A stretch of 64,000 nt of DNA from Rhizobium leguminosarum bv. trifolii WSM2297 (lineage in GTDB: Bacteria; Pseudomonadota; Alphaproteobacteria; Rhizobiales; Rhizobiaceae), in contig NZ_JH719395.1 in the NCBI RefSeq assembly GCF_000271845.1, positions 3,792,361-3,856,360 on the forward strand, given 5' to 3'. The notes below the pieces were generated by a model. The model ran no database searches. It was not told where the DNA came from and worked only from the letters and a program-made list of their open reading frames with translations. Position 1 is the first letter of the stretch; each line of letters starts with the position of its first letter. Positions 1 to 64,000 of this stretch are shown here, one piece after another. A program made the translations under genes and the position numbers.

Positions 1-926
1 AGCCGGCGGGCCGGGTCATAGGCAAGCAGCAGCGCCGTGACGAAGGAGAAGAAGGCGCCCGGCGGCACATTGTAATAGATCGACCGGTAGGCGGCATAGG
101 CAAGCACGCTGGCGACGGCAAAACCCGCGAAACTCTCGGTCAGCGGCGAGGTGCGTTCGGAAAGCCGGGCAATCCGGTTCGCCCTGTTTTCGGCGCCTTT
201 GATCAGCTTGGTGACCTTGCGCTCCAATTCGTCTTCCATCGTGAAGGCTTTCACGATGGCGATGCCCTGGATCGTCTCCTGCATGGCGCCGAGAACGTGG
301 CTGTTCAGATGCACCGCCTCGCGCGTCGCCGAGCGCAGCCGCTTGGAAACATAGCGCAGCGCGTAAAGCAGCGGCGGCGCCATGATGAACACCGCAAGGC
401 TGAGCAGCGGATCCTGGAGGATCATCACGGCGAGCAGCGAGATGAAGGTCAGCAGATCGCGCACCGTCGAGGTGATCGTCAGGTTGAGCACATCGCGGAT
501 GCCGCTGACGTTCTGGCTGACCTGCGCGGCGATATGGGCAGAGCGGGCTTCGCTGAAAAAGCCGACTGAAAGCGTCATCAGATGCGAATAGAGCCGGCGC
601 TGGTAACGCGCGACGATATCGTTGCCGACCTTGGACAGCGCCACCGCCTGGCCGTAGCTCGCAAAACCGCGCAGCACGAAGGCAATGAAGATCGAAAGAC
701 AGATGATCCAGACGACGTCGGCGCGCCGGTTGGCGAAGGCCTCGTCGATGATCGCCCGCATGATCCAGGCGGTAAATGCCGTCGAAAGCGCCACGACGAT
801 CAGGCAGGCAATCGCAAAGACATAGCCCCAGAGATGGTCGCGGCCGTTTTCAGCGATGATGCGCTTCAGGATGCCGGTTACGGTATCGCTGCTGACGCTC
901 TGCGTTCTGCTTTCCGCCGCTTCCAA
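1..926 (-). CDS. ABC exporter (MsbA-like), N-terminal membrane domain, partial
   Basis: This frame is open from a TAG near 1012 down to the window edge, so only about the first 308 residues are present. They read as the membrane domain of a fused permease/ATPase half-exporter. There are hydrophobic helices near residues 27-45 and 60-80, an intracellular loop containing SHLMTLSVGFFSEARSAHIAAQ, and the coupling stretch with AMQETIQGIAIVKAF. This pattern is typical of the MsbA/lipid and drug exporter family. The ATPase half lies beyond position 1. No ATG exists in the open frame; I use TTG at 926, with an AGGAAA about 10 bases upstream. It lies about 100 bases downstream of glk on the same strand. 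The substrate cannot be told from this part. Confidence 0.8.
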   Translation of the reverse strand, partial: MEAAESRTQSVSSDTVTGILKRIIAENGRDHLWGYVFAIACLIVVALSTAFTAWIMRAIIDEAFANRRADVVWIICLSIFIAFVLRGFASYGQAVALSKVGNDIVARYQRRLYSHLMTLSVGFFSEARSAHIAAQVSQNVSGIRDVLNLTITSTVRDLLTFISLLAVMILQDPLLSLAVFIMAPPLLYALRYVSKRLRSATREAVHLNSHVLGAMQETIQGIAIVKAFTMEDELERKVTKLIKGAENRANRIARLSERTSPLTESFAGFAVASVLAYAAYRSIYYNVPPGAFFSFVTALLLAYDPARR

Positions 927-1027
927 AAATCGGGTTTCCTGTCTCGCACCAAACGCGGCGCAGGGGGCGACGCGTACTTTTGCCGGCTCTATAAAGAGTT
1001 GGGATTGGTTTGGCTAGAGCGCCGGGG

Positions 1028-2053
1028 TCAGCGCCGCCAGCGGCGGCCTTCCGTCGAGACGCCGAAATTCGCCGGCATTCGCGCATAGGAGGAAAGCCCG
1101 GCAAGCGCTGCCAGCGGATGCGTCACCACATAGGTCGGGATGGTGCGAAGGAGGCCCGTATGCGGCGCCTTGTCCTCGAAGGCCAAGCGGAATTCCGGTC
1201 TCTTCAGCGCCGGCAGGATTTTCTGCGAGATGCCGCCGGAGAGATAGACGCCGCCGCGCGCCATGAACACCATCGCCATGTCGCCCGCCACGCGGCCGAG
1301 ATAGGTGGCAAACAGCGAGACCGTCTCGACGGCCGCCTTGTCGCTGCCGGCCAGCGCGTGCGAGGTGATGTCGGCCGGATCCTTCATCGTCGGCTGGATG
1401 CCGTCGACAATGCAGATGGCGTTGTAGAGGTTGACGAGGCCCCGGCCGCAGAGGATCTGCTCGGCGGAGACGCGGCCCTCGATCGTCTCGATATGCGGAA
1501 AGATTTGATAGTCGCGTTTGCTGCGCGGTCCGAGATCGACATGGCCGCCTTCGCCGGGAACCGGGATCCAAGTATGCTGGGCATGCACCAGCCCGCCGAC
1601 GCCGAGCCCGGTGCCCGGTCCGAGCACGACGCGGGAAGCGATCATGTCGCCGGTGGCGTCGCCGATGCGTTCGCGGTTCTCATCCGAAAGGGCGGCGACT
1701 GCGAGCGCCTGCGCCTCGAAATCGTTGACGACGAGCACGTCCTCCATGCCGAGGCCCTCGATCATCGTCTTTGGCCGCACCACCCAGTCGCAATTGGTCA
1801 GCGGGATCTCGTCGTCGTTGATCGGGCCGGCGACGGCAAGGATAGCCGAGCGCGGCTGCACGGCTGTTTTGTCAAGCACCCCTTGCTGGATCGCTTCGTC
1901 GATCGTGGCGAAATCTGCCGTGCGCACGTTCGGAAACTGCTTCGGCTCGGCATAGGCGTCGCTCAGGATGGAGAAACGGCCATTGGTGCCGCCGATATCG
2001 CCGATCAGGATCGGGAAAGGCAGCGGAGCGGTGCTGTTGTTCGGTTTTGGCAT
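1028..2053 (-). CDS. glk: Glucokinase
   Basis: Cytoplasmic glucokinase (ATP + glucose to glucose-6-phosphate), 341 residues, close to the roughly 340 usual in rhizobia. Visible family features are the phosphate-1 loop [10 protein letters not shown] at residues 18-27, the VVNDFEAQA segment with the catalytic Asp, the adenosine-loop [10 protein letters not shown] and the sugar-binding EGGH. It starts 17 bases after the mgsA stop, so the two genes are probably cotranscribed. The C-terminus is followed by the ABC exporter gene. The long open frame on the opposite strand is a GC-rich shadow. Confidence 0.95.
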
Positions 2054-2070
2054 GGCCGGTTCCGTGCTGA

Positions 2071-2451
2071 TCAGGCTTCGAGTGTGGGAAGAAGTTTTAT
2101 AGCGGTCGCGTGGTTGAGCGCCATCGGAATATCGTAAACGATGGCCAGCCGCATCAGCGCCTTGACGTCGACATCGTGCGGCATCGGCGTCAATGGATCG
2201 ACGAAGAAGATCAGGGCGTCGACCTCGCCGGTGGAAATCAGCGCGCCGATCTGCTGGTCGCCGCCGAGCGGCCCGCTTTTCAATCTGGTGACGTCGAGAT
2301 CCGGGGCGGCGTCCAGCACGCGCCCGCCGGTCGTGCCGGTGGCGACGATCTTCCAGCGGGAGAGAATATCCCGGTTGGCGCGGGCGAAGTCCGCCATGTC
2401 GTCTTTTTTCTGGTCATGCGCAATCAATGCAAGGCATTTGCCGCCGGCCAT
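2071..2451 (-). CDS. mgsA: Methylglyoxal synthase
   Basis: Converts dihydroxyacetone phosphate to methylglyoxal plus phosphate, a bypass that relieves sugar-phosphate build-up. At 126 residues it is the short alphaproteobacterial form; E. coli MgsA is 152. The phosphate-binding ATGTTG lies at residues 37-42, the family signature [10 protein letters not shown] with the catalytic Asp at 60-69, and [15 protein letters not shown] at 82-96. The start has GGAG about 8 bases upstream. It sits directly before glk, which makes metabolic sense because both act on glycolytic flux. Confidence 0.95.
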
Positions 2452-2560
2452 GAACCCAATCTCCGCCCAAGCATTTCAATCGATTTGACCGCTTCTATAC
2501 CAAGAATTTGCGATTTGAAAGACAGCGCATCTTGCCTCGGTTTCCAGGCTTTGAGCACCG

Positions 2561-3637
2561 TCATTGGATCGCCGGTTTATCGTTCGGAACCGGGCCGACA
2601 TCCGGCAGTGCCCCATCGGGATCGGCGGCCGGCTCTGCTGCCGGCGTGGCAGTCAGCGCGCTTGCCGCAGAAGCTCCGCCGTAAGTGGCGGCCTGCATAG
2701 ACGCGACGGAAGCGGCATCGAGCACGGCGGCGCAGGCCTTCGGCAGGTCGGAGACCATCATCTCACGCGGCGGTTTCGGCGGCTTGGCGCCGGGCTTCGG
2801 CGGTTTCGGCGGCGCCCAGGGTGCCGGCGTGAACCACCAGGCGAGCGACTTGTCGCAGCCGTCGCCGGCGGCAACTGGCGCCTGCGGCGTGCATCCGGCG
2901 GCACCGGCTGGGCATTTGATGCGGATGTGGAAATGCGAGTCATGGCCGTATTCCGGCCGAAGCTTGCCGAGATTGGTACGATCCCCCGTCCAGGTGTCGC
3001 ACATCTTCTTCTTGATCGCCGGATTGACGAAGATGCGTTCCACCTCGGGATAGCTTGCCGCCAACATCAGGAGCCGCGCCCGCGATTGCGTCCACACATT
3101 GGGGTCGACGGTCAGGAACTTGTCCTTCTGCAGCATGCTGGTGAAAGGCAGGGTCTCGCGCGCCTCGGCGCTCATGCGGCGCGCCGGCATCGGCGTGAAC
3201 CAGACATCGGCATCGAGACCGATCTGATGCGAGGCGTGACCGTTGATCATCGGGCCGCCGCGCGGCTGCGCGATGTCGCCGACGAGGATGCCCGGCCACC
3301 CGGCATATTTGGCCCCGTCCTGGGAAAGACGTTCGAGCAGCGAAATCATCGCCGGATTACCCCAGCGGCGATTGCGCGAGAGCCGCATCGCCTCCCAGGT
3401 CGGCCCGTCGGCCGGCAGCGCCACCGCCCCAGTCATACAGCCCTTGGCGTAAAAACCGATCGGCTGCGCTGGTCCCTGGGTCGGCAGGCCGACGGCACCG
3501 AACTGGCCCTTGGCACTGCCGGGGCTCGGCGTCTTCTGCTCGGCGCCGACATCGCCGGCGGCAAGGCTTGCGCCGATTGCGCCGGCAAGCGTCAGTTTGC
3601 CGAATGTCCTGAAAGCCTGAGCGAAGCCGAAAGCCAT
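2561..3637 (-). CDS. mepA: Penicillin-insensitive murein endopeptidase (MepA, M74)
   Basis: Periplasmic zinc endopeptidase that cuts peptide cross-links in murein. The N-terminus is a signal peptide (hydrophobic stretch about residues 14-28). The M74 zinc/active-site motifs are present: GHASHQIGLDADVWF at 133-147 and GHDSHFHIRIKC at 231-242. At 358 residues it is longer than the E. coli enzyme (about 274). The extra length is a C-terminal tail with a Pro/Lys-rich linker (PPKPPKPGAKPPKPP) followed by an Ala-rich stretch. It is transcribed away from yejA and separated from mgsA by about 110 bases. Confidence 0.93.
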   Translation of the reverse strand: MAFGFAQAFRTFGKLTLAGAIGASLAAGDVGAEQKTPSPGSAKGQFGAVGLPTQGPAQPIGFYAKGCMTGAVALPADGPTWEAMRLSRNRRWGNPAMISLLERLSQDGAKYAGWPGILVGDIAQPRGGPMINGHASHQIGLDADVWFTPMPARRMSAEARETLPFTSMLQKDKFLTVDPNVWTQSRARLLMLAASYPEVERIFVNPAIKKKMCDTWTGDRTNLGKLRPEYGHDSHFHIRIKCPAGAAGCTPQAPVAAGDGCDKSLAWWFTPAPWAPPKPPKPGAKPPKPPREMMVSDLPKACAAVLDAASVASMQAATYGGASAASALTATPAAEPAADPDGALPDVGPVPNDKPAIQ

Positions 3638-3910
3638 ACTGTGTCCTTGAAACGCTGCCGAAGTGATTTGCGTCGAGCCTATCGTGAAAAGAGATTTTGG
3701 TGAATCGATGTTTTGGCCGGCGGCGATAGGCGACAGCGGTGACGGATCGCCGCAGCGTTGCGGCCGCCTGCAATTCCGATGATATCTTCAACCTTGACGC
3801 GGCCGAGCAAGGTCAAAAATTCGCGAGCCCGGCAAAAACCAAACTCTCTCCTGTTTTTCGCCGGTATTTTTCGTATTGTCGAACCCACCAATAATTAGGG
3901 GAAAGCGTGA
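3638..3910. other. Divergent intergenic region mepA / yejA
   Basis: This 273-base gap separates two divergent genes and must hold both promoters. I see no convincing RNA gene or small CDS. The short open frames here have no family resemblance. A purine-rich GGGGAAA just before 3911 is the yejA ribosome binding site. Confidence 0.5.
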
Positions 3911-5743
3911 ATGGCGGCTTTGTGGTCGAAGATCGGTTTGTTTCTGACGCTTGCGGGTGCCTTGGCGCCCATGACGGCAACAGCTCAGGACCAACCCTTT
4001 CAGATTGGCAGCTCGGTCATCAGCGAGATGAAGTACAAGCCGGGCTTTGCGCATTTCGACTACGTCAATCCCGATGCTCCAAAAGGTGGAGATCTGCGTC
4101 TGTCCGCCAGCGGCGCCTTCGACACCTTCAACCCTCTGTTGGCAAAAGGCCAAACAGCGATAGGCCTGTCGCTTGTTTACGACACGCTGATGAAGCCGGC
4201 CGATGACGAACTTCTCGTCTCCTACGGTCTGCTTGCCGAGGGGCTATCCTATCCTGATGACGTCTCCAGCGCGACCTTTCGCCTGCGCAAGGAAGCAAAA
4301 TGGGCGGACGGTCAGCCGGTAACGCCGGAAGACGTCATTTTCAGCCTGGACAAGACCAAGGAATTGAACCCCGTCGCCGGGAATTACTACCATCACGTCG
4401 TCAAAGCGGAAAAGACCGGCGATCGGGACGTGACCTTCACCTTCGATGAGAAGAACAACCGCGAATTGCCCAACATTCTCGGACAGTTGATGATTGTGCC
4501 GAAACATTGGTGGGAAGCGGCGGGGCCGGATGGCAAACCGCGTGACATTACCAAAACGACGCTGGAGCCGGTGATGGGTTCCGGACCTTACAAGATTGCT
4601 TCCTTCTCGCCTGGCGCAACCATCCGTTATGAGCTGCGTGACGACTATTGGGGCAAAGACCTCAATGTGAATGTCGGCCAGAACAATTTCCGCAATGTCA
4701 TCTACACCTATTTCGGTGACCGCGATGTGGAGTTCGAAGCCTTTCGCGCCGGCAATAGCGACTATTGGCAGGAGACCACGGCTGCGCGCTGGGCGACTGG
4801 ATATGATTTTCCCGCAGTGAAGGAAGGACGCGTCAAGAAGGAAGAGGTTGCAAATCCCCTGCGCTCCACCGGCATCCTGCAGGCTCTTGTGCCGAATATG
4901 CGGCGTGACCTCTTCAAGGATATCAGGGTCCGCAAGGCGCTGAACTACGGCCTCGATTTCGAGGAGCTGAACCGCACCGTTGCCTTCAACAGCTACAAGC
5001 GCATCGACAGCTATTTCTGGAACACCGAGCTCGCCTCCTCCGGCTTGCCGCAGGGGCGTGAGCTGGAAATACTGCAAGGCCTGAAGGACAAGGTTCCGCC
5101 GGAGGTCTTCACAACGCCATACACCAATCCCGTCGGCGGCGATCCGCAGAAGAGCCGCGACAACCTCCGCAAGGCGATTGCTCTGCTGAAAGAAGCCGGT
5201 TGGGAGCTGAAGGGCAATCGCATGGTCAATACCGAGACCGGCCAGCCAATGAGTTTCGAGATATTATTGTCGAGCCCGATGTTGGAGCGCTGGGCGGTGC
5301 CCTATGCCAGTAATCTCAAGAAAATCGGCATAGATGCGCGCGTTCGGACAGTCGACGCTTCGCAAGCTGTCAACCGCGAACGCAGCTTCGACTTCGATAT
5401 GATCTGGAATGTCTGGGCGGAGACGATGAATCCGGGCAACGAGCAGGCCGACTATTGGGGATCCGGCTCGGTCAACCAGCAGGGTTCTCGCAACTATGCC
5501 GGCATTGCCAACCCCGCCGTCGACGAACTCATCCGCATGATTATCTTCGCGCCCAACCGCGATGAACAGGTCGCGGCGATCAAGGCGATGGACCGGGTTT
5601 TGCTCGCAAATCACTACGTCATCCCGCTGTTCTACCGCGATACCTTTAATATCGCCTATTGGAACACGGTCACGCATCCTGCCGAGTTTCCGGCCTACAG
5701 CCTGGGCTTCCCGGAAGCCTGGTGGTCGACCTCGGCAAAATGA
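3911..5743 (+). CDS. yejA: Peptide ABC transporter substrate-binding protein YejA
   Basis: Periplasmic SBP_bac_5 family protein of 610 residues, the long form seen in YejA/microcin C uptake systems. A signal peptide spans about residues 1-25, ending ATAQ. The mature part begins with HFDYVNPDAPKGGDLRL and continues with FDTFNPLLAKGQ and ADGQPVTPEDVIFSLD, which are characteristic of the oligopeptide-binding cluster. GGGGAAA lies about 7 bases before the ATG. It heads yejABEF. YejABEF systems import peptides, including microcin C, and in Sinorhizobium have been linked to tolerance of plant NCR peptides. The role here is inferred from homology. Confidence 0.92.
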   Translation: MAALWSKIGLFLTLAGALAPMTATAQDQPFQIGSSVISEMKYKPGFAHFDYVNPDAPKGGDLRLSASGAFDTFNPLLAKGQTAIGLSLVYDTLMKPADDELLVSYGLLAEGLSYPDDVSSATFRLRKEAKWADGQPVTPEDVIFSLDKTKELNPVAGNYYHHVVKAEKTGDRDVTFTFDEKNNRELPNILGQLMIVPKHWWEAAGPDGKPRDITKTTLEPVMGSGPYKIASFSPGATIRYELRDDYWGKDLNVNVGQNNFRNVIYTYFGDRDVEFEAFRAGNSDYWQETTAARWATGYDFPAVKEGRVKKEEVANPLRSTGILQALVPNMRRDLFKDIRVRKALNYGLDFEELNRTVAFNSYKRIDSYFWNTELASSGLPQGRELEILQGLKDKVPPEVFTTPYTNPVGGDPQKSRDNLRKAIALLKEAGWELKGNRMVNTETGQPMSFEILLSSPMLERWAVPYASNLKKIGIDARVRTVDASQAVNRERSFDFDMIWNVWAETMNPGNEQADYWGSGSVNQQGSRNYAGIANPAVDELIRMIIFAPNRDEQVAAIKAMDRVLLANHYVIPLFYRDTFNIAYWNTVTHPAEFPAYSLGFPEAWWSTSAK

Positions 5744-5893
5744 GCGGGCTTGCATTGCGTGGGGCCTGGGCTCCAAATGGCGCGAACGAATCACGACACG
5801 CCGGCAGCGCCGGCAAGGAAAGGCTGGCGGATTGAGCGGCATTGGACTGGACGGCAGGCAGACGAGAAAAACATTTCCGGAGGCTGAAGGCTG

Positions 5894-6982
5894 ATGGGTG
5901 CCTATGTCATTCGCCGCCTGCTTTTGATGATCCCGACCATCGTCGGCATCATGGCAATTTCCTTCATCGTCATTCAATTTGCGCCCGGCGGCCCCGTCGA
6001 GCAGGTGATCGCCCAATTGACCGGTCAGGCCGACAGTGCCGACCAGCGCCTGTCCGGCGGTGGCGATCTTCTCGGCGGCGGCGGCAGCGACGAAGGCTCT
6101 AGATATCGCGGTGCCCAGGGGCTCGATCCGGAACTGATCGCCAAGCTGGAAAAACAATTCGGCTTCGACAAGCCGCCACTGACCCGTTTTGGCGAGATGA
6201 TGTGGAATTACATCCGCTTCGATTTCGGCGAGAGCTTCTTCCGCAATACCTCGGTGCTCGACCTCGTCAAGGAGAAGCTGCCGGTGTCGATCTCGCTCGG
6301 CATCTGGATCCTGATCTTCTCCTATGCCATCTCCATCCCGCTCGGCATCCGCAAGGCGGTCAAGGATGGATCGACCTTCGATGTCTGGACGTCGGGCGTC
6401 ATCGTCGTCGGTTACGCTGTACCGAGCTTCCTCTTCGGCATTCTCCTGATCGTGCTTTTCGCCGGCGGCTCCTTCTATGACTGGTTTCCGCTGCGCGGTC
6501 TGGTTTCCGATAATTTCGACCAGCTGGCCTGGTGGCAGAAGCCGCTCGACTATTTCTGGCACCTCACCTTGCCGCTGATCTCGCTTTCGCTCTCCGCCTT
6601 CGCGACGACGACGCTTCTGACCAAGAACTCCTTCATCGAGGAGATCAAGAAGCAATATGTCGTCACCGCCCGCGCCAAGGGCCTGAACCAGCGGCAAGTG
6701 CTCTACGGTCATGTCTTCCGCAATGCCATGCTGATCATCATCGCCGGTTTTCCCGGCGCTTTCATTTCGGCTTTCTTCACCGGTTCGCTGCTGATCGAAA
6801 ACATCTTCTCGCTGGATGGCCTCGGCCGCCTCGGCTATCTCTCGGTCATCAACCGCGATTACCCGATCGTCTTTGCCACGCTCTACATCTTCTCGCTGCT
6901 CGGCCTCGTCGTCAGCCTGGTTTCCGACCTGATCTATACCTGGATCGATCCGCGCATCGATTTCGAGCGGAGGGATGTCTGA
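5894..6982 (+). CDS. yejB: Peptide ABC transporter permease YejB
   Basis: Inner-membrane permease of 362 residues, DppB type. The first membrane helix is at about residues 9-28. A Gly/Ser-rich periplasmic insertion follows at 53-70 ([15 protein letters not shown]), and a further cluster of helices from about 130. The EAA loop that contacts the ATPase is [20 protein letters not shown]. It follows yejA after 150 bases. Its stop TGA overlaps the ATG of yejE, so the two are translationally coupled. Confidence 0.93.
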
Positions 6983-8130
6983 TGGACGCCGCCGCAAATC
7001 CTGCTGTCGCAACACCCGTCAAGCCGCCGCGCAAGGGCCTGCTGTCGCCAACCAATATTCGCCGCTGGCAGAATTTCCGGGCGAACGGCCGAGGTTACTG
7101 GGCGCTTTGGCTGTTTCTGGTGTTGTTCGTGCTCAGCCTGTTTGCCGAGTTCCTCGCCAACGACCGGCCGATTATCGCCTCCTACAAGGGCGAGATCCTG
7201 TTTCCGGTTATCATCGACTATCCCGAGGAAAAGTTCGGCGGCTTCCTGGCCGAGACTGACTACCGTTCCTCGGTGATATCGGAGGAGATCAATGCGAATG
7301 GCTGGATGATCTGGCCGCCGATCCGCTATTCCTACCGCTCCGTCAATTCCAACATTCCGCATTCGGCGCCGACCGCCCCCTTCTGGCTGATGACCAAGGA
7401 GGAACGCTGCGCCGGTTATCCGCAAGGCGTGAACGATCCGGATTGCACGCTTGGCAATCTCAACTGGCTCGGCACCGACGATCAGGCGCGCGACGTTCTG
7501 GCACGCGTCATCTACGGTTTCCGCATATCTGTGCTCTTCGGCCTGGTGCTGACCATCTGCTCGGCGATCATCGGCGTGACGGCAGGTGCGGTACAGGGTT
7601 ATTTCGGTGGCTGGACCGATCTGCTGTTGCAGCGCTTCATCGAGATCTGGTCGTCGATGCCGGTGCTTTACATCCTGCTCATCATCGCCGCACTCCTGCC
7701 GCCCGGCTTCTTCGTGCTGCTCGGCATCATGCTGCTTTTCTCCTGGGTGGGTTTCGTCGGCATCGTGCGCGCCGAATTCCTGCGTGCCCGCAATTTCGAG
7801 TATGTCCGCGCCGCCCGCGCGCTCGGCGTCAACAACCGCACCATCATGTGGCGCCACCTGTTGCCGAATGCCATGGTTGCGACGCTCACATTCCTGCCTT
7901 TCATCCTCTCCGGCTCGATCACCACGCTGACCTCGCTCGATTTCCTCGGCTTCGGCATGCCGCCGGGTTCCCCGTCGCTTGGTGAGATGATCGCCCAGGG
8001 CAAGGCCAACCTGCAGGCGCCATGGCTGGGGCTGACGGCATTCTTCGCCATGTCGATCATGCTGTCCCTGCTGATCTTCATCGGCGAAGCCGTGCGCGAT
8101 GCCTTCGATCCGAGGAAGACGTTTCAATGA
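6982..8130 (+). CDS. yejE: Peptide ABC transporter permease YejE
   Basis: DppC-type permease of 382 residues. It has an N-terminal cytoplasmic stretch, a first helix about residues 41-60, and a large periplasmic loop (about 60-165) typical of YejE. The BPD_transp_1 domain follows, with the EAA motif AEFLRARNFEYVRAARALGV. The frame stays open far upstream inside yejB, but the ATG at 6982 overlaps the yejB stop and gives the family N-terminus. Its own stop overlaps the yejF start in the same ATGA manner. Confidence 0.92.
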   Translation: MDAAANPAVATPVKPPRKGLLSPTNIRRWQNFRANGRGYWALWLFLVLFVLSLFAEFLANDRPIIASYKGEILFPVIIDYPEEKFGGFLAETDYRSSVISEEINANGWMIWPPIRYSYRSVNSNIPHSAPTAPFWLMTKEERCAGYPQGVNDPDCTLGNLNWLGTDDQARDVLARVIYGFRISVLFGLVLTICSAIIGVTAGAVQGYFGGWTDLLLQRFIEIWSSMPVLYILLIIAALLPPGFFVLLGIMLLFSWVGFVGIVRAEFLRARNFEYVRAARALGVNNRTIMWRHLLPNAMVATLTFLPFILSGSITTLTSLDFLGFGMPPGSPSLGEMIAQGKANLQAPWLGLTAFFAMSIMLSLLIFIGEAVRDAFDPRKTFQ

Positions 8131-9764
8131 GTGACATGACAGAACCGCTGCTCTCCGTCCGCGATCTCTCGGTTGCCTTTCATCAGGGCGGCGAGACGTC
8201 GCTTGCCGTCGATCATATCTCCTTCGATATCGCCAAGGGCGAAGTCGTGGCGCTTGTCGGCGAATCCGGCTCCGGCAAATCGGTTTCGGCCAACTCGATC
8301 CTGCAGCTCTTGCCCTACCCCTCGGCAAGCCATCCTTCCGGCGAGATCCTGTTCAAGGGCAAGGACCTTCTGAAGGCGTCGGAGCGGGCGCTGCGCGAGG
8401 TGCGCGGCAACGACATCACCATGATCTTCCAGGAGCCGATGACCTCGCTCAATCCGCTTCACACGATCGAGAAGCAGATCGCCGAGATCCTGGCACTGCA
8501 CCAGGGTCTCAGCGGCCAGTCGGCGCGACAGCGCATCCTGGAATTGTTGAATCAGGTTGGCATCCGCGAGCCGGAGAAGCGGTTGAAGGCCTATCCGCAT
8601 GAACTCTCCGGCGGCCAGCGCCAGCGCGTGATGATCGCCATGGCACTTGCCAACCGGCCGGAATTGCTGATCGCCGACGAGCCGACCACCGCGCTCGACG
8701 TCACCGTGCAGGCGCAGATCCTCGAACTGCTCCGCCAGTTGAAGGCCGTGCACGGCATGTCGATGCTGTTCATCACCCACGATCTCGGCATCGTACGCAA
8801 ATTCGCTGATCGCGTCTGCGTCATGACCAAGGGCAGGATCGTCGAAACCGGAACGGTCGAGGAGGTCTTCGCCAACCCGAAACACGAATACACCCGCCAC
8901 CTTCTCGCCTCCGAACCGCGCGGCGAGCCGCCGATCGCCGATCCGTCGAAACCGATGGTGATGGAAGGTTCGGACATTCGCGTCTGGTTCCCGATCAAGG
9001 CCGGGCTGATGCGCCGCGTCGTCGATCACGTCAAGGCGGTCGACGGCATCGACCTTTCGCTGCGCGCCGGGCAGACTCTCGGCGTCGTCGGCGAATCCGG
9101 CTCCGGCAAGACCACGCTCGGCCTGGCGCTTACCCGGCTGATTTCTTCGCAGGGGCGGATCGCCTTCGTCGGCAAGGATATAGCCGGCTATTCGTTCAGC
9201 GAGATGCGGCCGCTGCGCAACCAGTTGCAGGTGGTCTTTCAGGATCCCTACGGCTCGCTCAGCCCCCGCATGTCGGTCGGCGATATCGTCGCAGAAGGGC
9301 TGAAGGTGCATGAGCGCGCGTTGACATCGGAAGAGCGCGACCAGCGCGTCTGCTGGGCGCTGGAGGAAGTCGGTCTCGATCCCCTGACCCGCTGGCGTTA
9401 TCCGCACGAATTCTCCGGCGGCCAGCGCCAGCGCATTGCTATTGCCCGCGCCATGGTGCTGAAGCCGCGCTTCGTCATGCTCGACGAGCCGACCTCGGCA
9501 CTCGATATGAGCGTGCAGGCCCAGGTGGTCGATCTGCTGCGCGATCTGCAGAAGAAGCATGACCTCGCCTATCTCTTCATCAGCCACGACCTGAAGGTGG
9601 TGAAGGCGCTCGCCAACGACGTCATCGTCATGCGTTTCGGCAAAGTGGTGGAGCAGGGCCCGTCAGCGGAAATCTTCCGCGCGCCGAAGGACGATTACAC
9701 CAGGGCGCTGATGGCCGCCGCCTTCAACATCGAGGCGGTGCCGACGCCCGCCGTGCAGCAGTAA
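8127..9764 (+). CDS. yejF: Peptide ABC transporter ATP-binding protein YejF (double ABC)
   Basis: Both ATPase domains of the importer are fused in one 545-residue chain. Domain 1 has Walker A GESGSGKS at 45-52, signature LSGGQRQRV and Walker B LLIADEPT. Domain 2 has Walker A GESGSGKT near residue 325, signature FSGGQRQRI and [12 protein letters not shown]. Both look catalytically intact. The frame extends 105 bases further upstream, but the ATG at 8127 overlaps the yejE stop and starts right before the conserved [11 protein letters not shown]. It is the last gene of yejABEF. Confidence 0.94.
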
Positions 9765-9771
9765 AGAGATC

Positions 9772-10731
9772 ATGTCCGCACATCCTCCCGTTCTCGTCGA
9801 TATCAAATTCAATCCCGAAGGCGTCGCCCGCGTGCTGAAGACGGCCTTTGCCGATCGCGGCAGCATCAATCTCGCCGATCCGGGCGATCGGGCGCGGGAT
9901 CTCCGCGAGGCCGAATACGCGCTTCTCTGGAAGCCGGATGCCGACCTTTTCGCGCGGGCGCCGAACCTCAAGGTGATTTTCTCGGGCGGCGCCGGCGTCG
10001 ACCATATCATCGGCATGGACGGGCTGCCCGAGATCCCGATCGTCCGTTTTGTCGATCGCAGCCTGACGACCCGGATGAGCGAATGGGTGGTCATGCAATG
10101 CCTGATGCATCTGCGTGGGCAGTACGCCCATGACAGCCACCAGCGGCAGCGCCAATGGGCCAAGCTGATCGCGCCGGAGGCGGCGGAGGTCACGGTCGGC
10201 GTCATGGGTCTCGGCATTCTCGGGCTGGATGCGGTCGCCAAGCTGAAGGTGATGGGTTTCAACGTCATCGGCTGGTCGCGCACCCGCAAGCAAATCGACG
10301 GCGTCGAAACCTTCGATGCCGGCGCGTTGGACGAGTTCCTCGGAAAGACCGACATCCTCGTCGGCCTGCTGCCGCTGACGCCGGAGACGACGGGCTTCTA
10401 TGATAGCGGGCTATTCAACAAACTCCGCAGCAACGGCGCGCTCGGAAAGCCGGTCTTCATCAATGCCGGCCGCGGTAAGAGCCAGGTCGAGGCCGATATC
10501 GTTTCCGCTGTCCGCAACGGTACCCTCGGCGGTGCGTCCCTCGATGTCTTCGAGGTGGAACCGCTCGGCCCCGACAATCCGTTGTGGGAATTGGAAAATG
10601 TCTTCATCACGCCGCACGACGCGGCGGTCTCCGAAGAAAACGCCCTGTTCCGTCATGTCGAGATGCAGATCGCCCGTTTCGAGCGCGGCGAGCCGCTGCA
10701 GTTCGTGGTCGATCGCGCCGCCGGCTATTAG
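9772..10731 (+). CDS. ghrA: Glyoxylate/hydroxypyruvate reductase A-like 2-hydroxyacid dehydrogenase
   Basis: NAD(P)H-dependent D-isomer-specific 2-hydroxyacid dehydrogenase of 319 residues, closest in layout to GhrA. The nucleotide-binding GLGILG is at 146-151. The catalytic triad residues appear as R234 (NAGRGKS), E263 (EVEPLGPDNP) and H282 (TPHDAA). It lies 7 bases after yejF and may be read through from that operon. The stop codon TAG lies inside the left arm of the inverted-repeat element that follows, so the element defines the end of the gene. The precise substrate (glyoxylate, hydroxypyruvate or another) is not determinable. Confidence 0.87.
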   Translation: MSAHPPVLVDIKFNPEGVARVLKTAFADRGSINLADPGDRARDLREAEYALLWKPDADLFARAPNLKVIFSGGAGVDHIIGMDGLPEIPIVRFVDRSLTTRMSEWVVMQCLMHLRGQYAHDSHQRQRQWAKLIAPEAAEVTVGVMGLGILGLDAVAKLKVMGFNVIGWSRTRKQIDGVETFDAGALDEFLGKTDILVGLLPLTPETTGFYDSGLFNKLRSNGALGKPVFINAGRGKSQVEADIVSAVRNGTLGGASLDVFEVEPLGPDNPLWELENVFITPHDAAVSEENALFRHVEMQIARFERGEPLQFVVDRAAGY

Positions 10732-11085
10732 AGCCTTTCCGGGTTAGATTGAAGCATTCTGTTGGCTCAAACGGAGTCGGATGGTCGACCGGCCGGCGCG
10801 CGTCGTAGCCCGGCTCTACGGCCAAGCCGGCCGGTCGATCAGCCGGCCCGTTTCAGCCAACCCTCCCGCAGATTTGCCTTGGCAAATCTGCAAGACTTAG
10901 AAATTGCCGGGCGCACTTATCGCTTCGCCATGCGAAGCGGTGCGGCCGGTGGGCCGGGCATCTCTAGCCAGGATCAAAGGCGATCGGCTCGGACGTACCA
11001 AAGGGTATGCCCTTCGCCAATCGCCTTTGCCCTGACGAAAATGTGCTCCGGCAGAATGCTTCAATCTAACCCGGAAAGGCTCTAA
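10728..11085. repeat. Nested palindromic element bounded by 34-bp perfect inverted repeats
   Basis: Outer arms 10728-10761 and 11052-11085 are exact reverse complements (34 bases, beginning TTAGAGCCTTTCC). Inside are further palindromes: 10785-10797 with 10826-10838 (13 bases), 10868-10878 with 10881-10891 (11 bases, 2-base loop), a CGCTTCG/CGAAGCG pair near 10921-10939, and an AAAGGCGAT/ATCGCCTTT pair near 10976-11030. No open frame in it resembles a protein. It looks like a non-autonomous mosaic repeat of the kind found between rhizobial genes. Confidence 0.8.
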
Positions 11086-11175
11086 GCCTCCCGGAACCTT
11101 CCAGACGGCCACCCGTTTCCTCTGCTGAAATTCTTCGCTGGCCGGATATGCCGGTCATGACGGCGGAAGGAGACG

Positions 11176-11541
11176 ATGATGGCGCATCAGACGGAAACAC
11201 GCTGGGAAAAGTCCGACGGCCAGCTCCACAAGGAAGAGCAGATCCCGACGGTGAAGGCCAAGCAAGGGCGCACGGGTTATCGCATTCTGCTGGTGCTGGT
11301 CGCCGCGCTGGTGCTCGCCTTCGTGGTTTGGATCCCCGTCGAGATCTGGGGCAAGCGCGAGGCAAACCAGGTGGCGCCGCAGCAGCCCGGCCAGCAGTTG
11401 CAGTCGCAGCAGCCCGCCACGGCACCGGCGCCGACACTGCAAAATGGCACTGCGGTTCCGACCGAGACCGAGAACACTGCGCCGGCTGCTCCTGGCGTCA
11501 CGCCCGCAGCACCGGCCCAACCCGCAGCACCGGCGCAATGA
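11176..11541 (+). CDS. Small single-pass membrane protein, Ala/Pro/Gln-rich tail
   Basis: 121 residues, function unknown. A charged N-terminus (about 1-33) precedes one membrane helix (about 36-58, RILLVLVAALVLAFVVWIP). The low-complexity tail is rich in Ala, Pro, Gln and Thr and most likely periplasmic. GGAG lies shortly before tandem ATGs at 11176 and 11179; either could be used. A strong terminator follows directly, so it is probably a single-gene transcript. I recognise no family. Confidence 0.7.
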   Translation: MMAHQTETRWEKSDGQLHKEEQIPTVKAKQGRTGYRILLVLVAALVLAFVVWIPVEIWGKREANQVAPQQPGQQLQSQQPATAPAPTLQNGTAVPTETENTAPAAPGVTPAAPAQPAAPAQ

Positions 11542-11562
11542 GCATCCGGCAGGTGACCTCTC

Positions 11563-11592
11563 ACATCCCGCCGCCGTACCGCGGCGGGATGT
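11563..11592 (+). terminator. Intrinsic terminator after the small membrane protein gene
   Basis: A 12-bp perfect stem (11563-11574 with 11581-11592, ACATCCCGCCGC and its complement) has a 6-base loop and is followed by TTATTGATTT. It separates the small membrane protein gene from pncB. Confidence 0.85.
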
Positions 11593-11729
11593 TTATTGAT
11601 TTGTCTGGACTTTCTCTGCCGATTTTTCGATAAGAAGGCGCACGAGCCGGTTTCGTGCGCCGGCCCCGCACTTGGCAGCACGCGGGAATTTGGCAGCACC
11701 TGACCGGAGTGGACAGGGGCGGGAATTTC

Positions 11730-13034
11730 ATGGCCAGGACCGATATCGCAAGACGCGTCTACAATCACGCTTGGAAGCTCGATCCGATCGTCCGCAGCCT
11801 GATCGATACCGACTTCTATAAGCTGCTGATGCTGCAGATGATCTGGAAGCTTTATCCCGACGTCAACGCGTCCTTCACCCTCATCAACCGCACCAAGCGC
11901 GTGCGCCTCGCCGATGAGATCGACGAAGGCGAATTGCGCGAGCAGCTCGATCATGCCCGCACCCTGAAGCTCTCCAAGAAGGAGATGATCTGGCTGGCAG
12001 GTAACAGCTTCTACGGTCGCGCGCAGATCTTCGAGCCGGAATTCCTCGCCTGGCTTTCCAACTTCCAGCTCCCCGAATACGAGCTGTCGAAGAAGGACGG
12101 GCAATATGTGCTGGATTTCCATGGCTCCTGGAAGGAAACCACGATGTGGGAAATCCCGGCGCTCGCCATCGTCAACGAGCTGCGGTCGCGCTCGGCGATG
12201 AAGGCGCTCGGCCCCTTCACCCTCGATGTGCTCTATGCCCGCGCCAAGGCGAAGATGTGGTCGAAGGTCGAACGGCTGAAGGAACTGCCGGGCTTGCGTA
12301 TCTCCGATTTCGGCACCCGCCGCCGTCACAGTTTCCTCTGGCAGCGCTGGTGCGTCGAGGCGCTGAAGGAAGGCATCGGCCCGGCCTTTACCGGGACCAG
12401 CAACGTCTTGCTGGCGATGGATTCCGATCTCGAGGCCGTCGGCACCAATGCCCATGAGCTGCCGATGGTGGCGGCGGCCCTTGCGCAAACCGATGAGCAG
12501 TTGCGCAACGCGCCCTACAAGATCCTGCGCGACTGGAACAAGCTTTATGGCGGCAACCTTCTGATTGTCCTGCCGGATGCCTTCGGCACCGCCGCATTCC
12601 TGCGCGATGCGCCGGAATGGGTGGCGGACTGGACAGGCTTTCGCCCCGACAGCGCCCCGCCGATCGAAGGCGGTGAAAAGATTATCGACTGGTGGAAGAA
12701 GATGGGCCGCGATCCGCGCCAGAAGCTCTTGATCTTCTCCGACGGTCTCGATGTCGACGCCATCATCGATACCTACCGGCATTTCGAAGGTCGCGTGCGC
12801 ATGAGCTTCGGCTGGGGCACCAATCTGACCAATGATTTTTCCGGTTGCGCGCCGACCGAAATATCAGGCCTCAACCCCATCTCCGTCGTCTGCAAGGTCA
12901 GCGACGCCAATGGCCGGCCGGCAGTCAAACTGTCTGACAATCCGCAGAAGGCGACCGGCGAACCGGCAGAGGTCGAGCGCTACCTGAAATTCTTCGGTGC
13001 CGAGGACAGGATCGATCAGACCGTCCTGGTGTAG
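11730..13034 (+). CDS. pncB: Nicotinate phosphoribosyltransferase
   Basis: NAD salvage enzyme joining nicotinate and PRPP to give nicotinate mononucleotide. 434 residues, the normal length for this family. Seen: [18 protein letters not shown] near the N-terminus, the catalytic-His region [21 protein letters not shown], and the phosphate-binding end [11 protein letters not shown]. The frame is open from 11655, but the ATG at 11730 gives the family N-terminus ([19 protein letters not shown]). It is transcribed alone, with a terminator upstream. Confidence 0.95.
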
Positions 13035-13257
13035 GTTTGGGACAGGGGCTGCCATTGCGTGGTGGACTGTTATGCCCGGCCATCGCATCCTCGATCGACC
13101 AACCGAAGCGCCAGGCGTCGAACATCGAATACCATTCCTGGAAATCGGTGATCGGCAGGATATCCGGCTTCGACATCGGATTGTCGGCCAGGCTGCGGCC
13201 ACGTGCGCGGTCCCGTACGCCACGCTCCTGCATCTCAAGCAGCGTCTCGAACATCAT
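12925..13257 (-). CDS. Small RMF/CrpP-like protein, C-terminal end uncertain
   Basis: GAGGGG stands just before tandem ATGs at 13257/13254. The first about 60 residues look like a real protein: [18 protein letters not shown], then [15 protein letters not shown] and SIEDAM. The pattern RG-x-A-x-GRS...W..GW..AM resembles ribosome modulation factor and CrpP-type small proteins (my inference from the motif). After [11 protein letters not shown] the composition turns Arg/Pro/Ser-rich and the frame runs 110 bases antisense into the 3' end of pncB. The tail may therefore reflect loss of an earlier stop. The family functions in ribosome hibernation or stress; the role here is not shown. Confidence 0.5.
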
Positions 13258-13737
13258 CACCCCCTCGGTTCTATCCGATCGATTCATGCAATCATTCTAA
13301 TAAAGCATTGTCGAGTCCGGATTCGAGAATTGGGGTTTTTCACAGGATTAGCCCCAAATCGCTAGTTCGGGGGCTAGAGCAATTCCAGGAAAAGTGCGAA
13401 GCGGTTTTCCGCCCGGAATTGCGTAAAAACAAAAAGTTAGAGTGGTTCAGCGCTTCCGTGAAAACCTGAACCGCTCTAGTGCAGACCGGAACGGTCCGGG
13501 ATCATGCGATCATGATCAACGACAATGTCGGGAGGCCCGGCTTCCTGGCTGGGGTCCGCCACCGGGCCTCCCGGCTAGCCGACCTTGAACAAGCCGGCAG
13601 CGCCGACACGTTGCCGCCTTTCGGCCGGCGCGATCCAACCAAGATGATGGGGAAGGTTAAAGGACAGTTAATATCCACCGGGACCTGTGCCGATCCCGCG
13701 CACGCCTGCCCGTGGGCCGGCGGCATTCCTCGGCTGG
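13258..13737. other. 480-base non-coding stretch with RIME and a GC-rich hairpin
   Basis: No credible gene is seen. It holds the RIME-like repeat (13375-13478). It also holds a perfect 11-bp stem, GGGAGGCCCGG at 13530-13540 with its complement at 13562-13572 (21-base loop). The hairpin has no T-run, so it is not a typical terminator; it could belong to a small RNA. Confidence 0.5.
13375..13478. repeat. RIME-like rhizobial intergenic repeat, two palindromes
   Basis: About 104 bases in two palindromes. The first pairs GCAATTCC (13379-13386) with GGAATTGC (13415-13422), with an inner GGAAAA/TTTTCC pair. The second pairs 13438-13450 with 13466-13478 (13-base arms, one mismatch). Size and two-palindrome design match the Rhizobium-specific intergenic mosaic elements (RIME1 class). 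A diverged relative lies between cpaE and cpaF. Confidence 0.75.
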
Positions 13738-13944
13738 TCAGGCAGCTCTCCGAAACCGGGTTCTGATCCGGTCGAGGTAATAATGGCCGGGAGACGGCGC
13801 CGCCGTCATCGCATGGGCTTCCGAGGACGGCACGCCTTCGAATAGACGTTCCTCGCCATTCTTGAAAAAAATCCTGAGCCGTCCGTCTTCCTGGCTGAAA
13901 TAGACGGATTTGATGATCTTCGACTTCACCGAAAGTTCTTCCAC
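13738..13944 (-). CDS. KTSC-domain small protein
   Basis: 68 residues. The whole protein fits the KTSC domain pattern: KSVYFSQEDGRLRIFFKNGEERLFEGVP, then a small-residue helix and SPGHYYLDRIRTRF. In many KTSC proteins the four residues of the name fall in this order; here only the general fold pattern is clear. KTSC domains occur alone or fused to nucleic-acid enzymes, and their function is poorly known. It is transcribed toward the non-coding stretch downstream. Confidence 0.65.
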   Translation of the reverse strand: MEELSVKSKIIKSVYFSQEDGRLRIFFKNGEERLFEGVPSSEAHAMTAAPSPGHYYLDRIRTRFRRAA

Positions 13945-14105
13945 CTGTTTAATCTCCGTTTTTTAGTTTGGCAGAAGATAAACTCAAACGTGCAAAGACG
14001 CGGTGAAGCGGAATGGTAAAAATTCTGGAATCCTCGGAATGCTGTCGGCTCCCTTGGTTCCACAATGTTCATGACACTCCCCGCATTTGACAGCGTCATA
14101 TTTTA

Positions 14106-14888
14106 ATGACGATATCTTCGACTCAGCGCGAGCGGCAGGTGGCAGGGGTGACAATGCTAGGTGAAACGATTTCTTTTGTAAGACATAATCTAGCTCTTGT
14201 TTGTTTATTTGTTGGATTAAGTTGTGCGATAATAGTATTTTCTGAGTATAGCGAGAGCCGTAGCGGCGGTTCCACTCAGTTTTTTATTGCGCTATATATA
14301 GGCTATTGCGTCCAAAGTACCATATTGAACGGAACCGGGCGAGTGCAGATCGGCCGGGGCATGGTTGGGTTTGGCAGCTACATCTGGAAAAATTTGCTTA
14401 TCCTGCTTCTTGTTTTGGGTGTCGCAATCGGCGTCCCTCTTGCATCCGGCGCCGCTTCCTTTTCAATGGGCGCATTTTTACTGTTATGCGGCGGGCTGTT
14501 CGCAATTATCTATCCGTTGCTCCTCGCCCTTGTCGGAACCTGGCCGACTGCCGGAATAGCAGGTTCGAAGAGCGGACTTGCAGATGCCTTTGCCAAGGGC
14601 AAACATAGCTTCCTTCCAACCTTTCTGCGCCTGTTTGCGGGGATTATTCTTCCCTCTATGGTGTCGTTTCTGTTGCTAGCCGTAGCGGCGTCGATGTCAT
14701 ACGAAGCGGATGCTGTCTTTCAAGGTGGAAAAATAAGCCCGGTGGCTTTGGTGCTCCTGATTGTTTCTCAAAGCCTGGGCACATTTGGATTATGCTATGC
14801 CTCGGTGGTTTTGGCTCGCAAATTCCAGTTTTCCGAGTTCGCACGGAACTCCCCTCAAGGAGATGCCGTCTCAGAAATATTCCGCTAG
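14106..14888 (+). CDS. Orphan multi-pass membrane protein, AT-rich start
   Basis: 260 residues with about six membrane segments, for example LALVCLFVGLSCAIIVF, NLLILLLVLGVAIGVPLA, FLLLCGGLFAIIYPLLLAL and LFAGIILPSMVSFLLLAVAA. I recognise no family. The first 200 bases are clearly more AT-rich than the neighbours (runs such as TTGTTTGTTTATTTG) with codons rare in this genome, which suggests recent acquisition. The start may be ATG 14106 or the internal ATG at 14154. It lies on the 3' side of tRNA-Ser. Confidence 0.65.
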   Translation: MTISSTQRERQVAGVTMLGETISFVRHNLALVCLFVGLSCAIIVFSEYSESRSGGSTQFFIALYIGYCVQSTILNGTGRVQIGRGMVGFGSYIWKNLLILLLVLGVAIGVPLASGAASFSMGAFLLLCGGLFAIIYPLLLALVGTWPTAGIAGSKSGLADAFAKGKHSFLPTFLRLFAGIILPSMVSFLLLAVAASMSYEADAVFQGGKISPVALVLLIVSQSLGTFGLCYASVVLARKFQFSEFARNSPQGDAVSEIFR

Positions 14889-15158
14889 ACATCCAGAGCC
14901 GTGATGACCCGGATGCTTTTCGGCCGGCAATCTGACGGCTCTCAGCCTCGATCGCGGCTCATTCTTTGCGAGCGAATGGCTCCGGAACCCATCCGATTTG
15001 AGGCTGTTTTGTCATGGTTCGAGAGAATCGCAGATACCTGGAACGCCAGATGTTCTCCGGCTTGCAGCGCCTTGGGCGCGCAATCGATTTTCTTGAAAGC
15101 TCGCGGCGCCGCTAAAGACGCAAGGGTTCCACGTGCCCGACCTGAGAGAGAAGGGGTA

Positions 15159-15248
15159 TGGCGGACAGGGTGGGATTCGAACCCACGGTACGCTTTCACG
15201 TACACACGCGTTCCAGGCGTGCGCCTTAAACCACTCGGCCACCTGTCC
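15159..15248 (-). tRNA. tRNA-Ser (GGA)
   Basis: Read on the minus strand, a 7-bp acceptor stem GGACAGG/CCTGTCC encloses a D arm with GCCGAGTGG. The anticodon arm CACGC-CTGGAAC-GCGTG gives anticodon GGA, for TCC/TCT codons. There is a long class II variable arm (TACG...CGTA) and the T arm GGGTTCGAATCCC. Encoded CCA ends the gene at 15161-15159. All parts expected of tRNA-Ser are present. Confidence 0.97.
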
Positions 15249-15475
15249 TTCTTGGGCGTTCGCGCCTGGATAGGAGCAAATCGTCGGAACGGCGCGATAT
15301 ATACCGATGAATTTTTGTCGATCAACCGAAATCTAACAGTTTTTTGACTTCTTCAGATAAAACTCGCCTCCGCCCGTCCATTGTGCTTCACCCCATCGAC
15401 GCCTATGTAATTCTCAAGGTGAGGAATGGCGCGGCCGGCCGGGATTGTCCGGCATATCGAGCGTCGGAGGAATTG

Positions 15476-15793
15476 ATGCGTTTCCTGTTGCGTCTGGCCA
15501 GCCTTGTCGCGCTAGCGGCGGCCGTTATTGCCGGGACCATCGATTCGATCCAATCGGTTGCTGCGTCCGCAGTGGTGGTGACGCCGATCTCCGATGCCTG
15601 GCAGGATGTGAGTCCGACAACCCTCACGTCGCTGCAATCCTCCCTTTCCTATTATATCCACCCACGTTTCTACGCCTTCATCTTCCAGTGGCTGATGCTG
15701 CAGCCGGCCTTTGCCGTTTTCCTGGTAATCGCGCTGCTTCTCTGGATGGTCGGCTATAAGAAGTCGCCGGTGGCCGGTCGCTTCACTGCATAG
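15476..15793 (+). CDS. Small two-helix membrane protein
   Basis: 105 residues. A hydrophobic N-terminal helix or signal anchor (about 4-22) is followed by a periplasmic stretch and a second helix (about 75-98, LQPAFAVFLVIALLLWMVGY), ending in a short cytoplasmic tail. GGAGGAATTG lies immediately before ATG 15476. Function unknown. The layout resembles small conserved rhizobial membrane proteins often called hypothetical. Confidence 0.7.
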   Translation: MRFLLRLASLVALAAAVIAGTIDSIQSVAASAVVVTPISDAWQDVSPTTLTSLQSSLSYYIHPRFYAFIFQWLMLQPAFAVFLVIALLLWMVGYKKSPVAGRFTA

Positions 15794-16107
15794 GCAAGCC
15801 GGTTTGGCGCCGCGACCCGGCCGGAATCCGATCGGCCGCCAGTGTTTTCGTCATCCCGACATGCTGTCGGATTGGCTGGAAATTTTGCATTCCGGCGGCG
15901 GAAATGTCTAAAAATCAATCCCGCAGAGATGATTTTCGGCAATTGCTGCAAATCTTTACCAGCCGAAAAATTTCTGGTGAATTTTTCCGTGAGCCATGCA
16001 AGGATGCGCGCAGCCAGGCCTCCGGGGGGAGGTCGGTGGTTCCGCAGACATGTCCGAAAAGGGCTTGCGGGAGGACCCCTAACGAATAGCAACAACAGGG
16101 CTGCACA
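15794..16107. other. Leader region of the BMP-type transporter operon
   Basis: This 314-base gap carries the promoter and leader for the binding-protein gene at 16108. There are several short GC-rich complementary stretches around 16010-16080. I could not fold them into a known riboswitch, and the conserved core of the purine riboswitch is not visible. Confidence 0.4.
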
Positions 16108-17100
16108 ATGAAAAAATCCCTTCTCACTCTCCTTGCCGTGGCTGCCATGTCGACGACGGCGCTTGCCGCCGATGTCAAGCCGGCGCTGGTTTACGGCACC
16201 GGCGGGAAGTTCGATAAGTCTTTCAACGAAGCGGCCTATAACGGCGCCGAGAAGTTCAAGGCCGAGACCGGCATTGCCTATCGCGACTTCGAGCCGACCG
16301 GCGACACCCAGGGCGAACAGGCCATCCGCAACTTCGCAAGCCGCGGTTTCAATCCGGTGGTTGCCGTTTCTTTCGCCTGGACGTCGGCGATCGAGAAGGT
16401 CGCAGCTGAATTCCCCGATACCAAGTTTATCATCGTCGACTCCGTCGTCGATAAGCCGAACGTCCGCTCGGTGGTCTACAAGGAAGAAGAAGGCTCCTAC
16501 CTCGTCGGCGTTCTCGCCGGCATGGCGTCGAAGACCGGCAAGGTCGGCTTCGTCGGCGGCATGGACATCCCGCTGATCCGCAAGTTCGAATGCGGCTACG
16601 AGCAGGGCGCGCGCGCCGCCAAGGCCGATGTCGAAGTTTTCCAGAACATGACCGGCACCACGGGTGCGGCTTGGAATGACCCGGTTCGCGGTGGCGAGCT
16701 CACCAAGAACCAGATCGACCAGGGCGCCGATGTCATTTACGCGGCAGCCGGCGCTACCGGCCTCGGCGTTCTGCAGACCGCCGCCGACAACAAGAAGCTG
16801 TCGATCGGCGTCGACAGCAACCAGAACCATCTGCATCCGGGCTCGGTCCTGACCTCGATGGTCAAGCGCGTCGATCTCGCCGTTTACAACGCCTATAGCG
16901 ACACCAAGAACGACAAGTTCACCGGTGGCGTCCAGGCGCTCGGCGTCAAGGAAGACGGCGTTGGCGCCGCGATCGACGACAACAATAAGTCGCTGATCAC
17001 ACCGGAAATGCAGGCCGCCGTCGACAAGGCCAAGGCCGATATCATTGCGGGGACCATCAAGGTTCACGACTATACCTCGGACAATGCTTGCCCGAAGTGA
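16108..17100 (+). CDS. BMP-family ABC transporter substrate-binding protein (nucleoside type)
   Basis: Periplasmic binding protein of 330 residues with a signal peptide (about 1-21, ending ALAADV). The PBP1-like BMP domain follows: ALVYGTGGKFDKSFNEAAYNGAEKF, then VGVLAGMASKTGKVGFVGGMDIPLI and GADVIYAAAGATGLGVLQ. Members of this family bind nucleosides (PnrA, BmpA/NupN type). The neighbourhood of cdd, pnp, deoC, deoA, deoB, add and upp supports a nucleoside ligand, as inference. A strong terminator follows before the ATPase gene. Confidence 0.9.
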   Translation: MKKSLLTLLAVAAMSTTALAADVKPALVYGTGGKFDKSFNEAAYNGAEKFKAETGIAYRDFEPTGDTQGEQAIRNFASRGFNPVVAVSFAWTSAIEKVAAEFPDTKFIIVDSVVDKPNVRSVVYKEEEGSYLVGVLAGMASKTGKVGFVGGMDIPLIRKFECGYEQGARAAKADVEVFQNMTGTTGAAWNDPVRGGELTKNQIDQGADVIYAAAGATGLGVLQTAADNKKLSIGVDSNQNHLHPGSVLTSMVKRVDLAVYNAYSDTKNDKFTGGVQALGVKEDGVGAAIDDNNKSLITPEMQAAVDKAKADIIAGTIKVHDYTSDNACPK

Positions 17101-17132
17101 TCCGCGCCCTGATGTAATCGACGATTGAGATC

Positions 17133-17167
17133 GGGCGTATGGCGGAGGGTATTTTCGCCATACGCCC
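17133..17167 (+). terminator. Intra-operon intrinsic terminator
   Basis: A 12-bp perfect stem, GGGCGTATGGCG (17133-17144) with CGCCATACGCCC (17156-17167), has an 11-base loop and is followed by TTTTCTTATTT. It lies between the binding-protein gene and the ATPase gene. It would make binding-protein mRNA more abundant than the rest, with partial readthrough. Confidence 0.85.
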
Positions 17168-17188
17168 TTTTCTTATTTGGAGCCTGCA

Positions 17189-18700
<1,512 letters not shown>

Positions 18701-18707
18701 GGCCTTT

Positions 18708-19811
18708 ATGAGCACTGCTTCCGTTCCGCTGCCAAACTGGATCAACTACGGTCTGATCCCGCTCTTGAACCTCATCGTCGCCTTCCTAATCTCAGGCCTG
18801 GTCGTCTGGCTGATCGGTGAGAGCCCGCTCGCTGCGCTGTCACTGCTGATCGAAGGCGCGTTCGGCAGCGGTGAGGGCATCGGCTTCACGCTGTACTACG
18901 CGACGAGTTTCATCTTCACCGGCCTCTCGGTGGCTGTTGCCATCCACGCCGGTCTGTTCAACATCGGCTCGGAAGGCCAGGCCTATGTCGGTGGGCTGGG
19001 CTGCGCGTTGGTGGCACTGGCGCTCGATCGTTACGTGCCGTGGTATGTGACGATGCCGATCGCTGTTGTCGGAGCCGGCCTCTTTGGTGCGGCCTGGGCC
19101 TTTATCCCCGCTTTCCTGCAGGCCAAGCGCGGCAGCCATATCGTCATCACCACGATCATGTTCAACTATATCGCCGCCGCCCTCATGGTGTATCTTCTGG
19201 TGCACGTGTTGATCGTGCCGGGCAAGATGGCGCCGGAAACCCGCACCTTTCTAGAAGGCGGGCAATTGCCGAAGCTTGGCTGGATCATGCAGATGTTCGG
19301 CGCCAAGCTGGGTGCTGCCCCGTTCAATGTTTCCTTCATCATCGCCCTTGTTGCCGCCTGGTTTGTCTGGATACTCATCTGGCGTACCAAGCTTGGCTTC
19401 GAGATGCGCACACTGGGCGTGAGTTCGACGGCGGCAGCCTATGCCGGCATTCCCTACGCGCGTATCGTTATCATCGCCATGCTCATTTCCGGCGCGCTCG
19501 CCGGCATGATGGCGCTCAATCCCGTCATGGGCTCTTCCGCCCGGCTGCAGGTGGAGTTCGTCGGCGGCGCCGGCTTCGTCGGTATCGCCGTTTCGCTGAT
19601 GGGCCGCAACCATCCGCTCGGCATCATCTTTTCCGCCATCCTTTTCGGCATTCTTTATCAGGGCGGCGACTGGATCTCCTTTGAGATGCCGAACATCACC
19701 CGCGAGATGATCCTGGTCATCCAAGGTCTGGTGATCCTGTTTGCCGGCGCTCTGGAATATATGTTCCGGCCGGCGATGGTGCATCTCTACCAACAGTTCA
19801 AGCGAGCCTGA
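18708..19811 (+). CDS. Nucleoside-type ABC transporter permease 1
   Basis: 367 residues, BPD_transp_2 family (branched-chain/sugar/nucleoside type), with about ten membrane segments. Typical motifs are GLSVAVAIHAGLFNIGSEGQ (the conserved loop facing the ATPase), FWILIWRTKLGFEMRTLG, and the end QGGDWISFEMPNITREMILVIQGLVILF. The ATG at 18708 follows the ATPase stop by 7 bases. It pairs with the next gene, as NupB/NupC-type pairs do. Confidence 0.92.
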   Translation: MSTASVPLPNWINYGLIPLLNLIVAFLISGLVVWLIGESPLAALSLLIEGAFGSGEGIGFTLYYATSFIFTGLSVAVAIHAGLFNIGSEGQAYVGGLGCALVALALDRYVPWYVTMPIAVVGAGLFGAAWAFIPAFLQAKRGSHIVITTIMFNYIAAALMVYLLVHVLIVPGKMAPETRTFLEGGQLPKLGWIMQMFGAKLGAAPFNVSFIIALVAAWFVWILIWRTKLGFEMRTLGVSSTAAAYAGIPYARIVIIAMLISGALAGMMALNPVMGSSARLQVEFVGGAGFVGIAVSLMGRNHPLGIIFSAILFGILYQGGDWISFEMPNITREMILVIQGLVILFAGALEYMFRPAMVHLYQQFKRA

Positions 19812-19821
19812 GGAGCGGACG

Positions 19822-20793
19822 ATGGATTATTATGACATCTTCATCAGCGTTCTGAGCTCGACGATTCGCCTGTCGATCCCGCTGATCTTCACCGCCCTTG
19901 CCGGTCTGTTTTCGGAACGTGCCGGCATCTTCGATATCGGTCTCGAGGGCAAGATGCTGGGCTCGGCCTTTGCCGCCGCCTGCGTTGCCTATCTGACCGA
20001 TTCCGCCTGGCTCGGGCTCGGCGCCGGCATCGCCTGTTCGGTGGCGCTCAGCCTGGTGCACGGCTTTGCCTCGATCACCAACCGCGGCAACCAGATTGTC
20101 TCGGGTGTGGCGATCAATTTCTTCATCGCCGGCATCACCATCGTGCTTGGCCAGGCCTGGTTCGGCCAGGGTGGGCGCACGCCGCAGTTGCCGCCGGATG
20201 CGCGCTTCGCGCCGATTATCCTGCCCGGCGCCGATGCCATCCGCGACGTACCGATCGTCGGCCCGCTCTATGCCAACGTCATATCCGGCAACAATATCCT
20301 CACCTATCTCGCCTTCCTCGCCGTACCCTTTTCCTGGTGGGTGCTGTACCGCACACGCTTCGGCCTCCGGCTGCGCGCCGTCGGCGAAAATCCGGGTGCG
20401 GTAGATACCGCAGGGATCTCGGTCGCTTGGCTGCGCTATCGCGCCGTCATGTGCGCCGGCATCCTCTGCGGCTTTGCCGGCACCTATCTGGCGATCGCCC
20501 AGTCGGCCGCCTTCATCAAGGACATGTCGGCCGGCAAGGGCTATATCGCGCTCGCCGCCCTCGTCTTTGCCAAGTGGAAGCCGGTGCCTGTGATGTTTGC
20601 CTGCCTGCTCTTCGGCTTCCTCGATGCGCTGGCGAACTTCATGCAGGGCAAGCAGGTGCCGCTGATCGGCGAAGTGCCGGTTCAGGTCTTCCAGGCGCTG
20701 CCCTATATCCTCACCTGCATCCTGCTTGCAGGCTTCATCGGCGTCGCGACCCCGCCGAAGGCCGGCGGCGTGCCCTATACGAAGGAACGTTGA
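19822..20793 (+). CDS. Nucleoside-type ABC transporter permease 2
   Basis: 323 residues, same family as the preceding permease. It has the conserved FTALAGLFSERAGIFDIGLEGKMLG near the N-terminus, then several helices, YRTRFGLRLRAVGENPGAVDTAGI and the C-terminal block ALPYILTCILLAGFIG. GGAGCGGACG precedes ATG 19822; the upstream open extension is discarded. It lies 10 bases after permease 1 and 2 bases before cdd, so importer and salvage enzyme share a transcript. Confidence 0.92.
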   Translation: MDYYDIFISVLSSTIRLSIPLIFTALAGLFSERAGIFDIGLEGKMLGSAFAAACVAYLTDSAWLGLGAGIACSVALSLVHGFASITNRGNQIVSGVAINFFIAGITIVLGQAWFGQGGRTPQLPPDARFAPIILPGADAIRDVPIVGPLYANVISGNNILTYLAFLAVPFSWWVLYRTRFGLRLRAVGENPGAVDTAGISVAWLRYRAVMCAGILCGFAGTYLAIAQSAAFIKDMSAGKGYIALAALVFAKWKPVPVMFACLLFGFLDALANFMQGKQVPLIGEVPVQVFQALPYILTCILLAGFIGVATPPKAGGVPYTKER

Positions 20794-20795
20794 TC

Positions 20796-21185
20796 ATGTC
20801 CCACGATCTGTTCGAAGCCGCCCGCGGCGCCATGGCCTTTGCCCATGCGCCCTATTCGAAATTCCCGGTCGGTGCCGCGATCCGCGCCGAGGACGGCAAG
20901 GTCTATATCGGCGCCAACATCGAAAACCTCTCCTTTCCGCAAGGGTGGTGCGCCGAACCGACGGCGATCGGCGCCATGATCATGGGCGGCGCCAAAAAGA
21001 TCATCGAAATGGCCGTTATCGCCGAGAAGCTGCCGCTCTGCCCGCCCTGCGGCGGCTGCCGCCAGAAGATCTCCGAATTCGCCTCGAAGGACACAAAGAT
21101 CTATCTCTGTGATGAGGCGGGCGTGAAGAAGGTGATGACGATGGAAGAGCTGCTTCCCTTCAGCTTCGAGACGGAACTCGGATGA
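20796..21185 (+). CDS. cdd: Cytidine deaminase
   Basis: Deaminates cytidine/deoxycytidine to uridine/deoxyuridine in the cytoplasm. 129 residues, the small tetrameric type. Zinc ligands and catalytic Glu are visible: C52-A-E54 (WCAEPTA), and C85 and C88 in PCGGCRQ; NIENLSFPQG at 41-50 binds the sugar. The stop overlaps the ATG of the phosphorylase gene (ATGA), a sign of coupling. Confidence 0.95.
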   Translation: MSHDLFEAARGAMAFAHAPYSKFPVGAAIRAEDGKVYIGANIENLSFPQGWCAEPTAIGAMIMGGAKKIIEMAVIAEKLPLCPPCGGCRQKISEFASKDTKIYLCDEAGVKKVMTMEELLPFSFETELG

Positions 21186-21982
21186 AGGCGACGGTCAACC
21201 TGCTTGCCGCATTGTTCGGCGGTATCAAGCCGCGGCATGGCATCGTGCTCGGCTCCGGTCTCGGCTCCCTCGTCGCTCAGCTGGACGGCGCCGTCCGCGT
21301 TCCCTATCGCGATCTGCCGGGCTTTCCCGTCAGCGCCGTCTCCGGCCATGCGGGCGAGGTCGTGGCCGGCCGTCTCGGTGGCCAACCCGTGGTCATGCTC
21401 TCCGGCCGCGTGCATTATTACGAGAAGGGCGACGCCAACGCCATGCGGCTGCCGATCGAGGTGCTGAAGGCGTTGGGTGTCGAGGCGCTGATCCTGACCA
21501 ATTCGGCCGGATCGCTACGCGACGACATGCCGCCCGGTTCGGTGATGCAAATCACCGATCATATCAACTATTCCGGCATGAACCCGCTGATCGGCGAGGA
21601 AAGCGATCACCGTTTCGTCGGCATGACCAATGCTTACGATGCCGGCCTCGCGACCGCGATGCAGAAGGCAGCGGCAAAGCTCAAAATCGAGCTGGCGCAG
21701 GGTGTGTACATGTGGTTCTCCGGCCCAAGCTTCGAAACACCGGCTGAAATCCGCATGGCGCGTATTTTGGGCGCCGATGCTGTCGGCATGTCGACGGTGC
21801 CCGAGGTCATCATCTCAAGAATGCTGGGCCTGAGGGTTGCCGCCGCCTCGGTTATCACCAACTATGGCGCAGGCATGACCGGCAATGAGCTCAGTCATGA
21901 AGAAACCAAGGACATGGCGCCCGTTGGCGGCGCCCGTCTCGCCGCCATACTGAAAGAGATGCTTGCGACTGGAACGGGATGA
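21182..21982 (+). CDS. Purine nucleoside phosphorylase (trimeric type)
   Basis: 266 residues. It splits purine (deoxy)nucleosides with phosphate to base and (deoxy)ribose-1-phosphate. Family blocks are GIVLGSGLGSL, the phosphate-site SGRVHYYEKG, ILTNSAGSLRDDMPPGS, DHINYSGMNPLIG, the catalytic GPSFETPAEIRM and the base-site VITNYGAG. This is the PunA/XapA (mammalian-like) type, not DeoD. Its product feeds DeoB and DeoC, also encoded in this window. Confidence 0.93.
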   Translation: MKATVNLLAALFGGIKPRHGIVLGSGLGSLVAQLDGAVRVPYRDLPGFPVSAVSGHAGEVVAGRLGGQPVVMLSGRVHYYEKGDANAMRLPIEVLKALGVEALILTNSAGSLRDDMPPGSVMQITDHINYSGMNPLIGEESDHRFVGMTNAYDAGLATAMQKAAAKLKIELAQGVYMWFSGPSFETPAEIRMARILGADAVGMSTVPEVIISRMLGLRVAAASVITNYGAGMTGNELSHEETKDMAPVGGARLAAILKEMLATGTG

Positions 21983-22032
21983 TTTTAGGCCGGGTCGGCC
22001 AAAAATTTGAATCCTGTTCTAAATTAGATAGT

Positions 22033-22083
22033 TAGAGCATGATGTCATGAGAAAACGCTCACACTTTTCGGCATCATGCTCTA
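22033..22083. repeat. Short rhizobial palindrome between pnp and deoC
   Basis: 12-base arms TAGAGCATGATG (22033-22044) and CATCATGCTCTA (22072-22083) enclose a GAAAA...TTTTC-type centre. This dyad resembles a repeat seen many times in Rhizobiales genomes. It lies inside a transcription unit, so in RNA it would form a hairpin that could stabilise or attenuate the message. Confidence 0.7.
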
Positions 22084-22095
22084 GAGGAAGTGAAG

Positions 22096-22872
22096 ATGAA
22101 TAGCCATTCCATCCGGGAAACGGCGGCGGTCGCCCTTTCCCTTCTCGATCTCACCAATTTGAAGGATGATTGCACCGAGGCGCAGATCGACGTGCTTTGC
22201 GCCCGCGCGCAGACGCCCTATGGCAACAGTGCGGCGATCTGCATCTGGCCGCGCTTCGTCGGTTATGCCCGCAACATCCTCGGCACCGGCCATGCCGTGC
22301 GGATCGCCACCGTCGTCAACTTCCCTTCGGGTGACATGGAAGTGGCCGATGTCGCCGCCGAAACCCGTGAGGCGATTGCCGACGGCGCCGATGAGATCGA
22401 TCTAGTCATTCCCTACCGCAAGTTCATAGCCGGCAATGAAAAGGCCGTGACCGATATGGTCAAGGCAGTGCGCGCCGAATGCGCCGGTCCCATCCTGCTG
22501 AAAGTCATCATCGAGACCGGCGAATTGAAGGATGCGGCATTGATCCGCCGCGCCTCCGAGCTTGCCATCGACGCCGGCGCCGATTTCATCAAGACCTCCA
22601 CCGGCAAGGTCGCCGTCAACGCAACGCTCGAAGCCACCGACATCATGATCCGGGCCATTCGCGAAAGTGGACGCAAGGTCGGCTTCAAGCCGGCAGGCGG
22701 TATCGGCTCGGTGGCTGATGCAGCCCTATATCTGAGCTTGGCCGAAACCATTATGGCGCCGGACTGGGCGATGCCGTCGACCTTCCGCTTCGGCGCCTCC
22801 GGCCTGCTGGACGATATCCTGGCGGTCCTGAGCGGAACACAGTCTGCATCTGCCGTGGCGTCGAGCTATTGA
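22096..22872 (+). CDS. deoC: Deoxyribose-phosphate aldolase
   Basis: Cleaves 2-deoxyribose-5-phosphate to acetaldehyde and glyceraldehyde-3-phosphate. 258 residues, the length of E. coli DeoC. Seen: LLDLTNLKDDCTEAQI, VVNFPSGDM, EIDLVIPYRKF, LKVIIETGEL with a catalytic Lys, and DFIKTSTGKV containing the Schiff-base Lys. ATG 22096 has GAGGA 7 bases before it; a GTG at 22090 is the alternative. It is followed 1 base later by deoA. Confidence 0.95.
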   Translation: MNSHSIRETAAVALSLLDLTNLKDDCTEAQIDVLCARAQTPYGNSAAICIWPRFVGYARNILGTGHAVRIATVVNFPSGDMEVADVAAETREAIADGADEIDLVIPYRKFIAGNEKAVTDMVKAVRAECAGPILLKVIIETGELKDAALIRRASELAIDAGADFIKTSTGKVAVNATLEATDIMIRAIRESGRKVGFKPAGGIGSVADAALYLSLAETIMAPDWAMPSTFRFGASGLLDDILAVLSGTQSASAVASSY

Positions 22873-22873
22873 G

Positions 22874-24181
22874 ATGATTCCGCAGGAGATCATCCGGCGC
22901 AAACGTAACGGCGAGGAACTAGGCCCCGCCGATATCAACTCCTTCATCGCGGCTCTCGCTGCCGGCCATCTGTCGGAAGGCCAGATCGGCGCATTCGCCA
23001 TGGCTGTCTGGTTCAAGGGCATGTCGCGGGCCGAAACCGTCGCTCTGACGCTGGCGATGGCCAATTCCGGCGACCGGCTGCAATGGGCTGACATCGACCG
23101 CCCGGTCGCCGACAAACATTCGACTGGCGGCGTCGGCGACAATGTTTCGCTGATGCTGGCGCCGATCACTGCTGCCTGCGGCCTTGCCGTTCCGATGATA
23201 TCGGGGCGCGGCCTCGGCCATACCGGCGGCACGCTGGACAAGCTCGAATCCATTCCAGGCTATAGGATCACCCCGGATGCTCACCTGTTCCACAAGGTCG
23301 TGAAAGAGGCGGGATGCGCCATCATCGGCCAGACCGGAACCCTGGCGCCTGCCGACGGCAGGCTTTATGCCGTGCGCGATGTGACCGCCACCGTCGATTC
23401 CATTCCCCTCATCACCGCCTCCATCCTGTCGAAGAAGCTTGCTGCCGGGCTTCAGACCCTGGTGCTTGACGTTAAGGTCGGCAACGGCGCCTTCATGGCC
23501 GACCGCACCCAGGCCGAGATCCTGGCCCAGTCGCTGGTCGAGGTGGCCAATGGCGCCGGTGTCAAGACTTCGGCGCTGATCACCGACATGAACCAGCCGC
23601 TCGCCGATGCCGCCGGCAATGCCGTTGAAATGCGCAACTGCCTGGATTTCCTGGCGGGTGGGAAGGCGGACACCCGGCTTCAGACCGTCGTTCTTGCCTT
23701 CGCCGCCGAAATGCTGGTGAAATCGGGCATTGTCGCGTCGTCTGACGAAGCCGAAGGGATGGCGCGTCGGGCCTTGTCATCGGGGAGGGCGGCCGAGATC
23801 TTCGCTCGCATGGTCTCCATGCTCGGCGGTCCGGCCGATCTCATCGAAAAGCCCGACAAATATCTGGCCAGGGCGCCGGTGAAAAAACCTGTTCCGGCCA
23901 GCCGGGCCGGCTGGCTTTCCGCCTGCGATGTCCGAGGTATCGGCGTCAGTGTCATCGATCTCGGCGGCGGAAGACGCCATCCCCAGGACCGGATCGACCA
24001 CCGCGTCGGCTTCTCCGAACTCCTGCCGCTCGGCACCCGCGTCAGCGCCGGCGAACCGATTGCGGTGGTTCACGCCGCCGACGAAGCGGCGGCGGAAAGG
24101 GCAGCGGCCGCGCTTGCCGCGCACTACCGCATCACCGAGGAAAAGCCGGAACAGACGCCGGTGATTTCGGCCAGGATCTGA
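22874..24181 (+). CDS. deoA: Thymidine phosphorylase
   Basis: Pyrimidine nucleoside phosphorylase (thymidine + Pi to thymine + deoxyribose-1-phosphate), 435 residues, close to the E. coli length of 440. Motifs: the phosphate-binding DKHSTGGVGD, SGRGLGHTGGTLDKLESIPG, the catalytic DVKVGNGAFM and ALITDMNQPL. The C-terminal alpha/beta domain contains GGGRRHPQDRIDHRVGF. It ends the plus-strand nucleoside operon; the convergent gene begins 6 bases later with no clear terminator between. Confidence 0.95.
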   Translation: MIPQEIIRRKRNGEELGPADINSFIAALAAGHLSEGQIGAFAMAVWFKGMSRAETVALTLAMANSGDRLQWADIDRPVADKHSTGGVGDNVSLMLAPITAACGLAVPMISGRGLGHTGGTLDKLESIPGYRITPDAHLFHKVVKEAGCAIIGQTGTLAPADGRLYAVRDVTATVDSIPLITASILSKKLAAGLQTLVLDVKVGNGAFMADRTQAEILAQSLVEVANGAGVKTSALITDMNQPLADAAGNAVEMRNCLDFLAGGKADTRLQTVVLAFAAEMLVKSGIVASSDEAEGMARRALSSGRAAEIFARMVSMLGGPADLIEKPDKYLARAPVKKPVPASRAGWLSACDVRGIGVSVIDLGGGRRHPQDRIDHRVGFSELLPLGTRVSAGEPIAVVHAADEAAAERAAAALAAHYRITEEKPEQTPVISARI

Positions 24182-24187
24182 CGCGGT

Positions 24188-24721
24188 TTACTGCTTGAGG
24201 CTGAGCGAACCGTCGGCGACGGAATAGGAGGCCAGCTTCCGCAGGAAGCTCATGCCGACCAGCGTCGTCGTCAGTGCATCGTCCTTGAGCACGAAGGCTT
24301 CGACCTCCCGCACGCGGATGCCGCCGATTTCCACCCGGTCGAGCATCACATGCGCCGCCTTCGTCTGGCCGTTGGCGGTGTTCACCCCATAGCGGAAATC
24401 GAGTTGGTTGGCCGTGTAGCCGAGCCGGCGGGCAAGCGTCTCGTTGAGCGCGACATAGGTGGCGCCGGTGTCGATCAGGCCCTGCACCGGCTTGCCGTTG
24501 ATCTTGAAGCTGCCGGTATAGTGGCCCTGCGCATCCGCCTGCAGACGGATCGCATTGCTGGCGGGGACCGGCGCGGGGGCGGCTGGCTTGTCGCTTTCGG
24601 TCGATAGATAATTGGCGGAGAGGGCGTCGGCGGGATGCTCGCCGGTGTTTCCGAAGAAGGAGGGCGCCTGTGTGGCCAGCACCGCGGCGATGCTGGCGAA
24701 TATGACGGTACGCACGAGCAT
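24188..24721 (-). CDS. Retropepsin-like aspartic protease, membrane-anchored
   Basis: 177 residues. An N-terminal hydrophobic anchor (about 1-20) and a linker rich in Ala/Pro precede a clan AA aspartic protease domain (TIGR02281-like). The catalytic motif is LIDTGATYVAL with DTG at 84-86. The second half has VGMSFLRKLASY, typical of the bacterial retropepsin-like family in which a homodimer forms the active site. The frame is open 48 bases further upstream, but AGGAAGGA precedes ATG 24721. The substrate is unknown. Confidence 0.85.
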   Translation of the reverse strand: MLVRTVIFASIAAVLATQAPSFFGNTGEHPADALSANYLSTESDKPAAPAPVPASNAIRLQADAQGHYTGSFKINGKPVQGLIDTGATYVALNETLARRLGYTANQLDFRYGVNTANGQTKAAHVMLDRVEIGGIRVREVEAFVLKDDALTTTLVGMSFLRKLASYSVADGSLSLKQ

Positions 24722-24823
24722 GAAACAGAAATCCTTCCTGTATAAACCCGGCTTCATGCAGGGCCTCATGCTTCCAGCTTGCTAAGCCTCAAATCCTGAT
24801 AAGTCGCTAAGATCGATAGAAAA

Positions 24824-24849
24824 AGGCCCGGAACGAACGATCCGGGCCT
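24824..24849 (-). terminator. Terminator of upp
   Basis: A 9-bp stem AGGCCCGGA (24824-24832) and TCCGGGCCT (24841-24849) is followed, read on the minus strand, by TTTTT. It sits 34 bases after the upp stop and serves the minus strand. Confidence 0.85.
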
Positions 24850-24882
24850 AAACTCTTTCGATTTGGTAAAGGAACGCTGAAA

Positions 24883-25512
24883 CTATTTGGTGCCGTACAT
24901 GCGGTCGCCGGCATCGCCGAGGCCAGGCATGATATAGCCCTTCTCGTTGAGATGACTGTCGATCGATGCGGTGAAAACCGGAACATCGGGATGGGCGGCG
25001 CGGAAGCTGCGGATGCCTTCCGGGGCGGCAAGCAGGCAGAGGAAGCGGATATTGTGGGCGCCGCGCTCCTTGAGCTTGTCGATCGCTGCAATCGATGAAT
25101 TGCCGGTCGCCAGCATCGGGTCGACGACGATGATCAGGCGCTCGGCCACATCTTCCGGCGCCTTGAAGTAATATTCGACCGGCTGCAGCGTCTCGTGATC
25201 GCGGTAGACGCCGATATGCGAGACGCGGGCGGAGGGCACGAGATCAAGCATACCTTCGAGCAGTCCGTTGCCGGCGCGCAGGATCGAGGCGAAGACCAGC
25301 TTCTTGCCCTCGAGGATCGGCGATTCCATCGTCTGTAGCGGCGTCTCGATTGTTGCCATGGTGAGTTCGAGATCGCGGGTCACCTCGTAACAGAGCAGCG
25401 TAGAGATTTCGCGCAGCAGGCGCCGGAAACTTCCCGTCGATGTCTCCTTGCGCCGCATGATGGTGAGTTTGTGCTGCACCAGCGGGTGATCGATGACCGT
25501 AACGCCGTCCAT
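24883..25512 (-). CDS. upp: Uracil phosphoribosyltransferase
   Basis: Salvages uracil with PRPP to UMP. 209 residues from ATG 25512 ([16 protein letters not shown]), the usual length; an ATG 15 bases earlier is possible but gives an atypical extension. Seen: RDLELT, the flexible-loop region, the PRPP motif [11 protein letters not shown], and the uracil-site end [18 protein letters not shown]. It completes pyrimidine salvage with cdd and deoA. A terminator follows. Confidence 0.96.
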
Positions 25513-25630
25513 GGGGAAGCCTTTCATTCTTTCTATCGAATGTTTCTTTCACGGAAATCGGCCCGACTGCAAGAGTGGAGGCCAATTTGCGCCGATCATC
25601 CCCAGCCTCTTAAGGCTTCACATTTAGCCC

Positions 25631-26599
25631 TTAGAGCCGGGCGAGCAGGGCCTTACGGGTCGCTTCGTCGACGAAGGCCGCCTCGATCGCCGTGCGCGTC
25701 ATGGCATCGATCTCGGCGTCGCTGAAGCCGAAGGCCCCGGCGGCAAGCTCGTATTCCCGCGCGAGCGAGGTATGGAAAAACGGCGGATCGTCCGAGCTGA
25801 TCGTCACCCGAACGCCCGATTCCTTCAGCCGGCGCAGCGGATGCGAAGCAAAATCGGGAAAGACGCCGAGCGCTATATTGGAGCCCGGGCAGACCTCGAG
25901 CACGGTGCCGAGATCGGCAAGCCGCTTCACCAGATTGAGATCCTCGACGGCGCGCACGCCATGGCCGATGCGCGCCGGGCGCACCGCATCGAGCGCGTCG
26001 GCAACGCTGAAGGCGCCGCAGACCTCGCCGGCATGAATTGTCAGCCCCAGGCCCGCATCCCGGGCGATATCGAAGGCCCTGATATAATCGGCGACGCGAC
26101 CCATGCGCTCTTCGCCGGCAAGATTGAAGCCGGTGATCAAAGGGTTGCCTGCCTTGGCAGCGTATTCGGCGGCACCGATCACACTCTCCGGACCGAAATG
26201 CCGCTCGCCGGTGACGATCAGCCGGGCCTCGATGCCGCTCTTTTCCCTGGCCCGCCGGATCCCTTCGCAGATGCCTGAGATATAGGCATCGGCGCCGAGC
26301 CCGATGCGTTTCCCATGGTCGGGCGAAACGATCAGTTCGCTGTAGATCGTATGGATACCGGCTAGTTCGTCGAGATAGGTTTCGGTCAGAAGCGCATAAT
26401 CCTCCTCGGTCCTGTAGACCTCGGAAACCTTGTCGTAACATTCGAGGAAGCTTGCGAAATCATGCCAGACATAGGCGCCGTCGCGAAGCTCTCCGCTGAT
26501 ATCGACGCCGTATTTGCGCGCCTGCGCCTCGGTGAGTCGAGGCGGTGCCGCACCCTCCAGATGGCAGTGCAGCTCGACCTTCTTCAAATGCGATGTCAC
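25631..26599 (-). CDS. add: Adenosine deaminase
   Basis: Deaminates adenosine/deoxyadenosine to inosine/deoxyinosine. 322 residues. Metal ligands are seen in HCHLEGA (H11, H13), TIHAGEVCG and ISSDDPPFF (metal-binding Asp); HGVRAVED carries the catalytic His. The ATG overlaps the deoB stop (26596-26599), so deoB and add are cotranscribed in that order. The product inosine is a substrate for the phosphorylase at 21182. Confidence 0.94.
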
Positions 26600-27816
26600 A
26601 GAAAACTCCTTCCGTGCGATCCGGTCGGAATGCCGAGATGGCGCGCGATACTTTCGCCGATATCGGCATAGCTGCGGCGCACGCCGATCGAACGTGACCG
26701 GATGCCGGGGCCATAGGCGATGACAGGTACGCGCTCGCGCGTGTGGTCGCTGCCGCGCCAGGTCGGATCGCAGCCGTGGTCGGCGGTGAGCACGACGAGA
26801 TCGCCGGGCTTCAGTTTCTTGTGGACTTCGGGCAAACGTGCATCAAAGGCTTCGAGGGCCGCGGCATAACCCGGCACGTCGCGGCGATGGCCGTAAATCA
26901 TGTCGAAATCGACGAAATTGGTGAAGACGAGATCGCCGTCCTCGGCCTCGTCGATGGTGGAAAGCGTCGCATCCATCAGCGCCTCGTTGCCGTTCGCCTT
27001 GATGACCCTGGAAATGCCCTGATGCGCGAAGATGTCGCCGATCTTTCCCACCGCATGCACGTGCCGGCCGTGCTCGATAATCCGGTCAAGCAAAGTCGGT
27101 TCCGGCGGCAATACGGAGAAATCGCGCCGGTTTCCGGTGCGCTGGAAGGTGGAGAAGGACTGGCCGATGAAGGGCCGGGCGATGACGCGGCCGATATTGT
27201 AGCGATCGAGCAGTCCCCGAGCTATCTGGCAGAAAGCAAGCAGCCGTTCGAGGCCGAAATGCACTTCGTGCGCTGCCACCTGGAAGACCGAATCCGATGA
27301 GGTGTAGCAGATCGGCTTGCCGGTTCGGATATGCTCCTCGCCGAGCCGGGCAATGATCTCCGTTCCCGAAGCATGGCAGTTGCCGAGAATGCCGGGCACA
27401 TCTGCCGCTTTGCACAGCGCCTCGATGAGTTCCTCGGGAAAGGCATCGCCCTCTATCGGAAAGTAACCCCAGTCGAACGTAACAGGTGTTCCCGCGATCT
27501 CCCAATGGCCTGAAGGCGTATCCTTGCCGCGGGAAATTTCGCTGGCGGCGCCATAAATACCATAGACCTTCTCGGGGACGGGCATGCCGGCCGGGAAACG
27601 GCCCGAGGCGGAGCGTGCGATCTGCATCAGCCCGAGTTCCGACAGGTTGGGCAGGGAAAGAGGCCCGCTGCGCAATCCGGCGCGATCTCCCGCTCCGGCC
27701 GAGCAGAATTCGGCGATATGACCGAGCGTATCGGCACCCTCGTCGCCATAGGCCGCCGCATCCGGCGCTCCGCCGACGCCGAAAGAATCCAGAACGAAAA
27801 GAAAGGCACGCGCCAT
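26596..27816 (-). CDS. deoB: Phosphopentomutase
   Basis: Interconverts (deoxy)ribose-1-phosphate and -5-phosphate, linking the phosphorylases to DeoC. 406 residues from ATG 27816 ([20 protein letters not shown]); the open frame further upstream lacks family residues. Alkaline phosphatase-superfamily metal and nucleophile motifs are present: the first Asp in LDSFGVG, the [13 protein letters not shown] block with the phosphorylated Thr, and [19 protein letters not shown]. Confidence 0.95.
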
Positions 27817-27924
27817 TTTACACCCGAATAAGCCAATCGCCGGCCTCTGGAGTGCCAGAGGTGACGGGGATCCAGCCATATAATGCTGCGGCCGGCTTGG
27901 CAAATTTGAGTTGGGGAAGAGGTG

Positions 27925-28506
27925 TCAGCAGTCGCCGCAGGGGATCGATTCGCCCTGCCGCTGGCGGTAGTAGAAACTGCGGCTGATGGTAATCGTGCGC
28001 ATGCCATCCGGCATGAAATTCGGCGCAAACAGGAACATCGTATAGGGGATGCTGAGCTCGGTGCGAACGAGGAAACTGTTCGCCGTCTTCATGTCAGCCG
28101 GCACATTGCTCACGGTCGTGTTCTTGCCATAGGGCACCGTGCCGTCCTGCGCCCAGGACCACAGCACCTTCGCATTGGCGCCGGTGTCGATGGTAATGCC
28201 GGTGATCTTCAATCTCAGCGATGTCGTGTTATAGGGCACGAAGATCGAGTTTGCGACCGACGGCATCTGCGCGAGCGTGCTCTTGGTGATGGATTGCTGC
28301 TGGGTGACGAGGTCGGCGATTGAACCTGCGGCGCGTGTCACCCGCTTGCTGACGCTGAGGCCGACCGTGATCTCGAAAGCGCCGATATAGAGCATGACGA
28401 GCACGGGAAAGAGGATCGCGAATTCGATCGCGCCGGCGCCGTTGCGCTCTCGGGCCAGCCGCCGCGCCGTCAATACCAGTCTGGTGAACGGGTTGAGAAG
28501 CGCCAT
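27925..28506 (-). CDS. TadE-like pseudopilin 2
   Basis: 193 residues. The N-terminal basic stretch is followed by the TadE signature GAGAIEFAILFPVLVMLYIGAFEI, a prepilin-like hydrophobic helix, then a variable periplasmic domain ending with a Cys pair (IPCGDC). TadE-like pseudopilins assist Flp pilus assembly and are processed by the CpaA peptidase. Its ATG overlaps the stop of the preceding TadE-like gene (TAATG). Confidence 0.85.
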   Translation of the reverse strand: MALLNPFTRLVLTARRLARERNGAGAIEFAILFPVLVMLYIGAFEITVGLSVSKRVTRAAGSIADLVTQQQSITKSTLAQMPSVANSIFVPYNTTSLRLKITGITIDTGANAKVLWSWAQDGTVPYGKNTTVSNVPADMKTANSFLVRTELSIPYTMFLFAPNFMPDGMRTITISRSFYYRQRQGESIPCGDC

Positions 28507-29141
28507 TATGGATACTGCTCGTTCTGGAAGGCCGCGGTGGCGACGATCAGGTAATCCCTCGGCATCGAACCGTCGGAGGGCCGTATCGTCGCGATATAAG
28601 GCCGGACCAGATCCGTGATGATTTCCCAGCGGTAGTAGGCGCGGACCATGTTGATGGCGCCGGTGCCGCCCGGTGCATATTTGAAGGCAGCCGTGTTGAG
28701 GTCCGCATATCTGTCGGTGGAGAGCTTGGGAATCGTCGTCGGAATGGCCAAGAAGGTGCTGAACGTCTGCACATCCAGGTAGAGCTTGCTCGGCGTAGCC
28801 ACTTCGGTCGCCGAGCAGCGGATCAGGATCGAGATCTCATTGCAGAAAGCCTGGCGGAACTGCGTCTGGCTCATATCGGTCGTGCGGCCGAGATTATAGG
28901 TAATCTGCCCGGTTCGCATCTTGCGGCTCATCGTATCGACCGCGTTGGAGACGAGTTCCTCGGCAGCAAAGGCGACGAAGGTTTCGAGGATTGCGAAAAT
29001 CACCAGGAAATAGGGAATGGCGAGCAAGGCGAATTCGATCGCCGCAGCCCCCTCGCGCGAGCCGGCGAGAGCGCGAAACCGCAAGAAACGGAACGGCGCT
29101 GGGGAATGCGCCTTATCCGTCTTCTGATCAATTACCGTCAT
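28506..29141 (-). CDS. TadE/TadG-like pseudopilin 1
   Basis: About 211 residues from ATG 29141 (MTVIDQKTDKAH). The TadE signature REGAAAIEFALLAIPYFLVIFAILE is followed by a periplasmic domain with two Cys (CNE...CSA). A longer open frame begins at 29177, but that extension looks unlike the family. It is translationally coupled to the second TadE-like gene. A large TadG with a von Willebrand domain is not encoded in this window. Confidence 0.83.
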   Translation of the reverse strand: MTVIDQKTDKAHSPAPFRFLRFRALAGSREGAAAIEFALLAIPYFLVIFAILETFVAFAAEELVSNAVDTMSRKMRTGQITYNLGRTTDMSQTQFRQAFCNEISILIRCSATEVATPSKLYLDVQTFSTFLAIPTTIPKLSTDRYADLNTAAFKYAPGGTGAINMVRAYYRWEIITDLVRPYIATIRPSDGSMPRDYLIVATAAFQNEQYP

Positions 29142-29255
29142 AGCCTGGACCCGAGCGACATTCTCTGTCCGCCACACTAGGATCCGTTCGTTGATTTTCC
29201 GTTTCAGTGTGACACGACGATTTTAACGAATGGCCGAAGAAGTGAGATAAGCCAA

Positions 29256-29666
29256 TCAGGGCGAGGTGGCGGCGGTAGCCGCCTGCTGTGCATGCTGCTC
29301 GCAGTTCGGCGTGCACGACAGCACCGAGCGTTCAGTTTGCCGGTAGACGCGCACCGTATTGCCCTCATCGATCGACACCAGAATGCGCTCGTCGAGGATC
29401 GCATTGCCGTCGGCATCGAGCAGCACCAGATTGGTGGTGCCAAAGCTGCGTCCGGTGAGGACGATGGTTTTGGCGTCGGCGACGGTCGCATCGGCGACTT
29501 TGGCATTGCCGACAATGACCTTGCTGACGGGGCGGTCGAGCTTCAATACGCGCGCGTGATCCATATAGACGCGCAGCATGTCATCGTCTGCGGCCGCGGA
29601 AACTCCCGAAATACCGAAAACGGCGATCATGCCGGCAAAGAAAATGGTTTTGCCGCTCGATGACAT
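29256..29666 (-). CDS. Free-standing pilus secretin N-domain protein (CpaC-N-like)
   Basis: 136 residues from ATG 29666, with AGGA 6 bases before it. A signal peptide (about 1-25) is followed by one T2SS/T3SS pil-N domain: RVLKLDRPVSKVIVGNAKVADATV, ...VLTGRSFGTTNLVLLDADG, ILDERILVSID. It ends in two Cys and an Ala-rich tail. The same domain forms the N-terminus of CpaC (31809). It lacks a secretin barrel, so it may be a periplasmic partner of the CpaC ring (inference). Confidence 0.8.
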   Translation of the reverse strand: MSSSGKTIFFAGMIAVFGISGVSAAADDDMLRVYMDHARVLKLDRPVSKVIVGNAKVADATVADAKTIVLTGRSFGTTNLVLLDADGNAILDERILVSIDEGNTVRVYRQTERSVLSCTPNCEQHAQQAATAATSP

Positions 29667-30044
29667 TTGGTCCTCTTTCACGATCACAGCGCAATATCGC
29701 CATAGAATGGAAAAAAATGGTGAACGAAGCCTTAAGCCAGTAGCCTTGTTCCGCAATGACGCGTGGTGAGCCGATTTGGTACGGCCTCTGGAGGCGCTCG
29801 CGACGGTTACAGGTCGGGCCTGTGCTATTTCCGGATGAATGCAGCTGATATAGCAGGAATATTGTTAAATATTGAGGGAAGCCCATAAGGAAATACTTAC
29901 TCTACAAAGGCATGTTGTCTCGTTCAAATCTCGTTAACTCTTTTCCTTAAGTGGATGGAAACGCCCATTCGCTAGGTTGCCGTCATCCGATCAACGGCAA
30001 CAGTTGGCGGACGTGCTGAACATCAACTGGAGTTAGGAGTTACC
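29667..30044. other. Divergent promoter region of the pilin gene
   Basis: 378 bases between the secretin-N-like gene (minus) and the Flp pilin gene (plus). The part from 29840 to 29960 is AT-rich with several TTAA words (29857-29875 and 29933-29952), as expected for a strong regulated pilin promoter. A CtrA-type TTAA-N7-TTAA is not exactly matched (spacing is 9). GTTAGGAG before 30045 is the ribosome binding site. Confidence 0.5.
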
Positions 30045-30233
30045 ATGACCAAGCTTTTTAGCCGTTTTCTGAAGGACGAATCCGGCGCGACCGCAATCGA
30101 ATACGGCCTGATCGCCGCTCTCATTTCTGTAGCGCTCATCACCGGCGCAACGGCGCTTGGCGGCAAGATCGGCAACACGTTTAACGGCCTGAGCACCAAG
30201 ATGACGACAGCTGAGACCGCAAGCGGCGGCTGA
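30045..30233 (+). CDS. pilA: Flp-type pilin subunit
   Basis: 62 residues. A short basic leader ends in Gly14; predicted cleavage by CpaA is between G14 and A15 (DESG/ATAIEYGLIAALI), giving a mature pilin of about 48 residues. The Flp motif AIEYGL, with the Glu-Tyr pair typical of type IVc pilins, is intact. GGAG is close to the ATG. A terminator follows before cpaA, so pilin can be made in excess. Confidence 0.95.
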   Translation: MTKLFSRFLKDESGATAIEYGLIAALISVALITGATALGGKIGNTFNGLSTKMTTAETASGG

Positions 30234-30299
30234 GCTGACTACCGCCACGCGGCGTAGGGACGATGCCGGCCGGATTTGCTTCGGCCGAACTTTCGAGCG

Positions 30300-30330
30300 G
30301 GCTCACAGGCTGAACGGCCGTGAGCCTTTT
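30300..30330 (+). terminator. Terminator between pilin gene and cpaA
   Basis: Stem GGCTCAC (30300-30306) with GTGAGCC (30320-30326) is followed by TTTT. A second hairpin (GGCCG...CGGCC) lies about 25 bases upstream. It would stop most pilin transcripts before the assembly genes. Confidence 0.7.
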
Positions 30331-30351
30331 CGTGTCTTGCTATGATCGGAT

Positions 30352-30870
30352 ATGAGCATGATCGCAGCTGCAGTCTTCGTGATACTGCCACTCTGCCTGG
30401 CTATGGCGGCCTTCTCGGATCTGTTCACCATGACGATCCCGAACCGCGTTTCCCTGATCCTCGCCGCCTCGTTTTTCGTCCTCGCGCCGCTGTCCGGTCT
30501 TGCAGTTCAAACGATCGGCATGCATCTCGCCGCAGCGGCCATCGTCTTTTCGGCCTGTTTCACTCTTTTTGCCTTCAATGTGATGGGCGGCGGCGACGCC
30601 AAGTTGTTGAGCGCCACCGCGCTCTGGTTCGGTCTGAACCAGTCCCTTCTTTTCCTGATGACCGATGTCGCAATGATCGGCGGCCTGATCACCTTGTTGA
30701 TCCTGATGGTAAGAGCGCAATCGGATACGATCCTCGCCATCGGCCTGCCGGTGCCGAACTCGATCCTCATCGCCAACAAGATCCCCTACGGCATTGCGAT
30801 CGCGATCGGCGGCTTCCTCGCCTTTCCTTCCTCGCCGCTCTTCCTCGCTGCGCTGGAAAGCCTGAAATAA
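30352..30870 (+). CDS. cpaA: Prepilin peptidase CpaA
   Basis: Type IV prepilin peptidase (A24), 172 residues, five to six membrane helices. Both catalytic Asp motifs are visible: FSDLFTMTIPN near residue 22 and the GGGDAKLL motif near residue 80. It lacks the N-methylation domain, as usual for CpaA/TadV. It would process the Flp pilin and the TadE-like pseudopilins. Start ATG 30352; a second ATG two codons later is possible. Confidence 0.92.
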   Translation: MSMIAAAVFVILPLCLAMAAFSDLFTMTIPNRVSLILAASFFVLAPLSGLAVQTIGMHLAAAAIVFSACFTLFAFNVMGGGDAKLLSATALWFGLNQSLLFLMTDVAMIGGLITLLILMVRAQSDTILAIGLPVPNSILIANKIPYGIAIAIGGFLAFPSSPLFLAALESLK

Positions 30871-30980
30871 CGGCATTTTAAATGCCCGTTAACTTAAAAT
30901 GTAAGCGTTCCATTAACCATAATTATACCAATTGCTGAGCATTCTGCAGGGCGAACATATCGTGCCCTGAGGAATGATCG
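30871..30980 (+). promoter_or_regulatory. cpaB upstream region with a CtrA-like half-site
   Basis: This 110-base AT-rich gap contains TTAACCAT at 30913-30920, the word known from Caulobacter CtrA sites. It also has GTTAACTTAA at 30888-30897 and a palindrome CGGCATTTTAAATGCC around 30871-30886. It probably holds a promoter for cpaB-tadC. CtrA control is an inference from the motif. Confidence 0.4.
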
Positions 30981-31796
30981 ATGAAACCGGCCCGCCTTAT
31001 AATCCTAGCTGTCGCCCTGGTGGCAGCCGGCCTCGCCGGCTTCCTGGCGATGCAAATGGCAGGCAGTGGCGGTGTCGTCACCCAGGTTCAGTCGGTTATC
31101 GAGAAGGAACCGACCGTCAACATCCTCGTCTCCAGCGCCAATCTGGCGGTTGGCGAAAGGCTGAGCGACCAATCGGTTCATTGGATAGCCTGGCCGCAGG
31201 GCGGCGTCGTCCCCGGCCTGATCACCGAAGCCGACAAGCCGGATGCAATCAAGGATCTGCAGGGTGCCGTCGTGCGTCTGCCGATCTTCGAAGGTGAACC
31301 GATCCGGCCGGAAAAGATCGCCGATTCCAACAGCCGCATCCTTTCCTCGTTATTGCCGGCCGGCAAGCGCGCCGTCGCGACCGAGATATCGGTGGCGACA
31401 GGTGCCGGCGGTTTCATCCTGCCAAACGACCGCGTCGACGTCATCATGGTCCGCAAGGGCACCGAGGCCAATAAACTCATCACCGAAACCGTGCTGAGCA
31501 ATGTCCGTGTCCTCGCCATCGACCAGCAGATCCAGGAAAAGGACGACGGTTCGAAGTCGGTGGTCGGCACGACCGCGACGCTCGAGCTCACGCCCGACCA
31601 AACGAAGGTTCTCGCTGTCGCCCAGCAGATGGCGGACCGGCTGTCGCTGGCGCTGCGCTCGGTTGCCGATGCGCAGGAGCAGGATACCAGCGCCGCCGAC
31701 TATCTGCTGAGCGGCGATAACGGCAGTGCGATCATCCAGGTCATCAAATCGGGCGCCATCGTTACCGATGCCGGCGCAGCGCCGAAAGCGGAGTAA
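30981..31796 (+). CDS. cpaB: Flp pilus assembly protein CpaB
   Basis: 271 residues. An N-terminal signal or anchor (about 5-24) is followed by a SAF-like domain (VNILVSSANLAVGERLSDQSVHW...) and the RcpC/CpaB domain, with RAVATEISVATGAGGFILPNDRVDVIMVRK and ATLELTPDQTKVLAVAQQMADRLSLALR. CpaB sits in the periplasm near the secretin. First gene of the long cpaB-tadC run, 13 bases before cpaC. Confidence 0.93.
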   Translation: MKPARLIILAVALVAAGLAGFLAMQMAGSGGVVTQVQSVIEKEPTVNILVSSANLAVGERLSDQSVHWIAWPQGGVVPGLITEADKPDAIKDLQGAVVRLPIFEGEPIRPEKIADSNSRILSSLLPAGKRAVATEISVATGAGGFILPNDRVDVIMVRKGTEANKLITETVLSNVRVLAIDQQIQEKDDGSKSVVGTTATLELTPDQTKVLAVAQQMADRLSLALRSVADAQEQDTSAADYLLSGDNGSAIIQVIKSGAIVTDAGAAPKAE

Positions 31797-31808
31797 GAGG
31801 ACGTGCAA

Positions 31809-33308
31809 ATGGGCAATTCAAAGCGGCGCGCCGGGCTTCTCCTGACAGGTTGCCTGTCACTGGCAGTCGGCGTCTCCGGTATTGCGCCGGCCTCTTTCGC
31901 GCCGCTTTTAGGATCAAGCGAGGCGCGTGCCGATTCCGACAATCTCGTCCGCATCTCACAGACCGGCCGTGATGCCCACCGCCGGCTGAAGCTTGGGCTG
32001 AACAAGGCCGTCGTCGTCGATCTGCCCGAGGATGCGCATGATATCCTCGTCTCCGATCCGACCATGGCCGATGCCGTCACCCGCACCTCCAGGCGCATCT
32101 ACCTGTTCGGCAAGAAGGTGGGACAGACGAATATCTTTGTTTTCGGCGCCGGCGGGCAGGAGATCGTCAATCTCGACATTGAGATCGAGCGTGACGTTTC
32201 CGGCCTCGAAGTCAATCTCCGCCGCTTCATTCCAGACTCCAATATCAACGTCGAAATCGTCTCCGACAATATCGTGCTGACCGGCACCGTGCGCACCCCG
32301 CAGGATGCCACACAGGCGGCCGATCTGGCGCAGGTCTTCCTGAAGGGCGGCGAGGCGACGACCAGAACCGAGACGGCGTCCGGCACTGGTGGCGACAGTT
32401 CGGTGGCGCTCTTTGCCGAAGGCCGCCAGAGCTCGCAGGTTGTCAACCTGCTGCAGATCGAGGGTGAGGACCAGGTCACCCTCAAGGTGACGATCGCCGA
32501 GGTCCGCCGCGAGGTGCTGAAGCAGCTCGGCTTCGACAATCTGGTTTCCAATTCTTCCGGCATGACGGTCGCCCAGCTCGGCAGCCCCAATGCCGACAGC
32601 GCTGCATCAACAGTCGGCGGCGGCCTGGCGGCGCTCTTCAAGAGCTCGATCGGCAAATACGACATTTCCACCTACCTCAACGCGCTGGAGCAGGCCAAGG
32701 TCGTCAAGACGCTCGCCGAGCCGACGCTGACGGCAATATCGGGCCAGGCCGCAACCTTCAATTCCGGCGGTCAGCAGCTTTATTCGACGACCGATAGTAA
32801 CGGCAACGTCACCGTCGTGCCGTTCAATTACGGCATCAACCTCGCCTTCAAGCCAGTGGTGCTGTCATCGGGGCGCATCAGTCTGGAGATCAAGACCAAT
32901 GTCTCCGAACCGGTGGCTGGCAGCGGCAACGCCACCTATCAGCGCCGCTCGGCGGAGACTTCGGTGGAACTGCCCTCGGGCGGCTCGATCGCGTTGGCCG
33001 GCCTGATCCGCGACAACATCTCCCAGACGATGGGCGGCACACCAGGTGTTTCGAAGATCCCGCTACTCGGTACCCTCTTCCGCCAGAAGGGGTTCGAGCG
33101 TCAGGAAACCGAGCTCGTCATCATCGCAACCCCCTATCTGGTGCGGCCGGTGGCGCGCAATCAGCTCAACCGGCCGGACGATAATTTCAGCCCCGAGAAC
33201 GATGGCGCAACGTTCTTCCTCAACCGTGTCAACAAGGTCTATGGCCGCCGCGAGGCGCCCGTCGCCGATGCGCAGTTCCACGGCTCGATCGGGTTCATAT
33301 ACAAATGA
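31809..33308 (+). CDS. cpaC: Flp pilus secretin CpaC
   Basis: Outer-membrane secretin of 499 residues. It has a signal peptide (about 1-40), the pil-N domain (LKLGLNKAVVVDLPEDAHDILVS...TNIFVFGAGG), a BON-like segment, then the secretin barrel from about 210 to 450. Barrel features include LNALEQAKVVKTLAEPTLTAISGQAATF, VPFNYGINLAFKPVVL, LPSGGSIALAGLI and TPGVSKIPLLGTLFR. ATG 31809 is preferred over GTG 31803. Its stop overlaps the cpaD ATG. Confidence 0.95.
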   Translation: MGNSKRRAGLLLTGCLSLAVGVSGIAPASFAPLLGSSEARADSDNLVRISQTGRDAHRRLKLGLNKAVVVDLPEDAHDILVSDPTMADAVTRTSRRIYLFGKKVGQTNIFVFGAGGQEIVNLDIEIERDVSGLEVNLRRFIPDSNINVEIVSDNIVLTGTVRTPQDATQAADLAQVFLKGGEATTRTETASGTGGDSSVALFAEGRQSSQVVNLLQIEGEDQVTLKVTIAEVRREVLKQLGFDNLVSNSSGMTVAQLGSPNADSAASTVGGGLAALFKSSIGKYDISTYLNALEQAKVVKTLAEPTLTAISGQAATFNSGGQQLYSTTDSNGNVTVVPFNYGINLAFKPVVLSSGRISLEIKTNVSEPVAGSGNATYQRRSAETSVELPSGGSIALAGLIRDNISQTMGGTPGVSKIPLLGTLFRQKGFERQETELVIIATPYLVRPVARNQLNRPDDNFSPENDGATFFLNRVNKVYGRREAPVADAQFHGSIGFIYK

Positions 33309-34063
33309 GCGGGGCAGGATCGGCAGCAATGGACGAGAACAGAGATCAGGCGATGGCCCATATGAAATCGACAAAACCCCGCCTCGGAATCTCGAAGGCG
33401 CTGCTCGCCGCAGCCGGCGTTTCGGCCGCGATTCTTTCCGGATGCGCCGGCCCGCACGACCAGCTGACAACAGGCGGTATTCCGGATGATTACCGCGCCC
33501 GCCACCCGATCATCGTGACGGAAGCGGAGCAGACGGTCGATATACCTGTGGCTTCCACCGATCGCCGCCTGACCATCGCCCAGCGTGACCTCATCCGCGG
33601 TTTTGCCGCAAACTACATGGCCCGCGCCTCGGGTCCGGTTTACGTGCTGTCGCCGCAAGGCTCGCCGAATTCGGCGGCGGCCTATCAGCTGCGCAATCAG
33701 GTCCGTGCAGAGCTGACTTCAAGGGGAATCGCAAGCTCGAAAATCGTCAACACCTCCTACGCCGCGGTCGGCCCCGGCGATGCGGCGCCGATCCGGCTGA
33801 GCTTCACCGGCACCACTGCGATCACCACCCAATGTGGTCAGTGGCCGAAAGACATCTCGAACGATTTCACCAACCAGAACTATTATAATTTCGGCTGTGC
33901 CTCGCAGAACAACCTCGCCGCCCAGATCGCCAATCCGGAAGATCTGGTGGCGCCTCGCGGCATGACGCCGATCGACGCGCAACGGCGGAACAACGCGATC
34001 CAGGAATACCGGACGACGACATCGACGATCGAGGATGTCGCCGGCAGCGACAGCAGCTTCTGA
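33305..34063 (+). CDS. cpaD: Flp pilus assembly lipoprotein CpaD
   Basis: 252 residues from the ATG that overlaps the cpaC stop. A better lipoprotein signal peptide begins at the internal Met20 (33362): a KSTKPR basic part, hydrophobic stretch and lipobox ILSGC with Cys47. The CpaD domain follows, with TDRRLTIAQRDLIRGF, VYVLSPQG and a CQNDISNDFTNQNYYNFGCASQNNL-like region at about 180-205 that is highly typical. It is thought to assist secretin CpaC. Confidence 0.93.
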   Translation: MSGAGSAAMDENRDQAMAHMKSTKPRLGISKALLAAAGVSAAILSGCAGPHDQLTTGGIPDDYRARHPIIVTEAEQTVDIPVASTDRRLTIAQRDLIRGFAANYMARASGPVYVLSPQGSPNSAAAYQLRNQVRAELTSRGIASSKIVNTSYAAVGPGDAAPIRLSFTGTTAITTQCGQWPKDISNDFTNQNYYNFGCASQNNLAAQIANPEDLVAPRGMTPIDAQRRNNAIQEYRTTTSTIEDVAGSDSSF

Positions 34064-34077
34064 GGCGGAACGGGACG

Positions 34078-35355
34078 ATGAGCGCCATCGAATACGAAAT
34101 CAAAAATCCGAGCGAGCTTCGCCACGCCGAGGAGGCGGTGCGCATGGCGGATCTGGAAAACATGCGGCCGCTGCCACGCATTTCCGTGCATGCCTTCTGC
34201 GAGAGCGAAGCGCTGCAGCAGGTCATGGAACGCTGCGCCAATGATCGGCGGATGGCCAAGGTCAGCTTGCGCATTACCAGCGGTGGCATCGCCGCTGCCG
34301 CCAATATGTTTTCGGGCGCCCCGACGCCGAATCTGATCATCCTTGAGACCAAGGCGAATTCCGGGAGCCTTCTCGGTGAACTGGCGCCGCTCGCTGCCGT
34401 CTGCGACCCGACGACCAAGGTCGTGATCGTCGGCCATTACAATGATATCGGGCTCTATCGCGAACTCATCCGTAACGGCATCTCCGAATATATAGTCCAA
34501 CCGGTGGCAATGCCCGATATTCTGACGGCAATGGCTTCGATCTTCGTCGATCCGGAAGCCGAGCCGCTCGGCCGCAGCATCGCCTTTATCGGATCGAAAG
34601 GCGGCACCGGCGCTTCGACCATCGCGCATAACTGCGCCTTCGGCATTTCCAATCTTTTCTCCACCGAGACCATCCTGGCCGATCTCGACCTGCCCTATGG
34701 CACGGCGAACATCGACTTCGACCAGGATCCGGCCATGGGCATCGCCGAAGCGGTCTTCGCGCCCGATCGTCTCGACGAGGTCTTCCTCGACCGTCTGCTG
34801 ACGAAATGCTCCGAGCATCTTTCCCTGCTTGCGGCACCCTCGCTGCTCGACCGCGCCTATGATTTCGACGGCCAGGCTTTCCAGCCGGTGCTCGATGTCC
34901 TGCAGCGCAGCGCGCCCGTTACGGTTCTCGACGTTCCGCATGCCTGGTCGGAATGGACACGCTCGGTGCTTTCGAGCGTCGACGAAGTGGTCATCACCGC
35001 GGTTCCCGATCTCGCCAACCTGCGCAATGCCAAGAACATGCTGGACGCGCTGCGCAAGATGCGGCCGAACGACAAGCCGCCGCATCTGATCCTCAATCAG
35101 GTCGGCATGCCGAAACGCCCGGAGATTTCACCGTCGGATTTCTGTGAGCCGTTGGAGATCGATCCGATCGCGATCATTCCCTTCGACATCAATCTTTTCG
35201 GCAACGCCGCCAATAGCGGTCGGATGATCTCGGAAGTCGACCCGAAATCGCCGACGGCGGAGACCTTTTCGCAGATATCGCACATCGTCACTGGCCGTGT
35301 CGCGATCAGGAAGGCGAAGAAGGGCGGCCTCCTGGGCCTCCTGAAGCGCAAGTAG
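34078..35355 (+). CDS. cpaE: Pilus assembly ATPase-like protein CpaE
   Basis: 425 residues. The N-terminal half resembles a receiver-like domain (about 40-160: PTPNLIILETKANSG, VIVGHYNDIGLYRELIRNGISEYIVQP). A MinD/ParA-type domain follows, with deviant Walker A GSKGGTGAST at about 172-181 and ILADLDLPYGTANIDF. CpaE localises the pilus machinery at the pole in Caulobacter. It is followed by a 112-base gap holding a RIME-like repeat before cpaF. Confidence 0.94.
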   Translation: MSAIEYEIKNPSELRHAEEAVRMADLENMRPLPRISVHAFCESEALQQVMERCANDRRMAKVSLRITSGGIAAAANMFSGAPTPNLIILETKANSGSLLGELAPLAAVCDPTTKVVIVGHYNDIGLYRELIRNGISEYIVQPVAMPDILTAMASIFVDPEAEPLGRSIAFIGSKGGTGASTIAHNCAFGISNLFSTETILADLDLPYGTANIDFDQDPAMGIAEAVFAPDRLDEVFLDRLLTKCSEHLSLLAAPSLLDRAYDFDGQAFQPVLDVLQRSAPVTVLDVPHAWSEWTRSVLSSVDEVVITAVPDLANLRNAKNMLDALRKMRPNDKPPHLILNQVGMPKRPEISPSDFCEPLEIDPIAIIPFDINLFGNAANSGRMISEVDPKSPTAETFSQISHIVTGRVAIRKAKKGGLLGLLKRK

Positions 35356-35360
35356 ACGAT

Positions 35361-35450
35361 GAGCAATTCCTGCAAAACTGTGCAGCGGTTTTGCCAGGCA
35401 AAGCGCAAAGCGCTTTTGCCGGGAATTGCTTGAAAACAAAAAGATAGAGC
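35361..35450. repeat. RIME-like repeat inserted between cpaE and cpaF
   Basis: GAGCAATTCC (35361-35370) pairs with GGAATTGC (35422-35429). An inner dyad GGCAAAGCGC...GCGCTTTTGCC follows, and the element-specific tail AAAACAAAAAGATAGAGC is shared with the RIME at 13375. The second palindrome is lost. It separates two genes that usually lie close together in the cpa operon. Confidence 0.7.
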
Positions 35451-35467
35451 AGATTGGATTAAGCGGC

Positions 35468-36943
35468 ATGTTTGGAAAACGCGGAAATGAAGGTTCCGGA
35501 AAGGTCGGAGGGGCGATTGCTCCCCCGCCGCCGGCTCCGGCTGCCGCCCCTGCGGCCTCTTCCCCCTCCATTCTGGTCGAACCCTCGCGCGAGCCCGCAC
35601 GCCAGCAGGTGACGCCGCCGCCGATGCAGACGCCGCAGCGCAAGCGCCCTGTTCGCACCGATGAATATTACGACACCAAGGCGCAGGTCTTTTCCGCGCT
35701 GATCGATACGATCGATCTCTCGCAGCTTTCCAAGCTCGACGGCGAAAGCGCGCGCGAGGAAATCCGCGACATCGTCAACGACATCATCACCATCAAGAAC
35801 TTTGCGATGTCGATCTCCGAGCAGGAAGAACTGCTCGAGGATATCTGCAACGACGTGCTCGGCTACGGGCCGCTGGAGCCGTTGCTGGCGCGAGACGATA
35901 TCGCCGACATCATGGTCAACGGCGCCGGCCAGACCTTCATCGAAGTCGGCGGCAAGACGATCGAATCGGAGATCCGCTTCCGCGACAATGCGCAGCTTCT
36001 CTCGATCTGCCAGCGCATCGTCAGCCAGGTCGGCCGCCGCGTCGACGAATCGAGCCCGATCTGCGACGCCCGTCTGCCTGATGGCTCGCGCGTCAACGTG
36101 ATCGCGCCGCCGCTGTCGATCGACGGGCCGGCCCTCACCATCCGCAAATTTAAGAAGGACAAGCTGACGCTCGATCAGCTCGTCCGTTTCGGGGCGATCA
36201 CGCCGGAAGGCGCGACCGTGTTGCAGATCATCGGGCGTGTGCGCTGCAATGTCGTCATTTCGGGAGGCACCGGTTCGGGCAAGACGACGCTGCTGAACTG
36301 CCTTACCAACTATATCGACAGGGATGAACGCGTCATCACCTGCGAGGATACGGCTGAACTGCAGCTGCAGCAGCCGCATGTCGTGCGTTTGGAAACGCGT
36401 CCGCCGAATATAGAAGGCGAGGGCGAAATCACCATGCGTGATCTCGTCAAGAACTGCCTGCGTATGCGTCCCGAGCGCATCATCGTCGGCGAAGTGCGCG
36501 GACCTGAAGTTTTCGACCTGCTGCAGGCGATGAACACCGGTCACGACGGCTCGATGGGTACCATCCACGCCAACACGCCGCGCGAGTGCCTGAGCCGTAT
36601 CGAATCGATGATCGCCATGGGTGGATTCACCCTGCCGGCAAAAACGGTGCGGGAGATCATCTCCAGCTCGGTGGACGTGGTCATCCAGGCGGCGCGCCTT
36701 CGCGACGGTTCGCGCCGCATCACCCAGATCACCGAGGTGATCGGCATGGAAGGCGACGTCATCATCACCCAGGACCTGATGCGTTACGAGATCGAAGGTG
36801 AGGATGCCGGCGGCCGCCTGATCGGCCGGCACATGTCGACCGGCGTCGGCAAACCGCATTTCTGGGATCGTGCCCGCTACTTCAACGAGGAAAAGCGTCT
36901 TGCCGCCGCCCTCGACGCGATGGAAGCGAAAACCAAGGAATAG
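35468..36943 (+). CDS. cpaF: Pilus assembly ATPase CpaF (TadA)
   Basis: Secretion ATPase of the GspE/VirB11 superfamily, 491 residues from ATG 35468. A TTG-initiated extension reaches into the RIME-like repeat and is not credible. It has a Pro/Ala-rich N-terminal part (18-70), Walker [14 protein letters not shown] at about 265-277, an Asp box [15 protein letters not shown], Walker [17 protein letters not shown], and a His-box [14 protein letters not shown]. It powers Flp pilus extension and retraction with TadB and TadC. Confidence 0.96.
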
Positions 36944-36948
36944 GCGAG

Positions 36949-37956
36949 ATGTTCGGGTTCGATCCGATAGTGCTGGCAATCGTCGTCCTCGCCGCCGTCT
37001 CGGCGGCAGCGGTTGCCTATGCCCTGATGTTTTCCCGGATCGAGGCCGACAAGAAATCGACAAGCCGCATCAACCGCGTCAAATCGGCTGAAAGCGATAG
37101 GGTCAAGGTCAAGGCCGCCCGCGACCGGGTGCAGGAACTGTCGAAGCGCCGGAAATCGGTGCAGGACAATCTCAAGGATCTGGAAAAACGCCAACACGAA
37201 AAGACCAAGAAGACCCTGTCGATGAAATCCCGGCTGGTGCAGGCCGGCCTGACGATCACGGTCGGGAGATTCTATTTGTTCAGTGCCATCTTCGCCTCGG
37301 TGCTGCTGGTCATGGCGTTCGTGGTCGGCGTATCGTTGATGGTGATGATCGGTATCGCGGTCGTCGCCGGTCTCGGTCTGCCGCGCTGGATCGTCGGCTT
37401 CCTGATCAAGCGCCGCCAGAGCAAGTTTCTCAACGAGCTCCCCAATGCGCTCGACGTCATCACCCGGTCGATCAAATCAGGTCTGCCGCTCAACGATGCG
37501 ATCCGTCTGATCGCCACCGAGGGCACCGAGCCTGTGAAGAGCGAGTTCCGGCGCGTGATCGAGGCGCAACAAGTAGGCCTCAGCATCCCAGACGCCTGCG
37601 CCCGCATGACGCTCCATATGCCGCTCCAGGAAGTCAACTTCTTCGCCATCGTCATTGCCATCCAGTCGCAGGCCGGCGGCAATTTGTCGGAAGCGATCGG
37701 CAACCTTTCCAAGGTATTGCGAGAGCGCAGGAAGATGAAGGCCAAGGTCCAGGCGCTGTCGATGGAAGCCAAGGCGTCGGCCGTTATCATCGGTGCCTTG
37801 CCCTTCATCGTCGCGACCCTCGTTTATCTCACTTCGCCGAACTACATGATGATCCTTTTCACCGATCCGCGCGGCCATTTCATCATGGGTGTCTCGGCGA
37901 TCTGGATGTCGATCGGCATTTTCGTCATGCGCAACATGGTCAATTTTGACATCTAG
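36949..37956 (+). CDS. tadB: Pilus assembly inner-membrane protein TadB
   Basis: 335 residues, T2SSF family. An N-terminal membrane helix (about 6-26) and a charged cytoplasmic segment are followed by helices at about 105-140. The conserved T2SSF core is LPNALDVITRSIKSGLPLNDAIRLI...NFFAIVIAIQSQAGGNLSEAIGNL, and terminal helices follow. It forms the platform with TadC. It starts 5 bases after cpaF and ends 15 bases before tadC. Confidence 0.94.
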   Translation: MFGFDPIVLAIVVLAAVSAAAVAYALMFSRIEADKKSTSRINRVKSAESDRVKVKAARDRVQELSKRRKSVQDNLKDLEKRQHEKTKKTLSMKSRLVQAGLTITVGRFYLFSAIFASVLLVMAFVVGVSLMVMIGIAVVAGLGLPRWIVGFLIKRRQSKFLNELPNALDVITRSIKSGLPLNDAIRLIATEGTEPVKSEFRRVIEAQQVGLSIPDACARMTLHMPLQEVNFFAIVIAIQSQAGGNLSEAIGNLSKVLRERRKMKAKVQALSMEAKASAVIIGALPFIVATLVYLTSPNYMMILFTDPRGHFIMGVSAIWMSIGIFVMRNMVNFDI

Positions 37957-37971
37957 CCGGAAGGACGCCCC

Positions 37972-38958
37972 ATGTCGCAGGACCTTGCCGCAACCCTGAC
38001 CAATCCCAGCATGCTGATCGCGCTCCTCGTCGCGATCGCCGTCTTCGCCACGTTTTATACGATCGCCGTCCCCTTCTTCGAGCGCGGCGATCTCAACAAG
38101 CGTATGAAGGCCGTTTCGACTGAGCGCGAGCAGATCCGCGCGCGCGAACGCGCCCGCATGAACACCGAACCCGGCGCCGGCAAGGCCTCTCTCAGGAACC
38201 AGAACAATCGCTCGGTCCGCCAGATCGTCGAGCGCTTCAACCTGCGCAAGGCGCTCGTCGACGAGAATACCGTCAACAAGCTGCGTGCCGCCGGTTTCCG
38301 CTCGGAGAATGCGCTGAATACCTTCCTTGTGGCGCGTTTCCTGCTGCCCTTCCTCTTCCTGGCGCTTGCCGCCTTCTGGGTCTTCGGCCTCGGCAATCTC
38401 CCCGAGAGAGGCACGCCCATCCGCCTCTTTGCCGTCATCGGCATCGGTTATCTCGGCTTTTACGCGCCGAACATCTATATCTCGAACCGCATGGGCAAGC
38501 GGCAGCACTCGATCAAGCGTGCCTGGCCGGATGCGCTCGACCTGATGCTGATCTGCGTCGAATCGGGCATCTCGATCGAGGCGGCGATGCGTCGTGTGTC
38601 GGAAGAGCTCGGCGAGCAGTCGCCGCCGCTGGCCGAGGAGATGGTTCTGACCACGGCCGAGCTCTCCTTTCTGCCGGATCGCCGCGTGGCGCTCGACAAT
38701 CTTGCCACGCGCACCCAGATCGAGCTGGTACGTTCGGTCACGCAAGCGCTGATCCAGGCCGACCGCTATGGCACGCCGGTGGCGCAGGCGTTGCGTGTCC
38801 TGGCCCAGGAAGGACGCGATGAGCGCATGAACGAAGCGGAAAAGAAGGCGGCCGCCCTGCCGCCGAAACTGACGGTACCGATGATCCTGTTCTTCCTGCC
38901 GGTGCTGATCGCCGTCATTCTCGGCCCGGCCGGCATCCAGGTGTCAGACAAGTTCTAA
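37972..38958 (+). CDS. tadC: Pilus assembly inner-membrane protein TadC
   Basis: 328 residues, second T2SSF protein of the pilus platform. There is an N-terminal helix at about 12-33, a cytoplasmic charged loop, helices at about 120-165, then the core WPDALDLMLICVESGISIEAAMRRV, the loop RTQIELVRSVTQALIQADRYGTPVAQALRVLAQE and the C-terminal helix MILFFLPVLIAVILGPAGI. Last gene of the plus-strand cpa/tad run; TadD is encoded separately at 39695. Confidence 0.94.
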   Translation: MSQDLAATLTNPSMLIALLVAIAVFATFYTIAVPFFERGDLNKRMKAVSTEREQIRARERARMNTEPGAGKASLRNQNNRSVRQIVERFNLRKALVDENTVNKLRAAGFRSENALNTFLVARFLLPFLFLALAAFWVFGLGNLPERGTPIRLFAVIGIGYLGFYAPNIYISNRMGKRQHSIKRAWPDALDLMLICVESGISIEAAMRRVSEELGEQSPPLAEEMVLTTAELSFLPDRRVALDNLATRTQIELVRSVTQALIQADRYGTPVAQALRVLAQEGRDERMNEAEKKAAALPPKLTVPMILFFLPVLIAVILGPAGIQVSDKF

Positions 38959-39029
38959 TTCTTGCCGTCGTCTCGGTTCCGATTTCAGGAATAATGCAGT
39001 AACCTTCGATCTCAAACGAGGGTTCTTGA

Positions 39030-39662
39030 ATGTCTTCCGCAGGCGTTTTCATCAGCATCATGGCAGCCTTGGCAGTCGGTGCCATGAGTCCCGGCCCAAG
39101 CTTCGTCGTCGTCTCCAGGATTGCCATTTCGCGGTCACGGCTGGATGGCTTCGCGGCCGCACTCGGCATGGGCGCCGGCGGTGGTGTTTTTGCCGTGCTG
39201 GCGCTTGCCGGTCTGACGGCGCTGCTGTCACAATTCGACTGGCTCTATGTCTTGCTCAAAGTCGCATGCGGCGCCTATCTCATCTATATCGCCGTCAATA
39301 TCTGGAGAGGTGCTGCACAGCCGCTGGAGGTTTCCGACGCCGGCGATAGCCACCGCGCGCCGAGGCGCAGCTTCACGACCGCGCTGCTGACCCAGCTCAG
39401 CAACCCGAAGACCATCATAGTCTATGCCAGCCTCTTTGCAGCGCTTCTGCCAAGGGCAGTACCGCTCGATCTTATGATTGCGCTGCCGCTCGGCGTCTTT
39501 GCGGTGGAAGCGGGGTGGTATTCGATCGTGGCGCTGGCCTTTTCCGCCCGCCATCCGCGGCGGCTCTATCTGGCTGCGAAAAGTTGGATAGACCGGGCCG
39601 CCGGTGCCGTCATGGGCGGCCTCGGACTTCGTCTTATTCTTTCAGGCCTGAGCGTCCGCTAA
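39030..39662 (+). CDS. LysE/RhtB family exporter
   Basis: 210 residues with six predicted helices. LysE-family marks are AVGAMSPGPSFVVVSRIAISRSRLDG near the N-terminus, CGAYLIYIAVNIWRG, and LTQLSNPKTIIVYASLFAAL. Members export amino acids or related small molecules; the substrate here is unknown. It lies between tadC and tadD but has no evident link to pili. Confidence 0.9.
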   Translation: MSSAGVFISIMAALAVGAMSPGPSFVVVSRIAISRSRLDGFAAALGMGAGGGVFAVLALAGLTALLSQFDWLYVLLKVACGAYLIYIAVNIWRGAAQPLEVSDAGDSHRAPRRSFTTALLTQLSNPKTIIVYASLFAALLPRAVPLDLMIALPLGVFAVEAGWYSIVALAFSARHPRRLYLAAKSWIDRAAGAVMGGLGLRLILSGLSVR

Positions 39663-39694
39663 GACCCCCGGTAAGACCCCCACCAAGACTATCG

Positions 39695-40531
39695 TCAGTT
39701 GGTGTTGCTGCCGTCCGCGCCCCCCGGCGTCTTGTCCTTGGCGGCAAGCTTCTGCCAGGAATTCTGCTGCGAGAGCATGCCGCGGAGATAGGCGACATTG
39801 GCATCGGCCTGCTGCGGCGAAAGTTCGCGCCGCGCAATCTGCTCGGCCTCCGGGAAACGTCCCTGCAGGCCGACGACGAGGGCAAGGTTCTGCCTAACGC
39901 GGCTGTCGGCGGTCGGCTGGCCGGCGGCAGAGCGCAGATAGGTTTCGGCCGTGCGCAGATCGCCGGTCAGCACATAGGACATGCCGAGGTTGGAAAGGAT
40001 GGAGGGCTCGTTCGGCTGGATGTCGAGCGCATCGCGGTAGCGCTGCCGGGCATCGCTTGCCCGGCCCATCTGGTCGAGGATCGCGCCTTCGGCCGAGATC
40101 AGCTTCCAGTCCGGACGATCAGGTGTCTGGGCGCGGCCGATGGTGTCGAGCGCCTGCTGGAACTGGCCGGCCGCCGCCTGCGCCTTGCCATAGGCGGCCA
40201 GCACGTTGCGGTCGGCGGGATTGCTGATCGCCACCTGCTGCATGACGGCGAGTGCCTGCGCATCACGGCCGTTCATGCGCAGCAGATTGGCATAGCTGAC
40301 GCCGGTGACGGGATCGCGCGGGTTCTTTTCATACGCCTGACCGAGCCGGTCGGTTGCCGAGCGCAGTTCGGTGGCGTCCATTTCTTCAACCGGCTTGGTG
40401 AGCTTCGGCACCAAGCCTGTTGTCATCCGATCCTTGGTCGTCGAGCAACCGGCGAGCGCCATAACGATCAGCGATGCGGCAGCGCCCAGCAGGATACGAT
40501 TGGTGAATGTGGTGGTGAGCGAGGCCGGCAT
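39695..40531 (-). CDS. tadD: Pilus-associated TPR lipoprotein TadD
   Basis: 278 residues from ATG 40531. A lipoprotein signal ends at Cys29 (VMALAGCS). Tandem TPR repeats follow from about residue 60 to 240 (for example ALAVMQQVAISNPADRNVLAAYGKAQAAAGQFQQALDTI, then DALDIQPNEPSILSNLGMSYVLTGDLRTAETYLR). The order and lipoprotein nature fit TadD, the outer-membrane pilotin-like component of Flp pili. It is divergent from pepA and separated from the main cpa run by the LysE gene. An upstream open extension lacks a start context. Confidence 0.85.
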   Translation of the reverse strand: MPASLTTTFTNRILLGAAASLIVMALAGCSTTKDRMTTGLVPKLTKPVEEMDATELRSATDRLGQAYEKNPRDPVTGVSYANLLRMNGRDAQALAVMQQVAISNPADRNVLAAYGKAQAAAGQFQQALDTIGRAQTPDRPDWKLISAEGAILDQMGRASDARQRYRDALDIQPNEPSILSNLGMSYVLTGDLRTAETYLRSAAGQPTADSRVRQNLALVVGLQGRFPEAEQIARRELSPQQADANVAYLRGMLSQQNSWQKLAAKDKTPGGADGSNTN

Positions 40532-40614
40532 GATGCGTTCCTGGATTCCGAAATCGGCGCCTGACCTCGAAGCGGAACAGGGAAAGGTTTGACGCAATCT
40601 TCGCTCCAGCAATA

Positions 40615-40634
40615 GTCTGTTAACCCTAACAGAC
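40615..40634. promoter_or_regulatory. 8-4-8 palindrome between tadD and pepA
   Basis: GTCTGTTA (40615-40622), spacer ACCC, TAACAGAC (40627-40634): a perfect dyad in the 142-base gap between the divergent genes. It is 40 bases before the pepA start and could be an operator. The regulator is unknown. Confidence 0.45.
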
Positions 40635-40673
40635 CGTTAAGGAGTGATTCCTTACGACCGCCGAAGGACAATC

Positions 40674-42065
40674 ATGGCCCCCTATCAGTTCATCGAGAGA
40701 TCGACCCCTTTCAACACCAAGGGCGGTTCGACGCTGCCGATCTTTGCCGTCACCCCCGCCCATATCGAGACAGGCACGATCGATCCGATCGCGCTCGATT
40801 GGGCGCGCAGGGCGGGCTACAAGGCCGAAAGCGGGTCGTTGCTGCTGATCCCGACGGCCGAAGGCCATCTCGGCGGCGCGCTTTTTGGCCTCGGCACCAA
40901 TCCATCCGAGCAGCCTTATATCACCGGCAGGCTCGCCCGGGCGCTGCCGGCCGGCGACTGGCACATCGAGACTGCACCGCTGACGGCAAATCGCCTGGCG
41001 CTCGGCTTTGGTCTCGGCAGCTACCGTTTCGACCGCTACAAGTCCGAAAAAACGCCGGCGGCGACGCTGATGATCCCCCGCGATGCCGACAGTGCCGACA
41101 TCAAGCGCCAGCTCGCCGGCGTCTTTCTCGCCCGCGACCTCATCAACACGCCGACGAACGACATGGGGCCGGACCAGCTCGAAACCGTTTTCCGCAGCCT
41201 GGCCGCCCATTACAAGGCGGACGTATCGGTCATCACGGGCGACGAGCTGCTCGAGCAGAATTTCCCGCTGGTTCATACCGTCGGCCGCGCCAGCGCTGAT
41301 GCGCCGCGCCTTCTCGAGCTGCGCTGGGGCAAGAAAGGTCATCGCAAGGTGACGCTCGTCGGCAAGGGCGTCTGCTTCGATACCGGCGGTCTCGACATCA
41401 AGCCGGCCGCCTCCATGCTGCTGATGAAGAAGGACATGGGTGGTGCTGCGAATGTCATGGGGCTTGCCCTGATGATCATGGACGCCAAGCTGAAGGTCGA
41501 TCTGCGTGTTATCGTCCCGGTCGTCGAAAACGCCATCTCGTCCAATGCCTTCCGCCCCGGCGATATCTATAAGAGCCGCAAGGGTCTGACCGTCCAGATC
41601 GACAACACCGATGCCGAAGGCCGTCTGATCCTTGCCGATGCGCTTGCCTATGCCGACGAGGAAGAGCCCGATCTCCTGATCGACATGGCGACGCTGACGG
41701 GGGCCGCCCGCGTCGCCCTCGGCCCGGATCTCCCGCCCTTCTTCACCGATGACGCCAATCTCGCGCACGACCTGACTGAAGCGAGCCTGGAAACGGACGA
41801 TTCGGTCTGGCGCCTGCCGCTCTATTCCGGTTACGAAAAGGATATCCGCACAAAATTCGCCGACCTTACCAATGCGCCGGCCGGCGGCATGGCGGGGGCG
41901 ATCACCGCGGCTCTCTTCCTCAAGCGCTTCGTCGGCAAGGCGAAGAGCTGGGCGCATTTCGACATTTACGGCTGGGCCCAGTCAGAGCGGCCGCATTCGC
42001 CTGGCGGCGGTGAGGCACAGGCCATCCGCGCGCTCTTCCATCATATCCGCGAGAGCCTGCGCTGA
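40674..42065 (+). CDS. pepA: Leucyl aminopeptidase (M17)
   Basis: Dizinc aminopeptidase of 463 residues. C-terminal catalytic motifs are VGKGVCFDTGGLDIKPAASMLLMKKDMGGAANVMG (about residues 225-260) and the M17 signature NTDAEGRLILADAL. The N-terminal domain is shorter and more divergent than in E. coli PepA (503), as in many alphaproteobacterial M17 enzymes. ATG 40674 has AAGGA at 6 bases; an ATG 30 bases upstream is weaker. Cytoplasmic peptide breakdown. Confidence 0.93.
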   Translation: MAPYQFIERSTPFNTKGGSTLPIFAVTPAHIETGTIDPIALDWARRAGYKAESGSLLLIPTAEGHLGGALFGLGTNPSEQPYITGRLARALPAGDWHIETAPLTANRLALGFGLGSYRFDRYKSEKTPAATLMIPRDADSADIKRQLAGVFLARDLINTPTNDMGPDQLETVFRSLAAHYKADVSVITGDELLEQNFPLVHTVGRASADAPRLLELRWGKKGHRKVTLVGKGVCFDTGGLDIKPAASMLLMKKDMGGAANVMGLALMIMDAKLKVDLRVIVPVVENAISSNAFRPGDIYKSRKGLTVQIDNTDAEGRLILADALAYADEEEPDLLIDMATLTGAARVALGPDLPPFFTDDANLAHDLTEASLETDDSVWRLPLYSGYEKDIRTKFADLTNAPAGGMAGAITAALFLKRFVGKAKSWAHFDIYGWAQSERPHSPGGGEAQAIRALFHHIRESLR

Positions 42066-42082
42066 ACGCTGCAAACAGGGCT

Positions 42083-42122
42083 GAGGGGCGATCGCATGAT
42101 CCTGAGTCAGGCATTGCCCCTC
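42083..42122 (+). terminator. Possible terminator after pepA
   Basis: Stem GAGGGGC (42083-42089) with GCCCCTC (42116-42122) has a 26-base loop, with AT-rich sequence (TTAAAATTTTATTT) starting 10 bases further. The long loop and gap make it a weak call. A smaller hairpin GGCGGCA/TGCCGCC follows near 42157-42175. Confidence 0.4.
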
Positions 42123-42239
42123 GCTGCCGATCGTTAAAATTTTATTTACCCTGCCGGGCGGCAATTCCTGCCGCCTCTTGCATGTCCATGGCAACTGCCG
42201 GAAAATGAAACGTTAGCGTAACGATTTTCCGGAGGGGCC

Positions 42240-42590
42240 GTGCCGATCGAACTGACCGCCTCGCAGGCGCTGGGGCTCTGGCATGGCGTGGCGCTCGATC
42301 AGGTCCGCCACGATGACCGCGATTTGACGTTGCGCCAGATGGCGATCCTGCTGCATATTTATCTGGTGCCGCCGCCGCATACGGTGCGCGGGCTCGCCGC
42401 GACACTCGAGGTCACCAAGCCGGTCATCACCCGCGCCTTGGATACGATGGGCGAGATGGGGCTGGTCGATCGTGTGCGCGACGATGCCGACCGGCGCAGC
42501 GTGATCGTCAAGCGCACCGTCGGCGGCGCGCTGTACCTGGAAAAGCTCGGCGACCTCGTCCGTGATCAGGCCCGCCGGCTGCCGCTGTGA
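42240..42590 (+). CDS. Small MarR-like winged-helix regulator
   Basis: 116 residues starting at GTG 42240, with GGAGG directly upstream. The winged-helix part is clear: LTLRQMAILLHIYLVPPPHTVRGLAATLEVTKPVITRALDTMGEMGLVDRVRDDADRRSVIV (about 28-93), with the D-x-R-D wing typical of MarR. It lacks the long dimerisation helices of full MarR proteins (about 140-150 residues). It lies 33 bases before the NlpC/P60 gene and may be cotranscribed. Confidence 0.82.
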   Translation: MPIELTASQALGLWHGVALDQVRHDDRDLTLRQMAILLHIYLVPPPHTVRGLAATLEVTKPVITRALDTMGEMGLVDRVRDDADRRSVIVKRTVGGALYLEKLGDLVRDQARRLPL

Positions 42591-42623
42591 GAGACCTCTG
42601 AAGGCCGTCTGAAAGGAAAGTCA

Positions 42624-43505
42624 ATGACGATGCTCGACCGCCGCCTGCATGCCTATCGGCCCGATCTCGCCGAAGCGGGGCTCGAAGGCAAGGTAGAGGC
42701 GTCGCGCTTCGTCGAGGGCGCCCCGGCCCGCATTGCCGTTCCGGTCGCGGGCTTGCGCCCCGAACCGAACCTTGCGCGTGGCATCGATACCGAGCTGCTT
42801 CTTGGCGAGGATGTGACGGTGTTCGATCGCACCGGCGGCTGGTGCTGGGTGAAAGCCGCTTCGGACGGCTATGTCGGTTATCTCCCCGCAGAGGCGCTTT
42901 CGCAGGACAGGCCGGCGCCGACCCATATCGTCACCGTTCAGCGCACCTTCCTCTATCCGGAACCGGAGCTGCGCAAACCCCACCAGGCCATCCTGTCGAT
43001 GGGAAGCCGCGTCTATGTCGCCGGCGAGGCGGAAGCGCGCGGCAATCGCTATGTCGTGCTGGAGGATGGAACCGCGATCTTCGCCAGGCATGTCCAGCCG
43101 ATCGGCGGGCTCGACGGCGCCGATTACGTCGAGATCGCAGCCCGTTTCCTGGAGACGCCCTATCTCTGGGGCGGTCGGTCCGGCCTTGGCATCGATTGCT
43201 CCGGCCTCGTCCAGCTGGCGATGCTGATGACGGGCAGATCTGCGCCGCGCGATACCGACATGCAGGCGGCTGGCCTCGGCCAGCCGATCGACCGCTCTGA
43301 GGTCCGCCGCGGCGACTTGGCGTTCTGGAAGGGCCATGTTGCCGTCTTCGAGGATCCGGAAAACATCCTGCACGCCAACGGCCACAGCATGACGGTGTCG
43401 CGCGAGAATTTCGAGGCCGCCGTCAAACGTATCGGCGGGCTCTATGAGCAGCCGACCGGCTACCGCCGTCCATTTAGCGACTCGGCGGCCGCGGCCAGGC
43501 TTTGA
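42624..43505 (+). CDS. SH3-NlpC/P60 cell-wall hydrolase
   Basis: 293 residues, no signal peptide seen. SH3b-like domains occupy about residues 35-160 (GEDVTVFDRTGGWCWVKAASDGYVGYLP, then a second copy with VYVAGEAEARGNRYVVLEDG). The NlpC/P60 domain follows: catalytic Cys192 in GIDCSGLVQLAM, His238 in GHVAVFED and H250/H254 as the third polar residue. Likely cuts gamma-D-Glu-diaminopimelate bonds in murein peptides. The gene end overlaps the convergent amidase gene by about 30 bases. Confidence 0.9.
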   Translation: MTMLDRRLHAYRPDLAEAGLEGKVEASRFVEGAPARIAVPVAGLRPEPNLARGIDTELLLGEDVTVFDRTGGWCWVKAASDGYVGYLPAEALSQDRPAPTHIVTVQRTFLYPEPELRKPHQAILSMGSRVYVAGEAEARGNRYVVLEDGTAIFARHVQPIGGLDGADYVEIAARFLETPYLWGGRSGLGIDCSGLVQLAMLMTGRSAPRDTDMQAAGLGQPIDRSEVRRGDLAFWKGHVAVFEDPENILHANGHSMTVSRENFEAAVKRIGGLYEQPTGYRRPFSDSAAAARL

Positions 43506-44865
43506 CGCCGCCCGTCCAGTCTTCGAAGGCTTTCGACAGTCTCAGGACCCGCATGTCGTCAAAACGCGGCCCGACGATCTGCAGCCCGATCGGTAAGCCC
43601 GACCGGGAGAAGCCGCAATTGATCGAGGCGGCCGGCTGCTCCGACATGTTCCACGGAACCGTGAAACCGATATGCTCGAACGGCAGGGCCGGATCGTTGG
43701 TTGGCGATGCCCACTCGGCCGGATAGGAGATGATCGGATTGGTCGGCGACAGCAAGGCGTCGACCTCGGTGAACAGCCGTCCGCAACTCCTGCGCATCTC
43801 GATCGTCTGGTTGAAGCCCTTGACCGCATCGACGCCGCTGATATCGGCGCCGCCCTTCGCCCAATCACGGATATAGGGCAGGATGCTATTGCGCCTTCTT
43901 TCGTCGAGCCCTGCGATATCACCCCAGAGGCGGGATCGCCAGAAGTTGTCGAGCCCATCCAGCATCGCCTGTGTCAGCACCGGCTGGACGGATATAATGG
44001 TGGCGCCGGCCTTCTCGAAGTGTTTCGCCGCCGCTTCGACCGCGACCTTGATCTCGTCTTCCACCGCAAGCCCGCAGCCGGCATCGAGCATCAGCCCGAT
44101 CCTCATGCCCGATAAGTCGATGCCGAGATCCATCCAGTTGAAATCGTTTGGCGGCAGGCTGGTGCCGTCGCGCCAATCCGGTCGTGACAGCGTCGCCATC
44201 GAGAAGGCCGCATCCTCGACCGTGCGCGCCATCGGGCCGACGCAGCGCCCGACATAATAGGGATCGGCCGGAACGCGCCCATGGCTCGGTTTGAAGCCGA
44301 AAACGCCGGTCCAGCCGGCGGGAAGCCGCACCGAACCGCCGATATCGGTACCGATATGCAGTGGTCCGTAGCCGGCCGCCGCGGCTGCGGCAGCCCCGGC
44401 GCTTGATCCGCCGGGATTCTGAGTCCTGTCCCAGGGGTTGCGGCTGAGAGCATGAAAGCTTGAAAGGCCGGAGGACAGCATGCCGTAATCGGGGCAGGTG
44501 GTCTTGGCGAAGATCACCGCGCCATCCTCCCGCAGCCGGGCCGCAGCCGGCGCATCGGCATCCGCGGAGGTCAACTCTATCGCCTTCGTGCCGTACGGCA
44601 CCGGCTGACCCTTCGTGGCGATCAGTTCCTTGAGCGTCACCGGAATGCCGTCGAGGGGGCCGAGCGTTTGTCCCTTCGCCCGGCGCGCCGCTGACGCCTT
44701 CGCCTGTACGCGGGCCGCCTCCGGATCATAGAGGTAGAGTGCCGAAATCGAAGGCTCCCAGGCTGCGATGTGGTCTTCGAGAGCGAGCCAGTATTCGAGG
44801 GGCGACAGGCTTTTGTCAGTAAAGCGTCGCCTGAGTTCGCGGATGGTGAGGTCGGTTTCGGTCAT
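43474..44865 (-). CDS. Amidase (amidase-signature family)
   Basis: 463 residues from ATG 44865. The Ser-cisSer-Lys triad is visible: K79 in LDGIPVTLKE, S154 in GGSSAGAA, and the nucleophile S178 in TDIGGSVRLPAG. The spacing is right for the family, which includes GatA-like amidases and broad amide hydrolases. It overlaps the permease gene upstream by 50 bases, so it is the last gene of the LysR-linked peptide-transport unit. It probably hydrolyses an imported amide (inference). Confidence 0.9.
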   Translation of the reverse strand: MTETDLTIRELRRRFTDKSLSPLEYWLALEDHIAAWEPSISALYLYDPEAARVQAKASAARRAKGQTLGPLDGIPVTLKELIATKGQPVPYGTKAIELTSADADAPAAARLREDGAVIFAKTTCPDYGMLSSGLSSFHALSRNPWDRTQNPGGSSAGAAAAAAAGYGPLHIGTDIGGSVRLPAGWTGVFGFKPSHGRVPADPYYVGRCVGPMARTVEDAAFSMATLSRPDWRDGTSLPPNDFNWMDLGIDLSGMRIGLMLDAGCGLAVEDEIKVAVEAAAKHFEKAGATIISVQPVLTQAMLDGLDNFWRSRLWGDIAGLDERRRNSILPYIRDWAKGGADISGVDAVKGFNQTIEMRRSCGRLFTEVDALLSPTNPIISYPAEWASPTNDPALPFEHIGFTVPWNMSEQPAASINCGFSRSGLPIGLQIVGPRFDDMRVLRLSKAFEDWTGGVKAWPRPPSR

Positions 44866-45763
44866 GGCATGGTCTTTCGGGCTTTTCCTCTCGGGAGGAC
44901 ATCCGGCTCGCCTCGCGCGGGTCGAGAAGATCGCGCAACCCGTCGCCGAGCATATTGAAGCCGAAGACGGTGAGCGCGATGGCAAGGCCGGGCAGGATCG
45001 CCAGCCAGGGGGCCAGTGCCAGATAGGTTTGCGCATCGGAAAGCATCCGGCCCCAGCTTGGCGCCGGCGGCGCCATGCCGAGCCCGAGGAAGCTAAGGCC
45101 GGCCTCCGTCAGCATCGCCAGCCCGAGCTGGATCGCGGCGTGCACGATGATCTGGCTGATGATGTTCGGCAGCACATGGCGCAGTGAAATGGTCAGGCGC
45201 GTATTGCCGATCGCCCGTGCCGCCGTCACATAGTCGCGGCTCCAGGCCTGGAGCGAGGTCGCAAGCGTTACGCGGGCAAAGACCGGGATCATGAAGACGG
45301 CGATCGCGGTGATTGCGGTGAACCGCCCAGGCCCGAGAAAGGCCCCGAGCACCATGGCCGACAGGATCGGCGGCAAGGCGAAGATGACGTCGCAGACGCG
45401 CATCAGCAGCGTTTCGAAAGGACCGCGGATCGCCGCGGCCGCAATGCCTGATATCGAGCCGAGCATCCCGCCGATCGCAACCGCGGTAATGGCGATCGAC
45501 AGCGAATTCCAGCATCCGGCCATCAGCATCGACAGCACGTCGCGGCCGAACTGGTCGGTGCCAAGCAGGCCGAAGGACAACGGTGGCTGCAGTTTGTGGA
45601 TGATCTGCATCTTTCCCGGCGGCAGCGGCGTCCAGGCGAGCGACAGTAGTGCTATGGCGACCAGCAGGCTGACGATCACGGCGCCGGAAATCAAGTTCAT
45701 TCGCCGGCTAAGTTTGAAGCCTCGCCGGCGGACGGCGAACGCGGCGGATACGATCGGTGCCAT
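44816..45763 (-). CDS. Peptide-type ABC transporter permease (DppC-like)
   Basis: 315 residues, OppC_N plus BPD_transp_1 layout: N-terminal helix about 22-45, LLGTDQFGRDVLSMLMAG, several helices, the EAA loop ATSLQAWSRDYVTAARAIGN and the end LTVFGFNMLGDGLRDLLDPRE. It extends about 30 residues past that end in a charged tail overlapping the amidase start. Coupled with the DppB-like gene (3-base gap). Confidence 0.92.
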   Translation of the reverse strand: MAPIVSAAFAVRRRGFKLSRRMNLISGAVIVSLLVAIALLSLAWTPLPPGKMQIIHKLQPPLSFGLLGTDQFGRDVLSMLMAGCWNSLSIAITAVAIGGMLGSISGIAAAAIRGPFETLLMRVCDVIFALPPILSAMVLGAFLGPGRFTAITAIAVFMIPVFARVTLATSLQAWSRDYVTAARAIGNTRLTISLRHVLPNIISQIIVHAAIQLGLAMLTEAGLSFLGLGMAPPAPSWGRMLSDAQTYLALAPWLAILPGLAIALTVFGFNMLGDGLRDLLDPREASRMSSREEKPERPCHDRNRPHHPRTQATLY

Positions 45764-45766
45764 CCG

Positions 45767-46714
45767 TCAGGCCGCCTTTCTCATCCGCGGGTCGATCGCC
45801 AGATAGGAGAGGTCGACGATGAAATTCACCACAATGACGAGGGCTGCGAAGAACAATACGACATCCTGCATGACGATGATGTCGCGCTGGGAGAGCGCCT
45901 GCAGCGCCAGCCGTCCGAGGCCGGGCAGGTTGAAGACGTTTTCCACCAGCACCGCGCCGGCGACGAGAAAGGTGAATTGCAGCCCGATCATGGTGAGGAT
46001 CGGGATCAGCGCATTCGGCACGACATGCCGCCACAGCACCGCATTGCGCGAAAGCCCTTTGGCGACGGCGGTGCGGGCAAAATCCTCATGCAATGTGTCA
46101 AGCACCGCCGACCGCGCCACGCGCGTCAACACCCCCGCCTGCGGCATCGCCAGCGCCACGGCCGGCATGACAAGCGCCTGCAATGCCGGCAGCAGGCCGG
46201 CGCTCCAGCCCGGGAAACCGCCGGCCGGCATCAGCCCGAGCATCGTCGAAAACAGGATGATCAATAGCAGTGCCACCCAGAAGGCGGGCACGGCGATGCC
46301 GATCTGTGAAAACAGCGTCGCGATGATGTCGAAGACACCGCCGCGGCGCGCAGCGGCCAGCACACCAAGCGGCAGGGCAATCGTTACCGAAAGCACGATC
46401 GCCATCAGCGCCAACGGCAGCGTCACCGCCAGCCGCTCGACGATCAATCCCGCGACCGGCACGCCATACGTCAGGGAATTGCCGAGATTGCCCGACAGCA
46501 CGCCGGTCAGCCATTGCCCGTAACGCAGGATTAGCGGCTGGTCGAGCCCGAGATCATGGCGCAGCGCCGCTAAGGTCTCCGGGCTTGCGGAGGTGCCGAG
46601 CATGATCGAGGCGGGATCGCCGGGCAGGAGATCCATGACCGCGAAGATCAGCAGCGAGACGATGAGAAGGGTGAGGAGGAGACCGGCGAAGCGGCGGGCG
46701 AGGAGCGCGATCAT
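45767..46714 (-). CDS. Peptide-type ABC transporter permease (DppB-like)
   Basis: 315 residues from ATG 46714 (MIALLARRFAGLLLTLLIVS). Family marks are PGDPASIMLGTSASPETLAALRHDLGLDQPL after the first helix, the periplasmic loop and the EAA loop ARSAVLDTLHEDFARTAVAKGLSRNAVLWRHV. The repeat element at 46796 lies between this gene and the binding protein upstream. Confidence 0.92.
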   Translation of the reverse strand: MIALLARRFAGLLLTLLIVSLLIFAVMDLLPGDPASIMLGTSASPETLAALRHDLGLDQPLILRYGQWLTGVLSGNLGNSLTYGVPVAGLIVERLAVTLPLALMAIVLSVTIALPLGVLAAARRGGVFDIIATLFSQIGIAVPAFWVALLLIILFSTMLGLMPAGGFPGWSAGLLPALQALVMPAVALAMPQAGVLTRVARSAVLDTLHEDFARTAVAKGLSRNAVLWRHVVPNALIPILTMIGLQFTFLVAGAVLVENVFNLPGLGRLALQALSQRDIIVMQDVVLFFAALVIVVNFIVDLSYLAIDPRMRKAA

Positions 46715-47019
46715 GAGTGCCGCGCTTTCGGTGTGGCGTTTAGGGCATGGCTTCCCTGCAGGGCTTTCGAGACGATGCGACGGCCACCCCACTCTCCCTC
46801 ATTCCTGTGCTTGTCACAGGAATCCAGCCACGGGGCGTCTGCGCCGTGAATGACTGTCACCCAGCCAAGAGAGCTTCCTGCGCCCAAGGACTTGGGCGCG
46901 CTGGATTCCTGTGACGAGCACAGGAATGAGGGATGGCGAGGGCTCCGATCTGCATTGAGCGTTTCGCTATTCGGTTTTCCCTCACTCATCCCGTGCCTCT
47001 CAATCCGCCCGAATCTGCC
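46715..47019. other. Gap between binding protein and permease genes
   Basis: 305 bases on the minus-strand transcript. It contains the 33-base inverted-repeat element (46796-46932) and otherwise no credible gene. Short frames here carry no family resemblance. Confidence 0.55.
46796..46932. repeat. Rhizobial repeat with 33-base inverted arms
   Basis: Arms 46796-46828 and 46900-46932 are reverse complements with one mismatch, each with CATTCCTGTG and ATTCCTGTGA motifs. An inner hairpin CGCCCAAG/CTTGGGCG lies at 46881-46898. In RNA the arms would fold into a very stable stem. It appears to be a dispersed element inserted inside the transporter operon. Confidence 0.75.
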
Positions 47020-48549
47020 TCACTCCCCCCAAGAAACCCCAGACAACACATTCGACGGGATCGGCTCGTTCTCCCACAACCCCTTCAGCTTCTTGTCCCA
47101 GACGCCGAGTTTCGGCATGACGAAGAGGTAGAGCGCCGGCACGTCCTCGGCGAGGATCTTCTGCGCTTCGCCATAGATCGCGTTCTGCGCGGTGGGATCG
47201 GCAGTTTCCTGGACCTTCTTCATCAGCGCGTTGAAGGTCGGGTTCTTGTAATTGAAATAATAGGGATCCCTGGCATAGATGTCGATGTCGAGCGGCTCGG
47301 CATGGGCGACGATGGTCATGTCGAAGTTACGGTCCTTCATGATGTCCTGGACCCATTTCGCCGGGAATTCGGTCGGTTCGATATTCATCGTCACGCCGAT
47401 CTCGGCAAACATCGCCTGCATCACCTGAGCGCTGCGCGGCGCATAAGCCATTTGCGGCGATTTGATCGTGAAGGTGAAGCCGTTGGGATAACCGGCTTCC
47501 GCAAGCAGCGCCTTGGCCTTCTCGACGTCATAGGGAAGCACGCCTGTCGTATCCTGATAGCCAGGATCGTTCGGCGTGTAGTGGCTGCCGATCGGCGTGC
47601 CGAGGCCGGACCATGCGCCGTCGATCACCGTCTTCCGGTCGATCGCCATCATCAGCGCCTGGCGGACCCGTTTGTCGTCGAAGGGCTTCTTGACATTGTT
47701 CATGCCGGCGATGACCTTGAGCTCGGTATTGCCGATCCTGGTGACGAGCCGCGCATCGCCGTCGAAAGAACTCATCAACTCGGGTGCGGCAAATTCCGGA
47801 AAGGCGTCGAGATCGCCGGATTTCAGCGCGGCCGCCTGCGCCTGCGGATCGGCGATGAAGCGGAACGTCACCTTGTCGAGCTTGGCCGCCACATCCTTGT
47901 TCCAGTAGTCGGCATTCTTTTCCAGCTCGACCTTGTCGCCCTTCGCCCAGCCGGCGAATTTGAAGGGACCGGTGCCGATCGGCGTCACCTTGTCGTCGGC
48001 AGCCGTCTTCGGTGCGACCATCACCGAGGCCGGCCAGCCGAGCCAGTAGATCAGGCTTCCCGTCGGCGCCGAGAGATGCAGCACCAGCGTTTCGGTATCG
48101 GGCGTATCGATCGAGGCGATCGAGGCGAAGAAGCGCTTCTGCGGATTGACCGAATCCGCGCCGCGGGCGCGGTCGAGCGAAAACTTGGCCGCCGTCGCAT
48201 CGAAGGCTTCGCCGTCATGGAATTTGACGCCGGTCTGCAGCTTGAACGTATAGGTGAGGCCATCCGGCGAAATCTCCCAGCTTTTCGCCAGTTGCGGCTG
48301 GATCTTGCCGGACTGGTCGATCGTCACCAGCCCCTCGAACACGTTCTGCCAGGTCACCTGGCCGATTGCCACAGGTGCGGCGCTCGTCGGGTCGAGGCCG
48401 GTCGGCTCGACGCTCATGCCGATGTTGAGCGTCGTTTTTGCCGCTTCCGCCGGCGTCATCGCCGTCATCACGACGCCGGCTGAAAGTGCGGCGGCGAGGG
48501 AAAGTCGCCGGACGAAGCGCGACGGCGCAAAAGAAAGCTCGATCATCAT
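47020..48549 (-). CDS. Peptide-type ABC transporter substrate-binding protein
   Basis: 509 residues, SBP_bac_5. The signal peptide ends about residue 36 (TPAEAA/KTTLNIG). Conserved blocks: SVEPTGLDPTSAAPVAIGQVTWQNVFEGLVTID, KSWEISPDGLTYTFKLQTGVKFHDGEAFDA and TPIGTGPFKFAGWAKGD. AGGGA lies before the ATG pair. It follows a LysR gene and its dyad-rich promoter region. Ligand unknown; a peptide or peptide-like amide fits the amidase neighbour. Confidence 0.92.
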   Translation of the reverse strand: MMIELSFAPSRFVRRLSLAAALSAGVVMTAMTPAEAAKTTLNIGMSVEPTGLDPTSAAPVAIGQVTWQNVFEGLVTIDQSGKIQPQLAKSWEISPDGLTYTFKLQTGVKFHDGEAFDATAAKFSLDRARGADSVNPQKRFFASIASIDTPDTETLVLHLSAPTGSLIYWLGWPASVMVAPKTAADDKVTPIGTGPFKFAGWAKGDKVELEKNADYWNKDVAAKLDKVTFRFIADPQAQAAALKSGDLDAFPEFAAPELMSSFDGDARLVTRIGNTELKVIAGMNNVKKPFDDKRVRQALMMAIDRKTVIDGAWSGLGTPIGSHYTPNDPGYQDTTGVLPYDVEKAKALLAEAGYPNGFTFTIKSPQMAYAPRSAQVMQAMFAEIGVTMNIEPTEFPAKWVQDIMKDRNFDMTIVAHAEPLDIDIYARDPYYFNYKNPTFNALMKKVQETADPTAQNAIYGEAQKILAEDVPALYLFVMPKLGVWDKKLKGLWENEPIPSNVLSGVSWGE

Positions 48550-48613
48550 GTTCCCTGTCTGGCCGCGCTCGCCGGCGAAGGCCCTTTTGCAAAGAGATTG
48601 ACACTAGGCCGGT

Positions 48614-48663
48614 GCACACACAATGACAATTTTGTGTGCTCAGTGTAGCCGAAAAAGCTACAC
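48614..48663. promoter_or_regulatory. Two dyads upstream of the binding-protein gene
   Basis: Dyad 1: GCACACACAA (48614-48623) with TTTTGTGTGC (48630-48639), one mismatch. Dyad 2: GTGTAGC (48643-48649) with GCTACAC (48657-48663), perfect, 7-base spacer. Both lie 64-114 bases before the SBP start, where LysR-type activators usually bind. The adjacent LysR regulator is the natural candidate. Confidence 0.55.
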
Positions 48664-48695
48664 AGCAAATCCGACACCAATGCAAGCCGGGAGGC

Positions 48696-49616
48696 TCAGT
48701 CTTTCGTATCGGGGCGGCGGCTGGTGCGTTCGCGCATGAACCTCTCGATGAAGTCCAGCAGCTTCGTCGCCGCGAAGGAGAGCTGCCGGTCCGGCGCGAC
48801 GCAGAGATCGACATGGGTGCGGATGCCGGTCTTGCCGGCGAGCGGAATGGCCAGCAGATGGCCCGCCTCGATCTCGCGGCGGACTGTCAGCGCCGGCAGC
48901 AGCGTGGCGGCAGCACCGCTGAGCACGAGTTCCTTCAGCATTTCGAGCGAACTGGTGACGAAGACAGGATCAAGGTTCAGCCCCTCTTTCTCGAACAGCG
49001 CGTCGAAGGCCTGGCGGAAGCCGAAGGATTGATCCGGCAGCGCCAATGCGTAGTCGGCGAGCTTCCTGATGGGGATTTCGGCATGCGCGGCAGCCGGATG
49101 CTGCGGCATGACGATGAGATCATAGGCGATCTCGGAGCGCAGCCGCACCTTGGTGCCTGAGATGACAGGCGCAAACAACGTTACCGCAATATCCGCCTCG
49201 GCACTGTTGACGGCGTCGACCGCCTGCCGCGCGCTGGTGATCGTCACGCTAAAACGCAGCTGCGGATATTTCAGGCTGAATTCGGCAAGCGCCGGAGCCA
49301 GGAGATTGGCGACGGTCGCACCGTTGGCATAGATGCTGACCCGGCCGCGCTGCAGGCCCTTCAGGTCTTCGATCAGCTGCTGCACGTGGTCGAGTTCGCG
49401 CAGCGTCCGCCCGGCGCGAGCGGCAAGCAACTCGCCGGCCGCCGTCAGCTTGACGCCGCGGGCGCTGCGTTCGACGAGCGGCGCGCCGAAATGATATTCG
49501 AGGTTCTCGATCTGCCGGCTGATTGCCGTCGGCGCGACGTTGAGGTTCTCGGCTGCCTGGCGCATCGAATTGGTCCTGACCAGTTCGTCGAAATACATCA
49601 GCGCCCGGATCTGCAT
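48696..49616 (-). CDS. LysR-family transcriptional regulator
   Basis: 306 residues. An N-terminal winged helix (about 1-60: LMYFDELVRTNSMRQAAENLNVAPTAISRQIENLEYHFGAPLVER) is followed by the LysR substrate-binding domain. It is transcribed on the same strand as the binding-protein gene that follows after 146 bases, with inverted repeats between. It most likely controls the peptide transport/amidase unit; the effector is unknown. Confidence 0.9.
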   Translation of the reverse strand: MQIRALMYFDELVRTNSMRQAAENLNVAPTAISRQIENLEYHFGAPLVERSARGVKLTAAGELLAARAGRTLRELDHVQQLIEDLKGLQRGRVSIYANGATVANLLAPALAEFSLKYPQLRFSVTITSARQAVDAVNSAEADIAVTLFAPVISGTKVRLRSEIAYDLIVMPQHPAAAHAEIPIRKLADYALALPDQSFGFRQAFDALFEKEGLNLDPVFVTSSLEMLKELVLSGAAATLLPALTVRREIEAGHLLAIPLAGKTGIRTHVDLCVAPDRQLSFAATKLLDFIERFMRERTSRRPDTKD

Positions 49617-49671
49617 TCACGTTTCTCCGCCATTCGGCATATTCGATCTCTCGGATTCCCACCCTATTCAA

Positions 49672-50667
49672 TCAGTCGCCGGTAAGGTAGCGGTCGCGCC
49701 ATGCCTTTTGCGCGCCCTCGACCGGAAGGGCACTCGCCATGTAGACGCCGCGGGCGATCGCCCGGGCCATGACGATGGTGGCAAGATGGCAAAGCTCCAT
49801 CAGGCTCGCCATGTCGTCTCGGCGATGCCCGGCCGTCGAAGCGGCAAAGACGGTGTCGCCGTCGAGGGGCAGGTGCGCCGGCAGCAGCGCCCGGGCAAGA
49901 CCGTCATGGCCGGCGAGCGAAAGCCGATGCGCCTCGGCCTTGGTCAGCTGCGCGTCGGTCACCACCGCGCCGATCGTCGTCGCCGGCCCGTCCATGCCCT
50001 TGAGCCGCATCCGGTGATCGGCGATCGCAGGCATGCCGAGGCCGCCGAATTCGGCGTCTTTTTCGAAGGGTGCCGCCCAGAAATGCGGCCCGTCACCGAT
50101 CGTTGCGGAGCCGAGCGCATTGACGGCGACGATCGCCGCGACACGATGGCCGGCGCTGCTGACGGCGCTGGCCGAGCCGAGCCCGCCCTTGCAGGTGGAT
50201 GTCGTCGCCCCGGTCCCGGCGCCGGCGGTGCCGAGCCCAAATGCGCCCTTTGCGGCAGCCTTCAACGCAGCATAACCCATGTCGCGATAGGGTGAGTGCA
50301 GCCCCCAATCCTTGTCGCCGCCGTTCAGCAGGTCCATCAGGATCGCCTGCGGCACGATCGGTATGCGCACTGGCCCGACGGTGAAGCCGCGGCCGAGTTC
50401 GCGCAATCCCGCCTGCACGCCGCCGGCGGCATCGAGCCCGAAGGCCGAGCCGCCGGAGAGCACGAAGGCATCGACGGCGTTGACGGTCATCGACGGGTCG
50501 AGCAGGCTCGTATCGCGCCCGCCCGGCGCACCGCCGAGCACCGTGCCGGATGCAACGGCCGGTTCGTCGAAGACGATGACCGTGACGCCGGAACCGAGCA
50601 CGAGATCGGTCGCATGGCCGACGGAAACGCCGTCGATGTCGGTGAGCAGATTGAGAAGATCGGGCAA
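49672..50667 (-). CDS. P1-family (S58, DmpA-type) peptidase
   Basis: About 331 residues. The family self-cleaves before a Ser/Thr nucleophile to make aminopeptidases that act on D-amino acid or beta-peptides and amides. Seen: DGVSVGHATD, GGAPGGRDTSLLDP, AFVLSGGSAFGLDAAGGV and AGAGTGATTSTCKGGLGSAS; NALGS is a candidate cleavage/nucleophile site (I am not sure of the exact residue). No ATG opens it; TTG 50667 with AAGGA 8 bases upstream fits best, and a TTG at 50718 gives a longer form. It precedes the LysR gene by 55 bases. Confidence 0.8.
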   Translation of the reverse strand: MPDLLNLLTDIDGVSVGHATDLVLGSGVTVIVFDEPAVASGTVLGGAPGGRDTSLLDPSMTVNAVDAFVLSGGSAFGLDAAGGVQAGLRELGRGFTVGPVRIPIVPQAILMDLLNGGDKDWGLHSPYRDMGYAALKAAAKGAFGLGTAGAGTGATTSTCKGGLGSASAVSSAGHRVAAIVAVNALGSATIGDGPHFWAAPFEKDAEFGGLGMPAIADHRMRLKGMDGPATTIGAVVTDAQLTKAEAHRLSLAGHDGLARALLPAHLPLDGDTVFAASTAGHRRDDMASLMELCHLATIVMARAIARGVYMASALPVEGAQKAWRDRYLTGD

Positions 50668-50724
50668 GGGCGGATCCTTATGCGGAAAGGCCGCCGATAG
50701 GACTGCAATTGCCCTCAAAAAACA

Positions 50725-50752
50725 AGACCGGCCCCTTGGCAGGACCGGTCAC
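50725..50752 (-). terminator. Terminator after the small conserved protein gene
   Basis: GACCGG (50729-50734) pairs with CCGGTC (50745-50750). Read on the minus strand, the stem is followed by TTGTTTTTTG. It ends the transcript of the small gene at 50790 and isolates it from the peptidase gene. Confidence 0.65.
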
Positions 50753-50789
50753 ATCAGGAAGCCGCAAAATCGGGAGCGGCCGCATGCCG

Positions 50790-50984
50790 TCAGGCATGAA
50801 GCGGCTTCGGATGACGGCGGGTCATCAGATCGTGGATGGCCAGCCGCACCTCATCGGGCGAGCCGAAACGCTGCTCGTCGAGGTCGTGGACATGAAATTT
50901 CACAGCGATGAATTTCAGCCGATCTTCGTCGGGAATTACGATCCCGACGGGAACGCCTGCATATTCGATAACTTGCTTCTTCAT
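50790..50984 (-). CDS. Small conserved rhizobial protein
   Basis: 64 residues: MKKQVIEYAGVPVGIVIPDE, then RLKFIAVKFHVHDLDEQRFGSPDEVRLAIHDLM. TAGGAG is 9 bases before ATG 50984, and a terminator follows. The compact alpha/beta pattern and good start signals argue for a real gene. No function is known to me; similar short proteins occur in related rhizobia (recollection). Confidence 0.65.
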   Translation of the reverse strand: MKKQVIEYAGVPVGIVIPDEDRLKFIAVKFHVHDLDEQRFGSPDEVRLAIHDLMTRRHPKPLHA

Positions 50985-51505
50985 AGATAGAACTCCTACC
51001 GCGCGACATGCGCAGCCATGGCGAATTGACTTGTCTGGTACCGTTGAAAGGAGGACGAACGTCACATTCGACAGTTCGGGCGGGAGAGGGCGCCCGGACG
51101 GTCATTGCCAAGCACAGATCGCCCAAGGAGATCGGCGAGAATATCGATGTTTATCATACTCGTTCCTTGCGTTGGCGTTGCACTTGAATGGTCCCGGAAG
51201 AACCCGGGGCCGGCGGTGGCTGCCTGAGATAATCTACTAATTTGGTAGAGATTACCCGGTAACCTGTCAGAAACATATTCCGAAACGTGTCAAAATATCG
51301 ACGATCCGAAAAAATTCATTCCACCTTCAGTCAAACTTACGGAAAGAAACATATCAGCTCTTCGTAAAATTCGCATGACAGAATCTCAACTCTTTCGACC
51401 GTCGCGGCAGACATAGGAAGCCTCGCTGATTCAGGCAATGGGCCGTTTCGTTAAAAATCGAAATGCCTCGAAATGACCGATTTGGTTAATACGGGAAAGG
51501 CCCGC
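50985..51505. other. AT-rich intergenic region of about 520 bases
   Basis: No gene is convincing. The stretch 51230-51480 is unusually AT-rich for this genome, with an imperfect dyad around 51231-51256 (AATCTACTAATTTGGTAGAGATT). It probably holds the promoter of the small gene at 50984, and the 3' end of the fusion gene's transcript lies at its right side. Confidence 0.4.
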
Positions 51506-54427
51506 TCACCAGCCTTCGTCGAGCACCTTTTCCAGCATGTCTACGAAGAAATCGGCGCTTTCGATGCTGAGGCAGAGCGGCGGTTTGATCTTCAGCACAT
51601 TTTGGTGATCGCCGGTCGGCTGCATGATCACGCCGAGATCGAGCAGCCGGTCGCAGATGGCGGCCGTCTCTTCCGTCGCCGGCTCCAGCGTCGTTCTGTC
51701 GCGGACGAATTCGAGGCCGAGATAAAGGCCCATGCCGTGCACGGCCCCGGCGATCGGGTAGCGGTCGATCAGTGCGGCAAGCCGCGCCTTCAGATGATCG
51801 CCGACCGTGCGGGCATTTTCCTGCAACGCCTCCTCGGCCATGATGTCGAGCACCGTCATGCCGGCGACGCAGCTGACCGGGCTGCCGCCCGTGGACGAAA
51901 AGAAGGTGCCCTCTTTCTCCAGCGACCCGGCGATCTCCCGTGTGGTGATGACGGCGCCGAGCGGATGGCCGTTGCCCATGCCCTTGGCGATGGTGATGAT
52001 ATCGGGCACGACGCCTTGCTGTTCGAAGCCCCAGAAATAATGGCCGAGCCTGGAATAACCGACCTGCACCTCATCGGCGATGCAGAGGCCGCCGCGGGCG
52101 CGCACTCCAGCATAGACCTGGCCGAGATACCCGTCCGGCAGTGGAATGCCGCCGGCATTACCGTAGACCGATTCGCAGATGAAGCCGGCAAGGCCCTCGC
52201 CGCCGGCATCGATCGCCTCCAGCACCGGCGTTATGGCGCCGAGATAGGCCGCCGCCGTATCGGGACCGCGGAATGCGCCGCGATAGGTATTCGGCGAAAC
52301 GACGGCATGCACCCAGTCGGGCCTTGTGGTCGGCGCCTGCGGATTGTCGGCGATCGAGGTGGAGACGGCGTCGCTCGCCGCCGACCAGCCATGATAGGCT
52401 TCGAGCAGGCAGAGCATATTGCGGGCGCCGCTGTGAGCCTGCGCCAGCCGGATCGCCAGATCGTTCGCCTCCGAGCCGCTGTTGACGAGGAAGACCGTGT
52501 CGAGCCCATCCGGGGCCAGTGCGGCGAGGCGTTCCGAAAATTCCGTGATCGCGGCGTAGTGGAAGCGCGAATTGGTGTTTAGCCGCAGCCATTGGGCGCT
52601 GATCGCCGCTGCGAGCTTTGGATGGCCGTGGCCGAGAATGGAGACGTTGTTGACCATGTCGAGATAGGCGCGGCCCTCGACGTCGAACAAATGCTCCCGC
52701 CAGCCGCGCTCGATTTGCGGCGGCGCCGCGTAATAATTCTTCTGCGCCCCTGCGAGATGCGCCTGCCGCTTGGCGAGCAGCTCGGCGGTCTCAGGTTTCG
52801 GCGCATCGGCTCCGGGGTCGAGAAGCAGCGCGGGAGAAGGGCAGAGCACAGACCAGGCCGCTGCCTCGCGCGGTGTGGCAAAGAGCGGCGGCTCAAGCCC
52901 GGCGACGCTGCAAAGCTGCACGCGCAGCCCGCCGAGCGACGAAGCCTCTCCGACAACCGCGCCGAGTGGGTCGCCGCTGGCAACCTCGGCTTCATTCTCG
53001 ACCGAGAGGTCGAGCCCGTCGAGGTGCAGGGTCATGCCGTCGCCGGTCAGCGTCAGATGCTGGTCCTTCCAGCCGATCCGGCCGGCAAAGGGCGCGGCGA
53101 CCGCGCTGCCGGCGGCAAGGCATATGTCGACATGCAGGGCGCTGGTCGCCTGTCTTCCGGCGGTTCCGGCGCGGGAAAGCCGATATTCGCCGTAGCGCGT
53201 CGCTGCCGTACCGTTTTCGGTCGCAGCGCGGGCCAGCAGCCGCCAGTCCATGTCGGCATTCAGCCAGTTGCCGGCGGAAAGATGCGGGCTCCGCACCCCA
53301 AGATCGACATAGGCGATCGCGGCAGGATCGATGTCAGGTAGCAGCGGCAGCCATCCCGACGTTTCCGGGGTCGCAATATCCGCGCCGGCTGCCTTGAGGA
53401 TCGCGGCTTCCATCAATTCGAAGGGAACGGACATTGCCGTATCGAAGATCGCCCACTCGCGGTCGAGATTGCCGCGGGCATAGTCATTATCCGGATCGAC
53501 TGAAATCTGCTGTTCGCCGCTGGCGACGAGAATGACCGCGCGCGCGACGACCAATGGCCAGAGTGCCTTCAGCTCCTCCTCGGTCAGCGGATAGATCGCC
53601 TGATAGGCAGTGACGGCAGGCAGGATATGAAAAGGGTCGCCCTCTGCCTGGTGCAGCAGCGAAGCGCAGGTGACGGCGAGGTCGCCGACCAGCCAGCCGC
53701 GGATGATGTCGCCGAAATCGATTACCCCGTCGGGAATGGTGTGGCCATGGGCATTGCGGTGACCGACGACATTGTCGCCGGTGACGTCGTGATGCACCGC
53801 CTGCAGCCGAAGCGATGGCGCCAAGGGCTGGATGCGGCGAACGGCCATCACCATGGTCTTGGCGATCCGGTCGCGCGCGGCGCTGTCGGTGATGGCGGAA
53901 AGCAGCTGCACCGCGACCGGCCCGGCCCGCCGGAGATCCCATTGCAGGCTGCGGTCGAGGCCGGGATGGTTGAAATCGGCGAGCGCCTGCGCCAGCCTCG
54001 CGCAGAGCGCGCCGAGTGCGGCAACGGAGGCCGGCGCCAGGTAGGTCAGCTCCGCCAGCCCCCGGCCTTCCAGATATTCCAACAGCCGGACTTGGTAGCC
54101 CTGTCCGCGCAGGGTCAGGACGACGATCTCCCGCCCGTCATTGGTTGCGATCACATTGGGAACGCGTGGCGCATCCTGCTTGCTCTTGAGGTGGTGGATC
54201 GCGGCATTCTGCGCTTCGAGTTCGCGGGTCTCGTAGGCGGCATGGCAGACCTTCAGGACGTAGCGGCCGCGATCACTATCGACGCGGTAGTTCCGATCCT
54301 GCTGGCTGCCGAGTTCGGCAATGGTGCCGGACAGACTGTAATGGGCAAGAAGGATCTCTTCCGCGTCGGCAGCGGTCACGTCGGGACGCGGCAGCGCCAT
54401 GCGATCAACAAGCGCCTCGTCGGTCAT
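51506..54427 (-). CDS. Kinase / M23-like barrel / class III aminotransferase fusion
   Basis: 973 residues, three parts. Residues about 20-340 form an APH-type kinase: HHDVTGDN at 212-219 has the H-x-D....N catalytic pattern, and DFGD at 238-241 binds metal. About 410-530 resembles an M23/lipoyl-like barrel (LHVDICLAAGSAVAAPFAGRIG), but the HxH zinc signature is replaced by LRVQL. Residues about 550-973 are a PLP class III aminotransferase-fold enzyme with VNSGSEANDLAIRLA, IADEVQVGYSR and Lys815 in TIAKGMGNGHPLG. The combination matches sugar- or amino-alcohol kinase plus phospho-lyase logic (AGPHD1 plus AGXT2L type): phosphorylate, then eliminate phosphate and ammonia. The substrate is inferred only. 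GGGAGGGG precedes the ATG. Confidence 0.88.
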   Translation of the reverse strand: MTDEALVDRMALPRPDVTAADAEEILLAHYSLSGTIAELGSQQDRNYRVDSDRGRYVLKVCHAAYETRELEAQNAAIHHLKSKQDAPRVPNVIATNDGREIVVLTLRGQGYQVRLLEYLEGRGLAELTYLAPASVAALGALCARLAQALADFNHPGLDRSLQWDLRRAGPVAVQLLSAITDSAARDRIAKTMVMAVRRIQPLAPSLRLQAVHHDVTGDNVVGHRNAHGHTIPDGVIDFGDIIRGWLVGDLAVTCASLLHQAEGDPFHILPAVTAYQAIYPLTEEELKALWPLVVARAVILVASGEQQISVDPDNDYARGNLDREWAIFDTAMSVPFELMEAAILKAAGADIATPETSGWLPLLPDIDPAAIAYVDLGVRSPHLSAGNWLNADMDWRLLARAATENGTAATRYGEYRLSRAGTAGRQATSALHVDICLAAGSAVAAPFAGRIGWKDQHLTLTGDGMTLHLDGLDLSVENEAEVASGDPLGAVVGEASSLGGLRVQLCSVAGLEPPLFATPREAAAWSVLCPSPALLLDPGADAPKPETAELLAKRQAHLAGAQKNYYAAPPQIERGWREHLFDVEGRAYLDMVNNVSILGHGHPKLAAAISAQWLRLNTNSRFHYAAITEFSERLAALAPDGLDTVFLVNSGSEANDLAIRLAQAHSGARNMLCLLEAYHGWSAASDAVSTSIADNPQAPTTRPDWVHAVVSPNTYRGAFRGPDTAAAYLGAITPVLEAIDAGGEGLAGFICESVYGNAGGIPLPDGYLGQVYAGVRARGGLCIADEVQVGYSRLGHYFWGFEQQGVVPDIITIAKGMGNGHPLGAVITTREIAGSLEKEGTFFSSTGGSPVSCVAGMTVLDIMAEEALQENARTVGDHLKARLAALIDRYPIAGAVHGMGLYLGLEFVRDRTTLEPATEETAAICDRLLDLGVIMQPTGDHQNVLKIKPPLCLSIESADFFVDMLEKVLDEGW

Positions 54428-54541
54428 GACACCCCTCCCGCAGCATGATTCGATTACCTATTGAAAGAGATAATCAAGTACTTGCCGCTGGCAGGCAACG
54501 GGCGATTGTCGTTTGCCAGCAAAAGAGATGCCGCGCCGGAC

Positions 54542-55426
54542 TCAACCCATGCGTTCGGACGCGTAGCTGCCGGGGCTGGCCGGGAAGACCACGGTGCGGT
54601 TGCCGTTGATGAAGGTGCGGTGGTGGATATGGGCGTGGATGGCGCGCGCCAGCACCTGGCTTTCGACATCGCGGCCGATCGAGACGTAATCGTCGGGCGA
54701 CTGCGCGTGGGTGATGCGTGCCGTGTCCTGCTCGATGATCGGGCCTTCGTCGAGATCGGCGGTGACGTAATGGGCGGTTGCCCCGATCAGCTTGACGCCG
54801 CGGCCATAGGCCTGCTTGTAGGGATTGGCGCCCTTGAAGCTCGGCAGGAAGGAATGGTGGATGTTGATGATCTTGCCCGACATCTTCTGGCACATTTCGT
54901 CCGACAGGATCTGCATGTAGCGGGCAAGCACGATCAACTCGGTGCCGGTCTGCTCGGCCACATCCATGATACGGGCTTCGGCCTGAACCTTGTTGGCCTT
55001 GGTGACCGGAATATGGTGGAAGGGAATGTCGTGATTGACCACGACCTTCTGGTAGTCGAAATGGTTGGAAACGACGCCGACGATATCGATCGGCAGCGCG
55101 CCGATCTTCCATCGGTAGAGCAGGTCGTTGAGGCAATGGCCGAAGCGCGACACCATCAGCAGCACCTTCATGCGCTTCTCGCTGTCGTGAAACTCGTACT
55201 CCATCTCGAAGGGTGCTGCGACGGCTGAAAAATCGGCGCCGATCTCGCTGCCGGAAAGCCCCTCTTCCGAAATGAAGCTGACACGCATGAAGAACTTGCC
55301 AGTATCGAGATCGTCGAACTGCGAGCTGTCGATGATGTTGCAGCCCTTGTCGGCCAGATAGCTCGAAATCGCCGCAACGATGCCGCGCGTCGACTTGCAG
55401 GATACCGTCAATACATAGCTTCTCAT
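54542..55426 (-). CDS. purU: Formyltetrahydrofolate deformylase
   Basis: Hydrolyses 10-formyl-THF to formate and THF, balancing the one-carbon pool. 294 residues: ACT domain (about 1-85: VLTVSCKSTRGIVAAISSYLADKGCNI) and formyltransferase-type domain (about 88-294). The catalytic block INIHHSFLPSFKGANPYKQAYGRGVKLIGATAHYVTADLDEGPII contains the HxSxLPxF motif and Asp. A good ribosome site (GAGGAAGGGAAAG) precedes the ATG. It lies 114 bases upstream of the fusion gene on the same strand, and cotranscription is possible. Confidence 0.94.
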   Translation of the reverse strand: MRSYVLTVSCKSTRGIVAAISSYLADKGCNIIDSSQFDDLDTGKFFMRVSFISEEGLSGSEIGADFSAVAAPFEMEYEFHDSEKRMKVLLMVSRFGHCLNDLLYRWKIGALPIDIVGVVSNHFDYQKVVVNHDIPFHHIPVTKANKVQAEARIMDVAEQTGTELIVLARYMQILSDEMCQKMSGKIINIHHSFLPSFKGANPYKQAYGRGVKLIGATAHYVTADLDEGPIIEQDTARITHAQSPDDYVSIGRDVESQVLARAIHAHIHHRTFINGNRTVVFPASPGSYASERMG

Positions 55427-55717
55427 GTCTTTCCCTCTTCCCTCTCCAAGACCGCCGCCGTGCTTAAATCAAAGCCCGGGCGGCGAATAGGTCGGCACGC
55501 TTTCATTCATGCGACAAATTGCAAGACAAACCATCACGTTCCTGCAAGTTCTCTCATCGCCGGTGTCAGCTTAGGAGAAGTTACTGGAAAAGTTGTGCCG
55601 CCAGCGCCGCCGGGATGTGTATTCTCGCCTTCAGTGGCTGAAACTAAAGCATGCCGCGCAAAGCTGTTGACCAGTTTGCGACATCGAGATGCGGGAAACC
55701 AAGGATCACGACATGTT
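55427..55717. other. Intergenic region purU / acyltransferase
   Basis: 291 bases. I see no gene, clear terminator or repeat. It separates purU from the polysaccharide cluster and should contain the purU promoter. Confidence 0.4.
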
Positions 55718-56734
55718 TTAGGCCGGAGGACGGCTCGTCACCGCAACCTTCCGGCGCGGCGTGGTGATTTCATGGATGATCGCGCCGCCGATCGACGAGA
55801 GCACCAGCGCCAGGACCACGAAGAGCACCGGCTGCTTGAAGATGCCGATCGGCAGGCGGTCGGCGGCGACCCTCAGGAAAGCCAGCGTGAAGGCGTGGGT
55901 GATATAGATGCTGTAGGAGCAGTCGCCGAGATAGTTCAGCCATGCGAGGACCGGCAGCCTGGAAAAGTCGATGGAAACGGCGCCATAGACGATGAAGATC
56001 GCCGGAATCCCCCAGGCGTAGAACCGGCTTTCCGGCCGCATCAGCGCCTCGTTGATGAAGAGGAACGCAAAGCCCATGGCAAGTGCTGCCCATGCCCAGC
56101 GGTTCGGCAGAAGCATTTTCTGCCGGTAGAGCCAGCCGAGCACGACGCCGGCGAGAAACTCCAGGATGATCGGCTCGCCGTAGAACCGGGTCGCCGTCGT
56201 TTCCGACAGCAGCCGGCAGGCGATCAGGATGACGGCGAAGACGGCAAACATTGCCGGGATGCGACGGGTTTCCGAGAGCGGCAGCAGCAGCGCGAAAATG
56301 AGATAGAAGAACATCTCGTAATTCAGCGTCCAGCCTGGCACGACGACAGGGGTGATGGTGCTCGGATCGGCGGGATTGGCCCATGGCAGAAAGAGCAGCG
56401 AGGCAATCAAATGCGGCAGGTCGAACACTGTCGATTTCAGCAATGACGGGGCCACCAGCGCCACGACAGCCGAAAACAGCGTTGCCAGCCAATAGAGCGG
56501 GACGATGCGTTTGATGCGCCGGCGGGCGAAATCGATGGGGCTCATCGCCCGTCCGCTCGTCGTCAGCCACATCACGAGACCGCTGAGCACGAAGAAGATG
56601 TCGACGCCGGTCTCACCATAGACGAAGGCAGTGGCATCGAGCGCCGGATTGACCTTGGCAAGCTGCAATATCGCGTGGAAATAGACGACCATCAGCGCCG
56701 CGACGGCGCGCAGATATTGAAGCTGGACAAGCAT
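55718..56734 (-). CDS. Acyltransferase-3 family membrane protein (ExoZ-like)
   Basis: 338 residues with about ten membrane helices. Family marks: LQYLRAVAALMVVYFHA at the N-terminus with the catalytic-type His, GVDIFFVLSGLVMW, and FARRRIKRIVPLYW. These proteins O-acylate surface polysaccharides; ExoZ acetylates succinoglycan. It lies 46 bases after the Wzy-like gene, so it may acylate the polymer made by this cluster (inference). Confidence 0.88.
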   Translation of the reverse strand: MLVQLQYLRAVAALMVVYFHAILQLAKVNPALDATAFVYGETGVDIFFVLSGLVMWLTTSGRAMSPIDFARRRIKRIVPLYWLATLFSAVVALVAPSLLKSTVFDLPHLIASLLFLPWANPADPSTITPVVVPGWTLNYEMFFYLIFALLLPLSETRRIPAMFAVFAVILIACRLLSETTATRFYGEPIILEFLAGVVLGWLYRQKMLLPNRWAWAALAMGFAFLFINEALMRPESRFYAWGIPAIFIVYGAVSIDFSRLPVLAWLNYLGDCSYSIYITHAFTLAFLRVAADRLPIGIFKQPVLFVVLALVLSSIGGAIIHEITTPRRKVAVTSRPPA

Positions 56735-56780
56735 CCGGTGTCTTGCTCCTCGGGCTCGCGCGGGCGCCGTGCCGCTGCGG

Positions 56781-58055
56781 TCAACTCTTTACATCCGCCG
56801 CACGATCCTGCCGGAGGCGCGGGCTGTCGTGGAAGCGCATAAATCCGACGACGAACCACAGGAGCCCGGCGATCTTCATCGAGAAAACCGCGGTGCCCCC
56901 GATCATCATATTCAGAAAAATGAAAAGAGAAAGTGAATGGGCGCAACGCCGCTGCGCCGCCGTGCGCCCGGCCGGAAAGAGGCAGACGAACAGCCATAGG
57001 GCGATGACGCCGAAGATCGTCGCCGCGTAGATCAAGTAGACATAGCCGCTGTCGGCGAATTCGGCGACCCGGTCGACCGAAAGCCCGAGAATGGCGAGCG
57101 GATCGAGCTCCATGATCTTCTTCATCGTCAGGTTGATGCGGCCGGTGAAATTGTCGCCGGTCGCATTGGGTTTCAAGGTGTAGACGATAAACCCCGCAAC
57201 GACGATCAGCGGCATCAGCGCCAGATTGAAATTCCTCGGGATCTTCGGAAAGACGAAATAGCCGACGATGCAGGCAAAACAGAAGATCAGCATCGTGCGG
57301 GTGTCGTTCGTCACCAGGATCAGCACCGCCGTGCCGATGAACAGCAGCCGGTCCCAGCGGCCTATTCTTTCCCACATGGAAATCAGATAGATCGCGATCA
57401 CGCCGCAGAAATTGGCGAGCGAGACCTGTTCGAGGAAGATCGACGACGAGCGGTGGTCGATGATGCCGAAGGAGAAACGCTCGGGAAAACCGAGTGCGTT
57501 CTGGAACAGGCCCGTCGTGTTGTAGCTCAGCGGCAGCAGCCCGCGCGTATTGGCGAAATAATCGGACGGATGCACGATGCTGACATAGAACGGCACGCTG
57601 ACGATCTCGAAGATCAGGAAGATCATGACGGCAAGGCTTGCCCAGCGAAAGGCGAGCTTCATCGTCTTCTCGTTGCTCCAGCCGCCGAGCCCGGTAAAGC
57701 AGAAGATGATCAGCACGTTGCGGAAATGATCGACGAACAGCATGCGGTTGAGCACGCTGACATAGATCGTCACGACAAGCGTGAACAGCAGGAACAGGAA
57801 AGCCGGCAGATCGGTCTCGTAGATCCCCTTGTGCAGGATGTAGATGATGGCGCTCGCCATGATCAGCCCTTCGCTGGCGGCGACATGCGTCATCGAGAGC
57901 GGCGCGATGTTGTGGTTGACGAAGGCGAGAATGCCGTTGTAGAGCACCGACAGCAGGCCGAGCCAGAGCAGGGTATGATCGGTCCGCGCCGCTTCGCCGG
58001 CTACACTGCCGGCTGCGGGGAAAGCTGCCTTCTGGTCGAGGACCGCCACCATCAA
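56781..58055 (-). CDS. Wzy / O-antigen ligase-like polysaccharide protein
   Basis: 424 residues with about ten to twelve membrane segments, including ILILVTNDTRTMLIFCFACIVGYFVF and FLLFTLVVTIYVSVLNRMLFVDHFR. The large periplasmic loop has the Arg-rich TNDTRTM stretch typical of the O-antigen ligase/polymerase (PF04932-like) family, to which ExoQ also belongs. Its ATG overlaps the GH5 gene stop, so the two are coupled. Confidence 0.8.
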   Translation of the reverse strand: MMVAVLDQKAAFPAAGSVAGEAARTDHTLLWLGLLSVLYNGILAFVNHNIAPLSMTHVAASEGLIMASAIIYILHKGIYETDLPAFLFLLFTLVVTIYVSVLNRMLFVDHFRNVLIIFCFTGLGGWSNEKTMKLAFRWASLAVMIFLIFEIVSVPFYVSIVHPSDYFANTRGLLPLSYNTTGLFQNALGFPERFSFGIIDHRSSSIFLEQVSLANFCGVIAIYLISMWERIGRWDRLLFIGTAVLILVTNDTRTMLIFCFACIVGYFVFPKIPRNFNLALMPLIVVAGFIVYTLKPNATGDNFTGRINLTMKKIMELDPLAILGLSVDRVAEFADSGYVYLIYAATIFGVIALWLFVCLFPAGRTAAQRRCAHSLSLFIFLNMMIGGTAVFSMKIAGLLWFVVGFMRFHDSPRLRQDRAADVKS

Positions 58056-59101
58056 TGCCCCACCGGCTTGACAGCGCTGCAGGCGCCGGCTTTGGCTTTT
58101 GCCGAATTGGCGAGAAGCCGCATCTGCGGCCGTTCCGTGCCCTTTCGCGGCTGGACGTTGAACGGCTCATCGGGCGGCCACCATTCGCCCCCGGCCCAAT
58201 AAGACCAGCCGAGCCAGGCGTCGCCATTATCGGACATGGTGGAATAGATCTCGGTCAGCCCGCTCATGCAGTCCTTGTCGGCAGAGACGCCGAATTCGCC
58301 GAGAAAGCCGCGCTTGTGGTTCTTCTTCAGCCAGGCGGTGACGCCGGCGATCGCTTCGACCGCGGCGTTGGCACCCTCGCAGGTCGGATGCGTTCCGGAG
58401 GAATCGACGTCGAGATACTGGTGAACCTCGTAAGCGTAGAAGTCGAGCGGATCGCGCACGCCGAGCATCACCGTGCCGTTGGCGCCGCCGATCACGTCCT
58501 GTTCCCAGCTGTGAGCGCCGCTCCAGGCGGTGCCTGGCACCAGGATGAGGTTGCGGGCGCCGACGGCGCGGATGCTGCGGATCGCCGCATTGGCGGCATC
58601 GAGCCAGTCCGTCGCCTTGATATCGTGCGGCTCGTTCATCAGGCCGAAGAGCACGCCGTCCTGATTGGCGAATTCGACCGCAAGCCTTGCCCAGAAATCA
58701 CCAAAGGCGGCATCCGACGCCGGCGCCGTGCCGATCTGCGTCTTGTCGTAATAGCCGAAATTATGCGGGTCGAGCAGCACGGCCATGCCGTGCTTGCGGA
58801 TCAGCCCGACGGTATCCTTGATCCGCTTGAGTTCGTCCTCGTCGAGCCGGCCGCCGAGCGCCGGCTGCAGCCGCTCCCAACGGAAGGGCAGCCGGACGAT
58901 CGTCATGCCCTTTTGGGCGAAATATCCGATCGTGTCTTCGCTGGGGTAGGTGTAATTCGTCCCGTAAATGCCGTCGCGCTCGCCATATTCGCCGCCGGAA
59001 AGATTGACGCCGCGATAACAGGGCGGGTCGGCCGCAAGGGTCGGCGAGGGGACGAGAGCGGCCGCAAGCAGCAGCGCCGTCAGATGTCGTCTCGTCCTCA
59101 T
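58052..59101 (-). CDS. Secreted glycoside hydrolase family 5 (endoglucanase-like)
   Basis: 349 residues. Signal peptide about 1-23 (ends TLAADPPC). The TIM-barrel catalytic residues of GH5 are E157 in LFGLMNEPHD (acid/base) and E269 in FLGEFGVSADKDC (nucleophile). Also seen: GMTIVRLPFRWERLQPAL and YEVHQYLDVDSSGTH. GAGGAG lies 5 bases before ATG 59101. It likely cuts a beta-glucan-type polymer in the periplasm or outside, perhaps trimming the product of the neighbouring Wzy-like protein (inference). Confidence 0.9.
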   Translation of the reverse strand: MRTRRHLTALLLAAALVPSPTLAADPPCYRGVNLSGGEYGERDGIYGTNYTYPSEDTIGYFAQKGMTIVRLPFRWERLQPALGGRLDEDELKRIKDTVGLIRKHGMAVLLDPHNFGYYDKTQIGTAPASDAAFGDFWARLAVEFANQDGVLFGLMNEPHDIKATDWLDAANAAIRSIRAVGARNLILVPGTAWSGAHSWEQDVIGGANGTVMLGVRDPLDFYAYEVHQYLDVDSSGTHPTCEGANAAVEAIAGVTAWLKKNHKRGFLGEFGVSADKDCMSGLTEIYSTMSDNGDAWLGWSYWAGGEWWPPDEPFNVQPRKGTERPQMRLLANSAKAKAGACSAVKPVGH

Positions 59102-59236
59102 GGCACTCCTCGCAATCGCGGCAAATCGCAACATCGGCGTCGCTGAGATTATTTTAACGGTCCGTTAGCTAAGAATTTCTAAAGTCTGAGCACCTCGGCT
59201 TCAGTCTTTCACGCTGGGCAGGACACGAGTGCGCGT
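59102..59236. promoter_or_regulatory. Divergent promoter region GH5 / Wzz-like
   Basis: 135 bases between divergent genes of the polysaccharide cluster. It contains the AT-rich ATTATTTTAACGGTCCGTTAGC around 59149-59170, with an imperfect dyad AACGG/CCGTT (59156-59160 with 59162-59166). A shared regulator could act here. Confidence 0.4.
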
Positions 59237-60859
59237 ATGAACCAGTATGACAGGAACAGGGTAAGCCGGCTCCCTGGCTGGCGCAGTTATGAGTCGCCTC
59301 AGACTGCGCCGGAAGGCGTGCGCTTGCGCAGTCCTGTGGTCCGTCCGGATGATTTCGTCTCTCCGGCGCCAGAACCCACCCCGCCTGCCTTTGTGCCGCC
59401 GCCGGCAAGTGTTGCGCAAACCCGCCAAACCGAGCGCCAGGCGCCTCCGCCGCCGGCTGCGCCCACGAAACAGCCGGTCGTGGACACGCCATCGAGCGCA
59501 ATGCCCGCGCCTGCCGCACCGCTTCTCGACCTGCGTTCCAGCGTCGCCGCGATCTGGAGCCGGCGGTTGGTCGTGCTTGGACTTGCCCTTCTCGGCGCCG
59601 CTGCCGGCGGGGTCGTAGCGCCCACCATCGGGCAGAAATTCACCGCCGTCAGCAGCCTCTATTTCGATCCGCGCCAGATCGGCCTTGCCGATGCGGGCGC
59701 GCAGTCTTCGGGGCCTTCGCCGGAAATGATCTCGACGCTGATCGACAGCCAGGTGCAGATCCTGACCTCGGGCAATGTGCTGCGCCGCGTCGTCGAGACC
59801 ATGAAGCTCGACCAGGATCCGGAATTCACCGGCGGCCGCACCGATGGCGCCGCCGTGATCGGCGCCCTGCAGAAGGCGCTGGTCATTACCCGCCAGGCCA
59901 GCACCTATGTCGTCTCGCTTGCGGCGACGACCAACGATCCCGAGAAATCCGCAAGGCTTGCCAACCAGGTCGTCACCTCCTTCACCGCGGAAGAAAACAG
60001 CGCCTCGAACGGCATCTACGAAAACACCTCCTCGACGCTTGACGGACGTCTCGACGATCTGCGCCAGAAGGTGCTGGAGGCCGAGCAGGCTGTCGAAACC
60101 TTCCGCGCCGACAACGACATGGCCGCGACCGAAGGCAATCTGATTTCCGATCAGCGGCTTGTCTCGCTGAACACGATGCTGGTGACGGCGCAGGAAAAAA
60201 CCATCCAGGCCAAGGCTCGCGCCGATGCCGTCGCCGATCTTCGCGTCGAGGACATCGTTGCCGGCAACCAGGCGGAGGGTGGCGTCACTTCGCCGCTGGT
60301 CAGCCTGCGTCAGCAATATGCCACCCAGGCCGCCGCCGTCGGCAGCCTCGAAAGCCAGATGGGCACGCGCCACCCGCGCCTACAGGCGGCCCGCTCCTCG
60401 CTGCAGAGCATATCAGGCGAAATCAAGGGCGAATTGCAGCGGCTCGCCACGTCGGCAAGAGGCGAATACGAGCAGGCGAAGGCTGCCGAGGACAGCATCG
60501 CCAAGGAGCTTGCCGTGCAGAAGGCGCTACAGGCGAGCACCTCGGACAAGCAGGTGGAACTGAACGAATTGCAGCGCAAGGCGACGGCGGCGCGCGATAT
60601 CTACGAGACGGTGCTGAAACGCTCTAGCCAGACGAGCGAGGAGCAGAACCTCAACCAGAGTAACATTCGCGTCATCTCGCCGGCCGAGCCGCCGGTCAAG
60701 GCAGACGGCCCGGGAAAGAAAATCCTGCTGGTCGCCGGCATCATCGGCGGACTTCTCGCCGGTTTTGTCGTCGGCGCCGGCTTTGCGATCCTCGCCGGCC
60801 TCTTCAGCCACCCCGTCGTCAGAAGTTATTTCAGGAAATCGCCCGCAACCGCCGCTTGA
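59237..60859 (+). CDS. Polysaccharide co-polymerase (Wzz/ExoP N-terminal type), no kinase domain
   Basis: 540 residues. A Pro/Ala-rich cytoplasmic N-terminus (about 35-95) precedes TM1 at about 110-130 and a long periplasmic coiled-coil-rich domain (for example DDLRQKVLEAEQAVETFRADNDM; AEDSIAKELAVQKALQASTSDKQVELNELQRKATAARDIYETVL). The P-rich motif SPAEPPVKADGPGKK stands before TM2 at about 497-520. The protein ends 20 residues later, so the BY-kinase domain of full ExoP/Wzc is absent. It probably controls chain length. Confidence 0.88.
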   Translation: MNQYDRNRVSRLPGWRSYESPQTAPEGVRLRSPVVRPDDFVSPAPEPTPPAFVPPPASVAQTRQTERQAPPPPAAPTKQPVVDTPSSAMPAPAAPLLDLRSSVAAIWSRRLVVLGLALLGAAAGGVVAPTIGQKFTAVSSLYFDPRQIGLADAGAQSSGPSPEMISTLIDSQVQILTSGNVLRRVVETMKLDQDPEFTGGRTDGAAVIGALQKALVITRQASTYVVSLAATTNDPEKSARLANQVVTSFTAEENSASNGIYENTSSTLDGRLDDLRQKVLEAEQAVETFRADNDMAATEGNLISDQRLVSLNTMLVTAQEKTIQAKARADAVADLRVEDIVAGNQAEGGVTSPLVSLRQQYATQAAAVGSLESQMGTRHPRLQAARSSLQSISGEIKGELQRLATSARGEYEQAKAAEDSIAKELAVQKALQASTSDKQVELNELQRKATAARDIYETVLKRSSQTSEEQNLNQSNIRVISPAEPPVKADGPGKKILLVAGIIGGLLAGFVVGAGFAILAGLFSHPVVRSYFRKSPATAA

Positions 60860-60919
60860 TGACCGCGATCGGTTTCCCTACATCCTGTGATGTGGCCTAC
60901 TGAGGGCAGGAGAATTCCC

Positions 60920-61252
60920 ATGCGGCTTGTAATGATGCTTCTGACGTCGCTAATTGCCGTGTCTAGCCTTGCGCCCGCGTCCGCCTTTGCCGTCGATTGG
61001 ACAAAATCGCTCGATTCCGGCGTTCAGCCCCTCTACCCCTACAAGGGCCTGCCCGGCGTCAAGGCGCAGCCGGACAAGAAGGAGGAGGAATCCTATAAAT
61101 GCCGCACTGAAACCGTTCAGATCCGCCGCCGCTACGACGAGATCTTCCGCTCCGGCGGCATGCCGACGCTGATGTATGTCTGCGAACGCGACGGTTTTGT
61201 CACCACGGGCGGCAAGGTGCCGTTGCGCGGTCATTACCAGCCGGTGCGGTAG
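60920..61252 (+). CDS. Small secreted protein
   Basis: 110 residues from ATG 60920 (CAGGAGA 7 bases before). Signal peptide about 1-24 (ASAFA/VDW). The mature part has two Cys (YKCRTETV, MYVCERDGF), which could form a disulfide bridge. No family recognised. It follows the Wzz-like gene by about 60 bases and may be cotranscribed. The end overlaps the convergent GNAT gene by 53 bases. Confidence 0.72.
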   Translation: MRLVMMLLTSLIAVSSLAPASAFAVDWTKSLDSGVQPLYPYKGLPGVKAQPDKKEEESYKCRTETVQIRRRYDEIFRSGGMPTLMYVCERDGFVTTGGKVPLRGHYQPVR

Positions 61253-61931
61253 GCGCTGGAGGCGTTGAGAAAGCTCCTGGATGCGCCTGCCGGAAATGTT
61301 CGACCGGAAGCTCCATCCTCAGATAGTCGAAGCCGGCATTCGCGTCCGATCGATCGACGATCGAATATTTGACGGCGCCCTGTTCCTCGGTGCGTCGCAG
61401 CGGCAGGCTTTCGGCTGCGGCAAAGCCCAGCCGCTTGTAAAGGCCGATCGCTTTTTCGTTGTGAGAGAAGACGTGCAGCTTGGCCGTTTCGGCGCCAAGC
61501 CCGGAAAACATCCACTCCAGCATTGTCATGCCGCAATGGAACATCAGATTGCGGATATCGCTCGCCCGGGCGCGGATGACGTTGTCGAATTCGGCGGCGC
61601 CAGGCCGGATGTTGCAGAGGCCGAAATTGCCGAATCGGTTTCCGCCGGGATCGCAAATGACGAACAGGATTCGGTCGGCGGCGGGCAGCGAGATGGTCTC
61701 GAGCCACTGCCGCGTGCGTTCCTCGGTGGCGCTGAACTGGGTGAGGAAAAACGGCATCGACTGGTTGCGCCACCTCGTCAGGTCGTCGATCAGGTCGGGC
61801 TCGTCGAGCATCGACCTGTCGATACATTGCAGGTCGCCCACGTGCCTGCCGCTATCGTCGCTGATCGGCAGGCGGAGCCGTCTGGCCGGATCCGCATTGT
61901 CCTTGAGGCTGACGATATCGACCTGCGCCAT
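61200..61931 (-). CDS. GNAT acetyltransferase with C-terminal extension
   Basis: 243 residues. The GNAT fold spans about residues 15-190: RWRNQSMPFFLTQFSATEERTRQWLE resembles the PseH/RimJ-like start, and FSHNEKAIGLYKRLGFAAAESLPL is the acetyl-CoA-side C-terminal motif. The tail is Pro/Ala-rich. It follows the CmcI-like and DegT genes on the same strand with a 24-base gap. This suggests it N-acetylates an amino sugar made by the DegT enzyme (inference). Confidence 0.85.
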   Translation of the reverse strand: MAQVDIVSLKDNADPARRLRLPISDDSGRHVGDLQCIDRSMLDEPDLIDDLTRWRNQSMPFFLTQFSATEERTRQWLETISLPAADRILFVICDPGGNRFGNFGLCNIRPGAAEFDNVIRARASDIRNLMFHCGMTMLEWMFSGLGAETAKLHVFSHNEKAIGLYKRLGFAAAESLPLRRTEEQGAVKYSIVDRSDANAGFDYLRMELPVEHFRQAHPGAFSTPPAPTAPAGNDRATAPCRPW

Positions 61932-61955
61932 GAACGACGATCCCCGATTGTCCGC

Positions 61956-62714
61956 TCACGCCTTGCGGCAGACGCAGTAACCGCCCGGCGAGGAAGACAG
62001 CACCAGCTTGCCGTTCAGCACCGGATCGACTTCGAAACGGTCGGTTTCCGTCAGATAGTCGGTGACAGCCTTCAGCGGTTCATTGCCGCGCAGCCAGACC
62101 TTGGAGCGCTTTGTGAATGCTTGTTCCTCGGTCAGGTGGCCGATGAGCGTGTCGGCGACGACGAGGTAGCAGCCTTCCGTTACCAGCGGACCGTAGGAGC
62201 GGCATTCGGCCAGAACGTGCTCGTAGGAATGGTCGCTGTCGAGCACCACCATCACCCGGGCGCCCGGTGGAATCTCGGCCTTCACGGCGGCAAGCACGTC
62301 GTCGTCGACGGAACCGCCCTGGATCATCTTGATCCGGCTCGACATCGGATGGGATTCGATCGACTCGCGATTATGGGCGCGGATGTCGATGTCGACGCCG
62401 ACAACTTTGGCCCTGTCGTTGCCCGTGGCGGCGAGGATCGACGCCATGAAGATCAGCGAGCCACCGCGCGCGATGCCGGTCTCGATGATGACGTCGGGCT
62501 TGGTCGCCCAGATGACTTCCTGGGTCGCCAGGATATCAACCGGAAGCTGGATAATTGGTACCCCCATCCATGACCACAAATAGAAGTAGTCGAATTTGTC
62601 GAGCCCGATCAGCGTGTTGAGCGATTGTTGGAAACTTGCCTCGTCCTTGCCGAGCGCAAGTGACATTTCCCGCTTGTGGGCTTCGAATTCGAGACGATCG
62701 TCCTTCGTGGTCAT
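61956..62714 (-). CDS. CmcI-like methyltransferase/hydroxylase
   Basis: 252 residues from ATG 62714. Cephalosporin hydroxylase-like family (PF04989): the SAM-site region VIIETGIARGGSLIFMASIL, then KVVGVDIDIRAHNR and GARVMVVLDSDHSYEHVLAECRSYGPLV with the conserved DSDH. Members occur in natural-product and polysaccharide clusters and are mostly SAM-dependent methyltransferase folds. The exact reaction here is unknown. It lies 32 bases after the DegT gene. Confidence 0.88.
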   Translation of the reverse strand: MTTKDDRLEFEAHKREMSLALGKDEASFQQSLNTLIGLDKFDYFYLWSWMGVPIIQLPVDILATQEVIWATKPDVIIETGIARGGSLIFMASILAATGNDRAKVVGVDIDIRAHNRESIESHPMSSRIKMIQGGSVDDDVLAAVKAEIPPGARVMVVLDSDHSYEHVLAECRSYGPLVTEGCYLVVADTLIGHLTEEQAFTKRSKVWLRGNEPLKAVTDYLTETDRFEVDPVLNGKLVLSSSPGGYCVCRKA

Positions 62715-62746
62715 GACTGTTCTTTGTCCTTTGCTGTAGGGCTGTC

Positions 62747-63895
62747 TCAGATCGACTGCCGCAATGCCGTGCTGTTGTGGTAAATCCGCCCGGCCGCCAC
62801 ATCGAGCAGCGTTGCCGCCACCCGATCGATATCGGCCTCGCTCATGTCGTGATAGCTGGGCAGGTTGATCGCGCGGCCCGGAATGCTCCAGGCGTTCACG
62901 TTCTCTGGCCGATCCTCGAACATCTCGAGGCTGGACAGGGGATAGAAGAAGACGCGCGCGTCGATATTGGCGGTCTCGAAGGCCTGCTGCATCATCTCGC
63001 GGGTGGTACCCGTCGACGGATGAAAGACCGCGGTCGGCATCCAAGCGCCGTTGATCGTGCCGCTATATTCCGGGTTCATCGAGATGCCGGGCAAGGCGGA
63101 AAGCCGGACCATATAGGCCGCCAGGATCTCCCGCTTGCGGGCGACGAGTTCTTCGATGCGTTCGAGCTGTGCGCAGCCGATGGCCGCCTGGATGTTGGAC
63201 ATCTTGTACTTGAAGCCGATCTCGTCGGGCCAGAACTGCTTGGTTTGGCCGCGAGCCCGGCCGTGGTTGCTGAGCGTCAGCACCCGTTCGTAAAGCGCGG
63301 CGTCGTTAGTGACGAACATGCCGCCCTCGCCCGTCGTCAACGTCTTGGTGCCGTGGAAAGAGAAGGTACCGAAGGCACCCATCGAGCCGGCCCGGCGGCC
63401 ATTCCAGACGGAGCCGACCGCTTCCGCCGCGTCCTCGATCACCGGGATGCCGGTGCGCTTGCCGATCTCGAGCAGCGCATCCATATTGCAAAGATTGCCG
63501 TAGATGTGGGTCGCGATAATCGCCTTGGTCTTCGGAGTGATGTGCCGCTCGACCTCGCTCGGATCGATGCACCAGGAATCCGGCAGCACGTCGGCGAAGA
63601 CCGGCTTGGCGCCGAGATGGACGATCGGCGAGACGGTGGCGACCCAGTTGGTGTCAGCGAGGATGACTTCGTCACCTGCGCCGACACCGAGGGCGGCCAG
63701 GCCCATGTGCATGGCGCCGGTGCAGCTCGATGTCGCAATAGCGAAGTCACTGCCGAGATAGGTCTTGAAGTCGCGTTCGAAGCGATTGATGTAGTCGTAG
63801 CAGCGTGCGCCCCAGCCGGTCGCTGCCGCATCCGTGGCATAATCGGTTTCAAGCTGGGTGATGGAAGGCTTGGTGTAGAAGATCCTGTTTGTCAT
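62747..63895 (-). CDS. DegT/DnrJ/EryC1/StrS sugar aminotransferase
   Basis: 382 residues, PLP fold type I. The aldimine Lys is K184 in SFHGTKTLTTGEGG; D155 in VIEDAAEAVG binds the PLP ring nitrogen. Also present: ATSSCTGAMHMGLAALGVGAGDEV and ATHIYGNLCNMDAL. Similar to perosamine/PseC-type enzymes that aminate NDP-4-keto sugars. The start has no strong ribosome site (AGAAATTAG upstream). The remaining 105 bases to the window edge show no gene. Confidence 0.92.
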   Translation of the reverse strand: MTNRIFYTKPSITQLETDYATDAAATGWGARCYDYINRFERDFKTYLGSDFAIATSSCTGAMHMGLAALGVGAGDEVILADTNWVATVSPIVHLGAKPVFADVLPDSWCIDPSEVERHITPKTKAIIATHIYGNLCNMDALLEIGKRTGIPVIEDAAEAVGSVWNGRRAGSMGAFGTFSFHGTKTLTTGEGGMFVTNDAALYERVLTLSNHGRARGQTKQFWPDEIGFKYKMSNIQAAIGCAQLERIEELVARKREILAAYMVRLSALPGISMNPEYSGTINGAWMPTAVFHPSTGTTREMMQQAFETANIDARVFFYPLSSLEMFEDRPENVNAWSIPGRAINLPSYHDMSEADIDRVAATLLDVAAGRIYHNSTALRQSI

Positions 63896-64000
63896 GCCGC
63901 TAATTTCTGTTGAATTGAAATCAAGACGCAGGCGCCCGCCACGACGCTAGTTTTTGAAACTGGCGCGAGGCTCACATGATGACGTGCCGGGCAAGATCGT

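Follow-up and report, generated by a model that had tools for sequence, protein, structure and literature searches.

A 973-residue protein encoded within a 64,000-nucleotide stretch of DNA from Rhizobium leguminosarum bv. trifolii WSM2297 (the whole stretch analysed, hereafter the window) is likely to be a bifunctional catabolic enzyme that unites an amino-alcohol kinase and a phospho-lyase, with a barrel domain as spacer. The gene, its domains, the kinase and PLP folds, the catalytic residues, the family and the homology of the barrel were established computationally, and from these we infer the two reactions, their order and the spacer role. The N-terminal APH-fold domain would transfer phosphate from ATP to the hydroxyl group of a vicinal amino alcohol (i.e., one with the amine next to the hydroxyl-bearing carbon). 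The C-terminal PLP domain would bind the amine via Lys815-PLP and eliminate phosphate; hydrolysis of the remaining enamine would yield ammonia together with an aldehyde or ketone, and no amino acceptor should be required. The barrel in the middle is most likely a spacer between the two catalytic parts, and the substrate is most likely not one of those used by the animal enzymes but another small amino alcohol or hydroxylated amino acid. The gene and its parts are as follows.

51506..54427, minus strand: whole fusion gene, 973 aa, NCBIfam PRK06149 (Pfam and orthologues)
53393..54427, minus strand: kinase domain, residues 1-345, APH/homoserine-kinase fold (Pfam APH, residues, fold and PDB profile)
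52910..53149, minus strand: barrel, residues ~427-506, decayed M23/LytM metallopeptidase domain without zinc ligands (profile-profile match, ligand counts and model strands)
51506..52792, minus strand: class III PLP-dependent domain, residues 546-973 plus stop, predicted phospho-lyase
51983..51985, minus strand: Lys815 codon, PLP Schiff-base lysine (alignment with GabT Lys268 and ETNPPL Lys278)

The preliminary description of this DNA had recognised a three-part fusion of an APH-type kinase, a barrel and a class III PLP enzyme over 973 residues. The open reading frame, Pfam and NCBIfam all bear this out and place the gene on the minus strand. Pfam detects APH at residues 38-265 (E 3.1e-24, 86.5 bits) and Aminotran_3 at 572-969 (E 8.8e-66), and the motifs HHDVTGDN (212-219) and DFGD (237-240) as well as Lys815 lie, by sequence and alignment, where they had been placed. 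Over residues 1-973 the protein scores 1649.1 bits against NCBIfam NF004800 (PRK06149; cut-off 973) and is thus a member of this family, the name of which is only “aminotransferase”, whereas with 701.8 bits it falls below the cut-off of 1128 for NF004799 (PRK06148). The structure prediction that had been proposed as a check gave a confident AlphaFold2 model of the full chain (mean pLDDT 89.9, pTM 0.89). Translation of the plus strand of 51506-54427 is interrupted by stops. Of the fusion gene and the several long antisense ORFs that overlap it, a simple codon-model script retained the fusion gene alone.

The kinase half has the full set of residues of an APH-fold small-molecule kinase (HxDxxxxN, DFGD and an N-lobe lysine), namely H212-x-D214...N219, D237-F-G-D240 and Lys59. 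Among these, H212, D214, N219, D237, G239 and D240 are invariant in all 121 aligned PRK06149 sequences (the fusion protein and 120 listed relatives of 843). The kinase site is accordingly complete as far as its residues can tell, and a dead kinase site, which the preliminary description had named as a finding that would speak against it, was looked for in the sequence and is absent. As a single sequence the kinase had no match in the PDB; relatives emerged only with a profile, the best being the (S)-1-amino-2-propanol kinase of the RMM/Aaum microcompartment (PDB 6ef6, ~17% identity), also an APH-fold small-molecule kinase. The RMM loci of that system carry a phosphotransferase and an aminotransferase-like gene. 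However, 6ef6 is a separate protein in a microcompartment pathway, whereas the fusion holds kinase and lyase in one chain, and no microcompartment shell gene was found among the seven neighbours run through Pfam.

In the PLP half, Lys815 is present in 120 of the 121 PRK06149 sequences, with a gap in the remaining one, and among solved sequences human ETNPPL and a phospholyase of Arthrobacter are the closest to it. A comparison of the active site with AGXT2L phospho-lyases and true omega-aminotransferases, as had been suggested, revealed no transaminase-only site. All four E. coli aminotransferases compared have the carboxylate-binding Arg and the gateway Glu at the positions of GabT R398 and E211; the fusion protein has Lys946 and Asn757 instead and so lacks the omega-aminotransferase signature. 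Asn593-Asn594, Arg621 and Asn819 are the same as in the two known phospho-lyases with solved structures and, together with Lys946 and the Schiff-base lysine, make up a class III phospho-lyase-like fingerprint. On this basis the PLP domain is probably a phospho-lyase rather than an aminotransferase. The active-site residues, the tree described below and the complete kinase site together support, at the level of sequence, the earlier proposal of kinase and phospho-lyase chemistry in one chain.

The fusion protein has residues of its own as well. Trp681 occurs in 121/121 PRK06149 sequences and in no other lyase-like row compared (His or Asn in the 120 listed PRK06148 proteins), and position 846 is Thr, Ala or Ser in PRK06149 in place of the Phe or Tyr of other lyase-like rows. 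Judged from these alignments, Trp681 and the missing aromatic residue at 846 are the only lineage markers left standing: Asn757 was dropped because it also occurs in four other lyase-like rows, and Ser849 because it is shared with two. Human ETNPPL/AGXT2L1 (PDB 6tor) is a stand-alone lyase with neither kinase nor barrel that differs from the fusion protein at Trp681, Asn757, Thr846 and Ser849 and belongs to a separate clade; its identity to the fusion PLP domain is 41%, and to five PRK06148 lyase domains 46-55%. The Arthrobacter aurescens phospholyase A1RDF1 (PDB 5g4i; 34.5% identity) is likewise stand-alone and outside the clade of the fusion protein.

A maximum-likelihood tree of 57 PLP domains (rows L043_x and L048_x, which were in wrong reading frames, left out) places fourteen PRK06149 rows in one group (100/100), with which the five actinobacterial rows in the tree fall. 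A wide group of PRK06149, PRK06148, two-part fusions, stand-alone lyases, ETNPPL and A1RDF1 is set apart from the aminotransferases and DGD (100/100). Within it, PRK06149 is sister to all others (98/95, drawn with a midpoint root; the tree program flagged long branches, which makes the exact rooting insecure). ETNPPL groups with the PRK06148 rows (89/94, a support that the program does not count as firm), and A1RDF1 with the stand-alone lyases (99/87). PRK06149 thus lies outside the clade holding ETNPPL and A1RDF1, and these two characterised enzymes do not bracket it. The fusion would work like a phospho-lyase, yet it stands outside the ETNPPL subgroup. Because PRK06149 is a separate lineage with its own active-site residues, we retain the proposed chemistry but not the animal substrates: a direct carry-over of hydroxylysine or phosphoethanolamine, as the preliminary description would have it, is at odds with ETNPPL and A1RDF1 sitting in the sister group and with the residues at 681 and 846 that are particular to PRK06149.

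In animals, AGPHD1 and then AGXT2L2 act on hydroxylysine, and the phosphoethanolamine on which AGXT2L1 acts comes from a different kinase. The animal succession of kinase and phospho-lyase invoked earlier therefore holds for AGPHD1 and AGXT2L2, and AGXT2L1 does not belong in it. HYKK/AGPHD1 and PHYKPL/AGXT2L2 follow the same kinase-then-ammonio-phospho-lyase logic, but as two separate proteins; the fusion would make it possible to study both steps, and any channelling of the phosphorylated intermediate between them, on a single protein.

The unexpected part of the finding, and new information, is the barrel. Against the PDB its sequence gave no meaningful match, and Pfam finds no M23 match in the fusion protein at E up to 1; a Streptomyces PRK06149-type protein has a sub-threshold one (E 0.061). 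The sister family PRK06148 has the same order of parts (APH kinase, M23, class III PLP), with Pfam Peptidase_M23 between kinase and lyase in 120 listed matches (one such protein matches PF01551 at E 2.4e-14), and the rows compared are 31-34% identical to the fusion protein. Aligned by hhalign, the PRK06149 barrel and the PRK06148 M23 region match over 181 columns (prob 98.6, E 7e-16), which establishes common ancestry. The M23 kinship rests on this profile comparison, since matches to the kinase or the PLP domain took up both fold searches and a lack of M23 entries in them carries no information; the barrel strands are present in the structure models and fold with high confidence. Zinc and catalytic residues are intact in PRK06148 (first His in 118/120, Asp in 120/120, the YxHL His in 116/120, and the two His of HxH in 118/120 and 120/120) and lost in PRK06149, where neither HxGxD nor the second His of HxH is preserved: at the aligned positions the first His is found in 0/121 and the second His of HxH in 1/121, while the Asp is kept in 115/121 and the His at the YxHL position in 119/121. 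The barrel is thus a decayed M23 (LytM) metallopeptidase domain, most likely no longer zinc-binding. Decay in PRK06149 would be the natural direction, because a canonical M23 site would hardly evolve de novo. M23 enzymes are known chiefly as cell-wall hydrolases, and given this role the intact M23 domain of PRK06148 is a puzzle. Elsewhere kinase and lyase are encoded by two neighbouring genes (locus L015) or joined in a 791-aa two-part fusion without a barrel (locus L020), so the pairing of the two is recurrent.

The gene is present in 37/37 same-genus genomes, at full length in 36 and as a contig-end fragment in one. Fusions above the PRK06149 cut-off were found in 14/151 genomes of the family sample and 1/240 of the class sample. 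Among 8000 scored candidates there were 843 relatives; the 120 listed are ≥64% identical, nearly all full length, and the organisms named are mostly Rhizobium, Sinorhizobium/Ensifer and other Rhizobiaceae. PRK06149-type relatives also occur in Actinomycetota (Streptomyces, Kitasatospora, Nonomuraea, Mycolicibacterium and Agromyces). One scan of bacterial species genomes with a Streptomyces sequence as first query returned at least 562 stretches encoding relatives, of which the best 80 were kept; these are all Actinomycetota and are no guide to wider distribution. Compared with five orthologues, dN/dS is 0.10-0.15 for the kinase, 0.08-0.20 for the PLP domain and 0.17-0.44, the highest of the three, for the barrel, i.e., all three parts are under purifying selection, which is weakest in the barrel.

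Relatives are named “aminotransferase”, “hypothetical protein” and even “dialkylglycine decarboxylase” in databases, and these names would be wrong if the proteins are kinase/phospho-lyases; all 37 same-genus genomes examined would then have a cobalamin-free route of amino-alcohol breakdown. Among the titles and abstract openings listed for searches of the open literature, one of them by family name, there is no paper on PRK06149 or PRK06148. Gene fusions can disclose functions even with both partners unknown (PMC12138971), and the order of the references suggests that Veiga-da-Cunha 2012 is cited there for this statement. The PRK06149 family is already known but probably mislabelled, and the preliminary description was right about the fusion protein and probably about its chemistry.

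The fusion gene lies on the same strand as the following neighbours.

54542..55426, minus strand: purU, formyltetrahydrofolate deformylase, directly upstream (NCBIfam PurU)
49672..50667, minus strand: S58 peptidase (DmpA-like), downstream neighbour (Pfam)
48696..49616, minus strand: LysR-type regulator (Pfam)
47020..48549, minus strand: family 5 (dipeptide-type) solute-binding protein (Pfam)
44816..46714, minus strand: two permeases of the same ABC importer as the solute-binding protein (Pfam)
43474..44865, minus strand: amidase-signature hydrolase (Pfam)

A same-strand purU is directly upstream in 28/37 same-genus genomes, with gaps of 98-912 bases, and was not found there in two; in the other seven the gene or its start lies within ~1 kb of a contig end, and the linkage is not judgeable. 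Gene calls around related loci come from a simple codon-model script rather than an annotation pipeline, and at five loci (L137-L141) the neighbours were read only in part. At a single locus, in a distant genome of the genus Rhizobium, the purU-fusion pair follows a glutamine-synthetase-like gene and glutamate-synthase-like genes (Pfam) reminiscent of the N-methylglutamate pathway. In another genus, a dipeptide-type importer and an S58 peptidase adjoin the gene in a different order and at 64-74% identity. Loci of the Streptomyces type have Lrp/AsnC directly upstream of PRK06149 in 29/34 cases and downstream in two more, and within ~10 kb an amidase in 9/34 and a dipeptide-type importer in 8/34. 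Their amidases are only 30-32% identical to the one near the fusion gene, and this proximity may be a coincidence of two large families. At 46 other actinobacterial loci, amidase and importer are not common neighbours; a same-strand alpha/beta hydrolase is directly upstream in 27 (Pfam of one), and an isochorismatase-family gene is nearby in nine. Around PRK06148, a divergent Lrp/AsnC gene adjoins in 9/16 loci (one of the 16 breaks off at the gene), and binding proteins of the amino-acid type (SBP_bac_3) occur near several (Pfam for one locus). These contexts suggest that the gene serves the controlled degradation of some nitrogen compound, which a hydrolase may set free.

The same chemistry could act on a substrate already known from other systems. 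Ethanolamine or 1-amino-2-propanol would be turned by a cobalamin-free route into acetaldehyde or propionaldehyde plus ammonia, a reading that we consider somewhat unlikely even though 6ef6 and ETNPPL are the closest solved kinase (by profile) and lyase and a EutB match is missing in 27/37 same-genus genomes. EutB and PRK06149 are not mutually exclusive, EutB being found in 3/14 Rhizobiaceae genomes with PRK06149 and in 23/137 without it (counts that take two draws of 151 genomes as identical). No aldehyde dehydrogenase or ethanolamine permease is among the seven neighbours run through Pfam, and the active site is unlike that of ETNPPL at the four positions given above. An attempt to identify ethanolamine by complementarity with EutB gave no signal and was set aside. 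For 5-hydroxy-L-lysine, which the kinase would convert to 5-phosphohydroxylysine and the lyase to 2-aminoadipate semialdehyde, the position of PRK06149 outside the ETNPPL/PRK06148 clade and neighbours that include purU, an S58 peptidase and a dipeptide-type importer and no lysine genes make the case highly doubtful. The animal pair is the classic case of kinase-lyase logic, going by the title of Veiga-da-Cunha 2012; the Lrp/AsnC genes and SBP_bac_3 proteins near PRK06148 would fit an amino acid substrate there, and Lrp/AsnC upstream of PRK06149 at Streptomyces-type loci points the same way.

Other readings depart from the proposed chemistry or from the spacer role. It is very improbable that the PLP domain acts as a genuine omega-aminotransferase or has another class III activity (racemase, decarboxylase) with the kinase as an unrelated partner: the database name “aminotransferase” and a fold shared by class III enzymes of several activities at nearly the Z of A1RDF1 would allow it, but the transaminase Arg and Glu are missing from positions 946 and 757 and phospho-lyase residues are present, the tree splits the lyase-like group from aminotransferases at 100/100, and there are three arrangements in which a kinase is joined to the lyase or encoded next to it. 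That the barrel still has a function of its own (allosteric, carrier-like or peptidase), rather than being a decayed spacer, seems rather unlikely to us. Its purifying selection, high-confidence fold and largely conserved M23 Asp and one His position would fit such a role; against this, the first zinc His is lost in 121/121 and the second His of HxH in 120/121, the barrel is the fastest-evolving of the three parts, and the two-part fusion manages without it.

The spacer reading of the present-day barrel may have a prehistory. We regard it as quite unlikely, though conceivable, that the ancestor was a three-step machine in which an intracellular M23 domain freed a peptide- or amide-bound amino alcohol, the kinase phosphorylated it and the lyase removed phosphate and ammonia, the M23 step having since decayed in PRK06149 and passed to free-standing hydrolases, supplied in part by a dipeptide-type importer. 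All three sites are still present in PRK06148. The idea draws on the S58 peptidase, amidase and importer beside the fusion gene, on the amidase and the same type of importer near the gene in some Streptomyces, and on the alpha/beta hydrolase directly upstream in many mycobacterial loci.

Outside PRK06149, the kinase and the lyase are found as neighbouring genes, joined directly to each other, or joined through an M23 metallopeptidase domain, as in the following loci of relatives.

Kinase, lyase and associated genes at loci of relatives
L015:7980-10537, stand-alone kinase gene and stand-alone lyase gene, adjacent on one strand
L020:9619-11994, direct kinase-lyase fusion of 791 aa without any middle domain
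L014:7965-11000, PRK06148 gene, M23 domain with complete zinc site
L024:13127-16180, PRK06148 gene, M23 domain with complete zinc site
L102:9102-9968, alpha/beta hydrolase gene upstream of a PRK06149-type gene

The two separate reading frames of L015 overlap by four bases. In the maximum-likelihood tree of PLP domains, proteins of 774-819 aa from seven loci (L035-L039, L046, and L049) fall in the clade of the L020 protein and may share its barrel-less build. In the sister family PRK06148, the kinase domain forms the N-terminal start of the protein, and an M23 domain whose zinc-site residues are complete lies between kinase and PLP lyase; this observation covers L014, L024 and 120 PRK06148 proteins among the matches listed. 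In genome G344, from the family sample, a gene of PRK06148 type faces a PRK06149 gene tail to tail (C35:34103-40110), with one internal TAG reported in the PRK06149 match.

In 27 of 46 actinobacterial loci, the PRK06149-type gene is directly preceded on its own strand by an alpha/beta hydrolase gene, identified by Pfam in one of the 27; L102 is one of these loci. In a distant genome of the same genus (L018:2635-18821), the pair of fusion and purU (the formyltetrahydrofolate deformylase gene) lies inside a region reminiscent of gene clusters for the breakdown of methylated amines. This region holds glutamate-synthase-like and glutamine-synthetase-like genes according to Pfam, and putative further members of such a cluster. 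Several same-genus genomes, including G015, have many purU copies; the highest number in a single genome is six matches at E 1e-110.

Three further regions of the window were noted.

Other regions of the window
30352-38958, putative tad/cpa pilus gene cluster
50668-51505, gap separating the fusion gene from the S58 peptidase gene, about 0.8 kb
55718-60859, putative polysaccharide synthesis gene run

Among the minus-strand ORFs listed, a small one at 50790-51065 is the only one in the gap. The first region looks like a pilus cluster by eye from the starts of its predicted proteins. The last, also read by eye, looks like polysaccharide synthesis genes, putatively encoding an acyltransferase, a polymerase-like membrane protein, a cellulase-like hydrolase, and a chain-length regulator.
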